Part shown: piece by piece, positions 1 through 43,787 of the stretch
Layout: every line of letters begins with the position of its first letter
Position numbering within the stretch: position 1 is the first letter of the stretch
Source of the DNA: a virus
IMG/VR virus record: IMGVR_UViG_3300017598_001230
Coordinates: 1-43,787 of that record
DNA length: 43,787 bases
Reading direction: 5' to 3' (one strand)
Notes under the pieces: model-generated
What the model saw: only the letters and a program-made list of their open reading frames with translations
The model's database searches: none
What the model was told of the DNA's origin: nothing
Translations under genes and position numbers: made by a program

Positions 1-11
1 AAGAAATAATC

Positions 12-395
12 ATGGCCGAAGGGACAGTATATTCTGATTTAAATCAGGTGGATCCTACGGATGATCAACAAGTCGTTGATATCTCATCCATCTATCAATC
101 CATAGGGAACATTTTATCAACCCCTATAGGGACTCGTCTGTTCGTTCCAGAGTTTGGCTCAGAATTAGAGATGCTCTTGTTCGAGCCCATGGACGACATC
201 ACCGAAGCAAAGATCTATGATGCGGTCGTCGAGGCTATTCAGAGATGGGAGCCCCGAGTTCTGGTCGACTACGGCAAAACTACCGTTGAGGCCGACGAGG
301 ACAATCATACATACACCATCACAATCAGCTTTATCATTGTAGGGTTGTCGGATCAGAGCTTTGAATATACTGGGGAGCTGACAAGCGAAGGATAA
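12..395 (+). CDS. Baseplate wedge protein, gp25/GPW family
   Basis: A 127-residue protein of the GPW/gp25 family, the small lysozyme-like-fold protein at the core of the baseplate wedge in contractile tails. The family hallmark is visible at residues 37-52 (TPIGTRLFVPEFGSEL), followed by an acidic stretch and a helix (about 63-83) ending in RWEPRV, then a beta-rich C-terminus. Length matches the family. The start is the only good ATG; the ribosome-binding region is cut by the window edge. The J-like gene follows 5 bases downstream, the conserved W-J order of P2- and T4-like baseplates, so the two are surely co-expressed late genes. Confidence 0.93.
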   Translation: MAEGTVYSDLNQVDPTDDQQVVDISSIYQSIGNILSTPIGTRLFVPEFGSELEMLLFEPMDDITEAKIYDAVVEAIQRWEPRVLVDYGKTTVEADEDNHTYTITISFIIVGLSDQSFEYTGELTSEG

Positions 396-400
396 ATACT

Positions 401-1726
401 ATGGCAGAAGTTATCAATGCGTCATCACTATCTTACGAACAAATTCGACAGGATTTACTGGATTACGTAAGTAGTAAACCGGACAGCCAAAAATGGATTG
501 ACTATCTTGAATCTGGCGCCGGTATTACGATCACGGACCTCATTGCCGGTCTCGGTTCTTTTCACGCATTCAAACAATTGATGCGGCGCCAAGAATCATA
601 CCTGGACCTTGCCCAACTTGAATCATCCATCATTGAACTCGCATTCAATCGTGGATTCATGCTGGCTCCCACTGACACTTTAAAGGTCGACATCACCTTC
701 ACAACAAATAGCACAGTTCAAATTGATGCTGAGGATATCGTCGCCTCGGGAGTCGACTTTCTCGTATATTCGACAGAGGCTAAGATCATTGCCCCAGCGA
801 CTCCAACGGTAGTCACATGTGCATGTGGTAATCTGCAGGATTTCTCACAGACCCTTACAGGTCTGGATGAGTTTCAGACCTTCAGCTTTATTTTTGATAA
901 CAAATTCGGTGCCAATGCATTCGAGTCCTTGACTTTCAATGGAACCCTATCTGTTCCAATGCTGTCTGACTTGAACTATCTGCAGACCTATGGGAATGAC
1001 TTTGTCCTGCGCAGAATGCTGCCTAATGAAGTTCGTATATATGTTGGTAACGGGGTCCTGGGCTGGTATAACAATGCGATCACATCCGTTCAGTATAAGA
1101 TACTGACATATAACGACGGAATGTTTCCGACCAGCATTGAGCTCACTTCTTTGATAGACGGAGAGATCGATAGTTTTGATAGAGTCCAGGAACCAGTCTA
1201 TGGTATGGACAAGGATGAGATCCGCAAGACAGCGACATTCTATCCAATAGACGGACGAATCGTTACCAATGCCGATTACGAACATGTAATTATGAAATAC
1301 TTTGGTGGAGTTCTAAGGGATGTTTATTCATACAATCTCGATCATACCCAGCAAGTATATCTTCTCACTGAGGACTCTTTTAGTGAGATCCTACATCTGC
1401 CTCAAATCGAGACTATGGTGGATCAGAAGAGAGGTGCAGGAATCCTTGTAGCGTATGAACAAAAAGCAGTTGTTGACGGTCTGGACTTCATTCTGAATCT
1501 GACAGTAGATGAGGAATTCTTTTATGAAGGATTGGCCACATCTGTCCAGGAATTCCTGGACGCTAAACTATATACCTTCTGGAGAACGGCAGAAACTCTG
1601 ACCACTCAAAAGTTCGCGATCGAATTATCCGCTGAATTTGAAATTGAATTTCACCCAGCTGATAGTCAAACTCTGGATATGGAAGAGGATGACTTTCTTA
1701 AAATCATACTACTAACGATTAACTAA
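401..1726 (+). CDS. Baseplate wedge protein, gp6/J family
   Basis: A 441-residue protein that fits the baseplate J/T4 gp6 family, which forms the ring-building wedge dimer around the baseplate hub. The N-terminal part (about residues 60-95) has the pattern of an arginine-rich helix, LDLAQLESSIIELAFNRGF, typical of these proteins, followed by beta-rich repeats; the C-terminal third (from about residue 340) carries the conserved aligned segments around VDEEFFYEGL and TTQKFAIELSAEFEI. It lies directly after the gp25-like gene and overlaps the next gene by one base (TAATG). The start follows the GAAGGA sequence before position 401. Assignment rests on pattern and gene order rather than on a search. 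Confidence 0.85.
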   Translation: MAEVINASSLSYEQIRQDLLDYVSSKPDSQKWIDYLESGAGITITDLIAGLGSFHAFKQLMRRQESYLDLAQLESSIIELAFNRGFMLAPTDTLKVDITFTTNSTVQIDAEDIVASGVDFLVYSTEAKIIAPATPTVVTCACGNLQDFSQTLTGLDEFQTFSFIFDNKFGANAFESLTFNGTLSVPMLSDLNYLQTYGNDFVLRRMLPNEVRIYVGNGVLGWYNNAITSVQYKILTYNDGMFPTSIELTSLIDGEIDSFDRVQEPVYGMDKDEIRKTATFYPIDGRIVTNADYEHVIMKYFGGVLRDVYSYNLDHTQQVYLLTEDSFSEILHLPQIETMVDQKRGAGILVAYEQKAVVDGLDFILNLTVDEEFFYEGLATSVQEFLDAKLYTFWRTAETLTTQKFAIELSAEFEIEFHPADSQTLDMEEDDFLKIILLTIN

Positions 1727-3159
1727 TGGGAAGACCATACCAAACCTCAAATACTGATCACGATGATGAAGGTCTACCTACCGGATCTCAGAAATATTTA
1801 CCTGAGAATATCCATGGTGTTGAGCTTTACGACGAGGTCTGTGACTGGATAGATCATGTCCTGGGATTAGGCGAGATAGAACATGATTTCCTAATCCTTG
1901 ATGAATTGGTGGAACAACTCATCACAATTTTCAAGGACAAGGAATCCCTGGCGGCATACTACAATTTATTTGTAAGATCCATCATCGGTACCAGATCAGC
2001 TCTCGATTTCTTGTTGGATTTACTCCAATTTGAACCCCGAGGTGAATGGAAGGAATGGTTTGAATTAGACTGGCCTCTCCCTCCGTACAAGCTAATCGTA
2101 GATTTCGGGGACGAGTATCCACATCATAAGGATCCCCTGGTCAGATACATCGACTGGGATAAATTACTTGATCTATTTGAGCTAATCAAGAATGAGAGAA
2201 CCCTAATTGCGCAAGTTAGAATGCAAGACTGTGCCAATATGCTCATTTTTGACTATGGATCATTCGATAATGAGCTATTCGATAACCTCCAGGGATACGT
2301 TTACCGAGGAGTACGATTTTGTCTGTATGAGAAACATAGACAACTTCTATATAAGAATGTGAATTTCTTCCTGGATTTCCAGGAAATGAGAACGACGTAC
2401 CATAATCGTTTGTACATACACACCTTGGCTGGTGCCTTGGATTACATGTATCTGGACGAGCCCTATTGGTATTACATGTTCTTTTACACATTCCAGACAC
2501 ACATATATTTTCAGTTGATCGAGGTCGAGGATCCAAGCGAGAGCCCATATCACTGGGGAACATGGACGTGTCAGGTTGTACTTGACGATTATGAAGAGCT
2601 TTCAAATGGAACTGGGTTTCCTGGTGACACTCTTGTAATGGATACCTTCTATTTGAGTGGTGATGAAGTATTAGATGACGTAGTAGGTGAATGGGTAGCC
2701 TATGGTTGCGAGTATGGTTACACTTCATATTTCTTTGACTTTTCCGCTGATTTTGTACTTGCTTGGTATTGGTCCAGAGCCGAGGCCCGACTTTACACGA
2801 CCCCATTGATGGATCCTTTTCAACTCGGTTTCTATCAGTTTCAAACTACTCGACACGGGGAAGGGGTGGAGATTGAATATGTAATCCACAGCACAAACTC
2901 TTCAGCGAGATATGGATTCTTATTAAGTCCTGATTTACCGACAGTATTTGGATATCTGTTAGGAGACTTATTTTATCAGCTAATTGATCAATCTGCATAC
3001 GCTCCTGCCGGTGGATGGGGTGGACAATTTACATCCCAATTCGGAGGAGAAAACATTTTTACACCAGTCGCCGTTTATTGGTTGAGAACAGAGGCGCCGC
3101 CAGAGGCAGCGCCAGCCGCAGTTCCAGCCATGGGTGGAGGCGGCGGAATGATTATCTAA
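1726..3159 (+). CDS. Tail protein I-like (baseplate/fibre connector)
   Basis: A 477-residue protein in third position of the gp25-J-I order. Residues about 1-170 resemble the P2 I/TIGR02242 tail protein group: a start with LPENIHGVELYDEV, a helical segment, then GTRSALDFLLDLL and an aromatic segment, matching the region where those proteins read as 'GT.eGL...l.llG' followed by a Trp-rich strand. The remainder is rich in Tyr, Phe and Trp and is not recognised. The C-terminus has an Ala/Pro linker and a Gly run (GGGGG) near the end, as in proteins that attach a flexible fibre. It overlaps the J-like gene by one base. Probable role: linking the wedge to the fibre protein encoded next. Confidence 0.65.
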   Translation: MGRPYQTSNTDHDDEGLPTGSQKYLPENIHGVELYDEVCDWIDHVLGLGEIEHDFLILDELVEQLITIFKDKESLAAYYNLFVRSIIGTRSALDFLLDLLQFEPRGEWKEWFELDWPLPPYKLIVDFGDEYPHHKDPLVRYIDWDKLLDLFELIKNERTLIAQVRMQDCANMLIFDYGSFDNELFDNLQGYVYRGVRFCLYEKHRQLLYKNVNFFLDFQEMRTTYHNRLYIHTLAGALDYMYLDEPYWYYMFFYTFQTHIYFQLIEVEDPSESPYHWGTWTCQVVLDDYEELSNGTGFPGDTLVMDTFYLSGDEVLDDVVGEWVAYGCEYGYTSYFFDFSADFVLAWYWSRAEARLYTTPLMDPFQLGFYQFQTTRHGEGVEIEYVIHSTNSSARYGFLLSPDLPTVFGYLLGDLFYQLIDQSAYAPAGGWGGQFTSQFGGENIFTPVAVYWLRTEAPPEAAPAAVPAMGGGGGMII

Positions 3160-3169
3160 GGAGAGGCAT

Positions 3170-6100
3170 ATGCCTGCTAAAGGTACAGCAATTACAATTC
3201 AATATACTGCATGGGACACCGATAACAATAGAGGTAGAACTCTCGATGCAGCCAATCATACTTTGAGAGTCGTTAAAGACGGAGTCCCAGCTGTTGTCGC
3301 TAATGGTCCGACAGAGGTTGACGCAACTAATCTCCCAGGACTTTATTCCATCATACTCCTAACCTCTGAGAACGACGGAAAGATGATGTCCCTCCATGGG
3401 GTTTCCTCTACTCCGGATGTTTCAATCCTACCCGTTCACTGGAGCAATGAATCTAATCCAGTTCAATTTGCTGGGGAGGATCTGGATTCCAATGTGGGCT
3501 CCAATCTAAACATCTTCTTTGAGAATGGTGGATTTCCGACCTCCTCAATCGTTGACGATGTTGGTTCTGGAGGTGGCGGTAATCCGGAGACAACCATCAC
3601 AATCGATGGAACCTCTGGTGGAACTGCAATCTTAGGAGCTAACGGTCAGGTATGTCAGGCCACAATCCCTGCTGGTGGAATCACCGGCGGCGACATGGAC
3701 ATCACGATTCAACAGGTTCCAAAGGCTGACCCAGGCAATCAGTATACCGAGGTCTCTCCAGACTACGTTTATTTGATCACAGCAGTTTACACATCATCCG
3801 GATTGCCATATGACAATGCAGATATCAACGAGATCCAGGTAACGATTCCAATCGATTTGAATGAAGTTGCGGTCGACGATCTCGAGAACGGTATCAAGAC
3901 CATTTACTACGCTGGATCTTTGGCAGTTATTGAATCCGGTAATGCGACAGCAGTCCTACCTGCGGATATTCTCGCAACCGATTATGTTGGGGATGGAGAT
4001 ATAGGTTCCTGTACTTTTGAGATTGACCATCTATCTGTCTTTGCTGGTGGAGAACCTCAACCCTTTGCGGATATACCTGTAGCTGATAATCCATCTGGTG
4101 CATATCCGCTTGGAACAGATGTTGCTTTATCCTCAATAACTCCAAGTCCTACAATTTATTACACTACCGATGGATCAGATCCGGACGATACTGACACTGA
4201 GTACACAGCTCCGATTGATTTGTCTTCATTGCCAATAACGATTAAGGCGATCACATACGCAATGGGGTATAGACCGTCACCGATCATGACTGAGTCATAC
4301 ACACAAGCCCAGGTTGCAACTCCAGTCCATGTCCCACCGGCAGGTGAAGTAACAGTTGGTCAAACGATTACAATATCCTGTGCAACCGGTGGAGCAACGA
4401 TTCACTATACCACAGACGGTTCAATTCCGGATGTTGGTGATCCGGTTTATACAGTACCAGTTCCAATTACTGTACCAACCACCCTTCGTTCATTTGCTGT
4501 GGCGGCAGGGTACATTGACTCCGGTTTGCGTACGGATGTTTACACGATCGCGCAAGTTGATGATCCGACGATAGTGCCGGCTGCAGGTGAGCATTCAATA
4601 GGAACAGGTATCGAGTGGTCTGTAGTGGATCCCTCAGATGCAGATGTTCGATATGAAGGCTCTGCATCTGATCCGGATGATGATTCAGAGCGCTTGACTG
4701 AGTATAGTGTTCTTAATAACACAGATTGGACTGCTGGAACAGGAACTCCAACTTGGGATACTGACAAATGGGTTTTCTCTGCGGACGGTGACATCGATGC
4801 TGCCGCCAGGATTCAGCCATGGAGAGCTCAGTTTTTGAAGGTCACCATTGCGAATGAAGGCGCTACTTCTATTCAGCTAAAGGATTCCAGTAGTACCGTT
4901 ATAGCTGAGGTCACTGGAGTAACAGCAGGCTCCACTGTAATTATGGGTATTGATTATGATGGGGATGATATTCTCGAGCTTGCCATCGTTAGAGCAGGTG
5001 CAAGTGACCTGCACATCACAGAACTTGCTTTTTACAATGAATTCGGATGGAATGAGAAACACGATGAGGATGATTGGCTTGAATCTGTAGCTGCTTTCGT
5101 ATATTCAGGAGGAGATTGGACTCTTGCCACGGGATTGGGCAGATTAGGTGTCTGGGATGAAACTGCGTGGGAAAATGGTTTCAGACCAGATTCAGTAAGA
5201 ATTACTTTTACTGGACCCGCCAACATTCAAGTGGATGTATGGGATACAGGAGCCGTTTCTATCGGTGGTGGAGCCACTGTTACAAGTGGAGAGGTTTTGG
5301 ATCTTGACTTCGGTATTAATGATCTGAATAGAACCAATACGTTAAGAATCACAACTGGGTCCGCCTTAGTGGTCACAAGTATCGAGTTCCTGAATAATTC
5401 CAAGCAAATTACTCAGGATCAGACTTTTAGATTCGATGCCGTTAAAACTGGATACCTCGACTCAGGAGTCGTTGAACGCATCTACACTGTGCCACAAGTT
5501 GCCAATGTTACTTTCGATCCAGTTGCGGGGGAGTATGCCCCTTCTCAAGATATTACTTTAGCGACCGTGACGGGTGGCGCTACGATCAGATACTCTGTCA
5601 ATGGTGATGACATTGATGATATAGGTGATGGATCTGAGTATTCTGCCCCATTTGCATGTGGTAATTTCACTGTAAAGGCCAGGGCTTTTAAGGATGGATA
5701 TTTACCATCCGATCAAACATCCGCTGTATATACCAACCCAGCTGCAGCAGGAGATATTGAAGCTACAGTATCTTTTTATGATGATACCGGTACTTTAATT
5801 GTAACTCATAACAATGTTGAATCTGGGGACATACTTCCTGTATGGGTGGCCTCTGGGTCAGTCTCCGGATCAATCGAGGACTGGTTAGGTCGAATGTTGG
5901 TTACATTCGATAGACCTTTTGGGTCTATCACTGGCGCCGACTTTGAGGTTCAAGGCTCAGGATGGGATACATCCAGAACCATCGCAAATAGTGGGTGGGA
6001 TATTCTGCAAGCAATTGGCTTCGGTTATGATGTAGGATATCATGACTACTATACCAATAAATTCAGAGGTACCTTTGACGTAGGTCACTGGAACCCGAAC

Positions 6101-7153
6101 AGTAATCCGGATAAGTCCACTGGAATTAGATTTGGAACGGGTGGAGCTCAATCCAACGTAATAAATGTGAAAATTTATTTCCAAGAGGATGCTAAATGGA
6201 TTGACCATAGTGATTACTGGGTCTGGGATCAAGGATCCTCCATCGGTACCTTTGGTACGACTGGGGAATTTCTTGACATCACATCCGTGGCAGCCTCAGG
6301 CTCCGGTATCCCAACTCCAATTGGGTCCGGTTCAGGATCAGCATATCAACCACCATGGTATGAGATTAAACTCGCTGTGGATGGTGTAGCTGACTGGAAT
6401 GAGTATAAACCAAAAATTGTAAGACTTACTTGGCCATCCGATGATCCTCAGAAGTACATATACATCGAGGATGAGAATACTCCAACCGCGAATGTCCTTG
6501 TATCCCAATGGGTGACTAAGGACCAGGAAGTCTATATTAACTATGCCGCAGCCGACTTAGACATCAAGGAGATCTGGATTTATGGACATAATGGTCCAGG
6601 CGGTGAGGGAACCATCGACGGTGTCCAGATTCAATTCTTAATGGACGAATGGGAGAATGCAATACTTTGGGCCCGTTTTGGAATTGAGCAAACTTCTACA
6701 CCAGGTGGCTCTCCGCAGCAGAATCTGCATCGCATGCCATTTTATCCTAATGAGCGCTTCAATATCCAGACCGCTCGTGCTGCAGAGACCTCTGCCAGTG
6801 GATCTGCATCTGTTTCTGATCCAGGTGATGTCATTATATATTATCTGAGTGAAATTCGTGTGGACTTAGGGCTGCTTGATGGAGGTGGAGGCTCAGAACC
6901 GTGGGATTACTACATCTTTAACATCAAAAGAAGGTTGGGGAACGATACCTGGAGTGATATTCTAAACACGAACTGGGATACAAATCCATCTACTTGGGAC
7001 GCATCCGGCTGGTGGCTCCCAATGGCTGATGGGACTCAATTTAATATCATTGAACCTATCAGTGGAGAAGGCGCAAACGAAAAAGCAAACACGGTAGTCC
7101 TCTGGGGTCATAGGATTCTACATCCAGAGTCAGCTTCTGGTTCACCATCATAA
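3170..7153 (+). CDS. Large fibre-like structural protein with chitobiase-type repeats
   Basis: A 1327-residue, Asp/Gly/Thr/Ser-rich protein without a signal peptide, preceded by a strong GGAGAGG site. It carries four copies of a chitobiase/hexosaminidase C-terminal-type Ig-like repeat whose core reads IYYTTDGSDPD (about residue 328), IHYTTDGSIPD (about 410), VRYEGSASDPD (about 490) and IRYSVNGDDID (about 804); each ends in a GY..S...YT strand. The third copy is interrupted by roughly 240 residues that look like two further beta-sandwich modules. The last 450 residues are unique and rich in Trp. Position after the I-like gene suggests a tail fibre or baseplate-decorating adhesin; receptor binding is inference. 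Confidence 0.7.
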   Translation: MPAKGTAITIQYTAWDTDNNRGRTLDAANHTLRVVKDGVPAVVANGPTEVDATNLPGLYSIILLTSENDGKMMSLHGVSSTPDVSILPVHWSNESNPVQFAGEDLDSNVGSNLNIFFENGGFPTSSIVDDVGSGGGGNPETTITIDGTSGGTAILGANGQVCQATIPAGGITGGDMDITIQQVPKADPGNQYTEVSPDYVYLITAVYTSSGLPYDNADINEIQVTIPIDLNEVAVDDLENGIKTIYYAGSLAVIESGNATAVLPADILATDYVGDGDIGSCTFEIDHLSVFAGGEPQPFADIPVADNPSGAYPLGTDVALSSITPSPTIYYTTDGSDPDDTDTEYTAPIDLSSLPITIKAITYAMGYRPSPIMTESYTQAQVATPVHVPPAGEVTVGQTITISCATGGATIHYTTDGSIPDVGDPVYTVPVPITVPTTLRSFAVAAGYIDSGLRTDVYTIAQVDDPTIVPAAGEHSIGTGIEWSVVDPSDADVRYEGSASDPDDDSERLTEYSVLNNTDWTAGTGTPTWDTDKWVFSADGDIDAAARIQPWRAQFLKVTIANEGATSIQLKDSSSTVIAEVTGVTAGSTVIMGIDYDGDDILELAIVRAGASDLHITELAFYNEFGWNEKHDEDDWLESVAAFVYSGGDWTLATGLGRLGVWDETAWENGFRPDSVRITFTGPANIQVDVWDTGAVSIGGGATVTSGEVLDLDFGINDLNRTNTLRITTGSALVVTSIEFLNNSKQITQDQTFRFDAVKTGYLDSGVVERIYTVPQVANVTFDPVAGEYAPSQDITLATVTGGATIRYSVNGDDIDDIGDGSEYSAPFACGNFTVKARAFKDGYLPSDQTSAVYTNPAAAGDIEATVSFYDDTGTLIVTHNNVESGDILPVWVASGSVSGSIEDWLGRMLVTFDRPFGSITGADFEVQGSGWDTSRTIANSGWDILQAIGFGYDVGYHDYYTNKFRGTFDVGHWNPNSNPDKSTGIRFGTGGAQSNVINVKIYFQEDAKWIDHSDYWVWDQGSSIGTFGTTGEFLDITSVAASGSGIPTPIGSGSGSAYQPPWYEIKLAVDGVADWNEYKPKIVRLTWPSDDPQKYIYIEDENTPTANVLVSQWVTKDQEVYINYAAADLDIKEIWIYGHNGPGGEGTIDGVQIQFLMDEWENAILWARFGIEQTSTPGGSPQQNLHRMPFYPNERFNIQTARAAETSASGSASVSDPGDVIIYYLSEIRVDLGLLDGGGGSEPWDYYIFNIKRRLGNDTWSDILNTNWDTNPSTWDASGWWLPMADGTQFNIIEPISGEGANEKANTVVLWGHRILHPESASGSPS

Positions 7154-7167
7154 AGAATGGGAGATAA

Positions 7168-7341
7168 ATGAACAATCTCATAGACAATATATTTAATTTA
7201 CCAAGGGACCTTGGCGCCTGGGTTGTATACCATATCTCAAGATGGTTTAACCTGGGCGTATCCATAGATGAAGAAGACCCCTTCGAATCAATTTTCAGAG
7301 AGTTAGAGGATGTTGACGTAGACGAAATCGAAGATTGGTAA
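7168..7341 (+). CDS. Small acidic protein, unknown
   Basis: A 57-residue ORF with ATG at 7168 and TAA at 7339-7341, preceded by GGGAGA. The first 35 residues are amphipathic and aromatic (DLGAWVVYHISRWF), and the last 22 are strongly acidic, ending in DEIEDW. It fills the gap between the fibre gene and the glycan cassette, 14 bases after the former and 27 before the latter. The coding quality is plausible (good ribosome site, no in-frame alternatives) but no family is recognised. It might be a small chaperone or adaptor for the fibre; that is only a guess from position. Confidence 0.55.
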   Translation: MNNLIDNIFNLPRDLGAWVVYHISRWFNLGVSIDEEDPFESIFRELEDVDVDEIEDW

Positions 7342-7368
7342 TCTACTATTTAAGAAAAGTTTAAGAAA

Positions 7369-9450
7369 ATGATCCCGATAGTATATCCATTCAAGCAGCA
7401 AAATGCTAAATGGGAGGAATTGAGGTATTCTATTCGTTCCATTGAAAAGCATTTTAAGTCCCCCTACCGTATTGTCATCATAGGTGACAAGCCCTCCTGG
7501 ATCAATAAAGATGCTCAAATAATACCCTTTCAATGGTTCAAACTTAGATCTGGTAGTACTCGAAATAAGAACTCCAACATCAACATGAAGTTCATAGTAG
7601 CATCTCAGCTTTTCGATGAATTTATTTGGATTGCAGATGATCAATACATCATCAAGGATATGTCTATTGATGATTTCAAAGGAAAGGTTCACTATGCCGA
7701 GCATTTAGTTGACTGGGCAAGGCCTACGAGTGGTACATCCCAATGGCAGGAACGACTATGGGACACAATCGATCATTTTAGATATTTGAAGCTCCCACTT
7801 TATAACTCGGAATGCCACTCCCCAATGTATGTTGACTCCTCCATAGTCCTGGATCTTCTAAATATGATAACTTTGGCCAAGGGTGACTATCTGTGGAAAT
7901 TTGCATATGGCAACTTTTACATTGAGAATGGGGCGGAGCCGGTTCCAGTCAATAAAGCAAATTTCTATGGAAACAACCAACCTTTCGAGGATATCGAATC
8001 ATCAGATTTCCTCGGTCACAATGATTCCGGGCTATGCTTAGATTTAGCTAAGAAAATTAAAAATCTTTTTCCCAAGCCAAGCAAGTATGAGGCAGAGGAT
8101 CCTCCAGAGAATGCTGAACGTTTAGTCCACCCGAGAAGCTTGGCGGATCTAAAGGTTACTCGGCATCGTAGAATTCGTGAAGAATTCGAAGGGAGAGTGC
8201 TCGCTGAACCCAATAAAATATTCGGGATCGGCATGCCTCGGACTGCAACTGTTTCTCTGACATCAGCGGTTAAGATGTTGGGACTCAAAGCTATTCATTA
8301 TCCCAACTCATTGAACAAAATGCAGGACCATGACTTTGGTGCGGACATTCCGATAGCTGCATCATTTGAAGAGCTGGATAACCTTTATCCCAACAGCAAA
8401 TTTATTCTAACTCGAAGGGATAGACTATCCTGGTTGGCAAGTTACTCCAAACATCTAAAGAGGCGGGAAGTACATGACAAGAAAATCTCTATCAATAGAA
8501 ATAAGACAGTCAATCATTGGAGGGAAAAATTATATGGGACCTCTGAATTAACTCTTCCGATCGTGGATCGAGCCTATGATGATTTTCACTTGAGAGTATT
8601 CGAGTATTTCAAGGATCGTTCCCAGGATCTCTTTCAAATGCATATTTGTGAGGGAGATCACTGGCCTAATCTATGTGGATTTCTCGATAGACGAAATCCA
8701 GGTGGAACCTTTCCTCATAAGTCTCTCAATTATGGTTTGCCTGAAATGTCTGCAGATCCAGAACTGAGTGAGTATTTAGCCACCCGAAACTCTCGGACAA
8801 TTAGAACGTGTGGTTTAATGTCAGTCCATAATTTCCCGATGACCTTGGAATGTCTACAGGACCTTGTGGATAGAGTAGATCATATAACCCTTTGGCTTGA
8901 TTATATAGAGGAATATGGAGGCGCCGGCGATCCAGAACTTTATACATGGTGTGAAAATCTCCTGGTAGAATCTGGCGTTCGATATCAGATTTTAAGGGCC
9001 ACAAGACATTGGAATAGATGGACGTTCCGAGAGGAATTGATCAGATCCTTGGATTCAATCCGTCCGGACATCGTTATATTCCCTGACTCGGATGAAAAAA
9101 TGGGTGAGGGATTCGATGCAGAGCTTGAAGAATTCAAGAATGATCCAAATGTAGTCATGAATTTAATGCCATATAAGATGATCACCAACGATGGGAGAAG
9201 TGTGCAGAAAAATCCCAAAGCTCGACACTGTAAAGTATTTAAATGGGAGCCCGGCATCACGTATCAAGACCTCCCAGGCACATTCCAAAAAGGATATAGA
9301 GGTACAGCGATTCCGAATATTCCAGCTTATCCGATACCAAAACGGAGAACTCGATGTTTCCATACGAGAACAACTGTGGATCATTATTGCTACTATACTC
9401 CTGAGTTGGAAAAGGTACATAGAGCTAATAGGGAGTGGCGCGGTGAATGA
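7369..9450 (+). CDS. Three-domain glycan enzyme: glycosyltransferase, sulfotransferase, glycosyltransferase
   Basis: A 693-residue protein that looks like three enzymes in one chain. Residues 1-250 start with a Rossmann-like beta strand and contain FIWIADDQYII (about 84-94), a DDx metal/nucleotide-sugar motif like those in capsule-type glycosyltransferases. Residues about 282-450 are a P-loop sulfotransferase: FGIGMPRTATVSLTSAV is the 5'-phosphosulfate loop and KFILTRRDRLSWLASY the 3'-phosphate loop, closest in style to the Sulfotransfer_4 type. Residues about 470-690 resemble a GT2-like A fold with IRPDIVIFPDSDEKM, giving a DSD motif. The next gene starts inside its last codons (8-base overlap). 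Expected role: building and sulfating a glycan. Confidence 0.72.
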   Translation: MIPIVYPFKQQNAKWEELRYSIRSIEKHFKSPYRIVIIGDKPSWINKDAQIIPFQWFKLRSGSTRNKNSNINMKFIVASQLFDEFIWIADDQYIIKDMSIDDFKGKVHYAEHLVDWARPTSGTSQWQERLWDTIDHFRYLKLPLYNSECHSPMYVDSSIVLDLLNMITLAKGDYLWKFAYGNFYIENGAEPVPVNKANFYGNNQPFEDIESSDFLGHNDSGLCLDLAKKIKNLFPKPSKYEAEDPPENAERLVHPRSLADLKVTRHRRIREEFEGRVLAEPNKIFGIGMPRTATVSLTSAVKMLGLKAIHYPNSLNKMQDHDFGADIPIAASFEELDNLYPNSKFILTRRDRLSWLASYSKHLKRREVHDKKISINRNKTVNHWREKLYGTSELTLPIVDRAYDDFHLRVFEYFKDRSQDLFQMHICEGDHWPNLCGFLDRRNPGGTFPHKSLNYGLPEMSADPELSEYLATRNSRTIRTCGLMSVHNFPMTLECLQDLVDRVDHITLWLDYIEEYGGAGDPELYTWCENLLVESGVRYQILRATRHWNRWTFREELIRSLDSIRPDIVIFPDSDEKMGEGFDAELEEFKNDPNVVMNLMPYKMITNDGRSVQKNPKARHCKVFKWEPGITYQDLPGTFQKGYRGTAIPNIPAYPIPKRRTRCFHTRTTVDHYCYYTPELEKVHRANREWRGE

Positions 9451-10096
9451 TCCGTTTAAACATGCATTTTGTATAAATCTTGATAGGCGACCAGATCGTT
9501 GGAGACGAGCGAAACAAGCCCTTTATGAAGTAGAGATTCCAGTAGAAAGGTTTTCTGCGATAGATGGACCAAATCGCTTTCCAGATGAATTTCTAAAGAA
9601 ATGGAAGAAAAAAGATCGGAAGCGAAACCCGAAAGCTCATATGGGATGTACAACCTCACACAAACAAGTTCTGCTATTCGCTCGGGATCAGGGATATCCA
9701 TATGTTGCAGTATTTGAGGATGACATTTTCTTCGATCCACAGTTCTGGATCGTTTTCAATGAGGCCTGGAGGGATCGGCCGGATAAGTGGGCCATGCTCT
9801 ATCTGGGGTGTGTGCATGGTAAGAAACCAGGGAGACACTCAAAATGGCTCCGAAGAGTCACAAAAGCTTTTACTACTCACGCGTATATAGCTAATGGGAT
9901 TTACTATGATGAGATTATAAGTTGTCTCGGACTGTCCCGACCTGTGGATTTATCCTATGGTCCACTGATAAGGAAACATCTAAACTATAGTATTCACCCG
10001 CCGATAGTATTTCAGGAGGCTGGGCACTCAGATATTTTGGAAAAGCACTACGATGTTCACGAACATCTCGGATATTTGAATCACTTTAATAAATAA
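9443..10096 (+). CDS. Glycosyltransferase, GT25-like
   Basis: A 217-residue protein of the glycosyltransferase 25 (LOS/LPS galactosyltransferase) type. Diagnostic segments are FCINLDRRPDRW near the N-terminus, AHMGCTTSHKQVLLFA and YPYVAVFEDDIFFD, the last giving the catalytic EDD, then HAYIANGIYY. I place the start at GTG 9443 because GGGAG lies 8 bases upstream and the family begins with exactly this strand; a longer reading frame opens at 9191 but its extra 84 residues lie inside the previous gene and are not family-like. The GTG overlaps the end of the fusion gene by 8 bases, indicating translational coupling. Confidence 0.85.
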   Translation: MNDPFKHAFCINLDRRPDRWRRAKQALYEVEIPVERFSAIDGPNRFPDEFLKKWKKKDRKRNPKAHMGCTTSHKQVLLFARDQGYPYVAVFEDDIFFDPQFWIVFNEAWRDRPDKWAMLYLGCVHGKKPGRHSKWLRRVTKAFTTHAYIANGIYYDEIISCLGLSRPVDLSYGPLIRKHLNYSIHPPIVFQEAGHSDILEKHYDVHEHLGYLNHFNK

Positions 10097-10121
10097 AGGA
10101 AGGGGGTTTAAATACTATATT

Positions 10122-10883
10122 ATGGCAGACCTAACCTTTATAACGGGTATGGGGAGAACGGGATCTACCTGGTTCAGTAAATTGGTGGCGGCGTCTCTCG
10201 GAGCTCAATACTTTCATGAAGCTTTTCGCTTCAAATACGATCCCGAGGGATACAAGAGATTCACCCGAGTGATGATAGAAGATAATGACGATAGGGGTAT
10301 TTGGGAGTACATCCAGGACAAATTTCCCAATGGCCCGATCGTGATTAAAGATTTTACAATTAGGTTTGCGGCTTCATATCTAAAGAAGAGAGGCGCGAAT
10401 GTATTTATAATCGTCAGGCACCCCTACCCATGGATGTCTTCAATCATTCGGAATAAACATAATCCCCATCTTTTCCCCTACGGTGAAAGAATTATCGTTG
10501 AACATTTTCCTCACTTGAGAAGTCACATTGAAAAACATTCCGACTCAATAGAGGGAATCTTGGCAATAAGATATGGGGTCTTGCATAGTCACTTGATCTC
10601 AATACAAGGGTTTCCATTCGTTAGACATGAGGACTTATGTCTAAATCCCGCGAAGGCATTTTCTAATGTAGGTTTGAATTTCAACGAGGCGGCCCAAAAC
10701 ATTTATGATCATCACAACCAACCGGGACATAAACCATATCTCCAGACAAGGTTAAGCGAAAAGGAACCATTTAAGTGGCAAGGGTATTTAGATCAAAAGA
10801 AGTATAACTACATCTTTAAGGTACTGGAACCCTTTGGGATCTTAGATCATTTAGGGTATCAGTATGTAGGATATCACCGATAA
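10122..10883 (+). CDS. PAPS-dependent sulfotransferase
   Basis: A 253-residue P-loop sulfotransferase. The 5'-phosphosulfate-binding loop is FITGMGRTGSTWFSKL (residues 6-21), and the 3'-phosphate-binding strand-loop is VFIIVRHPYPWMSSI (about residues 95-109), both canonical. Such enzymes move sulfate from PAPS to a sugar or other hydroxyl or amine. The length is that of a minimal single-domain enzyme. It is the second sulfotransferase of the cassette besides the middle domain of the 7369 fusion. It follows the GT25-like gene by 25 bases with a purine-rich AAGGAAGGGGG site and is followed after one base by the PP-loop gene. Confidence 0.85.
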   Translation: MADLTFITGMGRTGSTWFSKLVAASLGAQYFHEAFRFKYDPEGYKRFTRVMIEDNDDRGIWEYIQDKFPNGPIVIKDFTIRFAASYLKKRGANVFIIVRHPYPWMSSIIRNKHNPHLFPYGERIIVEHFPHLRSHIEKHSDSIEGILAIRYGVLHSHLISIQGFPFVRHEDLCLNPAKAFSNVGLNFNEAAQNIYDHHNQPGHKPYLQTRLSEKEPFKWQGYLDQKKYNYIFKVLEPFGILDHLGYQYVGYHR

Positions 10884-10884
10884 T

Positions 10885-12051
10885 ATGATTTCTCATCTTG
10901 ATATATCAAAAGTTTCCGATGATGGCGAGTTTATAAAGGCGGATATAACCCTGGCCGGCGATGGATATTCTAATAAATTCTATGTGAAAGCTGAAACCTC
11001 TAAGGTAGCATACATCCCCTCAATAGATTTCGCTTTAATCATGGCACTCTTCAAAGCTATGGAGAAGGGCGGAACTTTATATGTCCATGGGGATGTGTCA
11101 GCATCCCTTCTTGATGGCATCGAGGAATTTCAAAATCTTTATATTCATTGGTATGAGAACACAGGCTGGCTCCATCGAGTGGAGGTAATACCAGATAAGG
11201 AAATCGAACTTTCGACTGCTGGAGTCGGAGGGTATATGCAATCCTGTACGATGGGTGTGGATAGTCTCTACTCGGCTCTAACGCATATATATGGTAGAGG
11301 ACACAAACAGCGCGGCCTATTAGATATGGCGTCCCTATTATACATCAAAGGATTGGACGCTCCCTCAAACTCTCCAGACCATGCTGAGCTAATTAAGCAG
11401 ATCCATAACACTATTCCAAATTTCCCGGTAGCTATCGCTGAGACGAATGTTAGAAGAATATACGACGGTCGAAAATACGATCTCATGTTTGGCGCCATCT
11501 TAGTCGGAGTCGCCAATTTATTTTCTGCCTCCTATGACGGATTTCTGATTTCACCAACATATAACTTTCGACTTCTGCCAACTGGAGTTAATGCATACGC
11601 CACTCCGTTTCTGGGCACTGCTACTTTCAACATTGCTTATGATACTCCGATTGCGAGATCTCACAAGCTCAAGAGGCTGCATGACTCCTGGCCAGAGGCT
11701 TATCATAAGATCAAACCCTGCTGGCAGGGGAAGCGACAGAATGTAAAGTACTCAGTCAATTGCGGTGTCTGTGGAAAGTGCATCAGGACTCTACTATCGG
11801 CCGAGATAATGGGCATCCCTAAACCCAATTCAATCAAGAATAGATTGAAGACGAATTGGATGGGTGTATTCCAGAGCGCGTCTACCGGATGGACTCAGTA
11901 TATCATCATCCTGGATGAATACCGATGGTTACGGGAACAAGGATACACTGGCAAGTTGATGAATAAATATGGATTGATCCTCCAGCAACTGGAACCCAAG
12001 ATAATGGAAGCCATTAAACAGAGAGTGGATAACAACTACAAGATATTCTAA
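10885..12051 (+). CDS. PP-loop (adenine nucleotide alpha-hydrolase-like) protein, QueC-related
   Basis: A 388-residue protein whose middle contains SCTMGVDSLYSAL (about residue 120), a degenerate form of the SGGxDS pyrophosphatase loop used by N-type ATP pyrophosphatases. Near residue 300 it has a Cys followed after 13 residues by CGVCGKC, an arrangement like the zinc site of QueC but with wider spacing. The N-terminal 110 residues have no known match. QueC makes preQ0 for 7-deazaguanine, but here the gene is flanked by a sulfotransferase and a pyruvyl transferase and no other queuosine gene is seen, so a glycan-related adenylation or thiolation role is more likely. It overlaps the following gene by one base. 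Confidence 0.6.
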   Translation: MISHLDISKVSDDGEFIKADITLAGDGYSNKFYVKAETSKVAYIPSIDFALIMALFKAMEKGGTLYVHGDVSASLLDGIEEFQNLYIHWYENTGWLHRVEVIPDKEIELSTAGVGGYMQSCTMGVDSLYSALTHIYGRGHKQRGLLDMASLLYIKGLDAPSNSPDHAELIKQIHNTIPNFPVAIAETNVRRIYDGRKYDLMFGAILVGVANLFSASYDGFLISPTYNFRLLPTGVNAYATPFLGTATFNIAYDTPIARSHKLKRLHDSWPEAYHKIKPCWQGKRQNVKYSVNCGVCGKCIRTLLSAEIMGIPKPNSIKNRLKTNWMGVFQSASTGWTQYIIILDEYRWLREQGYTGKLMNKYGLILQQLEPKIMEAIKQRVDNNYKIF

Positions 12052-12926
12052 TGCTAAAAGATAAATTTGAAGAAATCGTTGATGGGTGGCTGCCACCTTT
12101 GAAGAAATGCTGCATTCTAAACTGGCCGACCCACAGGAATGCAGGCGACCACTTTATTGCCCTGGCTGTTCTGTTATTTCTCACTCAGAAACGCCAAACT
12201 AAGGTGACTTACATAGGAACTGTTAATGATTTAAACTCTCAGAAGATCGATGCCGCTGAAAATATTGTATTTGTTGGCGGCGGTAATCTTGGGGATCTGT
12301 GGCCGGCTTGCACTCAAATGTACAGGCATGTATTTTCCAGACACGCGCCCCAACCAATATTCATTTTCCCTCAATCCATTTGCTTTCAGAGGGATGATAA
12401 TCTCCAGAACTTTAACCATCTGATTAACAACGCGACTCCTCATATACTGGTTCGGGAGAAAGAGAGTCTAAAATTTACGACGAGGTGGGATACCGACATC
12501 GTATTAGCTCCAGATTCAGCTTTCTTTTTACAGGGCTTGATAGATAAGATGAGGTTTATCGAATCCTCTAACTTGTATTTATCACGTAATGATAAAGAGA
12601 AATTGAACAGCGGGTTTATACCGGAAAGGGGCACAGAGTCCGCGGATTGGAGAACGGCCTCTTGGTTTTTGTGGAAGCGTTTCATGAAACATGTTAACCA
12701 TCGGGTAGACTTGCCTTTATTATCGTGGAGTGTTTTGCAAGAATCCGTATTGCAACTCCTACCGCGCACTCACGTCACCACCGATCGACTACACTGTCAT
12801 ATATTATGCGAACTATTGGGTATTAAGCATGACTTTCACCCAAATGCATATCACAAGAATGAATCATTTTATAATACATGGACTAAAGAGTCTAATCTTT
12901 GCCGCTTTATTGACAGGAGGATATAA
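12051..12926 (+). CDS. Polysaccharide pyruvyl transferase-like protein
   Basis: A 291-residue protein of the polysaccharide pyruvyl transferase family, which adds ketal-linked pyruvate from PEP to sugars in exopolysaccharides, teichoic-type polymers and S-layer glycans. Supporting segments in order: HRNAGDHFIALAV (about residue 26), the glycine-rich VFVGGGNLGDLW (about 74), PIFIFPQSI, HILVREKES, VLAPDSAFFL, and near the C-terminus TTDRLHCHILCELLGIKH, the family's conserved T.RlHg helix. It overlaps the PP-loop gene by one base and ends the cassette; the next structural gene follows after 3 bases using GGAGG inside this gene's end. Confidence 0.85.
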   Translation: MLKDKFEEIVDGWLPPLKKCCILNWPTHRNAGDHFIALAVLLFLTQKRQTKVTYIGTVNDLNSQKIDAAENIVFVGGGNLGDLWPACTQMYRHVFSRHAPQPIFIFPQSICFQRDDNLQNFNHLINNATPHILVREKESLKFTTRWDTDIVLAPDSAFFLQGLIDKMRFIESSNLYLSRNDKEKLNSGFIPERGTESADWRTASWFLWKRFMKHVNHRVDLPLLSWSVLQESVLQLLPRTHVTTDRLHCHILCELLGIKHDFHPNAYHKNESFYNTWTKESNLCRFIDRRI

Positions 12927-12929
12927 ACT

Positions 12930-14330
12930 ATGGCTATGGTAATGGTTGAAGAAGGACACATCGTGCACGCCGTTTCAATGTACAACGAGGAATTCTGGCT
13001 TGCTTGGGGTGATCTTCCACTTTTATACGAGGATCCTTGGACTATCGGTGATACGCCGCCACGTTCCGACTCTCAGACAGCAACTGAGACCGTGACAAAA
13101 GGCGCCGCTGATGGAACAGATCAACTTGCACAAACCACTCTCGAGCAATTGATGATTGGAACTATGGCTGTTGTTGAGCAGGGCGCCACCACATACGTGG
13201 AAGGCGTTGACTACAACATTCTCGCCGGCGGTATTGTCGATTGGTCTTTGGCTGGTGCAGAACCAGTAACTTCCACGACATACACGGTTCAGTATCGTTA
13301 TGTCACCGATGAATTTAATACTCTCGACAATGAAGTTGGCCGAAGAAGCGCCAACCAGGTTGCATACGTCGTTGAGGATCAGTTTGGCGACATCGTTGCG
13401 AATGGGTCAACATGGTCCATCGTAACAGCAGCTCAGGCTGAGGTTACGGACATCACTTGTTTGACAAACGTCCAGGCAGCTGGAATTGTGGATTTGGACT
13501 CCCGAATTCTCATCACTGCCGAGGATGGATATATCAACAACTTGATCATTAACATCGAGGATAATGGCGTTGAGACTGGCGACAATGCATCCGTATCCGT
13601 CACATCTGGCGTTATGACCGTTGAAATCGATGATGGAGTAACCACAGAGGGAACCATTGCAACAGCAATCTCCGGTGATGCTCAGATCGATACTGCAGTT
13701 GCTGACACACCTGCTCTGGTTTGGACTCTTGGAGTCGGAACTGACACAGGAACAATCACTGGCGGTACTGGATATGCCGGTGGTGAGTCCTTCAAATTTT
13801 ATGACACAAATGGAGTCGGATACTATGTCTGGATCACTTCAGATGCAGCTGGTGCCGATCCCTCACACGTCGATCACACTGGAGTACAGGTCGACATTCT
13901 AACCACGGATACGGCCGACAATGTGGCAACAAAGATTGCCGCTCAGCTCGATCTATTGGCCGCATTCGCTGCTCCCGCACCTGCAGCCGAGATCATCACA
14001 ATGACTGCGGCAGCAATGGCAGAGCAACAGGATGCCGAAGATGTTGACATGCTGGTCACCATCGACGTTCCAACTCAGGGAACGGACTATCCGACACGTA
14101 ACTTGTACATCGAGTTCAAGTTCCAGGCGGATGAGGCGTCCGACAAGGACATTTATCAGATCGCATTATACTTGAACACAACGCGAACTGTAATAACACC
14201 ATCATACCAAGAATATCTGATTCCGTCAGAGATCCTGGATCCTGGCCAGATGTACATGACTGAGAACATCGAGCCATTCCCGAGATCACCAGGTAAACGT
14301 GAGATCTTTGAATTTGTAATCGTATTCTAA
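12930..14330 (+). CDS. Virion structural protein with module shared by the two following genes
   Basis: A 466-residue protein, beta-rich and Ala/Thr/Asp-rich, no signal peptide, with a GGAGG site 8 bases or so upstream. Residues about 81-125 carry a module (GATTYVEGVDYN then GGIVDW and STTYTVQYRYV) that is repeated in both large proteins encoded directly downstream. The middle part (about 160-370) is Ig-like in composition, with repeated DN.A..IA..I segments typical of tail and capsid decoration domains. The C-terminus ends with a family-like FPRSPGKREIFEFVIVF. No enzyme motif seen. Probable baseplate or tail-fibre network component; specific role unknown. Confidence 0.7.
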   Translation: MAMVMVEEGHIVHAVSMYNEEFWLAWGDLPLLYEDPWTIGDTPPRSDSQTATETVTKGAADGTDQLAQTTLEQLMIGTMAVVEQGATTYVEGVDYNILAGGIVDWSLAGAEPVTSTTYTVQYRYVTDEFNTLDNEVGRRSANQVAYVVEDQFGDIVANGSTWSIVTAAQAEVTDITCLTNVQAAGIVDLDSRILITAEDGYINNLIINIEDNGVETGDNASVSVTSGVMTVEIDDGVTTEGTIATAISGDAQIDTAVADTPALVWTLGVGTDTGTITGGTGYAGGESFKFYDTNGVGYYVWITSDAAGADPSHVDHTGVQVDILTTDTADNVATKIAAQLDLLAAFAAPAPAAEIITMTAAAMAEQQDAEDVDMLVTIDVPTQGTDYPTRNLYIEFKFQADEASDKDIYQIALYLNTTRTVITPSYQEYLIPSEILDPGQMYMTENIEPFPRSPGKREIFEFVIVF

Positions 14331-14348
14331 AAACTGGAGGTTTAACCA

Positions 14349-17300
14349 ATGGCCATAACACTTAATGGTTACTGGAATCGTTTCGAACGCTCTAATGGCT
14401 ACAAACGCCATCTTTTCAGAGCCGCTCGTGGTCTGCAATCTGCTGAAATGAATGAAGTCCATGACTACATTCACGATAATTTTGTCATGTTTGCAGATTT
14501 CTTGATCGGCGACGGTGTTGTCATGCAGGGCGGGGGTATTAATATAAACGAGGACGCCGACGAAGCTTTCGTCGAAGAAGGAGCATTTATTGCTGATGGT
14601 TACGTACTCGAACTCGTAGCACGCAATGATATCACCATCACCGCGGTTGGTACATACAACATTGGAGCGATCGTAAAGGAACAGGTCATCACAGAACTCA
14701 CTGATCCTGACTTGCGTGATCCAGCCACGGGAACTCGAAATTATAATGAGCCAGGCGCCGGTGCTCTGCATATCACTGCGCGTTGGGCTCTGGATTCTGA
14801 GCTTTCAGATCCAACTACTGAACGATTCTTTCCAGTGCATAAAGTAGTGGACGGTCTCGTTGTCTCTGGTAAAACTTCCGAACAGCCAGAGGATATAGCC
14901 GATCCAGTCAAAGAATTGGTTGCTCAGTATGACAGGGATGGAAACGGTAACTATATTGTCGAGGGGTATGGTGTATCCTTTGATATCGATGACGCTACAG
15001 AAGAAGAACACGTCATGGTAATCGATTCCGGCCGTGCTCATGTTTATGGATACTTGATCAATAGATCCCACAGATCCAAACTTCGCTTGCGTTGGGGTAC
15101 AGATACTGCCTTCACCAATAACGAGCCCATCAACTTCATCGGTGACGGTTGGTATACCTTGAGGAATCTCCCGATTTCCGATATGGTCGAAGTTTTCGGT
15201 ATTACTCGAGAGCAGGATGAAGCTGTGACTCGTGTCCCGGACGTCCCAATTGATTCGGATGAACTGATCAATCAACCAGTCGTGGACATCGAACTTGTTT
15301 CCTCACTCCCAGGCGGCGCCGGTACAGTTTATGTCGAAGGTGTAGACTGGCAGCAAACGGGTAACTCTGTTGAATGGCTTGGCGGTGGATCTTCTCCAAC
15401 CCCAGGTTCAACCTACTATGTCACTTACACTTGGAACCAGGATATCACAGGTGCGGTAGTCATAAGTGCTGATAAGACCCAAATCCAAATCATCGGTTTG
15501 GTAACGGGTACCATAGCATACGCTGACTATAACTTCTTTATCCCACGCTACGACAAAATCATCATCGGAAGAGATGGTGATTTCCAGGTCATCGAAGGAA
15601 CTCCAAACCAGCCAGATTTGATTCGACCCCCAATCAATACTCAGGGACTCGCCCTATCTGATGTCTTAATCGAATACGGTAAAGAACCAGTATGCGGTCC
15701 GGCGGGAACTCGAGCTTATCAGATGAAGGACATCGAATATATCATGCAGATTCTGCAGGATGTTCGATACAATATGTCCCGCATGGCTCAGGTCACAGAT
15801 GCTGGCCTTCGTGATCCATCCACTAACAAGAAAAATATGTTCGTTGAGCCTTTCCATGATGAAGATTTATTGGACCTCGGGCTTGACAATAACGCTGCAA
15901 TCGCCGACGGTCACTTAATGGGAGCCATCGACTGGACGCCGAACGTTATTCGTTCTGGTGACTTGATTCGTCTCCCGTACACAGAGACTATTCCGGAAGC
16001 GCTGAAGAATACTGCATATTCAAAGACCCGTAAGGTCAATGAACTGGACATCGTGATCAACGAACAGTCCATGAGTATTGTACCGAAGTCTTTTCAGTGG
16101 ATTTCAAGCTTCACTGGATCTGGCAACTCACCACAGATCACGAATGACCCGGGCGCAGAGATTCCGACTATACCTGCAGACGGTGGCCCTGTAACTCTCA
16201 CCGTAACGGGTGGAGTTTACGCCAGTTCTGAATTGGTCGCTATTTACATCGACGGTGATCAGGTTCTCGGACAGGGTGATGATACTCTGGCCGGCTCCAT
16301 CGATCCGACTGAATTCCAGAACGGACTACACTACTGGACGACAGACGTGGATGGTAACTTTAGTTTCACCATCGATATTCCAGCCGGAGTCAAAGCTTGC
16401 CGCGATATGAACGACTCAATCGTGATCGAGACTGTTGGGTACACCTCAAGAGTTGGAGCTATCGATTATTTCTTTGCTGCAGCCAGACTCGGGAAGACAG
16501 CCTTTAACGTCCTCCAGGGACAGCTTAACTCTCAGAGAGCATCAATCAATGCGAATACCCGAAGAATCGGTTCTCTGGAAAGAGGAGTAGCACAACTTGG
16601 TCGTGGTTTGAATGCTTTAACCGGCGATGTCGCTGCATTAGGTCAGAGGGTCACTCGTTTAGAAAGAACTCCTCCGGTCCAGATCTCACAGACATTTACC
16701 ACTAACGTCACACAGGTCTTTCCTGTAAGACGAACCACAGTCATCCGGAATGTTACTCGAAGATGGTGGGGTGGAGGTAATGGCGGAGGGGATCCACTTG
16801 CTCAGACATTTATCCCAGAGGAATCAGCATTCTTGACCTCTTGCGAGATCTTCGTCACTACCAAGCCAGCGAACGTGGATAACACAAAGAACTTTATGGA
16901 AGTTGCAATCCACGGAGTTCAAGTTGGTATTCCAGATCGTACGGAAAAGGTTGCATCTAAATTCCTAAGAACCGAAAATATCACCGAAGGTGCTTGGAAC
17001 AAGTTCACCTTTGATGAGCCAGTTTTAGTTGAAGCTGGAGTGGAGTACTCGATCGTCGTCTTCTCCCCGGACACTGAAACCTATATTCGAGTTGCCGAGA
17101 TTGGACAATGGAACTTGGAGTCTGGAAACACCGGTTGGATGGAATCCCAACCACATCACGGTGTCCTACTACAGTCCGCGAATAGAAGTACCTGGACTGC
17201 GTTGCAAAAAGAGGACATGACGTTTAGGCTTAATCAGGCCAATCACTCTTTGACTCTGGTCGATGATTTAATCGGTTCCCTCGCAGTCACAAACGCTACG

Positions 17301-17885
17301 GATCTAAACTTGACCGTTGGGTATGATGAGTATCCAGGGACCCTGGCGAGATTTCATGCAATTTTACCTGATCGTTTAAATGAACGCCAGGAGCTACCAA
17401 CAAACAAGACAATTAAAATCGAGGAATATTCTGGACAAGTTGATGTCTACGTAAACCTCGCATCTAATGATTCAAACATTTCACCGGTAGTTGACGGTGA
17501 CGTAACTCTGTCCGTCGGTCAAGTTCAATTCCCAGCCACCTATACCGCGAGAGCTTTTGACATCGATCTCACGGATGGTATCTCAGACACCATGAAGGTA
17601 TGGTTGGATCGCTATGAGCCAGCAAACACTGACATCGAGGTTTATTTACAAACCAGTGGTGACGGTACCTTGCCAGGTCATTGGACTTTAGTCCCAATGA
17701 TAGCGGAAACTCCAATTGGAGATGGATGGATGGATACTGAATACGGAATCTCAGGCCTACAGGTTACATTTGGGCCGGTAGTACAAGAGGTTCGCATGAG
17801 AGTCGTATTAGATTCAACCGACCCACAACTGTTCGACAGACCACAAGCAGAGAACTTGAGAGCTTACATCGCTGTCGTGCCTTAA
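14349..17885 (+). CDS. Giant baseplate/tail protein, DUF4815 type, copy 1
   Basis: An 1178-residue protein that I recognise as DUF4815-type from its N-terminus (GYWNRFERSNGYKRHLFR and the following helix ending NEVHDYIHDN). Domains in order: DUF4815 region 1-310; shared beta module at about 312-365; a second DUF-like stretch with ADYNFFIPRYDKI; an Ig-like segment near 600-690; a coiled coil at about 715-780 (LNSQRASINANTRRIGSLE and LGRGLNALTG); a Trp/Gly linker; then a C-terminal block starting with DPLAQTF and including VAIHGVQVGIPDR. The coiled coil suggests an oligomeric, probably trimeric, fibre-like protein. GGAGG precedes the start. It is paralogous along its length to the next gene. 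Confidence 0.75.
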   Translation: MAITLNGYWNRFERSNGYKRHLFRAARGLQSAEMNEVHDYIHDNFVMFADFLIGDGVVMQGGGININEDADEAFVEEGAFIADGYVLELVARNDITITAVGTYNIGAIVKEQVITELTDPDLRDPATGTRNYNEPGAGALHITARWALDSELSDPTTERFFPVHKVVDGLVVSGKTSEQPEDIADPVKELVAQYDRDGNGNYIVEGYGVSFDIDDATEEEHVMVIDSGRAHVYGYLINRSHRSKLRLRWGTDTAFTNNEPINFIGDGWYTLRNLPISDMVEVFGITREQDEAVTRVPDVPIDSDELINQPVVDIELVSSLPGGAGTVYVEGVDWQQTGNSVEWLGGGSSPTPGSTYYVTYTWNQDITGAVVISADKTQIQIIGLVTGTIAYADYNFFIPRYDKIIIGRDGDFQVIEGTPNQPDLIRPPINTQGLALSDVLIEYGKEPVCGPAGTRAYQMKDIEYIMQILQDVRYNMSRMAQVTDAGLRDPSTNKKNMFVEPFHDEDLLDLGLDNNAAIADGHLMGAIDWTPNVIRSGDLIRLPYTETIPEALKNTAYSKTRKVNELDIVINEQSMSIVPKSFQWISSFTGSGNSPQITNDPGAEIPTIPADGGPVTLTVTGGVYASSELVAIYIDGDQVLGQGDDTLAGSIDPTEFQNGLHYWTTDVDGNFSFTIDIPAGVKACRDMNDSIVIETVGYTSRVGAIDYFFAAARLGKTAFNVLQGQLNSQRASINANTRRIGSLERGVAQLGRGLNALTGDVAALGQRVTRLERTPPVQISQTFTTNVTQVFPVRRTTVIRNVTRRWWGGGNGGGDPLAQTFIPEESAFLTSCEIFVTTKPANVDNTKNFMEVAIHGVQVGIPDRTEKVASKFLRTENITEGAWNKFTFDEPVLVEAGVEYSIVVFSPDTETYIRVAEIGQWNLESGNTGWMESQPHHGVLLQSANRSTWTALQKEDMTFRLNQANHSLTLVDDLIGSLAVTNATDLNLTVGYDEYPGTLARFHAILPDRLNERQELPTNKTIKIEEYSGQVDVYVNLASNDSNISPVVDGDVTLSVGQVQFPATYTARAFDIDLTDGISDTMKVWLDRYEPANTDIEVYLQTSGDGTLPGHWTLVPMIAETPIGDGWMDTEYGISGLQVTFGPVVQEVRMRVVLDSTDPQLFDRPQAENLRAYIAVVP

Positions 17886-17898
17886 TGGAGTAAGTTAA

Positions 17899-20800
17899 AT
17901 GGCCCTTGATTTAAGTGGATATTATAATCGGTTCGACCGAGATAAAGGATATAAGCGCCACCTATTCAGAGACTCAAAGGGATTTCAATCAGCGGAAGGT
18001 AATGAACAACATGATTTCAATCATGACAACTTCCGCTTGTTCACGGATGCCTTAGTCGGGGATGGCGCTGTTCTGCAAGGATCCCTTGCATATATAAATG
18101 AAATTGCCTCCGAAGCAAGTCTCGAGGAAGGCGCAATCATTGCGGAGGGGTATGTCCTTGAGTATGAAGCAACTACGCTGACTATCAATGACACAGATAC
18201 CTTCTCCGTTGGAATTGCTATCCTACAAGAAATCATCACTGAGATCGAAGATATCGAATTGAAGGACCCTGCTGTGGGTACCATCAATTATAATGAAGCA
18301 GGTGGCCATCGACTCAAGATTACAGGTCGATGGGCATTTAGCGATGACTATGATCCAGCCACAGAACAATTTTATCCAATACATCAGATCGTTCAAGGTA
18401 ACCTGATCACGAAACAGCCGAACGCTTCTGACAATATCATGTCCCCAATTGTTGAGTTGGTCGCCCGCTATGACCGTGGATCGAACGGAAATTACGTTGT
18501 TAATGGAATGGAAGTGGTTTATATTTCCGAAGACGCGACCAACTCAATGCATAATCTCTCCATCGTAGCAGGTCTCGCTCATGTTTTCGGATATGAAATC
18601 AATTTCACGAGTGATTTCCAGGTAAAGCTTGACTGGGCAATCGATGAGGAATTTACCAATAATGAGCCAGTCCAGTTCACTGGTGATGGATGGTATGAGC
18701 TCCGGAATACTCCAATCTCATCAATGGGTGAAGTCTTTGGTATCAAGGAAGTCACTCAGGATATCACTCACGGTGGATACACTGGAGCCAAGGACGAGCT
18801 GCCGCAACAGCCAGTTGTTGCAATTGATTCCGTTTCTCAAGGTGCTACAACTTATATCGACGGTGTAGACTATGAGCAAAACGGTAACTATGTGGACTGG
18901 GCCCTTGGAGGAAGTGAACCCGCTCCTGGATCTACATATGAGGTTACCTATCAGTACAACGATGAGATTACATCAACTGTAGTTATCTCCGAAGACCGTT
19001 TATCTGTACAACTTCTCGGATTGAAAACCGGTACTGTAGCATACGCCGACTACGATTATTTTCTCCCAAGATACGACAAAATCAATCTCCTTCGAGATGG
19101 ATCTGTTTTCATAACGAAAGGTATCCCAGCGGATGAAGATGATATCAAGAAACCTGTAAACAACGAAGGGCTGCCACTTGCAACTGTCAAGATTTACTAT
19201 GGCAGGGAGCCTGAAATTGAATACGAGGGATATCGAGCATTTAGAATGTCCGATCTTGCAGATATGCAAGATCAGATTCACGAGCTGAGATATAATGTAT
19301 CCCGTTTATCTCAGATGGAGGACGTGTCTGCGAAGGATCCTACCACAAACAAGAAAAATATGTTCGTGGAACCCTTCTTTGACGATGATCTCAGAGACAC
19401 AGGTTTGACCAATGACGCTATTATCATGGACGGTATCTTAAATCCATCTGTGGTATGGACTGGAAACCAAATCCGGGCAGGTTTACCGATTCAGTTACCA
19501 TATACCTCTGCAACAGTCATTAATCAGGATGCTTACACGAAGACTCGAAAGGTCAATGAATTTGATTATGCTGAGATTCGTACCGTAATCGATTGCCAGC
19601 CATCATCAATGAGATGGATCTCAAGTACGGTTGGGTCCGGTAGGAGTCCTACTCAGGTTGAGGATACAAATGCGGTTATTCCCTCAAACACTTTAATCAC
19701 CATCACTGGTGGAAAGTACGCGGTTGGTGAGGACGTACTAATCCATGTGGATAATGTTGAGGCTACCACAACCATAGCTAACGGCGACGGCGAGATCGAC
19801 GTCACTTTCGAAATTCCATCAGGAGTAAAGGCTGGAATCAAACAGATCTCAGCTGGAGGTCAAACGACTAAAGCCTTGGGCCGTACTACCTTTATTGCAA
19901 GCGCCATTCAACAACGAACGGCTATGAATACCAAGCTGGCCCGACTGGCAGCTGAGATTGATAAAAAAGTAAATCTCTCCACTTTCGATCGTCGCTACGG
20001 TGAATTACCTGCGGATCTGAGAGCGAAAGCCAGAGGACATATCGCCAGGGGTTACGGTGAGGATCGTCTATGGCAGCACTATGAAGGCTGCATGGGTGGC
20101 GGACGCCGTACACTTGCATGGTGTGTAAAGAATGATCCTCTCGCACAAACTTTCAAGATGGACGCCGGTGGATTCATAACCGGAGCAAGCATTTATTTCA
20201 CTAAAATACCAGCTGATCCAGACGAGATAGTTGAAGTAGCAATCCACGCAACTCAGGTAGGAATCCCAGATCGCGAGGATCTCATAGTAAATATCGAACG
20301 ATTCTCGGATGATCTTGCCGTTAATGCATGGAACCCATTCAATTTCGCGTATCCGGTTTACTTAGCTGCCGATGTGGAGTATGCAATGGTGGTGTTCTCG
20401 AGAGATACTGACACCTTTATTCGAGTAGCTGAGATTGGTGGGTATGACCTTGAGCATGGTATCTGGCTATCTTCACAAGTTCATGACGGTGTTTTGCTCC
20501 AATCAGCAAATAGGAGCTCTTGGACCGCCATCCCTAAAGAGGACATGACATTCAAAATCAATTACGGTACCTTTGACGCAACGGATGAAGTTCTTCTTGG
20601 TACCTTGACGATGGTAGATGTCACGGATATCAACCTCACAGCAACCGCTGAGATTCTGGCTAACACAGATGTGACATATAGAGTCGAGTTAGTGGACAGA
20701 TCTCCATCAGCTGAGACTGTAGTATTGAATCCTGGAAAAACTGCTAAGGTTGAGCAATATTCAGGAGAGGCAAACTTTTATGCGGTTCTGACAACAGATG

Positions 20801-21471
20801 ATACCACTCTTACTCCAACCATTGATGGAGACATTTCAATTACAACGGGACTGGTTGAATTTCCGTCTGACTACATCTCTCGTCAATTCACAATCGATGG
20901 AGATGATCTAAAGGTTTATATGGATATCTTTGAGCCTAACCTTGCGATCGTGAATGTTTACTATCAAGATTATACAGCAGCTTCTGGAGTCCTCGGCGGC
21001 GAGATCACAATCACCGCAATCGATACCCTTGGTGAAGACGGTAATTTCACTGTTGAGGTAATCGACGATCCGGCCGTTTTGGATCCTGCAGACACTTTCG
21101 CAGTTTGGGACGAGGAAACAGAGACTGCAACAGTGCATATCTCCAGCGGTTTCTCTACTCAAAATGATATCGCCACTGCTCTGATAACTGATATTCCATC
21201 AAAGATTGCAACCGCTGTGCCAGCAACGCCAGGTAATCCATGGACAATATCATCTCCAACGAATGACTTGGTAGTCCTCACAGGCGGTGACCGTTGGAAG
21301 ATCATGGTACGAGATCCAGGAGAAGCTACTCCAATAGGTGAAGGTTGGGTCGATACCCTTTATGAAGCGGATGTCACAGGTTTAACTGAAATGAGGATTC
21401 GGGTTGAGCTTGACACCACAGATAACTATAACCGTCCTTTTGCTGAAAACTTAAGAGCTTATGCATACTAA
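17899..21471 (+). CDS. Giant baseplate/tail protein, DUF4815 type, copy 2
   Basis: An 1190-residue paralogue of the previous gene. Aligned landmarks: GYYNRFDRDKGYKRHLFR at the start, TNNEPVQFTGDGWYELRN, the shared module GATTYIDGVDYEQNG, KKNMFVEPFFDDDL, TKTRKVNEFDY, NDPLAQTFKMD and VEVAIHATQVGIPDR. It differs in having a shorter, weaker coiled-coil region (about 675-700), a Cys-containing YEGCMGGGRRTLAWC segment where copy 1 has its Trp/Gly linker, and a roughly 90-residue Ig-like insert near the C-terminus (ASGVLGGEITITAI). The ribosome site is GGAG. Two related but diverged copies suggest a heteromeric structure or specialised short and long fibre roles. Confidence 0.75.
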   Translation: MALDLSGYYNRFDRDKGYKRHLFRDSKGFQSAEGNEQHDFNHDNFRLFTDALVGDGAVLQGSLAYINEIASEASLEEGAIIAEGYVLEYEATTLTINDTDTFSVGIAILQEIITEIEDIELKDPAVGTINYNEAGGHRLKITGRWAFSDDYDPATEQFYPIHQIVQGNLITKQPNASDNIMSPIVELVARYDRGSNGNYVVNGMEVVYISEDATNSMHNLSIVAGLAHVFGYEINFTSDFQVKLDWAIDEEFTNNEPVQFTGDGWYELRNTPISSMGEVFGIKEVTQDITHGGYTGAKDELPQQPVVAIDSVSQGATTYIDGVDYEQNGNYVDWALGGSEPAPGSTYEVTYQYNDEITSTVVISEDRLSVQLLGLKTGTVAYADYDYFLPRYDKINLLRDGSVFITKGIPADEDDIKKPVNNEGLPLATVKIYYGREPEIEYEGYRAFRMSDLADMQDQIHELRYNVSRLSQMEDVSAKDPTTNKKNMFVEPFFDDDLRDTGLTNDAIIMDGILNPSVVWTGNQIRAGLPIQLPYTSATVINQDAYTKTRKVNEFDYAEIRTVIDCQPSSMRWISSTVGSGRSPTQVEDTNAVIPSNTLITITGGKYAVGEDVLIHVDNVEATTTIANGDGEIDVTFEIPSGVKAGIKQISAGGQTTKALGRTTFIASAIQQRTAMNTKLARLAAEIDKKVNLSTFDRRYGELPADLRAKARGHIARGYGEDRLWQHYEGCMGGGRRTLAWCVKNDPLAQTFKMDAGGFITGASIYFTKIPADPDEIVEVAIHATQVGIPDREDLIVNIERFSDDLAVNAWNPFNFAYPVYLAADVEYAMVVFSRDTDTFIRVAEIGGYDLEHGIWLSSQVHDGVLLQSANRSSWTAIPKEDMTFKINYGTFDATDEVLLGTLTMVDVTDINLTATAEILANTDVTYRVELVDRSPSAETVVLNPGKTAKVEQYSGEANFYAVLTTDDTTLTPTIDGDISITTGLVEFPSDYISRQFTIDGDDLKVYMDIFEPNLAIVNVYYQDYTAASGVLGGEITITAIDTLGEDGNFTVEVIDDPAVLDPADTFAVWDEETETATVHISSGFSTQNDIATALITDIPSKIATAVPATPGNPWTISSPTNDLVVLTGGDRWKIMVRDPGEATPIGEGWVDTLYEADVTGLTEMRIRVELDTTDNYNRPFAENLRAYAY

Positions 21472-21713
21472 TGACACAAGATGCACAATCAGGCAATGGG
21501 GACGGTAGCTGGAAAGAATGGAGCCGCTGGGTTCGCGAGAGTATTCGCGAACTCAAGCGCGACCTCAAAGAACTCGCAAAAGAAGTTGCTGCCCTCAAAA
21601 TTGAACTAACGGTCCTCAAGGTTAAAGTGGCCCTTTGGGGATTCGTTGGCGCCGCCCTTGCTACAGGTCTCATCCAAATCATAGTCCACTATGTAAAGAA
21701 AGGTGGGTTATGA
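21471..21713 (+). CDS. Holin-like small membrane protein
   Basis: An 80-residue protein with a charged, heptad-like helix at about residues 22-50 (RESIRELKRDLKELAKEV) and one hydrophobic segment at about 53-72 (VALWGFVGAALATGLIQIIV), ending with a short basic tail. This topology (coiled coil then single C-terminal membrane span) is like XhlA-type and class III-style holin components. It starts on the last base of the DUF4815 copy 2 gene (TAATG) and its stop overlaps the next start (ATGA). The downstream endolysin lacks a signal peptide, so some holin is required and this is the best candidate. Function is inferred from topology and position. Confidence 0.65.
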   Translation: MTQDAQSGNGDGSWKEWSRWVRESIRELKRDLKELAKEVAALKIELTVLKVKVALWGFVGAALATGLIQIIVHYVKKGGL

Positions 21714-22804
21714 TAAAATATTTAGTAGAAAGATTCCTATCCTGCAAGAACCCTTTTAAGACACTTCCTCTTTATATAGGCTTTAGTCTTATCCTATGGG
21801 CATTCTATTTTTTCGCTATTCAAAAACCAGGACATACTTTCGGCTTAGCATATCTAATGCATGAGATCTTTGAAGTCATCTCATTTGTAAGTGTGTCCGT
21901 ATTCATTTGGATATTCAAACAATATAGGACTCTCAATCCACTTCCTGTAGAGGAGGATGAATCCCTGGCTCAGATTGAATCCTTGACGGATAAATTAATC
22001 GAGAGGGATGAGTCCATTCAGAAATCAAAAGAGATGCTCCAAATAATATTTGATTCGGTTCCCATCCGGATCTTTTGGAAGAATCCAGATTTAAAGTATG
22101 TGGCTGTGAATAAGGCATTTGCCCTGGATGCGGGATTAAGTCATCCATCTGAAGCTATCGGGAAATCAGACCTCGAACTCCCCTGGGCGGATAAGGAAGC
22201 TTCAGTTTATCGCAGATCTGATAGACAAGTAATCGATACTAACGAAGCTATTCTGCACACCCGCGAGCCCCAAACACGAGCGGACGAATCAAAAGCTACC
22301 ATTAGCTCTTCTAAAGTACCTCTCCATGGGGCGGATGGAAATATCATAGGTGTCCTTGGACTCTATGAGGATATAACCAAACAGATTCAACAAGAAAAAG
22401 AGTTAGCCCTGAGTCGCAAGAAGTGGAGAGACTTTTTCAAGAATTCTCTTGTAGGAATGTATCAAGCCAGCTTTGAAACTTTCGAGATCATGGAATGCAA
22501 TCAAGAGGCAGCACACATTTTCGGGTACAAGTCACCAGAGGAAGTCATAGGCACTTTATTATCTGATCGATATAAGGATGCAGTTGGTCGAGATAAGATT
22601 TTTGACATCATACTTACTCAAGGGCATATCCGAGATTTAGAATGTTTGATGCTGCGGAAAGATGGATCCCCAATCTGGATTCGAGCTCACATCTTTCTAT
22701 ATAGAGAAGAAGGTTTAATTGAAGGTGTATTCACGGATTTCTATCCGAAACAACCCGAATGTCCAGAGGAGATCAAAAATGGCAGACTTCAAAAAAGCAT
22801 TTGA
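21710..22804 (+). CDS. Membrane protein with two PAS domains, inside the lysis cassette
   Basis: A 364-residue protein starting at ATG 21710, which overlaps the holin-like stop as ATGA; a longer frame from 21635 lies in the holin gene and lacks a ribosome site. Domains: two membrane spans at about 20-37 and 52-69, a charged helix at 85-108, PAS 1 at about 107-225 ending in the PAC-type VLGLYEDITKQIQ, and PAS 2 at about 240-345 ending in EGVFTDF. No histidine kinase, GGDEF, HTH or phosphatase domain follows. PAS domains sense small ligands, redox, light or mediate dimerisation. Its 3' end overlaps the endolysin gene by 26 bases, so the three genes are one translational unit. Likely a regulator of lysis (inference). 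Confidence 0.85.
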   Translation: MIKYLVERFLSCKNPFKTLPLYIGFSLILWAFYFFAIQKPGHTFGLAYLMHEIFEVISFVSVSVFIWIFKQYRTLNPLPVEEDESLAQIESLTDKLIERDESIQKSKEMLQIIFDSVPIRIFWKNPDLKYVAVNKAFALDAGLSHPSEAIGKSDLELPWADKEASVYRRSDRQVIDTNEAILHTREPQTRADESKATISSSKVPLHGADGNIIGVLGLYEDITKQIQQEKELALSRKKWRDFFKNSLVGMYQASFETFEIMECNQEAAHIFGYKSPEEVIGTLLSDRYKDAVGRDKIFDIILTQGHIRDLECLMLRKDGSPIWIRAHIFLYREEGLIEGVFTDFYPKQPECPEEIKNGRLQKSI

Positions 22805-23360
22805 ACATACAATGGCTCACGAAGGCGGATACGTGGATGATCCCACGGATCGCGGAGGGGAAACCTTCATGGGCATCGCTCGTAACTTCCATTCTGAATG
22901 GGCTGGTTGGGACATCATCGATTCGAAGAAAGCGGATTCTACTTTCCCTAAATGTCTTCATCAGACGGCAGGTCTAAAGCAATGTATCAGAGATTTCTAC
23001 AAGCAACATTTCTGGAATGTTTGGGCTGGGGACATGTTTGACGATCAAGCAGTAGCAACCGAGATGTTCGACACTGCAGTAAATATGGGAGTCTCAAGGG
23101 CTGTGAAGTTTCTACAGTCAGCTCTCAACGCCCTGAATCGCGACGGCCGGCTTTATCCGGACCTAACCGTTGATGGAAAGTCCGGCAGGAAAACGCTCAA
23201 TGCGTTAGATAAGCTCGAAGCCAAACCCGGAGATACAGATCTTCTGTATAAGATGCTGAATGTTCTCCAGGGTGCCCATTATTTAAAGATAATGGCTAAC
23301 AACTCATCCCAAGAAAAATACGCCAGAGGTTGGTTCAAAAGAGTGTCATTATCCAAGTAA
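22779..23360 (+). CDS. Endolysin, GH108-type muramidase with C-terminal peptidoglycan-binding domain
   Basis: A 193-residue lysozyme-like endolysin. The N-terminus contains HEGGYVDDPTDRGGETFMGI, the GH108 signature with catalytic Glu at residue 15. Residues about 100-190 fit the PG_binding_3-type domain (FDTAVNMGVSRAVKFLQ, then LTVDGKSGRKTLNAL). It cleaves the glycan strands of peptidoglycan. There is no signal peptide or SAR anchor, so access to the periplasm should depend on the holin-like gene. The start at 22779 is chosen because AGAGGAG ends 7 bases upstream and the family begins here; an upstream in-frame ATG at 22719 lies inside the PAS gene. Confidence 0.9.
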   Translation: MADFKKAFEHTMAHEGGYVDDPTDRGGETFMGIARNFHSEWAGWDIIDSKKADSTFPKCLHQTAGLKQCIRDFYKQHFWNVWAGDMFDDQAVATEMFDTAVNMGVSRAVKFLQSALNALNRDGRLYPDLTVDGKSGRKTLNALDKLEAKPGDTDLLYKMLNVLQGAHYLKIMANNSSQEKYARGWFKRVSLSK

Positions 23361-23381
23361 TCGACCCCTGAATAAACCAAT

Positions 23382-23417
23382 AGCCCATCCCAAACTATAT
23401 AAAACTTGAGATGGGCT
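23382..23417 (+). terminator. Possible hairpin after the lysis genes
   Basis: AGCCCATC (23382-23389) and GATGGGCT (23410-23417) form a perfect 8-bp stem with a 20-base AT-rich loop. It lies 20 bases after the endolysin stop and there is no U-run after it, so it is a weak candidate for a terminator or RNA-processing site. The loop holds ACTATATAAAACT, which also resembles a -10 or a T4-late-like box; either reading is tentative. Confidence 0.35.
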
Positions 23418-23441
23418 GTCCTACGAGAGGGAGACACTAAC

Positions 23442-23615
23442 ATGGATACAGACGAAGTAGTCCTTGAGGTATCATTCAATCACGAAGCAGCAGTATCCTT
23501 CAGAGACATTCTGTTGCTGATAGACCATGAGAACGCCAGCCCACCTCAGATCGAATTCATAGAGTATTGCATCACCAAGATAAATAATGTGTGTGGCAAA
23601 GAAACCATGCAATAA
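23442..23615 (+). CDS. Small protein, unknown
   Basis: A 57-residue acidic protein starting at ATG 23442, preceded by GAGAGGGAGA. A longer in-frame start at 23406 would lie inside the hairpin and lacks a ribosome site. The sequence is predicted to be a small alpha/beta protein (VVLEVSFNHEA, then a helix RDILLLIDHEN) with no recognised motif. It is the first gene after the lysis region and precedes the helicase gene by 12 bases, so it may belong to the replication block. Confidence 0.6.
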   Translation: MDTDEVVLEVSFNHEAAVSFRDILLLIDHENASPPQIEFIEYCITKINNVCGKETMQ

Positions 23616-23627
23616 CCCTGAGGCAAC

Positions 23628-25430
23628 ATGACACTCCAATCGGCACAGATGAAAGCTGCTTCCACTCTGGTGGAAAAGCGGGAGACCAATGATTTATGGC
23701 AAACGTTCTCCCTGGTACGACTCCCAGAGCTGCGGGACGAGATCAACCTTTACAACTTCCAGCAGTACGCCATATACAAATCCCTAAACCAACCCGTGTT
23801 CATCATGGGAATGCAGACCGGTTTAGGTAAGACCCCCTGCAGTTTAGCAACCTACTTTTATTACTGTTCGAAATACCCTGGTACCAAGCTAATCGTTGTG
23901 TGCAATAAGTCGGCTACCCTCCAGTTCAGATCAGAGATAGACAAATTCTTTGATCATGACAAGAGAGTACTTGCTATGCATCAGCGCATGCCGAAGCTTG
24001 GGGCTAAGACATACCCTAATGCTCGGAAGAATGCCCTCGAGATGTTTGCTGATACAGAGACCAATCAAAAGCTGGATGCCATGATAATGAACTATGCAAT
24101 ATTCCGGCTGGAGCATGAAACTATCAAGAAAGCTTGCGTGGGTATCCGGACAGCAGGAAAGCATTTATTTGTGATCTATGATGAGTGTACGGCCTTTGCC
24201 AACTTCCATAAGACGCATCGAGCAGTGAAGTCCATTTCTACCATTGCTAATAGGGCCCTGGGTACAACTGCCACTATGACGAAGGGCAAGCTCGAACAGA
24301 TATACGGCATCTTCTCTGGAATGAATATGCAGCTTTATCAAACTAAGAGACATTTTGAGGATGCCCATTGCATAGTTTGGCGCCATCCTAAGCGCCCATA
24401 TATCACCAATGTTTCGGGTTATAAGGATGTGGGCACGTTCGTTGATAAGATCAAGCCCGTTTCGATCGTTCTCAAGAAATCCGATGTTGCCTCCCAGCTG
24501 CCGGCCTTTACGGTCAAGAGAGAATACTTGGAGCACTCCAAAGAGCAGATCCGGATGATCACGGACATCTATTCCGGCCACTTTGATGTCGCCAACTATG
24601 AGGAAGACCCTGATTTCGCCTACACTATCGAGGAAGTAAAGGATAATCCATTCGCGGATACAGAGCTCGATCCTGGATCGGAGGAATGGGACGGACGTCA
24701 GATAGTCCATGCAATCACATCCACCGGCTTTATAAAGATGGCCTTGCTGGATCACAACTGCGTCCTACGTAAACCCAATATCAAGCAACACTCTCCGAAG
24801 ACAGAGCGCATCCTTGAGATGCTACAGGAGGAGTTCACGGATGAAAAGATAGTCATCTATACCCATTCCCGAAGATATTTGGTACTCCTGGCTGAAACCA
24901 TCGCCAAGTTCAAGGCTACTCCATCAAAATATAAGAACGTCCTCATGATTCATGGCGGCATATCTGAAAAGCTACGACAGGAAGGAATGGATCTTTTCTC
25001 CAACTCAGACATGCACAACATCATATTAATCAATAGAGCTGGTCTGGAATCGATCAACCTCCAGGCGGCCAATACAATCATTTGCACTACACTCCCGGCA
25101 TCTGGTGGTGATCTGATCCAACTTGCTGGACGCATATCCCGAATCAATACAGAGCATACCGCCCTCTTCATGATTTATCTCCTGATGGAAGATTCCCAGG
25201 ACGAGGATGAATATCTAATCGATAATGAACAGATGGCCATCACCTCTCCAATCCTCGGTGAAGCGGAGCAAGGGCTCATAGACTGGGACTATCTCCGAGA
25301 GAAGAAATCCCGTAACCTGCCCGATGTCATATCTAAGGCGGAGTATCAAGAGAAGTCCAAAACTTACCATATTCTTTCAAAGAGAAAGAAACGCGCGCAG
25401 AAATATTTAAACAAACTGATAAAGGCATAA
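23628..25430 (+). CDS. Superfamily 2 DNA helicase (SNF2/UvsW-like)
   Basis: A 600-residue SF2 ATPase. Motif I (Walker A) is MGMQTGLGKTPCSLA at about residues 58-72 after a Q-motif-like FQQYAIYKSL. Motif II is YDECTAFA near 185, a DE-C-T variant of DExx. Motif III is LGTTATM. The second RecA lobe has VIYTHSRRYLVLLAE, LINRAGLESINLQAAN and motif VI QLAGRISRIN near 497-506. The order matches SNF2-like or UvsW-like helicases that remodel branched DNA in phage recombination-dependent replication. It lies at the head of the replication block. The C-terminal 40 residues are basic (RKKRAQKYLNKLIK), fitting DNA binding. Confidence 0.88.
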   Translation: MTLQSAQMKAASTLVEKRETNDLWQTFSLVRLPELRDEINLYNFQQYAIYKSLNQPVFIMGMQTGLGKTPCSLATYFYYCSKYPGTKLIVVCNKSATLQFRSEIDKFFDHDKRVLAMHQRMPKLGAKTYPNARKNALEMFADTETNQKLDAMIMNYAIFRLEHETIKKACVGIRTAGKHLFVIYDECTAFANFHKTHRAVKSISTIANRALGTTATMTKGKLEQIYGIFSGMNMQLYQTKRHFEDAHCIVWRHPKRPYITNVSGYKDVGTFVDKIKPVSIVLKKSDVASQLPAFTVKREYLEHSKEQIRMITDIYSGHFDVANYEEDPDFAYTIEEVKDNPFADTELDPGSEEWDGRQIVHAITSTGFIKMALLDHNCVLRKPNIKQHSPKTERILEMLQEEFTDEKIVIYTHSRRYLVLLAETIAKFKATPSKYKNVLMIHGGISEKLRQEGMDLFSNSDMHNIILINRAGLESINLQAANTIICTTLPASGGDLIQLAGRISRINTEHTALFMIYLLMEDSQDEDEYLIDNEQMAITSPILGEAEQGLIDWDYLREKKSRNLPDVISKAEYQEKSKTYHILSKRKKRAQKYLNKLIKA

Positions 25431-25431
25431 A

Positions 25432-25560
25432 ATGGCAAAAGAAATTTATAAGGAATGTCCGAAGTGTGGATGCAAAGATCTCGAGCACGTCAAACCCATG
25501 TTCTACACCAAGAAATGTAAGAAGTGTGGCCAGGTCTTCTCCAGCGTCTACCACGGATAG
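25432..25560 (+). CDS. Zinc-ribbon mini-protein
   Basis: A 42-residue ORF starting one base after the helicase stop (TAAAATG). It has two CxxC knuckles, CPKC (residues 9-12) and CKKC (29-32), spaced like a zinc ribbon, and is Lys-rich (9 of 42). No other domain. The start shares the AAAGG site inside the helicase end. Such mini zinc ribbons are often nucleic-acid or protein-binding accessories; role here unknown. Confidence 0.6.
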   Translation: MAKEIYKECPKCGCKDLEHVKPMFYTKKCKKCGQVFSSVYHG

Positions 25561-25571
25561 AGGAGAACATC

Positions 25572-25817
25572 ATGGAATTAAATAGCCCCGAAAACAAAAT
25601 ACTTCTCTGCGATCTAATAGCGTCAGAGATTAAAAGAAATCTAACCCTCAATGTCACTAAGGAACAGAACGATATCATATCGTTCAACCTTTTGTACGAT
25701 GGCAAACCGATAGGCTCCAGATTCCTTTTAGAGGCTGACATCAGGTTTGAAACCGATTATGGACATGGAGGGCAAACATACGCCGATGGAGTACAACTCG
25801 GGGTAACCGAAGTATAA
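25572..25817 (+). CDS. Hypothetical protein
   Basis: An 81-residue protein starting at ATG 25572 with GAGGAGA upstream; an earlier in-frame start at 25524 would overlap the zinc-ribbon gene and has no ribosome site. It has an N-terminal helix (ENKILLCDLIASEIKRN) and a beta-rich C-terminus ending in a Gly-rich DYGHGGQTYADGVQLG. No family recognised. It overlaps by one base an upstream ATG of the next gene. Confidence 0.55.
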   Translation: MELNSPENKILLCDLIASEIKRNLTLNVTKEQNDIISFNLLYDGKPIGSRFLLEADIRFETDYGHGGQTYADGVQLGVTEV

Positions 25818-25855
25818 TGGATATTTACTGGAGTCACAAAGAGGAGAGAAAGACA

Positions 25856-26158
25856 ATGTTACTCAAACTAAAGCTTTATGAATTATACGACGACACCAAA
25901 GAGCATCTCGGTGGAGTCCTCATCAAAGACGTTCAATGGAAATGGTCGAACGTAGAGCCCGCAGTAGGAATGACAATCATCGTTCCTCAAATGATTGGTA
26001 GCTTCCGATTCTACCTAACACACATCGTTGCAGACCTCCGGAACTCGACGATGGTTTTCGTTGAGAAGCGACTCATTCCCAAGAGCGAGAACGCTATCGT
26101 CCAGATCATGCGGTTGAAGGATGAGCTCCAGTCAGAAGGTTGGGAGATCATCGAGTAA
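25856..26158 (+). CDS. Hypothetical protein
   Basis: A 100-residue protein. I choose ATG 25856 because GAGGAG lies 9 bases upstream; ATG 25817 (113 residues) overlaps the previous stop but has no clear site. Beta-rich with WKWSNVEPAVGMTIIVPQM and an acidic C-terminal helix (MRLKDELQSEGWEIIE). The last base is shared with the Nudix gene start (TAATGA). No family recognised; it may be a partner of the nucleotide-metabolism proteins that follow. Confidence 0.55.
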   Translation: MLLKLKLYELYDDTKEHLGGVLIKDVQWKWSNVEPAVGMTIIVPQMIGSFRFYLTHIVADLRNSTMVFVEKRLIPKSENAIVQIMRLKDELQSEGWEIIE

Positions 26159-26646
26159 TGAGACTGAAGAACCTAATGGTAGTAGGATTCGCTTTCAATG
26201 AGACTCAGGACTCGGTGATTCTCATGCAGAAGCATCGGCCGGACAATCAGAAGGGCTTTATTAATGGAATCGGTGGACATGTAGAGCGAGGTGAGACCTC
26301 CCAAAAAGCAATGGCCCGAGAATTTGAAGAGGAGACTGGAGTCGAGGTCCCTCTCCATCGGTGGATACGATTCGCTACTCTGATAGATCTGGAACATGAA
26401 GCTTGGCTGTCATGCTTCAAGGTTTTCCTACCAAGGGCTAAATTTAGTACGGCAACGCAGACAACAGACGAGCCCATATTTCATGCATCGATGGACGCAC
26501 TCTTTAATTACTCACTTTTAAACTCATGCAAGTGGCTCATCCCCATGGCTTGCTATACCAACATCGAAGTCACCCTAAAGGATTTCGATCTCCTTGGTGA
26601 CGAATCAAACCCACGAGAAAAAATATATACTTTAAAGGAAGAATAA
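26158..26646 (+). CDS. Nudix hydrolase
   Basis: A 162-residue Nudix hydrolase. The box GHVERGETSQKAMAREFEEE followed by TG matches G-x5-E-x7-RE-U-x-EE-x-G-U, with metal-binding Glu residues intact, at about residues 39-61. These enzymes hydrolyse nucleoside diphosphate-linked substrates; in phages they often sanitise dNTPs or decap RNA. Start at 26158 overlaps the previous stop; an alternative at 26140 is inside that gene and would add six residues. Its C-terminus REKIYTLKEE is closely mirrored by the next gene's tail. The following gene is one base downstream. Confidence 0.92.
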   Translation: MRLKNLMVVGFAFNETQDSVILMQKHRPDNQKGFINGIGGHVERGETSQKAMAREFEEETGVEVPLHRWIRFATLIDLEHEAWLSCFKVFLPRAKFSTATQTTDEPIFHASMDALFNYSLLNSCKWLIPMACYTNIEVTLKDFDLLGDESNPREKIYTLKEE

Positions 26647-26647
26647 A

Positions 26648-27106
26648 ATGTCAAATCTAATTTATTTTGCACACCCAATCACCCACTATGGTACAGAACT
26701 CGAGAAACTGATGCTGAATGCTATCGAGACAAAGTTTCCGGAATCTGAAATCTTCAACCCGAATGCTGAATGGCTCCAGAGAGTTTATGCTGCCCGTAAA
26801 GCTGCTAAGATGGAATCCGGCGACTGCTTTCGAATTTTCACTGAGATCGCCGAAGTCTGCGATAGCGTCGTAGGTAATACTTTTCTGAATAGAACTCTGG
26901 GCTGCGGAATATTTGGAGAGATGGTCAAGGCCTCGGAGGCCGGTAAAGAGATCCATTTAATCGAATGTTCAGAGCAGATAGTACCCCGCGGCATGATCAA
27001 AGTCGAATGGCACGAGCCCGGAACGGCATCACTCGTCGACCAATACGTTCAAGTTCTCAATCTTGAGCAGACCAGAGAAAAGGTTCACACCTTAAAAGAG
27101 CAATAA
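26648..27106 (+). CDS. Nucleoside deoxyribosyltransferase-like protein
   Basis: A 152-residue protein with the fold pattern of N-deoxyribosyltransferases: an N-terminal strand LIYFAHPITHYGT followed by a helix, NPNAEWLQ, a helix, a C-rich strand ending CDSVVGNTF, and GIFGEMVKASEAGKEIHLIE, which matches the E..A...gkpi.l motif. This group moves deoxyribose between bases or acts as a nucleotide hydrolase. It follows the Nudix gene by one base and ends with REKVHTLKEQ, almost the same tail. The family call is by pattern and is moderate; a DUF4406-type protein would look similar. Confidence 0.55.
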   Translation: MSNLIYFAHPITHYGTELEKLMLNAIETKFPESEIFNPNAEWLQRVYAARKAAKMESGDCFRIFTEIAEVCDSVVGNTFLNRTLGCGIFGEMVKASEAGKEIHLIECSEQIVPRGMIKVEWHEPGTASLVDQYVQVLNLEQTREKVHTLKEQ

Positions 27107-27108
27107 AA

Positions 27109-27693
27109 ATGAAACCCATTATAAAGCCAGATCCGGAATGCTCTATGTGTAATGGCAAAGGGCGAGTACCGGGGAAGAAGAAAGGTACAGTCCGGTGCGC
27201 TTGTCTCCTCAGACAAGAGGCCATCATATATTTGACTGACATTTATGCTAACGCTAAATACATCAAGGGATTGAACGCAAACTTGTTGAAGGGTAAGAAC
27301 CTCTTCATAGACCAGGACGCGCAGAGGACCTTCAAGGCAGCGATCAAATCCTTCTTGCTAAACACCGGCATGAAATACAGACATATGACGGTATCAGCGC
27401 ATGATATCTTGACTTTCTATTTAGGTAAGATGGAGGGCCCGGAGTATCGAACGATGGAGAGCATAGATATCTTGATACTCTATCTGGTAGCTGATCCCCG
27501 CTCAAAAAGCTATGGGGATATCATTATCTCAATACTGGAGAAACGAAACCTGAGGAATCTGCCGACCTGGGTATTCACCAACAAGCTGATAAGCTCACAA
27601 CAATTTAAGGACGCATATTCAATCAAACTATCCAATTTTCTGACTAAGAACTTTAACCCACTCAGGGGTCTCTCAAAACAAATTGGAACATAA
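27109..27693 (+). CDS. DnaC/DnaI-like helicase loader without Walker motifs
   Basis: A 194-residue protein. Residues 11-32 hold a four-Cys zinc site (C11, C14, C30, C32) as in the N-terminal domain of DnaI-like loaders. The following part tracks the DnaC/DnaI AAA+ fold: GKNLFIDQDAQRTFKAAIK (62-80) sits where GKNLL..GPTGTGKT..A normally stands, but the P-loop is gone; ESIDILILYLVADP (about 117-130) sits at Walker B but with YL instead of DD; LPTWVFTNK (151-159) matches sensor 1 PTI.TTN. The gene ends right before the DnaB-like helicase. A non-hydrolysing loader or a structural clamp is the likely role. Confidence 0.6.
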   Translation: MKPIIKPDPECSMCNGKGRVPGKKKGTVRCACLLRQEAIIYLTDIYANAKYIKGLNANLLKGKNLFIDQDAQRTFKAAIKSFLLNTGMKYRHMTVSAHDILTFYLGKMEGPEYRTMESIDILILYLVADPRSKSYGDIIISILEKRNLRNLPTWVFTNKLISSQQFKDAYSIKLSNFLTKNFNPLRGLSKQIGT

Positions 27694-29154
27694 ATGAAAA
27701 GTATTTTAAAGTCCTTCATACTTTACCCTTCACCTAAGAAATGGGCTGAGTATCAACACTCGTATAACTCCTATTTCAAAGGCCGAGAAGCTCTGTACGA
27801 TGATACTCTGAAATTCATTCAAGATTTCTGGAACCAGTTCGACGTATTCCCGGGGTGGAATGTCTTTCAAAAGGAACTGGCCTCCTCCAATGAAATCAAG
27901 CTCTCAGGATATCTATCGGGCATAATAGATGACCCCGCAATCAACGCCTTCGAGCAAGACGATGACTTTCTCGGTCACCTTGTATTCCTTGAGAAGACTT
28001 ATTTCGAGACCGACCTATACAAAACCATTCAAGAGCTACAGACATCTTTAGCTGGACTGGAAGGCAAGGACCTTGAAGCAATCCTAAGTAAGACCGATGA
28101 CTTCCTAACTGAGTTTCACAGGATCAAGAATAATGTAACCAGAGCTGAAGCGGGAACATCAGCCCTGGTTTATGGCGAGCAAGCCATACAAGACCTCCGG
28201 AGAATGTACGCTGAGATCGAGGAGAAGAAACATAACGACGAATCACTATTCTATGATCTCGGATTCAAAGCTTTCGAGAAGGTCCAGATGAAAGGTGGGG
28301 ATTTAGTCCTCATCGGCGGCTTTACTTCTCAATGTAAATCGGTCTGGCTACGATGGCTGATTTATCGAATGCTCACTGAATATGGTCTTAATTGTGCGAT
28401 GTTCTCATTTGAGATGTCCTATGAAGTCATTCGGATCATGTTCGCGATACTCCATGCCAATAACAAGGATGTATTCCCTGGAACTCCCATAATATCATAT
28501 GAGAAGTTTAAAACGGGTGAGCTCACAGATGAGGAGCAGGACTTCCTATTCAATATCGCCAATGAAGACTTCATCAATAATCAGAACTATGGGACTCTAT
28601 ACATCGAGAAACCCAATAAGTCAAAATACAGGCTGCACGATTTAACCTCTAAGGTCGCAGAACTTGAGGCGGCAGTCATGCCGGTCCATGTCGTCGGGGT
28701 CGATTACCTAAGCTTAATGTATCCGCTGGATACCGATAGGGGATCTCCGGATAATGATGACTACAACCAACTAATCAAGAACTTTAAAAGCTGGTGCCTA
28801 TCCCACCGTGGTAGAGATGGCGACGTATCACCCATCCTGGGTATGAGTCCCTGCCAGATTTCCAGAAAGGGGTATGAGGACGCTGTCAAGAACGATAACT
28901 TCTACGAGCTGACTGCCCTAAAGAAATACTCAGAGCTCGAGACATCGGGAGACGTTATTCTCACCAGTTTATTTACTCCAGAGATGCGCCAATCAATGCA
29001 GGTCAAACTCCAGAACTTGAAGAACAGGGATGGAGCCGTTGTGATTGAACCTGTGGATCTTCATTGCGATCTGACTGGTGGGTACGGAATCTCCGAACTT
29101 GAATCAAGAACTGAGGAAGAGATCGTTGAAACACTACAAAGTTTAGATATTTAG
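27694..29154 (+). CDS. Replicative DNA helicase, DnaB-like
   Basis: A 486-residue RecA-fold helicase of the DnaB/T4 gp41 type. The N-terminal 140 residues are helical. The core from about residue 190 includes KGGDLVLIGGFTSQCKS (about 200-216), the Walker A position; VFSFEMSYEV-like FSFEMS near 236; and VVGVDYLSLMYP near 334, the Walker B strand. It should unwind DNA at the fork as a hexamer. The P-loop reads CKS instead of GKS/GKT, an unusual substitution. The gene starts right at the loader stop with AAAGTAT spacing, and is followed 8 bases later, with GGAGG, by the deaminase. Confidence 0.85.
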   Translation: MKSILKSFILYPSPKKWAEYQHSYNSYFKGREALYDDTLKFIQDFWNQFDVFPGWNVFQKELASSNEIKLSGYLSGIIDDPAINAFEQDDDFLGHLVFLEKTYFETDLYKTIQELQTSLAGLEGKDLEAILSKTDDFLTEFHRIKNNVTRAEAGTSALVYGEQAIQDLRRMYAEIEEKKHNDESLFYDLGFKAFEKVQMKGGDLVLIGGFTSQCKSVWLRWLIYRMLTEYGLNCAMFSFEMSYEVIRIMFAILHANNKDVFPGTPIISYEKFKTGELTDEEQDFLFNIANEDFINNQNYGTLYIEKPNKSKYRLHDLTSKVAELEAAVMPVHVVGVDYLSLMYPLDTDRGSPDNDDYNQLIKNFKSWCLSHRGRDGDVSPILGMSPCQISRKGYEDAVKNDNFYELTALKKYSELETSGDVILTSLFTPEMRQSMQVKLQNLKNRDGAVVIEPVDLHCDLTGGYGISELESRTEEEIVETLQSLDI

Positions 29155-29162
29155 GAGGTACT

Positions 29163-29510
29163 ATGCACGGTTTATGTGCGAAGGTTACAACAATGGCGAC
29201 GGTGGTTTGTGTGGACGGTACCAGATTCGTGGGAATGAACTGGTGTGCGAACCCACAACCGAAATGTCCTCGTAAAGAGGGTGATAACTATGATAAATGC
29301 AATACGATCTGCAAGCAAATGGGTCACGCTGAGGTAATGGCATGTCTGGCGGCCGGCGCTAAGGCCAAACTCGGAGTCCTTTATCTCGAAGGGCATACAT
29401 ACGCTTGCGATAATTGCGTCGATGTTGCTGCCTTTCATGGAATTGATAAAATCGTGGTGGGCTCACCGCCTCCGATCGTTGGTGCCCCGGCCCTGTCCAC
29501 TGGAAATTAA
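29163..29510 (+). CDS. Cytidine/dCMP deaminase-like zinc protein
   Basis: A 115-residue protein of the cytidine deaminase superfamily. The metal and catalytic signature is GHAEVMACLAAGA (H55, A56, E57) and TYACDNCVDVAAFHGI (C82 and C85), spaced as in dCMP deaminases, although the usual PCxxC Pro is Ala. A Cys-rich stretch, PKCPRKEGDNYDKCNTIC, precedes the HAE motif. It would convert dCMP to dUMP for dTTP supply. GGAGGT lies 5 bases upstream. A short length and missing N-terminal helix are typical of compact phage versions. Substrate is not certain. Confidence 0.75.
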   Translation: MHGLCAKVTTMATVVCVDGTRFVGMNWCANPQPKCPRKEGDNYDKCNTICKQMGHAEVMACLAAGAKAKLGVLYLEGHTYACDNCVDVAAFHGIDKIVVGSPPPIVGAPALSTGN

Positions 29511-29538
29511 TAGCTGCACTTTCCGAATATATATTATC
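29504..29538 (+). promoter_or_regulatory. Two-box element, copy D
   Basis: AAATT at 29504 and CGAATATATATT at 29524, with the same 20-base offset as in the four other copies. It overlaps the stop codon of the deaminase gene and lies directly in front of ATG 29539. It is the only copy that has no TTTCT after the first box. If it is a promoter, transcription would begin around the ATG, so this gene may be leaderless or start inside at 29593. Confidence 0.5.
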
Positions 29539-29787
29539 ATGAGACAACACAAACTAATTGACTCAGAGCGGAAGAGCATCAGCTCTGACCCAATGGCTAA
29601 GCCGACGACCACTGTTCTTTCAGTATCCAAACCGGATGCAGATGGTGACGTCCTATTGATCATGAGGGTTAACGATGGAGGCAGTATTCAAGAGGTTGCA
29701 TCCTGGATCAAGCAAAAGAGCTTGGTTAAAGCCGGGTACCGAATGACCAACGTAGGGCTTGGACAAAATATTGATATAAAGGTATAA
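29539..29787 (+). CDS. Hypothetical protein
   Basis: An 82-residue protein from ATG 29539; a shorter start is ATG 29593 (64 residues, beginning MAKPTTTV). There is no clear ribosome site before 29539, while GGAAGAG precedes 29593 in the loop of a hairpin. The folded part (from 29593) is alpha/beta with VLSVSKPDADGDVLLIM and an amphipathic helix SWIKQKSLVK. No family recognised. It directly follows the two-box element D. Confidence 0.5.
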   Translation: MRQHKLIDSERKSISSDPMAKPTTTVLSVSKPDADGDVLLIMRVNDGGSIQEVASWIKQKSLVKAGYRMTNVGLGQNIDIKV

Positions 29788-29788
29788 C

Positions 29789-30142
29789 ATGAAACACTTA
29801 TTCTACTGTCCAGAGGATGTTTGGTTTACCTGCGAAGGTAAATCCTACAGGGTCATTCCATATGGCTGCATCGTTGGGATCAATTTCCCAAAGGATCCCA
29901 ACGATTATTTACTGTCAATAACAAAACCCTCGGACATCTTTTACATCCGACTTTATAATCGAGATGTCCTCAAGATCAGTGTCAGTGACAGCAAAAAGAT
30001 CTGGGGTGATAAGAACCCTGCTAAGGGCCAAACCAGCAAGACTTTTAAATCGGTGGACAGAAAACGGAACGCGATTTATACGGAGGTCTTTACCGATCTG
30101 CTGGAGAAATATAACGACTATTTAGAGAAGGTGAACTCCTGA
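29789..30142 (+). CDS. Hypothetical protein
   Basis: A 117-residue protein, mixed alpha/beta, with a Trp/Tyr-rich N-terminus (YCPEDVWFTCEGKSYRVIPYG) and a Lys-rich C-terminal half ending in a helix (TEVFTDLLEKYNDYLEKV). It starts one base after the previous stop with AAAGGTATAAC upstream. No recognised domain. It is followed by the primase zinc-domain gene, whose possible CTG start overlaps its stop. Confidence 0.55.
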   Translation: MKHLFYCPEDVWFTCEGKSYRVIPYGCIVGINFPKDPNDYLLSITKPSDIFYIRLYNRDVLKISVSDSKKIWGDKNPAKGQTSKTFKSVDRKRNAIYTEVFTDLLEKYNDYLEKVNS

Positions 30143-30735
30143 AACTCAGAGAAATAAATCCAGAACTCACGAGGATGAAGACTGAGGAATTAATCGAGAA
30201 ACTGAATTATTCCTATGTCTTCTCCATGATTGATCAAGTCGGTGACTACTATCAAGAGCATCTTCCTCTATGGAAGGTACTAAATCATTATGGTATCGAT
30301 GAGCCCGATGCTGCAACCGAGCAGGCACAGATCCCTTGTCTGTTGGTCGAGCATGGCTCCTCGGATAGACACTCCTCCGCAAGGTACTTCTCATTTGATC
30401 GAGAGACTGGGACACATAAGGAGCAGGTTTATTGCTATAAGTGTTCTAAGATCTTGAACTCTTTCTGGTACATCTACAAATATGAGCGCGATTTTCACGA
30501 ATTAAACATCAAGGATGTTTTCCTATTCATAACTAAAACATTTGGGACGCCATTCCCAAGTGATCTAATCCTCGATTTTGATCCCGAGAAGTTCTTTACA
30601 TTCGATTCAGAGGACGACCGGGCAGCGTCAATAGAAAAATTTAAGCTTGCGGATAAAGTTAGAGCCTACAAGGATATCGATATCCAACAATGGCTTGATT
30701 CACTATTAACTCTCTATATCTCATTAAAGGGGTAA
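30139..30735 (+). CDS. DnaG-type primase zinc-domain protein (no catalytic domain)
   Basis: From the safe ATG at 30175 the protein is 186 residues. I extend the start to CTG 30139 because AGAAGG lies upstream, that start overlaps the previous stop, and the extra 12 residues (LKLREINPELTR) continue the N-terminal helix; ATG 30175 remains the conservative choice. The sequence shows a CHC2-like pattern: IPCLLVEHGSSDRHSSARYF and then QVYCYKC, where C..H and C..C would bind zinc, followed by helices. A Toprim domain and the rest of primase are absent. It may provide template recognition for a primase encoded elsewhere. Confidence 0.5.
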   Translation: MKLREINPELTRMKTEELIEKLNYSYVFSMIDQVGDYYQEHLPLWKVLNHYGIDEPDAATEQAQIPCLLVEHGSSDRHSSARYFSFDRETGTHKEQVYCYKCSKILNSFWYIYKYERDFHELNIKDVFLFITKTFGTPFPSDLILDFDPEKFFTFDSEDDRAASIEKFKLADKVRAYKDIDIQQWLDSLLTLYISLKG

Positions 30736-30737
30736 AC

Positions 30738-31145
30738 ATGAAATTTAGAATTAAGGTCAATGATATTGACGGTGTTGCATCCGATGCCCGGTGGGAAACA
30801 TATGACAAGGATATAACCGATCCGAAGAAGTGGGCTATTGAAACCCTTAGGAAATTTAATGCCACTCTTAAACCCTATGAGAAAGCTCGAAGATTGCTTG
30901 AAGTTGAGATCCTCGAGAGGTATTCTAAAACGAAGCATAATTGGGAGAAAACAAACCTGGTCACAATCATGAAGGCCGCCGGCGGCTATGATACTTACAA
31001 ATGCCGCCAGTGTGGGATCACTGGCAAACGCCATGGTCTTCAAAGAATCACTATAGACTCAAGGTGGAAAGCTGAGGTGTATCAAAACTGCAATACCGCC
31101 GTGGAGTTTATCAACAAACGTAGCAGAAATACAGGATGCATATGA
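30738..31145 (+). CDS. Hypothetical protein with zinc knuckle
   Basis: A 135-residue protein starting with a strand (KFRIKVNDIDG), a helical middle (about 29-65) and a CRQC motif at 89-92 with further Cys residues at 118 and 134. The AAAGG site lies 5 bases upstream. The two-part shape, a small beta domain plus a zinc-binding helical part, does not match a family I know. The next gene's two candidate starts overlap its last codons. Confidence 0.5.
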   Translation: MKFRIKVNDIDGVASDARWETYDKDITDPKKWAIETLRKFNATLKPYEKARRLLEVEILERYSKTKHNWEKTNLVTIMKAAGGYDTYKCRQCGITGKRHGLQRITIDSRWKAEVYQNCNTAVEFINKRSRNTGCI

Positions 31146-31729
31146 CAGAACAAATTACCAGAGACATTCTAAGTGAGACTGGACATTCCGTCAATCTAAA
31201 GGCTCGGACCTCAAAGCTATTCCGTGAATTCTACGCCACTCACGCCCACTCCGGTGAGAAGGTTCGCCTCATTGCGGTTACCGTTCTCAATGAAGCGGAG
31301 CAAATCCACGGGATGCTGGTCATGAAGAATGGAGTCGGTACTGAGATCATTTCAGAGACAGCCTTCATAGACATCGAAGAAATACAACTTCCGATTTGGA
31401 AGGGCATCGACTTCGATGGCTGCGTTGCTACGTATGACCCTAACCAAATGACCGACATATTCTGGATTGGAGAACCGATCTGGGAGATGATCGACAGGAT
31501 TAAAGCTTGGATCGCTGAGGGATGGGAGATCAAGATCTTTTCGGCCCGAGCCACCTTTGGAATCCCTGGAATCCGATGCGTCCAGGATTGGCTTGAGGAT
31601 GTCGCCGGATTGCCCCGCCTGGATGTTACCAATATCAAGGACGGTCGCTGCGTCGCTATATATGATGATAGGGCTGTTCAAGTTGAAGGGAACACCGGGA
31701 GACTTTTAGGTGAGGAATCAGGCATTTAA
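31142..31729 (+). CDS. HAD-superfamily phosphatase-like protein
   Basis: A 195-residue protein. The C-terminal 110 residues form a HAD hydrolase core: GIDFDGCVATYD (D90 and D92, motif I), EIKIFSARATFG (motif II Ser), and VAIYDDRAVQVEGNTGR (motif IV acid pair). This is the compact HAD type seen in many phage replication regions, often with nucleotide or nucleic-acid 3'-phosphate substrates. The N-terminal 80 residues form a separate alpha/beta module. I choose ATG 31142 (AGGA 5 bases upstream) over 31136. It overlaps the HNH gene by 20 bases. Confidence 0.75.
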   Translation: MTEQITRDILSETGHSVNLKARTSKLFREFYATHAHSGEKVRLIAVTVLNEAEQIHGMLVMKNGVGTEIISETAFIDIEEIQLPIWKGIDFDGCVATYDPNQMTDIFWIGEPIWEMIDRIKAWIAEGWEIKIFSARATFGIPGIRCVQDWLEDVAGLPRLDVTNIKDGRCVAIYDDRAVQVEGNTGRLLGEESGI

Positions 31730-32117
31730 TAACTATAATGAATTTTTAGCGTCAGCCTTATGGAAAGCTATCAAGGCTCAAATAAGGGGACGTTCTAAGA
31801 GAGTCTGTGAGTTTTGCAGGTACAATAGGTCATACGCAGTTCATCACAGGTACTACTCCAAATCAGGTTGGGGTAAAGAGGATCTCCGGGATCTGATGGA
31901 CGTGTGCAAAACCTGCCACGACTTTATCCACGGATACCCGCACCCTGCCAAACTAATTGCATTGCCAGGGAGCCCGGCTTTAACTGGAGATACTGGATGG
32001 ACCTCAGTAGCCCAGGTGCCTGATCATTGGATGTTAGACCCGAGCTATCAAGTTTGGATCAGAGAAACGCTCCCTCTCATATATCCTAAATTTGGATTCC
32101 ATATTGCGAGGCAATAA
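31710..32117 (+). CDS. HNH endonuclease-like protein
   Basis: A 135-residue protein beginning at GTG 31710 (GGGAGA 7 bases upstream), overlapping the HAD gene by 20 bases. Residues 33-74 form an HNH-type zinc finger: CEFC (33-36), VHH (44-46), then VCKTCHDFIHG (66-75). This is the arrangement of phage HNH nucleases and of some homing endonucleases. The N-terminal 30 residues are basic (KAIKAQIRGRSKR), fitting DNA contact. The C-terminal half is Pro/Trp-rich and unassigned. It may nick phage or competitor DNA. It lies 1.9 kb upstream of the split polymerase. Confidence 0.7.
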   Translation: MRNQAFNNYNEFLASALWKAIKAQIRGRSKRVCEFCRYNRSYAVHHRYYSKSGWGKEDLRDLMDVCKTCHDFIHGYPHPAKLIALPGSPALTGDTGWTSVAQVPDHWMLDPSYQVWIRETLPLIYPKFGFHIARQ

Positions 32118-32299
32118 TGACAAAGAATAAGAAAGGTTACGTATGTGGCGATTGTCAAGAGCATAACGGCAGGCATTGCAAGAACAAGAAAAGTGATCAT
32201 TATGGTCATTTCGTTGCTCACAACCATCCCGCCTGCCGCTCCAAGGTATTAACTGCCAAAGCTATTTATGTAGGTGATCATGGAAAGAAAACAGTATAA
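32117..32299 (+). CDS. Cys/His-rich mini-protein
   Basis: A 60-residue basic protein with C10 and C13 (CGDC), C20, His residues through the middle and C39, giving a plausible zinc or nucleic-acid-binding fold. It starts on the last base of the HNH gene stop (TAATGA). No family recognised. Its end overlaps the next mini-gene by 20 bases. Confidence 0.5.
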   Translation: MTKNKKGYVCGDCQEHNGRHCKNKKSDHYGHFVAHNHPACRSKVLTAKAIYVGDHGKKTV

Positions 32300-32423
32300 T
32301 AAAGAATTGGTTAAGTGGGTAAAATCCCATTACTGGGACAGCCTGGAAAAGGATAAGGATCTGATCCTCAGGCACCTACGGACATTTGTCGGAGACGATG
32401 CCATCTATAAATCCGATGAGTAA
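32280..32423 (+). CDS. Mini-protein, unknown
   Basis: A 47-residue ORF with ATG at 32280, TAGGTGATC upstream, and TAA at 32421-32423. It is helical and charged (KELVKWVKSHYWDSLEKDKD). The stop codon is the first three bases of the two-box element A. Too short for a firm family, but the overlap arrangement and the clean frame support it. Confidence 0.45.
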   Translation: MERKQYNKELVKWVKSHYWDSLEKDKDLILRHLRTFVGDDAIYKSDE

Positions 32424-32460
32424 ATTTCTACTCCCGATCTCCGAATATTTATTAATCAAA
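32421..32460 (+). promoter_or_regulatory. Two-box element, copy A
   Basis: TAAATTTCT begins at the stop codon of the 32280 gene, and CGAATATTTATTAATC starts at 32442, 20 bases after the AAATT. The central 12 bases include CTCC and CTC that recur in copy B. It is followed 12 bases later by CGGAGGT and ATG 32472. The copy is nearly identical to B over 32 bases. Confidence 0.6.
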
Positions 32461-32471
32461 CGGAGGTCACT

Positions 32472-32630
32472 ATGGATTTTTACAACACCAATTCAAAAGA
32501 AAAAGATCAGGAACTTAGGGCTGCAGCGGCTGAATTTGAGAAAACTGATGAGCACGTTGCTCTGGTTACTAAACTTTCTAAGGATCTGGATTCCTGGCTT
32601 TTTGACCTCCATGCCAACGTGGTTTGTTGA
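32472..32630 (+). CDS. Mini-protein, unknown
   Basis: A 52-residue acidic, Ala/Glu/Lys-rich helical protein (ELRAAAAEFEK, then VALVTKLSKDLDSW), starting at ATG 32472 with GGAGGT 6 bases upstream. A competing longer frame in this area (32386-32811) is not real in its first part: this ORF uses the best ribosome site and directly follows the two-box element A. No family. Confidence 0.55.
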   Translation: MDFYNTNSKEKDQELRAAAAEFEKTDEHVALVTKLSKDLDSWLFDLHANVVC

Positions 32631-32640
32631 GGAGGTTCAC

Positions 32641-32811
32641 ATGGCTCTCGGAACAAATAAAGGTAGCTCGGTTGCGTTAGACCGAAGGATCAAGAAACGG
32701 CTTGCGCTGCATAATACCCTCATGAAAAGATATATGACCAAAGAGGGTTTATCAAAGGACGAGGCCTCTAAGAAAGCGTTCAAGGATGTTTTACGTGCAG
32801 ATCTAAAATAG
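32641..32811 (+). CDS. Small basic helical protein, unknown
   Basis: A 56-residue basic protein: MALGTNKGSSVALDRRIKKR then helices HNTLMKRYMTKEGLSKDEAS and KKAFKDVLRADLK. I choose ATG 32641 because GAGG lies just upstream (TTGAGGAGG); the frame is open from 32386 but that part overlaps the better-supported 32472 gene. It might bind DNA or RNA given its charge, but there is no recognised motif. Confidence 0.55.
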   Translation: MALGTNKGSSVALDRRIKKRLALHNTLMKRYMTKEGLSKDEASKKAFKDVLRADLK

Positions 32812-32823
32812 TGGAGTGTAACA

Positions 32824-32988
32824 ATGAATCATACAGATAAGAAGATGATCAATGCTATCCTGTCCAGAGTTGCTGCAGGTGTATGGAGAGAGAATGGTCA
32901 ATGCGCATTCTGCTTAATACATAGGCAAAATGAGCACGATCATCAGGATTGGTGCCCAACGAAGATGGCAAAGGATCTCCGTGCATGA
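32824..32988 (+). CDS. Zinc-finger mini-protein
   Basis: A 54-residue ORF from ATG 32824 (GGAG upstream) to TGA 32986-32988. It has CAFC (27-30), H33, two further His and C44, suggestive of a zinc knuckle (CxxC plus His/Cys), after an N-terminal helix. The stop overlaps the next gene start as ATGA. No family. Confidence 0.5.
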   Translation: MNHTDKKMINAILSRVAAGVWRENGQCAFCLIHRQNEHDHQDWCPTKMAKDLRA

Positions 32989-33575
32989 GCAATCTGTTTG
33001 ATGATTTTGGAATCGATCTCGAGTCGACGACATGTACTTTCCATGGCGTCCCTGTTGGTGAAAAGAAAGCCATATCATGTGGCGACGAAATTACCGACAT
33101 CGAGTTCCTAAAAAACTATGAGCGCATATCCATGCGAGCGCGTCAGTCCGATTTCTTTCAGAATCTATCCACAGCGTACCTGAATAAATGCTACGAGATA
33201 AGTCAGAAGAAAGGTAAGTTCTCATACATTTGTGTCCGATGTTTCAAATCAATCAACAATCATCAGAAGCTGGTCGAGGAGCAACACTCTCACTTGCTTT
33301 ATGGCAAGGATTGCTATGGGACTATCCACAGAAGGCAGTCAAATTTAGCATATAGTTGGGAGAACGGAGTTCCAGTATTTCAAACGCAGCAAGAGCTCCA
33401 GACATTCGAGTGTACTTCCTGCAGTCGGAAGTTCCCAGCCCGGGCAGGTAATGTGCCTCACTGCGGAGAGAATCCACGATGCTGCTTTTGCTGTACATAT
33501 AACACTTTAAAGTATAAAGGGATCCGATGTCCATTTGAACTGAAATTTGGAATCCCATATGGAAAGGGCCCATGA
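32985..33575 (+). CDS. Cys-rich protein, unknown
   Basis: A 196-residue protein starting at ATG 32985; the frame opens earlier at 32949, but 32985 overlaps the preceding stop as ATGA. The N-terminal half is helical and acidic; the C-terminal half has several CxxC pairs: YICVRCF, FECTSCSRKF and PRCCFCCTY, with HCGENP between, so two or three zinc or iron-sulfur sites are likely. It ends with an ATGA overlap with the polymerase gene, so the two are co-translated. No family recognised; coupling to a polymerase gene suggests a replication accessory. Confidence 0.55.
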   Translation: MSNLFDDFGIDLESTTCTFHGVPVGEKKAISCGDEITDIEFLKNYERISMRARQSDFFQNLSTAYLNKCYEISQKKGKFSYICVRCFKSINNHQKLVEEQHSHLLYGKDCYGTIHRRQSNLAYSWENGVPVFQTQQELQTFECTSCSRKFPARAGNVPHCGENPRCCFCCTYNTLKYKGIRCPFELKFGIPYGKGP

Positions 33576-35233
33576 AGGAAGGAAATCTTTTAGAAGGTGT
33601 TTTAGCTAATACGGCCGACGAGGACGAGATTTATAAATTCTTAGTCGATATGCCCAAGCATAAAGAGGATCATCCGTTCCCATCGATACCCCCGAATCCG
33701 TCCACTTTCTCCAAAGAAGCACTTGCAGCCAGACAGGATATGGAATGGCTTCACGCGGTAGACATGGTCTTGTACTATCCAGACAGTCCTCAATTAGAGG
33801 ACCAGGGGGTACAATTGAATACACTCAAAGATAATTTAAAGACAGAGTGCATTCAATTGCCCCAAGGGTTCTGTCCGGCATTTCCGGAGGGCTACAATGA
33901 ATATGTCCTGGCTCTGGATACAGAAACTACTGGACTCGACACCAGGATCCTTTATGACTACGATGGAAATCTGATTATCAAGACTCAAATCGTTGGAATC
34001 TGTCTGGCGCCCAACGAAAATAAGGGCTACTACCTTCCCGTTCAACACACTGGCGAAGATGGTATACCTAACTGGGATCCACAGGTCATGAACTCATTTC
34101 TGGATGAGCTCCATGAAGAATTCACGATGATCTATCACAACGCTCAGTATGACCGCGAGATAATGGCAATCAACGGCGTGACTAAGTTGCGACCGTGGCC
34201 CTACTTTTTCGACACACAGCTCCTGGATTTCTTTCTCGATGTCAATAATAAAGCCCACGGATTGAAAGCAGTATCCGCTAAGCTTGCTGGTAGGAAGATG
34301 ATTGAGATCGGTGAGCTATTCGTTGAATCAGGACTCTTCAAGAAAGCAGATTTAAAGCACATCAATATCACTTTCGATCGACTGCCGGCCACTAACGCCT
34401 ATGTATACGGTGCCTCCGATGCTACAAATACATACGCCATCTTTAAGCACTATGCATCCCTGCCAGAAGAAAGGAATATGTTCTTTAAGGAATCGGTCCC
34501 GCTAACAGTGGATCACAGGAACTCAGACGTTCTCCGGAATATGTATCGCATGGGGCTGCCGGTAAACTTTGATTATTACATGTGGGCAGGTAAAGACGCC
34601 ATCTTTAGAAAACACGCACTCGAGAAAGCCATTTATGAGTACATCGGCCGACACTTTGACATCGGGTCCCCAGCTCAACTATCGAAGCTCCTATTCGAGG
34701 AGTATAATATCCCGGTCCTCCCAAATATGAAGAGAGGCAAGCCCACGAAGGCTAATCCGGATGGACTCTACTCGACAGCAGAGGATGTCCTTGACGCACT
34801 GCAAGAGAAATTTCCGGAATATATAATCTTGAACTATGTAGTCCAGTATCGCAAACTCGGAAGCATCCTGGGCAAGATATTATTGAAGTGTTTATGCAAT
34901 TCTTATGTTGACGCGCTGGTTCCCAACACGAGGGTTTTCTTGCAATATAATCAAACCATCATTCCTACCGGTCGCCTTGCATCAAGCTCGAGCAACGGGA
35001 AGGAACGAGTCACAGTAAAGGAATCGGCTAAGACTGGTAGAGTAACTTATCGACACGCATCAGGAGCGTGGTCATGTGGCTTTAACTCTCAAGGGATCAA
35101 CAATCCCCGCTACAAGCTGTCGAAGGCTAAGAGAATTAAAAAGATAAATGAGGATACGGCTGGAGTGAACCTCCACGATCCGTATCCTAAATTCGTTAGG
35201 GATGAGTTGGTCAAGAACTGTTCCTTCATATGA
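33572..35233 (+). CDS. DNA polymerase I-like, part 1: 3'-5' exonuclease and thumb
   Basis: A 553-residue protein with the N-terminal part of a family A DNA polymerase. Exonuclease motif I is LALDTETTGLD (about residue 114-124), motif II is IYHNAQYDRE (about 188) and motif III is YGASDATNTYAIF (about 280), all with the acids in place. The following thumb region has VVQYRKLGSILGKIL and the PolA TGRLASSS (about 467), with GINNPR at the place of the conserved LQNIP. The frame ends before palm motif A. Motif A is on the 35443 ORF, and motifs B and C are on the 36198 ORF. The last 40 residues are charged. Confidence 0.88.
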   Translation: MKEGNLLEGVLANTADEDEIYKFLVDMPKHKEDHPFPSIPPNPSTFSKEALAARQDMEWLHAVDMVLYYPDSPQLEDQGVQLNTLKDNLKTECIQLPQGFCPAFPEGYNEYVLALDTETTGLDTRILYDYDGNLIIKTQIVGICLAPNENKGYYLPVQHTGEDGIPNWDPQVMNSFLDELHEEFTMIYHNAQYDREIMAINGVTKLRPWPYFFDTQLLDFFLDVNNKAHGLKAVSAKLAGRKMIEIGELFVESGLFKKADLKHINITFDRLPATNAYVYGASDATNTYAIFKHYASLPEERNMFFKESVPLTVDHRNSDVLRNMYRMGLPVNFDYYMWAGKDAIFRKHALEKAIYEYIGRHFDIGSPAQLSKLLFEEYNIPVLPNMKRGKPTKANPDGLYSTAEDVLDALQEKFPEYIILNYVVQYRKLGSILGKILLKCLCNSYVDALVPNTRVFLQYNQTIIPTGRLASSSSNGKERVTVKESAKTGRVTYRHASGAWSCGFNSQGINNPRYKLSKAKRIKKINEDTAGVNLHDPYPKFVRDELVKNCSFI

Positions 35234-35418
35234 TTAAAATAAGATGTTTGAATTGTTGTTTCTATTGGCCAGATGTCAAGGCATGCGCTTTCAACGAGAA
35301 GCCCGAGTTTATAGGCTACTCTGAAGCACAATGGTGGGGTCTCTGTGTGACTTTCAAGCTCAGACGCTCTGAGGCCTCCGATATCCTGGCAGCTAAGGAA
35401 CGATTAAGACGAATCTAA
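35230..35418 (+). CDS. Cys-rich mini-protein between polymerase parts 1 and 2
   Basis: A 62-residue protein whose start ATG overlaps the end of polymerase part 1 (ATGA). It carries CLNCCFYW (residues 6-13), C19, and a C-terminal helix rich in Arg and Lys (RSEASDILAAKERLRR). It has the style of a small metal-binding protein. It occupies the first break in the polymerase gene. Unknown function; no homing-endonuclease motif. Confidence 0.5.
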   Translation: MIKIRCLNCCFYWPDVKACAFNEKPEFIGYSEAQWWGLCVTFKLRRSEASDILAAKERLRRI

Positions 35419-35442
35419 AACCAGCTATATAAATTTAAGCCA

Positions 35443-36051
35443 ATGGAAAATACACCACCAGAAATTGAGCTCCTCCCTGATTTCGAGGACCAACGTCCAT
35501 ATCTCATAGGATCGCCCAGACAGTTCTACGCTAATCAGGGCGATATATTTTGCCTCCGAGCAACCTGTGACGACTGCCCTCACTTCAACGATGGCTGCGA
35601 GCATGAGGAAGAAAAGATCCAGGTAGATATCATCCCTCATGCTCGACGAGGTATCGGTACCGAACTAATCCCCTTTCTAATCCTCCGACTCAAGAAAGAT
35701 CTTAACTTTACCGTCGATGTGCCCGAGGATTTATGGAACCATGACAGGGATCCATTCTCACTTGATGAACGGAACCTCCACTTTCTACTTTCAGATCAGA
35801 AGCACAAATTTAGAGTCATGAAAGGTCAATTCCGGTACTATGGATCCAAGGAAGAATTTGACGCCTCTCCATACGCCGAATATTTCGACTACTGGGATGA
35901 ATTCATACCACAGCATTACGTAGTCGCAATCGATTACAGCGCCATCGAGCCCAGAGTAACTACTTTAGCGTCCCGGGAGCCATTATATGTTGAGGTTTTC
36001 AAGGGAGTCCCGCGGCCGGTCGTTCGAGAGGTCGAGATCGATGATTCCTAA
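35443..36051 (+). CDS. DNA polymerase I-like, part 2: palm motif A
   Basis: A 202-residue protein. Near residue 160 it has YVVAIDYSAIEPRV, the family A motif A (DYSQIELRV in E. coli Pol I) with the metal-binding Asp. The preceding WDEFIPQH matches the strand before motif A. The N-terminal part holds a Cys cluster, CLRATCDDCPHFNDGC, C37, C42, C45 and C52, plus a beta-rich region of unknown origin. The frame ends about 30 residues after motif A, before motif B. No clear ribosome site; AT-rich CTATATAAAT lies upstream. It starts 25 bases after the mini-gene 35230. Confidence 0.8.
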   Translation: MENTPPEIELLPDFEDQRPYLIGSPRQFYANQGDIFCLRATCDDCPHFNDGCEHEEEKIQVDIIPHARRGIGTELIPFLILRLKKDLNFTVDVPEDLWNHDRDPFSLDERNLHFLLSDQKHKFRVMKGQFRYYGSKEEFDASPYAEYFDYWDEFIPQHYVVAIDYSAIEPRVTTLASREPLYVEVFKGVPRPVVREVEIDDS

Positions 36052-36211
36052 ATTCAAACCCGGTGATCGGCTGACAGCTATATTTTCAGAAGCTCGTATC
36101 CGAATCATAGGAGTTTCAAAGACTCATTACATTATCAGGTTTATCGGTGGGAAGGAATTAGTCACCTCATGGCCACACCACGGAGTAGAGAAGGATTATG
36201 AAATTTCCTGA
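36041..36211 (+). CDS. Mini-protein between polymerase parts 2 and 3
   Basis: A 56-residue protein from ATG 36041, with GAGAGG upstream, overlapping the end of part 2 by 11 bases. It is beta-rich (KFKPGDRLTAIFSEARIRI, HYIIRFIGGKELV), resembling a small SH3-like or OB-type barrel. No motif for nuclease or intron mobility. It fills the second break of the polymerase gene and its end overlaps the start of part 3 by 14 bases. Confidence 0.5.
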   Translation: MIPKFKPGDRLTAIFSEARIRIIGVSKTHYIIRFIGGKELVTSWPHHGVEKDYEIS

Positions 36212-37352
36212 GTACATAGAGAATCACGAAGGTAAGAAATACTGTGTCTTAATCGGTGAGCTTGACAAGGTCCTGTTCAACGAGGATCAATGCTCTGGCT
36301 GCTCCATCAAGGACAGATGCACCATCCTTTTCGAGATCTATAAGAATTGCCCGGGTGACTGGCATTCACTAAACGCTGAAGGTTTCTTTTCGGAAGACTG
36401 GACCAACGAGAAAGATAAATATGAGAGGAAAGCCATGCGTGGTGTATCCAAGGTTTGTGGTCTGGCCCTAACCTACGGCGGCAGTTCCTACACTTTATCC
36501 AGCAATATGAAATGCTCCCAGGACCTTGCTCAGGATCGAATCGATGCTTTCTTTGCCAAGCTGACAACTCTCAATCAGTACATGATCAATACAAAGAGGC
36601 ACGTATTAGAGACTGGTCAGGTATTCAATCTGTTCGGACGCCGGCGAGATATGTCCAAGTGGGCTTTCAGTAAGGCTGCAACGTATAAGCAAAGGAGAAG
36701 GGATGCAGGGTACGCCGAGAGAACTGGACTGAATCACCCAATCCAATCCACCTCCGCTGAGATCCTAAAGATTGCCATGATTCGAGTGGATGAATGGATC
36801 GAGAAGCAAGGGCTCAACCCACTTTATGGAACTCATCCTCCATACCACATCGATTTAAAACAAACCACCTATCGGGACTTCCTGGTACATATGTTGACAT
36901 CGGTACATGATGAGCTGGACTACTATCTAAGAGAGGATCAGTTTGAAGAATTAATCCCTGAGATATACCAGATAATGCAGATCAAGGACGTCATGCAATC
37001 CTTCGAACTGGGTTTCGATCTCGAGCTGGACGTTGAATATTCGGATTCCAGAGCGTTTACATCCTCCAAACTATATCCGGCTGCCAAGATATTCCTGCTC
37101 CTCAAACTGAAATCCTCGGACATGGAAACTGAAACAGAGCCCAACACCCTCATGCTTCAATTTGAGGACGTGAACGAAGACCTCCTAAATCATCTAAGCG
37201 CATTCGAGGGCGGCGACGTTGCAGATGAAAAACTTTGGTCAATCGGGGTCGAATCTGGTGACCAACTTTATTTCCACCCTAATCGGTTTCCCGAAGAATA
37301 TTTCAAATCCCTAAAAGGTAAATATCGAAAAATATATATCGAGGGGATGTGA
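36198..37352 (+). CDS. DNA polymerase I-like, part 3: fingers motif B and palm motif C
   Basis: A 384-residue protein. Residues 32-51 hold another Cys cluster (C32, C35, C41, C51) before GDWHSLNA, the PolA D.H..TA region. Motif B follows: RGVSKVCGLALTYGG, with Arg81, Lys85, Leu89 and Tyr93 in the positions of E. coli Arg754, Lys758, Phe762 and Tyr766. LNHPIQSTSAEILKIA matches the conserved N.p.Q.taadi. Motif C is TSVHDELDYYL near residue 235-245. About 100 extra residues follow motif C. GAGAAGG lies upstream of the start. Together with parts 1 and 2 it would complete a polymerase. Confidence 0.88.
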   Translation: MKFPEYIENHEGKKYCVLIGELDKVLFNEDQCSGCSIKDRCTILFEIYKNCPGDWHSLNAEGFFSEDWTNEKDKYERKAMRGVSKVCGLALTYGGSSYTLSSNMKCSQDLAQDRIDAFFAKLTTLNQYMINTKRHVLETGQVFNLFGRRRDMSKWAFSKAATYKQRRRDAGYAERTGLNHPIQSTSAEILKIAMIRVDEWIEKQGLNPLYGTHPPYHIDLKQTTYRDFLVHMLTSVHDELDYYLREDQFEELIPEIYQIMQIKDVMQSFELGFDLELDVEYSDSRAFTSSKLYPAAKIFLLLKLKSSDMETETEPNTLMLQFEDVNEDLLNHLSAFEGGDVADEKLWSIGVESGDQLYFHPNRFPEEYFKSLKGKYRKIYIEGM

Positions 37353-37399
37353 TACAAAGCGCATGGAAAACTCGGACTGTCACGGCAAAACGGCTTTCG

Positions 37400-37431
37400 A
37401 AACCTGTGGGCGGCACCCACAAAAGAGGTTT
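37400..37431 (+). other. Nested hairpin in the region before the sigma-like genes
   Basis: AAACCT pairs with AGGTTT (37400-37405 with 37426-37431), and inside it GTGGG pairs with CCCAC (37406-37410 with 37416-37420) closing a CGGCA loop, with AAAAG as a one-sided bulge. It lies 48 bases after polymerase part 3 and just before two-box copy E. No long U run follows, so it could be a terminator without a strong tail, an RNA-processing site or a small structured RNA. The 215-base gap 37353-37567 holds no gene. Confidence 0.45.
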
Positions 37432-37435
37432 CTGT

Positions 37436-37471
37436 GAATTTCTCTCCACAACAAACGAATATATATTGTAT
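37436..37471 (+). promoter_or_regulatory. Two-box element, copy E
   Basis: GAATTTCTCTCC begins at 37436 and CGAATATATATTGTATC at 37456, with the same 20-base offset as the other copies. Unlike A-D it is not preceded by a stop codon directly, but it lies in the only large gene-free region and 24 bases ahead of the consensus sigma70 -35. It suggests that the sigma-like genes have two promoters. Confidence 0.55.
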
Positions 37472-37494
37472 CTGAAAAATATCTAAAAATTATA

Positions 37495-37523
37495 TTGACA
37501 TCCCTGTAGGGGTGTGATATAAT
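37495..37523 (+). promoter_or_regulatory. Consensus sigma70 promoter
   Basis: TTGACA (37495-37500), a spacer of exactly 17 bases, then TATAAT (37518-37523) with an upstream TG one base before (extended -10). Both boxes match the E. coli consensus at all positions. The spacer contains the short palindrome CCCTGTAGGG (37502-37511), a possible operator between the boxes. The transcript would begin about 37530 and carries GGGAGGT before ATG 37568. It should be read by the host polymerase early in infection. Confidence 0.85.
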
Positions 37524-37567
37524 AAAGATAGTAACCAGACAAATATAATTCAAGGGAGGTACGGCAC

Positions 37568-38332
37568 ATGACGACTAAAGAAATTTTCCTTTCCGAATTA
37601 ATCGATGACAACGATGTACTCAAGGCCCTGGTTGACGATGACGCCGAAAAGAACCATCCTAAAAAGCAACGCATTTACCAAGTCCCAATTCCAGAGGATC
37701 TGAAATTTCACCACACCCCCGAAAGTATCAATACTTTCATCGAAAGATTGTATCCGAATATGAAATTTTATATTCTATGTCGGACTCGGGACCCTCAGAA
37801 TGTGGACAACATCATCAACAACTTTGTCCTGTATATGCTGGACAACAATAAAAAGGGACAACCCCGGTACACGATGTATGATCCCATCAGATACCCAGGT
37901 CAACCCTACTACCGATGGTTCATCTCGAATCTCCGATATTTCTGGCTCTCATATCGCCAGCAATTAATCAAGGATCAATTCAAGGTCACCTTGTCTGAAA
38001 CCGATTATGAATCGACTGCTGGATCCCCAGCTAATAATGCAGCTCATATTGATATTGTTTCCATGGATAACTTGCAAGAGCCGCCAGACTCCATATTTTT
38101 CATATCGGAATTGATCGAGTGGTTGCGGAATTTCAGTAGCAAACATTCTGATTTTCATTGTTTCGAGGCCCATGCATTTGATTTGTTCAAATCCCGCATC
38201 GAAGGTGAGGAGAACAATAAATTTGCAGAGCGGATGAAGATCTCTCCTTCTGCCGCCAGCCAATGGAACCTCAAACTGAAAAAGCTTGTCACCAAATATC
38301 TGGAAGGTGATTCCGAATACGCAACTGCATAG
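37568..38332 (+). CDS. Sigma factor-like protein 1
   Basis: A 254-residue protein with the outline of a small sigma70-family (ECF-like) factor. Residues about 75-145 have the region-2 type pattern (NNFVLYMLDNN, then PYYRWFISNLRYFWLSYR, where helix 2.3-2.4 would contact the -10). A hydrophilic linker is followed by a C-terminal region-4-like helix-turn-helix at about 208-245 (NKFAERMKISPSAASQWNLK). It has the best host-type promoter of the window and GGGAGGT as ribosome site. Probable role: switching host RNA polymerase to phage promoters, possibly the two-box elements. The call is by pattern and could also be a DNA-binding regulator. Confidence 0.6.
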   Translation: MTTKEIFLSELIDDNDVLKALVDDDAEKNHPKKQRIYQVPIPEDLKFHHTPESINTFIERLYPNMKFYILCRTRDPQNVDNIINNFVLYMLDNNKKGQPRYTMYDPIRYPGQPYYRWFISNLRYFWLSYRQQLIKDQFKVTLSETDYESTAGSPANNAAHIDIVSMDNLQEPPDSIFFISELIEWLRNFSSKHSDFHCFEAHAFDLFKSRIEGEENNKFAERMKISPSAASQWNLKLKKLVTKYLEGDSEYATA

Positions 38333-38350
38333 CTGATATAAAGATAATAG

Positions 38351-38386
38351 AACGGGGAATATGATAACTAATATTCCCCGTTTTGC
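38351..38386 (+). terminator. Rho-independent terminator
   Basis: AACGGGGAATAT (38351-38362) pairs perfectly with ATATTCCCCGTT (38371-38382) around an 8-base loop, followed by TT and G. A 12-bp stem with G-C core and a T tract (TTTT at 38381-38384) is a strong intrinsic terminator. It lies 18 bases after the sigma-like 1 stop and before the sigma-like 2 ribosome site, so the two genes are separately terminated or attenuated. Confidence 0.85.
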
Positions 38387-38398
38387 GTTGGAGGACGT

Positions 38399-39823
38399 AT
38401 GAATACATTTTTAAGATTAAAGATGGATCAATTCGCTAATTTAGTAAAGAAAGGTCAGGTTCTGGCCTATTTTGGCGACAACTTAAGAGATATCAACGGA
38501 TCCCAGGTCGACAATGGTTTCTATGCCGTTAACACTTGCTCAATCCGGAGATCTTACAATAAAGCGGATGCACAATCCCCGCACATTTATGGGTTAGAAC
38601 TTTCCCAAGTTGCTTGGCATGACTCTGGTTGGAAAGCTACTCCGATCACTCATACCGTTGAGTTGAGGCGAGAAGGTCTAAATGATCATTTCTGCATTCA
38701 ATATCCGGGCGCCGCGGTAGCTGCAGAAACGTTCATCAAGGAACTGATCAAGGACGTTTTCAAGAAAGCTGGCAGAATCGAGGATTTCGATGAGTCCATC
38801 GACTATGATCGAATTTTCGGTGGTATGGCTTTCAAGCTTATCCGCAAGAACCCCTTCGACATCAACGAGGACGACAGGGTCGATATGATCCATGACGCCT
38901 TGCTACAGGTCATCAATAAGAAAACGGTCAAGAAGTATGACGCCAAGAAAGACATCGTTAAATTCTTTGGCGGAATGTTTCAAAAGAGGATGATTGACCA
39001 GCTCCGAGCCTATACTACTCGTAGGGTTAGAGAGAAAGAGCTGCAGCAAAAAGAAGACTTCACTCAGGAAGAGACTCAAGAGTATCTCCGGAATAAAGTC
39101 GATGCTCCCAAACAGGAATCTCCGCAGGACGAGATTGAATTCAGAGAGCTTCAGGATGGCCTCCTTAAGTTCCTCATGAAACAGCGGGATGGTGACTGGC
39201 AGCGCAAGCTTTGGGTCGGTCTGATGAAGGGAATGTCCAACAAAGAGATCGCAGAACAACTCGACGTATCTCCAGCGTTTATTACTAAGAAGCTCAAGAA
39301 TCTCCAGGGGTATGTACTGGAATTTGCCGATTCTACAGACAACGATCTGTTGGCTGACTTGATGAAGCAAATGGGCGGACGCCGCAGGTCTCAGGACCTA
39401 TTTGAGGCAAAGGACGATGAAGCAACCCTTTTATTTAAGATCTTCAAGAAATACAAGAAAGTTGTGGGTCACACTCACAAGCCGGCTGGATCCATTTCTA
39501 AGGTCCTCAAGAAAAATTACGCTGATCACGAATCCTATGACTACATCGTCGGTCGGATTCTGGATAGCAATGTAACTACTTCTCAATTCCAATCCGAACT
39601 GGATACTTTCTTTGATGAACTGGAAGCTATGGACGATCTCATCGAAGAAGGTGACCGCCTAACTGGATTGAAGGTAATTACTAATCTGGACGATCAAGGC
39701 CAACCCAAGAGGGAGGGAGCTGTTGAGGTTCGCACAATCAACCCAGGCGGCCGAGACCTAACTGATGATGCCTTCTACAAGGACATTTTAAAAAAAGATA
39801 CGAACGATAATACCAATGAATAA
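38399..39823 (+). CDS. Sigma factor-like protein 2
   Basis: A 474-residue protein. Residues about 159-215 have a sigma region-2-like pattern (DRVDMIHDALLQVINK, then KDIVKFFGGMFQKRMIDQLR and RRVREKEL), and residues about 276-305 form a sigma-4-like helix-turn-helix (MSNKEIAEQLDVSPAFITKK). The N-terminal 130 residues and the C-terminal 150 residues are extra; the latter is acidic and Lys-rich. GGAGG precedes ATG 38399 right after the terminator. It may be a second, longer sigma factor or an anti-sigma-like regulator, similar to the late sigma gp55 of T4 in role (not in sequence). The region-4 pattern is clearer than in the previous gene. Confidence 0.65.
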   Translation: MNTFLRLKMDQFANLVKKGQVLAYFGDNLRDINGSQVDNGFYAVNTCSIRRSYNKADAQSPHIYGLELSQVAWHDSGWKATPITHTVELRREGLNDHFCIQYPGAAVAAETFIKELIKDVFKKAGRIEDFDESIDYDRIFGGMAFKLIRKNPFDINEDDRVDMIHDALLQVINKKTVKKYDAKKDIVKFFGGMFQKRMIDQLRAYTTRRVREKELQQKEDFTQEETQEYLRNKVDAPKQESPQDEIEFRELQDGLLKFLMKQRDGDWQRKLWVGLMKGMSNKEIAEQLDVSPAFITKKLKNLQGYVLEFADSTDNDLLADLMKQMGGRRRSQDLFEAKDDEATLLFKIFKKYKKVVGHTHKPAGSISKVLKKNYADHESYDYIVGRILDSNVTTSQFQSELDTFFDELEAMDDLIEEGDRLTGLKVITNLDDQGQPKREGAVEVRTINPGGRDLTDDAFYKDILKKDTNDNTNE

Positions 39824-40049
39824 AATCTATAGAGTCCCCCAGGACAAAACAAAATTGATCACGAGGATGATTATAGCATCAAAGCCCACCAGTGCTAAAC
39901 TGGAAGACAATCTTTACAAGCACCTCATGATGGTGCCTGAATTTAAGAATTTGTCAATGGATGCCCAAGGTCAGATCGTGGTCGACTTAACTGATCGGAT
40001 CAAGAACAACGGAGAACCTCTTCGGAAAAATAGAAGATGCGAAGACTAA
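39816..40049 (+). CDS. Hypothetical protein
   Basis: A 77-residue basic protein overlapping the end of sigma-like gene 2 by 8 bases. It is helical in its second half (KLEDNLYKHLMMV, LTDRIKNNG). No recognised domain. The next gene starts inside its end by 13 bases. Tight coupling to the sigma-like gene suggests a co-regulator or partner. Confidence 0.5.
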   Translation: MNKIYRVPQDKTKLITRMIIASKPTSAKLEDNLYKHLMMVPEFKNLSMDAQGQIVVDLTDRIKNNGEPLRKNRRCED

Positions 40050-40504
40050 TCATTTCAGCAGGTCTCGAGCTAAGAACTAAATTCCGTGCGAAGGATGGCA
40101 CCGAGCGCTTTATTTTAGATGTCCCCCATGCAATGGAAAGAGCTCGCGAGGATCCCCGGCGTAATTGGATCAAGGACAGCTTTATTACCAATAAGGCTCA
40201 GAAGGCTGCCAATCTGATCATCACTAAGTACAATGACCAGCCCAACTCTCACAGGGAAGAATCCTACTTCGTAACCATCAAAACACCATACACTGACATG
40301 GCTACTAAGCGAACTGGCTACGTTGGATTCCCGCTCCACTGGAAAGACCCCTCTGGCGATCGATTTCTAATGAAATTCACTCCAAATAACATCGGAAAAC
40401 TAACCACTTTTATTGTAAGAGAAGATCGCGAGGTCAGACCGAAACCCCGGGATATTCCAATCAAACTTGCCAACGTGAAATTCATCACCCTCGAAATAAT
40501 GTAA
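40037..40504 (+). CDS. Hypothetical protein
   Basis: A 155-residue basic, beta-rich protein (RFILDVPHAM, then HREESYFVTIKTPYTDM, and DRFLMKFTPNNIGK). Short basic segments and no Cys clusters; it could bind nucleic acid. Its stop is the first three bases of the two-box element B. Starts after GAAGATG in the previous gene. No family. Confidence 0.5.
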   Translation: MRRLIISAGLELRTKFRAKDGTERFILDVPHAMERAREDPRRNWIKDSFITNKAQKAANLIITKYNDQPNSHREESYFVTIKTPYTDMATKRTGYVGFPLHWKDPSGDRFLMKFTPNNIGKLTTFIVREDREVRPKPRDIPIKLANVKFITLEIM

Positions 40505-40540
40505 ATTTCTACTCCGGATCTCCGAATATTTATAAACCCT
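40502..40540 (+). promoter_or_regulatory. Two-box element, copy B
   Basis: TAAATTTCT starts at the stop codon of the 40037 gene; CGAATATTTATAAACC starts at 40523, 20 bases after the AAATT box. The central CTCC and GATCTC match copy A, so A and B are nearly identical for 32 bases. GGAGGT and ATG 40557 follow. Confidence 0.6.
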
Positions 40541-40556
40541 AAAAGGAGGTCCCGCT

Positions 40557-40970
40557 ATGAGTACAATTTGTAAGATCATCATAATGATTCTCTCATTCGC
40601 CTTTATTTGGGTATGCTACGCGGAAGCTGAAGACGAAAAACGTTATATTATTATGAGTCAGACCATCCGTGTGGTGACCGCTTACAACGCTGGTGATCCT
40701 AATCAATGTGATTCTGATCCTTGTATCGATGCCAGCAATTCAAATATTTGTGAGGCTCTGAAAAAAGGGGAGCGCCGTTGTGCAGCGAATTTCGTTAAAC
40801 TGGGCACCGTCCTGGATATCGATAAATGGGGCATATGCGTAGTTACCGATCGAACTAACAAACGCTACCGGAATAGGGTTGATATCGCCATGCAAAAGCA
40901 CGAACGGGATAAAGCCCTTAAATTTGGACGTCAAAAACTCCATGTCAAAATAATCAAAATCAAGGAATAA
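40557..40970 (+). CDS. Secreted 3D-domain (double-psi beta-barrel) protein
   Basis: A 137-residue protein with a clear signal peptide: positive start, hydrophobic core about residues 6-20 (IIIMILSFAFIWVCYA), cleavage likely after YAEA. The mature part has the 3D/RlpA-type pattern: VVTAYNAGDPNQ, C-rich segment, KLGTVLDI, GICVVTDRTNKR, and RVDIAMQ (the D.D motif). Six Cys residues in the mature part fit periplasmic disulfides. Such barrels occur in lytic transglycosylases and cell-wall proteins, so it may help degrade or remodel the wall from the periplasm. It has GGAGGT upstream and lies after two-box copy B, far from the lysis cassette. Confidence 0.7.
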   Translation: MSTICKIIIMILSFAFIWVCYAEAEDEKRYIIMSQTIRVVTAYNAGDPNQCDSDPCIDASNSNICEALKKGERRCAANFVKLGTVLDIDKWGICVVTDRTNKRYRNRVDIAMQKHERDKALKFGRQKLHVKIIKIKE

Positions 40971-40974
40971 TATA

Positions 40975-41445
40975 ATGTACGGAGCATCTTTATTGCCATT
41001 CTCATCCCCATCGACCGTGAAACGATTTAAGCGCGGTCCTTTAAAAGAGGAATGTGACTGCAAACAACATCTACCCCTAAAGGTTTCTGGGTGGGCTCAC
41101 GAACAATGCCCAACTCACTACTGCCCAGTATGTAAGGTCCCTTTCTGGTTGATCCCGATCAAACCAACTGCAGCCCAAATCGTTAAGGAAAAGGGCTTTC
41201 ATCCAGATGCCAATGAAGGCAATATGACCTATGAAGCTTACAAAAGGCTCCCAATCCCAAGGTGGGGAATGACTCCGGAGAATGTAAAAATCGATCAGCT
41301 GGGCAAACATATGCCGGACTTTATGACACCTAAACAAAGAAGGTTCTGGTCCAATCTATATTGCGAGAAATATCCCAACAGCCCAAGGGCCATACAGCGC
41401 AAAGAATCTGGGCTCTGGGTACCTAAGAAACCATCTGAGGTATAA
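40975..41445 (+). CDS. Hypothetical protein with metal-binding Cys/His
   Basis: A 156-residue protein. Residues about 26-55 carry CDCKQH and then HEQCPTHYCPVC (CxC and CxxC knuckles), a likely zinc site. The C-terminal half is basic and Pro-rich (PKQRRFWSNLYCEKYPN). It follows the secreted protein by 4 bases without a strong ribosome site (AAGGAATAA). Its stop is the first three bases of two-box element C. No family. Confidence 0.5.
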   Translation: MYGASLLPFSSPSTVKRFKRGPLKEECDCKQHLPLKVSGWAHEQCPTHYCPVCKVPFWLIPIKPTAAQIVKEKGFHPDANEGNMTYEAYKRLPIPRWGMTPENVKIDQLGKHMPDFMTPKQRRFWSNLYCEKYPNSPRAIQRKESGLWVPKKPSEV

Positions 41446-41484
41446 ATTTCTGGTCCCTTTCGCCGAATATTTATTATAATCAAA
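41443..41484 (+). promoter_or_regulatory. Two-box element, copy C
   Basis: TAAATTTCT starts at the stop codon of the previous gene; CGAATATTTATTATAATC starts at 41464, again 20 bases after AAATT. The centre differs (GGTCCCTTTCGC) from A and B, so only the two boxes and the spacing are conserved. GGGG then ATG 41499 follow. Confidence 0.6.
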
Positions 41485-41498
41485 CAAAGGGGTACAAA

Positions 41499-41633
41499 AT
41501 GAATAAACCATATGCAATATATAAAAACGGTATTCTCGTCGGGAACCTCTACCTCGAAACCATACTCACCATTTATGGGAAAGCGGTCAGAGCTATCTGC
41601 GAAATCACCAATACAGTTCACGTGAGGTCATAA
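41499..41633 (+). CDS. Mini-protein, unknown
   Basis: A 44-residue ORF from ATG 41499 (AAAGGGG upstream) to TAA 41631-41633. Beta-rich with YAIYKNGILVGN and a helix. It follows two-box element C. Its stop overlaps the next start (TAATGG). No family. Confidence 0.5.
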   Translation: MNKPYAIYKNGILVGNLYLETILTIYGKAVRAICEITNTVHVRS

Positions 41634-41788
41634 TGGGAGATAAAGTCGAAAAAGAATGGGTAAACTATCAAGGCTGCAGGATCATAAAATATGAAGGGCT
41701 TTGCCAATATAAATGTACGATCTGCGGAAAACGCCTACATTTCTTTTGTGACGCCAATGCCCATGACTGTACATTTAACCGGGAATAG
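41633..41788 (+). CDS. Zinc-finger mini-protein
   Basis: A 51-residue ORF starting at ATG 41633 on the previous stop. It has CQYKCTICGKRLHFFC and C45 with His, a CxxC zinc-knuckle arrangement typical of short DNA-binding or adaptor proteins. It precedes the topoisomerase gene by 13 bases. Belongs with the other Cys-rich mini-proteins of this replication half. Confidence 0.55.
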   Translation: MGDKVEKEWVNYQGCRIIKYEGLCQYKCTICGKRLHFFCDANAHDCTFNRE

Positions 41789-41801
41789 GACTATATAACT
41801 T

Positions 41802-43760
41802 ATGGCTACATACGATGATATACAAAGCTTGACTCAGCGCGAACAAGTCCGGATCAGGCCTGGCATGTGGGTCGGTAACGTCCAGGACAATGGATTTAAT
41901 GACGCTGTCATGAATATGGTACGCGAGGTCATCGGTAACTCGACAGATGAGTTTATGAACGGCAACGCTACCAACATCACGATCCTTTTAGATACTAAAA
42001 CGAACACCCTCACAATCGAGGACGATGGTCGTGGGGTACCCTTCAGTATGAATGAAAAGGAGGGAGTATCCAACCTCGAAGTCGCTGCAAGCTTTCCGAA
42101 CTCCGGAGCCAAATATGACAAGGGGGAGGGACAGGCTTTTAAATTCTCCATCGGTCTAAATGGTGTAGGACTCAAATGCGTGAACTTCCTGTCTAAGACT
42201 CTTGAGATCGAATCCTTTAGGGACAGTCAAATAGCATACATCAAGTTCGAGACCGGACTCAAGGTCGACGATGTAACAATCAAAGAGCTAAAGACCAATA
42301 AATCGGGGACCACTGTCCGATTCACTCCAGATGACTCAATCATACCATTTGAATTCAATGCCGCGGACATCAACCGTTTATGCCAAGAGATCGCATATTT
42401 AAACGGTGGACTCAAAGTCCGATTCTGTGCCGGTGGCAAAGACTTTCTATATCACGAGCCAAAGGGGATCGTCTCATATCTGGAGGACATCACCAAGAAC
42501 AAGAGAACCTCGGTAAACTTCCCCATTCTTAAGGGTACAACTCCAGAGGGGAACACTTTTAAGATTGCCATGAAGGTAATGGATAGTTCGGCCGAGGCCT
42601 ACTACCCATACGTCAATGGGAATATGATCGAGGTATCCTCCACTCCGGTGGTAGCTATTCGTCAGGCATTTGCCAGAGCGGTATCCAAATATATCAATGA
42701 ATTTGCCCAACTCAAAAAGAAGGATCAAAAGGTCGACATCCAGACTGGGGACATTCGCTCAGGAATCATCGCCGTAATCAAGATCCTCCATACCGATCCG
42801 GCCTTTGATGCACAGACCAAAACCAAACTGATCAATACCGATATCGCCAAGTTTATAGGAGAGTCGGTGCCGGACAGTATTTTAGCCTTTCTCTTGGAGA
42901 ATCCCCGGAGGGCAGCAATCATCGTTCGCCAGGCTTTAACCCAAGCCCGGGCAAGAGTAGCTGCAGCTCAGGCTCGCAAAAAGGTAATCCACCGAGAGAA
43001 GAAAGCTTTCTCGGACATGAATATTTCACTCGACCAATTCACGCCGCCCCTCTCAAAGGAACCCTGGAAGAACCGGCTATACCTATTCGAAGGTCTATCG
43101 GCATCGGGATCCTTGACTCAGGCTGCTAAGAACAAGGACGCCAATGGGGAGCTCTATAAGAAACATATCGGGATCCTCGCACTCAAGGGGATAACCCTAA
43201 ACTGTCTGGAGCTCCCGATCGAACGAGCCATGAAGAACTCAGAGCTGGCCACCATCGTAGAGGTAGCGGGACTCAATATCAACGATCCTGACAATCTTAC
43301 AGGACTCAATTTCAATGAATTCGTAATCGCGACAGACGGTGACGCCGGTGGTGACCAGATCTGCTCCCTGCTCACCATCTTCTTTCTTACATACTTTCCC
43401 GAGGTCATCAGACAAGGAAAACTCTGCAGAGTCATCACACCGCTCTACGAGATCACCGATAAGAAAAACCGTAAGCATCACTTTATTTATCCGGACGAAG
43501 ATCGCGAACGGAGAGTGGTGGAACTGGGTTTCAAACCCGAGGACATCAACAAGACCTACACTCAGAAACGCAACAAAGGACTCGGTGAAATGTCCAAAAA
43601 GTCGAACATGACTTTAGTAGAGAACCCGAGATTTCAATATATTAAACACGAGAATATCGAGGAGCTAAAGGAACTTTTCTTTGTATTCTCTGGCAAGAAA
43701 AAGGTCAGCGAACGAAAGGACTTAATCTTTAAACTTGGATTGGAGAATGACGATGCGTAA
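41802..43760 (+). CDS. Type II DNA topoisomerase, GyrB/gp39-like ATPase subunit
   Basis: A 652-residue type IIA topoisomerase ATPase subunit. GHKL motifs are present: VRIRPGMWVGN at the start, REVIGNSTDEF (about 41-51, catalytic Glu), EDDGRGVPF (about 73) and SIGLNGVGLKCVNF (about 118). The Toprim region has LFEGLSASGSLTQAA (about 427), in which the usual EGDSAGG reads EGLSASG, and ATDGDAGGDQI (about 510) in place of DADVDGSHI. KGLGEMSKK follows near 592. The catalytic Glu and DxD acids are kept. It should relax or decatenate phage DNA during replication with a GyrA-like partner, which may be the gene that starts at 43753. AGGA lies upstream. Confidence 0.9.
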   Translation: MATYDDIQSLTQREQVRIRPGMWVGNVQDNGFNDAVMNMVREVIGNSTDEFMNGNATNITILLDTKTNTLTIEDDGRGVPFSMNEKEGVSNLEVAASFPNSGAKYDKGEGQAFKFSIGLNGVGLKCVNFLSKTLEIESFRDSQIAYIKFETGLKVDDVTIKELKTNKSGTTVRFTPDDSIIPFEFNAADINRLCQEIAYLNGGLKVRFCAGGKDFLYHEPKGIVSYLEDITKNKRTSVNFPILKGTTPEGNTFKIAMKVMDSSAEAYYPYVNGNMIEVSSTPVVAIRQAFARAVSKYINEFAQLKKKDQKVDIQTGDIRSGIIAVIKILHTDPAFDAQTKTKLINTDIAKFIGESVPDSILAFLLENPRRAAIIVRQALTQARARVAAAQARKKVIHREKKAFSDMNISLDQFTPPLSKEPWKNRLYLFEGLSASGSLTQAAKNKDANGELYKKHIGILALKGITLNCLELPIERAMKNSELATIVEVAGLNINDPDNLTGLNFNEFVIATDGDAGGDQICSLLTIFFLTYFPEVIRQGKLCRVITPLYEITDKKNRKHHFIYPDEDRERRVVELGFKPEDINKTYTQKRNKGLGEMSKKSNMTLVENPRFQYIKHENIEELKELFFVFSGKKKVSERKDLIFKLGLENDDA

Positions 43761-43787
43761 ACAATTAGATGCTATAATGGCCCAAGG
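43753..43787 (+). CDS. Start of the next gene (partial)
   Basis: ATG 43753 overlaps the topoisomerase stop and opens a frame (MRKQLDAIMAQ) to the window edge. Position suggests the second topoisomerase subunit or another replication gene, but only 11 residues are visible, so the product cannot be assigned. Confidence 0.35.
   Translation, partial: MRKQLDAIMAQ

Follow-up and report, generated by a model that had tools for sequence, protein, structure and literature searches.

Pelagimyophages and jumbo cyanophages carry some of the closest described counterparts of the locus analyzed here: glycan or "host recognition" clusters, in which glycosyltransferase genes lie among or near tail-fibre genes or are clustered in the genome, and which are patchily distributed between relatives (PMC7029224, PMC7824862). 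Sulfotransferases do not appear in either paper, nor do pyruvyl transferases in PMC7824862. In mycobacteriophages such as Che8 and Rita, the virion is decorated by phage-encoded glycosyltransferases (PMC11256854, citing Freeman 2023); there, the genes are near the genome end, the capsid is the target and no sulfate or pyruvate enzymes are mentioned. Sulfotransferase domains are also encoded by marine phages, for example OM43 phages, where they were reported as lone metabolic genes (PMC10580990). Finally, QatC of the qatABCD system and Cap9 of type IV CBASS belong to the QueC family (PMC13279940, PMC13329287), with which one of the proteins discussed below shares its predicted fold.

A predicted sulfate and pyruvate cassette in a tail operon

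The window, that is, the whole stretch of 43,787 nucleotides of viral DNA that was analyzed, contains five consecutive genes (g1 to g5) that likewise place glycosyltransferases next to a fibre-like gene but, compared with the pelagimyophage and cyanophage clusters, add predicted sulfation and pyruvylation and a QatC-like enzyme, and are inserted between two structural genes:

3170 to 7153, plus strand: long fibre- or adhesin-like gene upstream of the cassette, with three CHB_HEX_C_1 and three Fn3_assoc repeats (Pfam)
7168 to 7341, plus strand: acidic ORF of 57 aa (pI 4.1) between the fibre-like gene and g1
7369 to 9450, plus strand: g1, with a Stealth_CR2-like N-terminus (aa 1-245; phrog_7999), a Sulfotransfer_4 domain (aa 282-455) and a C-terminal part (aa about 460-693)
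9443 to 10096, plus strand: g2, GT25 glycosyltransferase with a GTG start, an 8-nt overlap with g1 and GGAG upstream
10122 to 10883, plus strand: g3, putative divergent sulfotransferase (weak PF13469 match, Nostoc homolog, low-confidence model)
10885 to 12051, plus strand: g4, predicted PP-loop ATP pyrophosphatase of the QueC/QatC fold with a Cys4 zinc site (predicted structure)
12051 to 12926, plus strand: g5, polysaccharide pyruvyl transferase (PF04230, E 5.5e-19; PDB 5ax7)
12930 to 14330, plus strand: structural gene downstream of the cassette, BW3TFN (baseplate wedge/tail fibre network component), with a DUF4815 part

The cassette (7369-12926) lies on the same strand of the tail operon, with no more than 27 nt between genes: 27 nt separate the acidic ORF from g1, followed by -8 (g1/g2), 25 (g2/g3), 1 (g3/g4), -1 (g4/g5) and 3 nt (g5/structural gene), and the AGGAGG Shine-Dalgarno sequence of the structural gene sits within the 3' end of g5. 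The initial annotation of this DNA, which had described five consecutive genes for two types of glycosyltransferase, two sulfotransferase domains, a PP-loop protein and a pyruvyl transferase within the tail block, is borne out in both position and content, with g3 as a putative second sulfotransferase. Its claim that overlaps show a single translation unit holds in part, because only g1/g2 and g4/g5 overlap, whereas the other junctions within the cassette have gaps of 25 and 1 nt. The late expression it proposed agrees with the codon use of the cassette, which is closer to that of the structural module (distance 0.068) than to that of the replication module (0.092) and is thus compatible with late expression but does not prove it. 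The location between a fibre gene and the next structural protein stands as well, with the proviso that the upstream product is probably a fibre by virtue of its repeats, having no PHROG match; this protein is a possible glycan acceptor. A scan for promoters and terminators yielded signals no better than those in shuffled sequences, and no RNA elements were found with Rfam. We infer that the virus is a myovirus and that the cassette is co-transcribed with its tail genes. That a single operon should hold members of five specific domain families together with a conserved gene pair is far beyond chance. The initial annotation did not include the fusion of three domains in g1 or the predicted kinship of the PP-loop protein with QatC and QueC; nor did it cover the conserved pairing of such proteins with pyruvyl transferases in bacteria or the recurrence of fibre-linked sulfotransferases in other viruses.

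Domains and predicted folds of the cassette proteins

The middle domain of g1 is a sulfotransferase, with a match to Sulfotransfer_4 (PF17784; E 3e-23, 83 bits against a Pfam cut-off of 22.8) and the PAPS-loop motif GMPRTATVSL. The N-terminal domain belongs to phrog_7999, a family also carried by mycobacteriophages other than Che8 and Rita, and shows similarity to Stealth_CR2 (E 7e-7) at 29.8 bits, under the Pfam cut-off of 39.4, as well as distant similarity to GNPTAB (E 1e-4). No Pfam model for the other Stealth regions matched g1, so we do not classify it as a full Stealth sugar-phosphotransferase. The C-terminal third contains a DSDE motif and may be a GT-A-like domain; naming it a glycosyltransferase is a guess because homolog searches with this region gave nothing. 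The g2 protein is a GT25 family member (PF01755; E 3e-13, 50.3 bits, cut-off 24), with COLGALT1 and the putative glycosyltransferase R655 among its PDB relatives; the start previously placed at ATG 9191 was replaced, on reading of the sequence, by the GTG at 9443. For g3, the match to Sulfotransfer_3 (PF13469) is weak (E 0.007, 17.1 bits, below the cut-off of 27). Support for assigning it to the sulfotransferases comes from two motifs, GMGRTGSTWF and IVRHP, from its alignment with a Nostoc sulfotransferase that adjoins a g4 homolog, and from a low-confidence model (pLDDT 47) for which the 50 PDB chains listed are all sulfotransferases (top Z 6.2).

No Pfam family, including QueC (PF06508), matched g4, and its relatives reach PF06508 only below threshold. 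Nevertheless, g4 combines a QueC-like predicted fold with a PP-loop and a Cys4 zinc site (C279, C293, C296 and C299) that is invariant across 55 homologs. The AlphaFold model (pLDDT 88) aligns with QatC (9y01_B) with Z 16.6 over 286 residues and with QueC (2pg3) with Z 11.3, a likeness that comes from one aligner, since it was seen upon VIA re-alignment and Foldseek alone returned nothing significant. The QatC score is clearly higher than those of the remaining VIA matches. Like QatC and Cap9, g4 is thus predicted to consist of a QueC core with N- and C-terminal extensions. It differs from them in that no QatB or other Qat partner accompanies it, its partner is a pyruvyl transferase, and the substrate motif YPDC described for QueC (PMC13329287) is not conserved in the g4 family alignment. 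Membership in a qatABCD anti-phage defence system was rejected: PADLOC had no match for any of the five cassette proteins, nor any Qat model match for the g4 family, and the neighbors are glycan enzymes. The PP-loop itself is altered, being TMGVDS in the phage compared with SGG[VL]DS in most relatives.

The g5 protein is a member of the PS_pyruv_trans family (69.6 bits against a cut-off of 25.3), aligns with "Pyruvyl transferase 1" (PDB 5ax7; E 1e-14 over aa 15-279) and retains the TDRLH motif. In the phylogenetic tree, g5 falls within a cyanobacterial clade (support 99/99), which suggests a cyanobacterial source.

Gene partners in bacteria and in other viruses

In bacteria, g4-like genes adjoin pyruvyl transferases in 31 of the 83 loci, and 32 of 41 pyruvyl transferase genes were observed within 300 bp of a g4 homolog, compared with 2.0 expected. 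The pairing is scattered across the g4 tree, forcing at least 14 changes. Thus, g4 and g5 appear to be a borrowed functional pair. Their homologs reside in polysaccharide loci with flippases and glycosyltransferases. One locus resembling the cassette, L011 of Nostoc sp. S4, encodes a pyruvyl transferase, a g4 homolog and a sulfotransferase side by side in this order, with a CysC-like ORF further along, but there the three genes form part of a more extensive set of polysaccharide genes, and the genome is cellular. A survey of the QueC family mentions neither polysaccharides nor pyruvyl transferases (PMC13329287), and we found nothing in the open-licence literature linking pyruvyl transferases with sulfotransferases, auxiliary metabolic genes or PP-loop proteins. 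The widespread pairing of a QatC-fold enzyme with a pyruvyl transferase in bacterial polysaccharide loci could represent a novel biochemical function.

Among viruses, a parallel comes from an unrelated 103-kb genome (L096), in which the sulfotransferase and Stealth-like domains of g1 are fused in reverse order, the sulfotransferase domains being 40% identical; unlike g1, the sulfotransferases reported in OM43 phages are neither fused to a Stealth-like domain nor part of a tail-operon cassette. The reversed fusion directly follows an array of at least 7 long, repeat-rich genes that are fibre-like in appearance. Relatives of the g1 sulfotransferase were found in 25 viral contigs. Many of them have fibre genes, structural genes or further glycan genes in the vicinity; in several contigs the neighbors are long fibre-like ORFs, or else ORFs resembling terminase and portal genes, and in one lineage an APS kinase gene adjoins the sulfotransferase. 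The fibre linkage is not universal because some of these sulfotransferases neighbor sugar epimerases and other glycosyltransferases, and in some other viruses a Stealth-like domain is located near replication genes.

No close relatives of this phage were found. No relatives emerged when g3, g4, g5 and the structural neighbor were each compared singly with the viral contigs, or when the g4 profile was used; neither g3 nor g4 had a match in the other phage records, where g5 matched, distantly, one unannotated 5.3-kb scaffold, and g3 had none in plasmids. Neither a pyruvyl transferase nor, by profile, a g4 homolog was detected in the viral loci inspected, which comprised DUF4815 relatives and loci with Stealth or sulfotransferase domains. 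The full sulfate/pyruvate combination is confined to this virus in all collections searched, in agreement with the initial annotation, which had considered the scheme new. We read the locus as one of a known kind, a phage glycan cluster, whose novelty stems from the pyruvyl transferase/QatC-like pair.

The predicted glycan and its proposed acceptor

We infer the enzyme activities, the order of steps, the chemistry of g4 and the acceptor as follows. The g1 to g5 proteins would be soluble, cytosolic glycan-tailoring enzymes that make an acidic glycan: the Stealth-like domain and GT25, possibly together with the g1 C-terminus, would build or lengthen a short sugar chain, to which the two sulfotransferase domains would add sulfate from host PAPS and g5 a pyruvate ketal from PEP. 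The QatC/QueC-like g4 would activate a carboxylate with ATP, most simply that provided by g5, for amidation or condensation; its changed PP-loop counts against this step. The acceptor would most likely be the phage's own fibre or another tail protein from the same operon; the particle would then carry an acidic glycan, with adjustment of adsorption or protection of the virion as the outcome. If active, the cassette would enable a phage to place both sulfate and pyruvate on one glycan, as in cellular exopolysaccharides, and the recurrence of fibre-linked sulfotransferases in other viruses hints at a wider putative layer of virion or receptor chemistry.

We favor a virion fibre or tail protein over the host surface as the target, with about even confidence. 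None of the cassette proteins contains membrane segments, and g1 to g5 include neither a flippase nor a polymerase, nor a transferase of the initiating type; cytosolic virion proteins would therefore be directly reachable. The tight packing of the cassette inside structural genes with similar codon use, the reversed fusion that follows the fibre-like array and the fibre-like neighbors of g1 sulfotransferase relatives point the same way, and virion glycosylation by phage enzymes has a precedent in the account of mycobacteriophages in PMC11256854 (citing Freeman 2023).

The main competitor, which we consider less probable, is that the same enzymes sulfate and pyruvylate a host surface polysaccharide (an O-chain or capsule unit) or its lipid-linked precursor, a late receptor change that would prevent superinfection or re-adsorption to debris, or shut out rival phages. 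The origin of g4 and g5 homologs in bacterial surface-polysaccharide loci, rather than protein glycosylation loci, speaks for this scenario and against a virion target, as does the interpretation of pelagimyophage tail-region glycosyltransferases as host O-chain modifiers (PMC7029224) and the similar reading of jumbo cyanophage glycan clusters (PMC7824862); nucleotide-sugar epimerases and GT25 also occur in several viral sulfotransferase loci. However, the cassette lacks a membrane protein, a flippase and an acyltransferase of the known seroconversion type, its late structural-operon position leaves little time for surface remodelling, and the fused enzyme of the 103-kb virus lies directly after fibre-like genes.

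It seems improbable that the cassette was acquired by accident or is decaying, and now serves no role. The lack of close relatives with the cassette, the long branches of g4 and g5 and the altered g4 PP-loop would fit this view, but all five reading frames are intact in a tight operon, the g4 zinc cysteines and the g5 TDRLH motif are retained, and codon use matches that of the neighboring genes. Modification of phage DNA bases against restriction, by glycosylation and sulfation with g4 as a deazaguanine enzyme, is the least credible reading, given that, although deazaguanine DNA modification involves QueC homologs and PMC10829341 cites earlier work as reporting phage nucleotide modification by glycosyltransferases and sulfotransferases, g4 relatives neighbor pyruvyl transferases in polysaccharide loci rather than deazaguanine genes, the YPDC motif is not conserved and the cassette lies in a tail operon.

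Within the preferred reading, decoration of the virion, a more specific and quite speculative idea, to which we assign little weight, is that g4 might activate the carboxylate of the pyruvate ketal made by g5 and couple it to an amine, for which the N-terminus of some virion protein is a candidate, in the manner in which QueC-family proteins are thought to act on partner proteins in CBASS and Qat. If so, this would be a new type of glycan-to-protein conjugation, coupled with sulfation, in a phage, and the same pair would operate in many bacteria carrying both genes.

The probable tail operon and its cassette

The window is one virus record of 43,787 bases, classed as linear, and every one of its main genes is on the + strand. 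By domain matches, baseplate wedge-like genes come first, and a long protein with Fn3_assoc/CHB_HEX_C_1 repeats precedes the cassette. Behind it are a BW3TFN/DUF4815 protein, two paralogues with DUF4815 and an endolysin; after these come helicases and DNA polymerase A, then a sigma factor of ECF type and a topoisomerase subunit of GyrB type. The cassette (g1 to g5) is thus bordered by the fibre-like gene on one side and the BW3TFN gene on the other:

3170-7153, +, fibre-like gene
7369-9450, +, g1, Stealth-like and sulfotransferase domains
9443-10096, +, g2, GT25 enzyme
10122-10883, +, g3, putative sulfotransferase
10885-12051, +, g4, PP-loop protein
12051-12926, +, g5, pyruvyl transferase
12930-14330, +, BW3TFN/DUF4815 structural gene

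Upstream of g1, at 7168-7341, lies a short, strongly acidic ORF (57 aa, pI 4.1). From this ORF onward through the cassette the intergenic gaps are 27, -8, 25, 1, -1 and 3 nt. The structural gene that follows has its ribosome site within the 3' end of g5. Because of these short gaps and this embedded site, the cassette is most likely a part of the tail operon rather than an adjoining island. Its codon use is nearer to that of the structural genes (distance 0.068) than to that of the replication genes (0.092).

Elsewhere in the window, the tandem DUF4815 paralogues (14349-21471) share 47% identity, and the GH108 endolysin gene is overlapped by a gene for a multi-PAS-domain protein (21635-23360); to our knowledge, PAS sensors are unusual among phages. 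The DNA polymerase A gene (33572-37352) is split into three ORFs (33572-35233, 35443-36051 and 36198-37352), with breaks at or near conserved polymerase motifs and small Cys-rich frames in the intervening stretches; Rfam detected no intron in this region.

The cassette enzymes and the PP-loop family

The g1 protein (693 aa) combines an N-terminal Stealth_CR2-like domain (PF11380, under the cut-off; phrog_7999) with a Sulfotransfer_4 domain above the Pfam cut-off, and its C-terminal third had no match in the searches made. The GT25 gene g2 starts with GTG at 9443, preceded by GGAG as read from the sequence; in PDB it is related to procollagen galactosyltransferase 1 and to an entry under the name 'putative glycosyltransferase R655'. 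R655 is a protein of mimivirus. The g3 protein contains GMGRTGSTWF and IVRHP motifs and shows a weak alignment to a sulfotransferase of Nostoc, which in turn adjoins a g4 homologue; its model is poor (pLDDT 47), and among the VIA matches listed, all 50 are sulfotransferases or close fold relatives (best Z 6.2). The solved pyruvyl transferase 5ax7 matches g5 almost end to end (E 1e-14), and g5 groups, on a long branch, inside a clade with cyanobacterial sequences (support 99/99). Hydropathy revealed no clear membrane segment in any of the five proteins.

No sequence match for g4 was found in Pfam, PHROG, NCBIfam, PADLOC or PDB. A tblastn search identified distant relatives, each annotated as hypothetical, on Gloeothece, Azospirillum and Gemmobacter plasmids, where they adjoin an annotated polysaccharide pyruvyl transferase, with one GT25 gene in between in Gemmobacter. 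A profile search yielded 114 relatives from many bacterial phyla, 80 of which were kept. Across the aligned family, four cysteines are conserved without exception, as are N292 and R258; the PP-loop reads TMGVDS in the phage protein and SGG[VL]DS in most members. Structural alignment of the AlphaFold model (pLDDT 88) ranks QatC, from the defence system qatABCD, first (9y01_B; Z 16.6 over 286 residues, model range 1-365) and QueC second (2pg3; Z 11.3, 179 residues), with other PP-loop enzymes behind them at about 8. According to PMC13279940, QatC has a QueC core and a zinc site of four cysteines and is extended at both its N- and its C-terminus; given this architecture and the model alignment, g4 is QatC-like in the overall build of its predicted structure. 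On sequence grounds we do not assign g4 to the QueC family nor, judging by its partners, do we class it as a Qat component.

In bacteria, a pyruvyl transferase gene is located within 300 bp of the g4 homologue in 31 of the 83 loci analyzed; conversely, 32 of the 41 pyruvyl transferase genes found are that close, compared with 2.0 expected under random placement. In the g4 tree, this adjacency turns up in many separate places, with at least 14 changes forced by well-supported branches, so that the pair either stays or comes together repeatedly. The tree gives the phage g4 no firm place. Other neighbours include flippases, glycosyltransferases and sulfotransferases; in Nostoc sp. S4, a pyruvyl transferase, a g4 homologue and a sulfotransferase are consecutive, with an ORF that reads as a putative APS kinase further along. 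These bacterial loci (L002-L087) delineate a PP-loop family of QatC fold that is uncharacterised and that, in many phyla, has a polysaccharide pyruvyl transferase as its partner. From the QueC-family mechanism and this pairing, we infer that g4 might be a carboxylate-activating partner of g5.

Viral relatives and the proposed target

The Stealth-like domain was detected in 422 viral contigs (80 kept), in varied surroundings: genes for terminase, portal and the major head protein, other glycosyltransferases, and also replication genes. In a 103-kb virus (L096), a 431-aa protein has the two domains in the opposite order to g1, Sulfotransfer_4 first and the Stealth-like domain second, with 39% and 29% identity to g1 over the two parts; its gene is directly 3' of an array of long, repeat-rich genes, at least seven in number, of fibre-like appearance. 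This genome has another Sulfotransfer_4 match elsewhere and, at 10853-12523, a small frame whose P-loop resembles that of sulfotransferases (no Pfam match) together with a frame resembling quinolinate synthase NadA.

A scan with the g1 and L096 sulfotransferases retrieved 25 viral contigs, near-copies of one another included. Long S/T/G/N-rich fibre-like ORFs lie near the sulfotransferase in L186, L187, L188 and L190/L207, and ORFs reading like terminase and portal in L204; GT25 genes are present in 9 of the 25 contigs and nucleotide-sugar epimerases in several. In L194/L208 (6992-7950), the Sulfotransfer_4 gene is directly followed by a putative APS kinase ORF, in agreement with the single PF01583 (APS_kinase) match among the scanned neighbours; this phage may hence supply its own PAPS.

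Profiles detected no g4 or g5 homologues in the 25 loci, and eight distant DUF4815 relatives, all fragments, had no pyruvyl transferase or Sulfotransfer_3 matches. Glycan clusters near tail genes (PMC7029224, PMC7824862) and lone sulfotransferases (PMC10580990) are already known in phages, as is virion glycosylation (PMC11256854). The combined sulfate and pyruvate scheme, which the initial annotation considered new, indeed has no other example in the open-licence papers or viral records searched; the same search identified no QatC-like enzyme within a phage glycan cluster, and the papers contained no description of sulfotransferase/Stealth fusions.

We propose that soluble enzymes, produced alongside tail proteins, would build a short glycan and decorate it, drawing nucleotide sugars, PAPS and PEP from the host. 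Genes for an initiating phosphoglycosyl transferase, a flippase and a polymerase are all absent from the cassette; therefore, the target must be reachable from the cytosol, either virion proteins or the host's lipid-linked precursors. Position in the operon, codon use and the independent fibre-side sulfotransferase/Stealth fusion in L096 favour virion proteins, to which we give an about even chance. A change to the host surface is a less likely but still sizeable alternative, since g4 and g5 originate in bacterial polysaccharide loci and phage glycan clusters have been so interpreted in published work.

A distant pyruvyl transferase is also encoded by the scaffold MT838384 (L007, 1329-2270), an unannotated 'Bacteriophage sp.' record from human faeces. 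L148 (297-10100) contains giant multi-domain glycosyltransferase genes immediately upstream of ORFs resembling T4-type tail genes; one of the giant genes encodes 1095 aa and has both a Stealth_CR2-like and a GT2 domain.

Follow-up and report, generated by a model that had tools for sequence, protein, structure and literature searches.

A family A DNA polymerase encoded by three separate phage genes, a probable outcome of ancient gene fission

How can a DNA polymerase whose active site is encoded in pieces be accounted for? The question is raised by the window, i.e., the whole 43,787-nucleotide stretch of viral DNA analyzed here (IMG/VR record IMGVR_UViG_3300017598_001230), which encodes a single family A DNA polymerase in three ORFs, p1, p2, and p3, with a small gene in each of the two breaks (Table 1). 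The textbook model of the polymerase active site is, by comparison, the single chain of Pol I, T7, and Taq. A preliminary description of the locus, made from its letters alone, proposed either that three polypeptides assemble in trans, perhaps through metal-bound interfaces, or that mobile elements had invaded the gene and later lost their mobility.

Table 1. Positions of the polymerase genes, motifs, and small break genes in the window, and of the separate polymerase genes in related contigs
Record	Feature	Position	Strand	Content
Window	p1, 553 aa	33572-35233	plus	N-terminal region, 3'-5' exonuclease I-III, thumb, TGRLAS box, N-x-Q-G box; ends before motif A
Window	Break 1 small Cys-rich gene, 62 aa	35230-35418	plus	ATG start; ATGA overlap with p1
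Window	p2, 202 aa	35443-36051	plus	N-terminal region with Cys cluster, then motif A
Window	Motif A, DYSAIEPR	35932-35955	plus	In p2; catalytic D164, E169
Window	Break 2 small gene, 56 aa	36041-36211	plus	ATG start; overlaps p2 end and p3 start
Window	p3, 384 aa	36198-37352	plus	50-aa lead with Cys cluster, fingers/palm with motifs B and C, C-terminal tail
Window	Motif B, RGVSKVCGLALTYGG	36438-36482	plus	In p3; R81, K85, Y93; Leu at Phe762 position
Window	Motif C, SVHDEL	36900-36917	plus	In p3; H237, D238, E239
G001	Motif A gene	22330-23163	minus	
G001	C gene	33157-33783	minus	
G001	B gene	33819-34661	minus	
G001	Exo-thumb gene	43667-45400	minus	
G002	C gene	2384-3025		
G002	B gene	6618-7421		
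G014	Motif A gene	38782-39711	plus	
G014	Exo-thumb gene	42430-44226	plus	
G014	B gene	107138-107899	plus	
G014	C gene	107886-108458	plus	

Architecture of the Split Polymerase

All three ORFs lie where the preliminary description had placed them, and its assignments of motif A (IDYSAIEPR), motif B, and motif C proved correct. Exonuclease motifs I-III are present in p1 as LDTET, HNAQYD, and YGASD and hold the catalytic D, E, D, and Y-x3-D residues (D116/E118 in motif I, D194 in motif II, and D283 in motif III), and the protein matches the Pfam families DNA_pol_A_exo1 (E=2e-8) and DNA_pol_A (positions 16-127). The exonuclease and thumb had been recognized from the start, but the N-x-Q-G box, which also belongs to p1, had been overlooked; with the box inside p1, the first break falls directly before motif A. 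The p3 protein matches DNA_pol_A at positions 178-375 (E=1e-31), contains the motif B pattern (R-x3-K-x7-Y-G, N-x3-Q) and the H-D-E of motif C, and is predicted over residues from about 55 to 205 (pLDDT 69-93) to adopt a structure matching the Bst/Klenow pol I, with a best E=7e-9. The p2 protein has no family match in Pfam or NCBIfam and a single one among the PHROGs (PHROG 17, E=0.13, across motif A), and its structure prediction, made for p2 alone on a three-row alignment, gave no confident fold and carries no information either way (pLDDT 29). Taken together, exonuclease motifs I-III and motifs A, B, and C are all in place, and the predicted enzyme is a family A polymerase with a 3'-5' exonuclease. 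At the second break, a short helix is similar on both sides (EPLYVEVFKGVP in p2 and ILFEIYKNCP in p3).

The record is metagenomic, so that one intact gene broken by sequencing or assembly errors has to be considered, as had been foreseen in the preliminary description. By coding-frame scoring, each segment is coding-like in its own frame only, the sole exception being the first 150 nt of p3, which give a near-tie with the minus strand. The pieces lie in three different frames, with 0.2-0.7 kb of coding-like sequence between them, and identical breaks recur in independent contigs, which leaves such errors a practically negligible chance. An intact polymerase elsewhere had likewise been allowed for, and no other polymerase of family A, B, or C was detected in the 43.8 kb record, which may be a fragment.

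The two small genes in the breaks are each coding-like solely in their own frame and belong to no family found by Pfam, NCBIfam, and PHROG searches. They are probably passengers, which would make use of translational coupling. Domain and intron searches agree with the earlier statement that no intein and no intron-encoded nuclease are seen at the locus; the small break ORFs hold no endonuclease domain, so the window lacks a T4-type endonuclease in the break.

Relatives Carrying the Same Pieces

The motif B "YGG" pattern exposed phage contigs holding the same pieces, with the same borders, as separate genes, and an exonuclease alignment added two more; four such relatives (G001, G002, G014, and G015) are considered here. 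Searches of the viral collection with individual proteins (p3, a motif chimera, and the topoisomerase) and with one degenerate DNA pattern yielded no confirmed relative, while a first alignment scan returned distant polymerases only and a scan of genome contigs bacterial PolA only. One further candidate, L208, was rejected because its polymerase is intact. No relative of either small break gene was detected in the four contigs.

In G001, four genes (exo-thumb, A, B, and C) are scattered across 23 kb, and in G014 the four genes extend across 70 kb, A coming first and exo-thumb, B, and C following, with a separation of up to about 68 kb. The B and C genes of G002 are 3.6 kb apart. G015 carries the exo-thumb part, which a split intein divides at exonuclease motif III, and an endonuclease-like gene lies between the two halves. 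These metagenomic records, which may be incomplete, yielded neither an exo nor an A gene for G002 and no A, B, or C gene for G015. Over nearly its full length, p1 aligns with the stand-alone exo-thumb genes found in G001 (E=6e-30) and G014 (E=4e-43), and p3 is homologous to the B and C genes that G001, G002, and G014 carry separately. The p2 gene is homologous to the stand-alone motif A gene of G014 (phmmer E=9e-18), including the Cys cluster and an IPxxRRxIGT box; its direct match to the motif A gene of G001 is weak (E about 0.007), and that link is solid only via G014. Neither p2 nor the motif A gene of G014 has a match among cultured phages.

Whether the breaks align in related phages had been put forward as a check on the preliminary description, and the same borders do recur. 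The p1 tails of the window, G001, G014, and G015 all end after the N-x-Q-G box and before motif A, and the break between the motif A helix and the GD-x-H preceding motif B is seen in the window, G001, G002, and G014, where p3 and the B genes start just before GD-x-H. A third break, between motifs B and C, is confined to G001, G002, and G014, p3 of the window keeping both motifs together. If the enzyme is read as obligately multi-subunit, motifs A, B, and, in most members, C would be on different proteins.

These arrangements also bear on the possibility that self-splicing group I or II introns with ORFs of their own fill the breaks and that splicing yields an mRNA for a single polymerase. Phage polymerase genes often contain introns. 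An intron was proposed for a similar gap in phage MEP401 (PMC10580990), and the 3' end of p1 reads TTC ATA TGA, with an in-frame TTC ATA also found in p2 shortly before motif A. However, no Rfam intron reached the gathering threshold in the window or in the corresponding stretches of the relatives, and none appeared down to E=1 in the locus, while each gap is coding-like in a frame of its own, the N-terminal region of p2 is homologous to the stand-alone gene of G014, and the TTCATA junction is missing from the p1 tails of the relatives. The pieces of G001 and G014 moreover lie kilobases apart and out of order, and hence are not exons of one simple cis transcript. Splicing of this kind is thus highly improbable.

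The same exact in-frame repeat would suit a ribosome that bypasses from the p1 stop at ATA-TGA to the matching ATA before motif A, although the gap of about 0.7 kb far exceeds known ribosomal bypasses, which span about 50 nt. At the second break there is at most a weak similarity instead of such a repeat, p2 and p3 each possess a start of their own, and the repeat is not common to the relatives, so that bypassing has next to no likelihood.

The intein in the G015 polymerase, together with one lying within motif A of an intact cousin, L140, lends some credit to a "fractured gene" whose separately translated pieces are joined by split inteins. At the first and second breaks and at the one between B and C, however, no intein motif was found in any member, and the pieces begin and end in polymerase-like sequence without an HN|C/S/T border, which renders ligation very unlikely.

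Phylogeny and Conservation

The window and its four split relatives form one clade (100/98), the sister of which consists of intact large-phage polymerases (100/97), including Tunturiibacter phage Tunturi_5 gp5 (XOB77448, cultured) and the contigs L103, L092, and L095. These sister enzymes share the YGG motif B of the split clade but are single polypeptides of 1100-1470 aa, as opposed to separate chains, and have Phe at the 762 position, unlike p3 of the window. They also possess a Cys cluster before motif A similar to that of p2 (C-x4-C-x2-C-x6-C, aa 37-52). The cluster is therefore probably a feature older than the split, and the proposal that metal-bound interfaces arose from the splitting was dropped once the intact sisters turned out to have it at the same place.

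The members of the split clade differ at about 65-70% of positions, and tree path lengths from the window to the others amount to 2.3-3.0 substitutions per column. All catalytic residues checked are nevertheless kept in every split member holding the piece concerned (the exonuclease D/E/D/Y-D, the D and E of motif A, the R, K, and Y of motif B, N-x-P-I-Q, and the H-D-E of motif C). The pieces could in principle be a decaying relic, or serve in other roles such as a stand-alone exonuclease, with the genome being replicated by another polymerase, which might lie outside records that may be fragments. Retention of both active sites over such long branches argues against decay, and stand-alone motif A, B, and C genes would have no evident use outside a palm; a relic or a change of role is consequently improbable, if less so than the explanations discussed above.

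Proposed Model of Assembly

The recurrence of these pieces, with unchanged borders, in dispersed genes of a single clade that has kept the catalytic residues lends strong support to assembly in trans, which very probably reflects an ancient gene fission that gave rise to a multi-chain, non-covalently assembled family A polymerase. Since distant relatives hold the same pieces with the same cuts, the enzyme most likely represents a multi-part machine of long standing. In this proposed model, which we infer from comparison of the genes, the p1, p2, and p3 proteins would be made, assemble, and polymerize; p1 would supply the exonuclease and thumb. Of the two catalytic aspartates, one would come from p2, together with the motif A part of the palm, and the other from p3, together with the fingers and the remaining palm. 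At least two chains would thus make up the catalytic palm, joined by the contacts of the native fold and by the extra segments on p2 and p3.

A single fission would have taken place in an intact large-phage polymerase, probably one with a Cys-cluster insertion before motif A, the first and second breaks arising first and the break between B and C later, in the line of G001, G002, and G014. Homing endonucleases or inteins are a likely, putative cause of the breaks. Endonuclease-like genes adjoin polymerase genes in G001 (motif A) and in G014 (B), and together with the split intein of G015 they make mobile-element invasion plausible as an origin, although the small genes in the window's breaks bear no recognizable relation to any mobile element.

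The broader reading, that a phage lineage has kept, since the ancient fission, an obligately multi-subunit family A polymerase with a palm made up of two to three chains from separate genes and with these genes up to about 68 kb apart in any order, appears likely. A polymerase active site has apparently been cut at two or three points and its parts scattered, with function kept over long divergence. The split clade would allow the limits of dividing a polymerase palm to be tested directly, and it supplies natural cut points for building a split, switchable polymerase. It is also a likely example of fragmentation by mobile elements having become fixed in an essential gene. For annotators it carries a warning: as nothing in Pfam or NCBIfam matches the motif A gene, and no PHROG does so significantly, such phages would seem to be without a working polymerase.

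Comparison with Known Split Enzymes

A two-gene split of a family A polymerase has been described in the Methylophilales phages MEP401/MEP402 (gp13 + gp14 + gp15; OP830906; PMC10580990), where two ORFs flank a small uncharacterized ORF and the split lies immediately ahead of motif A, like the first break here. There are only two pieces, however, and motif A stays with B and C, unlike in the window; MEP401 is placed on an unrelated branch of the tree, and its split is therefore independent.

Among other essential phage enzymes, the family B gp43A/gp43B of Aeromonas phages 25 and 44RR, the NrdA of Aeh1, and the T4 topoisomerase are encoded by adjacent genes, work as assembled chains, and have a homing endonuclease or intercistronic sequence at the break (PMC2988022). 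As precedents for assembly in trans, the separate gene 43 products of Aeromonas phage 25 purify together and are active as a polymerase, and Aeh1 NrdA is fully functional in its split form (PMC2988022). In contrast to the split clade, these belong to other enzyme families, come in two pieces, and show no genome-wide dispersal. The PolIII alpha of group 2.2 jumbo phages is similar in that its catalytic domain is predicted to be split across two distant genes, but it has a family C fold and two pieces and is accompanied by an intact family B enzyme (PMC7824862). Fractured genes with split inteins, in the account of Dassa et al. (2009) as cited in PMC6892783, fit the exonuclease split of G015, whereas the first, second, and B-C breaks are without an intein. 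To our knowledge, it is new for a family A polymerase to be distributed over three or four genes and to have motif A and motif B, often also motif C, on separate chains.

The Split Polymerase Locus

The three polymerase ORFs and two small ORFs listed in a preliminary description were all present when the window's ORFs were checked, lying on one strand with starts that overlap or stand close together. Codon scores prefer the annotated frame in all segments, including both small ORFs and the N-terminal region of p2, with a minus-strand near-tie in the first 150 nt of p3. In Pfam, p1 matches the exonuclease family and positions 16-127 of DNA_pol_A and p3 matches positions 178-375 of the latter, while p2 is without a match in Pfam or NCBIfam and has only a sub-threshold PHROG match, covering motif A. 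The assignment of motif A (DYSAIEPR) to p2 and of motifs B and C to p3 was borne out by alignment with nine intact polymerases.

The first part, p1, extends beyond the thumb into the N-x-Q-G box and stops a short way ahead of motif A. In p2, motif A and its helix come after ~150 N-terminal residues that are absent from ordinary polymerases and include a C-x4-C-x2-C-x6-C cluster, and p3 opens with a 50-residue lead bearing its own Cys cluster, followed by PGDWHS and the fingers. Read from the sequence, the p1-p2 break holds a six-base repeat, TTCATA, which is missing from the relatives' p1 tails and is taken as chance, and the p2-p3 break a short similar stretch (EPLYVEVFKGVP / ILFEIYKNCP). The window's small genes belong to no family, and no relatives of them were detected in other split phages. 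Small CxxC-type Cys-rich proteins are encoded in this part of the genome at 32117-32299, 32824-32988, and 35230-35418.

Polymerase pieces and associated features in the window and related contigs
Record	Feature	Coordinates	Strand	Remarks
Window	p1	33572-35233	plus	553 aa
Window	small ORF, p1-p2 break	35230-35418	plus	
Window	p2	35443-36051	plus	202 aa
Window	small ORF, p2-p3 break	36041 (ATG)-36211	plus	
Window	p3	36198-37352	plus	384 aa
G001	exo-thumb	43667-45400	minus	p1 match E=6e-30
G001	B gene	33819-34661	minus	
G001	C gene	33157-33783	minus	
G001	motif A gene	22330-23163	minus	
G001	endonuclease-like	23150-24001		overlaps motif A gene start; weak DUF4379 and PvuRts1I-like matches
G001 (L199)	stand-alone CHC2 zinc finger (primase)	8107-8562		
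G002	B gene	6618-7421		
G002	C gene	2384-3025		
G014	motif A gene	38782-39711		
G014	exo-thumb	42430-44226		p1 match E=4e-43
G014	endonuclease-like	105886-107145		overlaps B gene start; assigned by its own sequence and similarity to G001 endonuclease family
G014	B gene	107138-107899		
G014	C gene	107886-108458		
G014 (L232)	stand-alone CHC2 zinc finger (primase)	2875-3393		
G015 (L237)	split intein in exonuclease motif III	5727-8926	minus	
G015	stand-alone CHC2 zinc finger (primase)	28342-28794		

Split Relatives

Scanning viral contigs with a motif B pattern retrieved G001 (IMGVR_UViG_3300006076_000001, 93.8 kb) and G002 (IMGVR_UViG_3300007102_000020, 62.5 kb), whose motif B genes begin just before the GD-x-H box, like p3. 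An exonuclease alignment scan added G014 (IMGVR_UViG_3300026484_000095, 109.8 kb); G015 (IMGVR_UViG_3300033151_000560) holds the exo-thumb part, in which a split intein interrupts exonuclease motif III. The G001 polymerase consists of four genes, all on the minus strand, and G014 has the order A, exo-thumb, B, C, its coordinates placing the A and B genes ~67 kb apart. The G014 motif A protein matches p2 (E=9e-18), and the match takes in the Cys cluster as well as an IPxxRRxIGT box. The remaining genes of G001, G014, and G015 are likewise related; genes for baseplate, helicase, sigma, and endolysin are common to G001 and the window. Introns in the polymerase gene are an unlikely cause of the breaks, as these pieces lie scattered in the relatives and Rfam searches of the window and of the stretches surrounding the relatives' pieces gave no intron.

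In each split member possessing the relevant piece all catalytic residues are kept: D, E, D, and Y-x3-D of the exonuclease, D and E of motif A, R, K, and Y of motif B together with N-x-P-I-Q, and H-D-E of motif C. The position of E. coli Pol I Phe762 is Leu in the split clade (residue 89 of p3) and Phe in the intact sister clade.

The stand-alone CHC2 genes (150-173 aa) lie close to the exo-thumb gene, and the primase may therefore be fragmented too in G014, G001, and G015. In G001, a ribonucleotide reductase small subunit carries an N-terminally fused endonuclease-like region (36363-38561), and a short acidic tail repeat (ATNIA...ENKEDIEESQE-VSS-like) recurs in four unrelated genes (the C gene tail, 21781-22329, 70809-71387, and 86923-87591).

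Origin of the Breaks

In a tree of 67 polymerases, built on exonuclease, thumb, and fingers columns with the two G015 exo-thumb fragments entered as one row, the window, G001, G002, G014, and G015 form a single clade (100/98) from which the window branches first. Its sister consists of intact large-phage polymerases, including that of the cultured phage Tunturi_5 (100/97). A single origin of the split polymerases would be the simplest account of these sequences. The tree alone gives no direction, and fission of an intact polymerase would be the natural reading given the intact sister clade and all the intact outgroups.

In the intact sisters, the N-x-Q box is separated from motif A by an insertion that contains a CLVPxCxTC motif. 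When this region was aligned by profile with the motif A proteins of the split members, the Cys cluster and motif A both fell into register (single-target P=1.3e-4, probability 54%), suggesting that the cluster probably predates the split and that the p1-p2 break lies in or beside the insertion.

Endonuclease-like genes adjoin polymerase pieces in G001 and G014, the latter gene having no confident Pfam match. The halves of the G015 split intein (C-terminal splicing model 22.0 bits, over the cut-off; N-terminal 21.2 bits, slightly under it) flank a 352-aa endonuclease-like gene with a PvuRts1I-like match. In L140, an intact large-phage cousin, an intein sits exactly within motif A (TDY|C...HN|CNVE), and the same arrangement is expected in the viral record L118. 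It is reasonable to propose that mobile elements of the endonuclease or intein type invaded the gene, and that their later loss, or rearrangement, left the breaks. That inteins still join the pieces is unlikely, as intein motifs are absent from these breaks. Another family A polymerase, in the 394 kb huge-phage record L219 (9749-12377), is cut just before motif A; the tail of its first ORF looks intein-like and is not matched by NCBIfam intein models.

Probable Assembly and Known Systems

The most likely mechanism is trans-assembly, in which p1 would supply the exonuclease and thumb, p2 the palm's motif A strand and helix, and p3 the fingers and motif C hairpin, together rebuilding the Pol I fold. 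The predicted p3 structure (residues ~55-205 at pLDDT 69-93) best matches Bst DNA polymerase I (E=7e-9, query TM 0.41), which is evidence that the p3 core has a Pol I fold; p2 modelled alone gave no usable structure. The window, G001, and G002, all of them possibly incomplete records, yielded no further polymerase of family A, B, or C. There are precedents for functional split phage enzymes: gp43A and gp43B of Aeromonas phage 25 co-purify and are active, and the split NrdA of Aeh1 is fully functional (PMC2988022).

In the papers that were open to searching, no description was found of a family A polymerase divided among three or four genes so that motifs A and B, or all of A, B, and C, fall on different chains, nor of dispersal of such pieces. 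Among known split polymerases, PolIII alpha is predicted in two genes in some jumbo phages (PMC7824862) and MIJ3 has a split PolB with an intein (PMC6892783). Phage MEP401 carries a two-ORF family A polymerase whose gap is occupied by a small gene (PMC10580990), a polymerase which, as its sequence confirms, is cut just before motif A and which is placed elsewhere in the tree.
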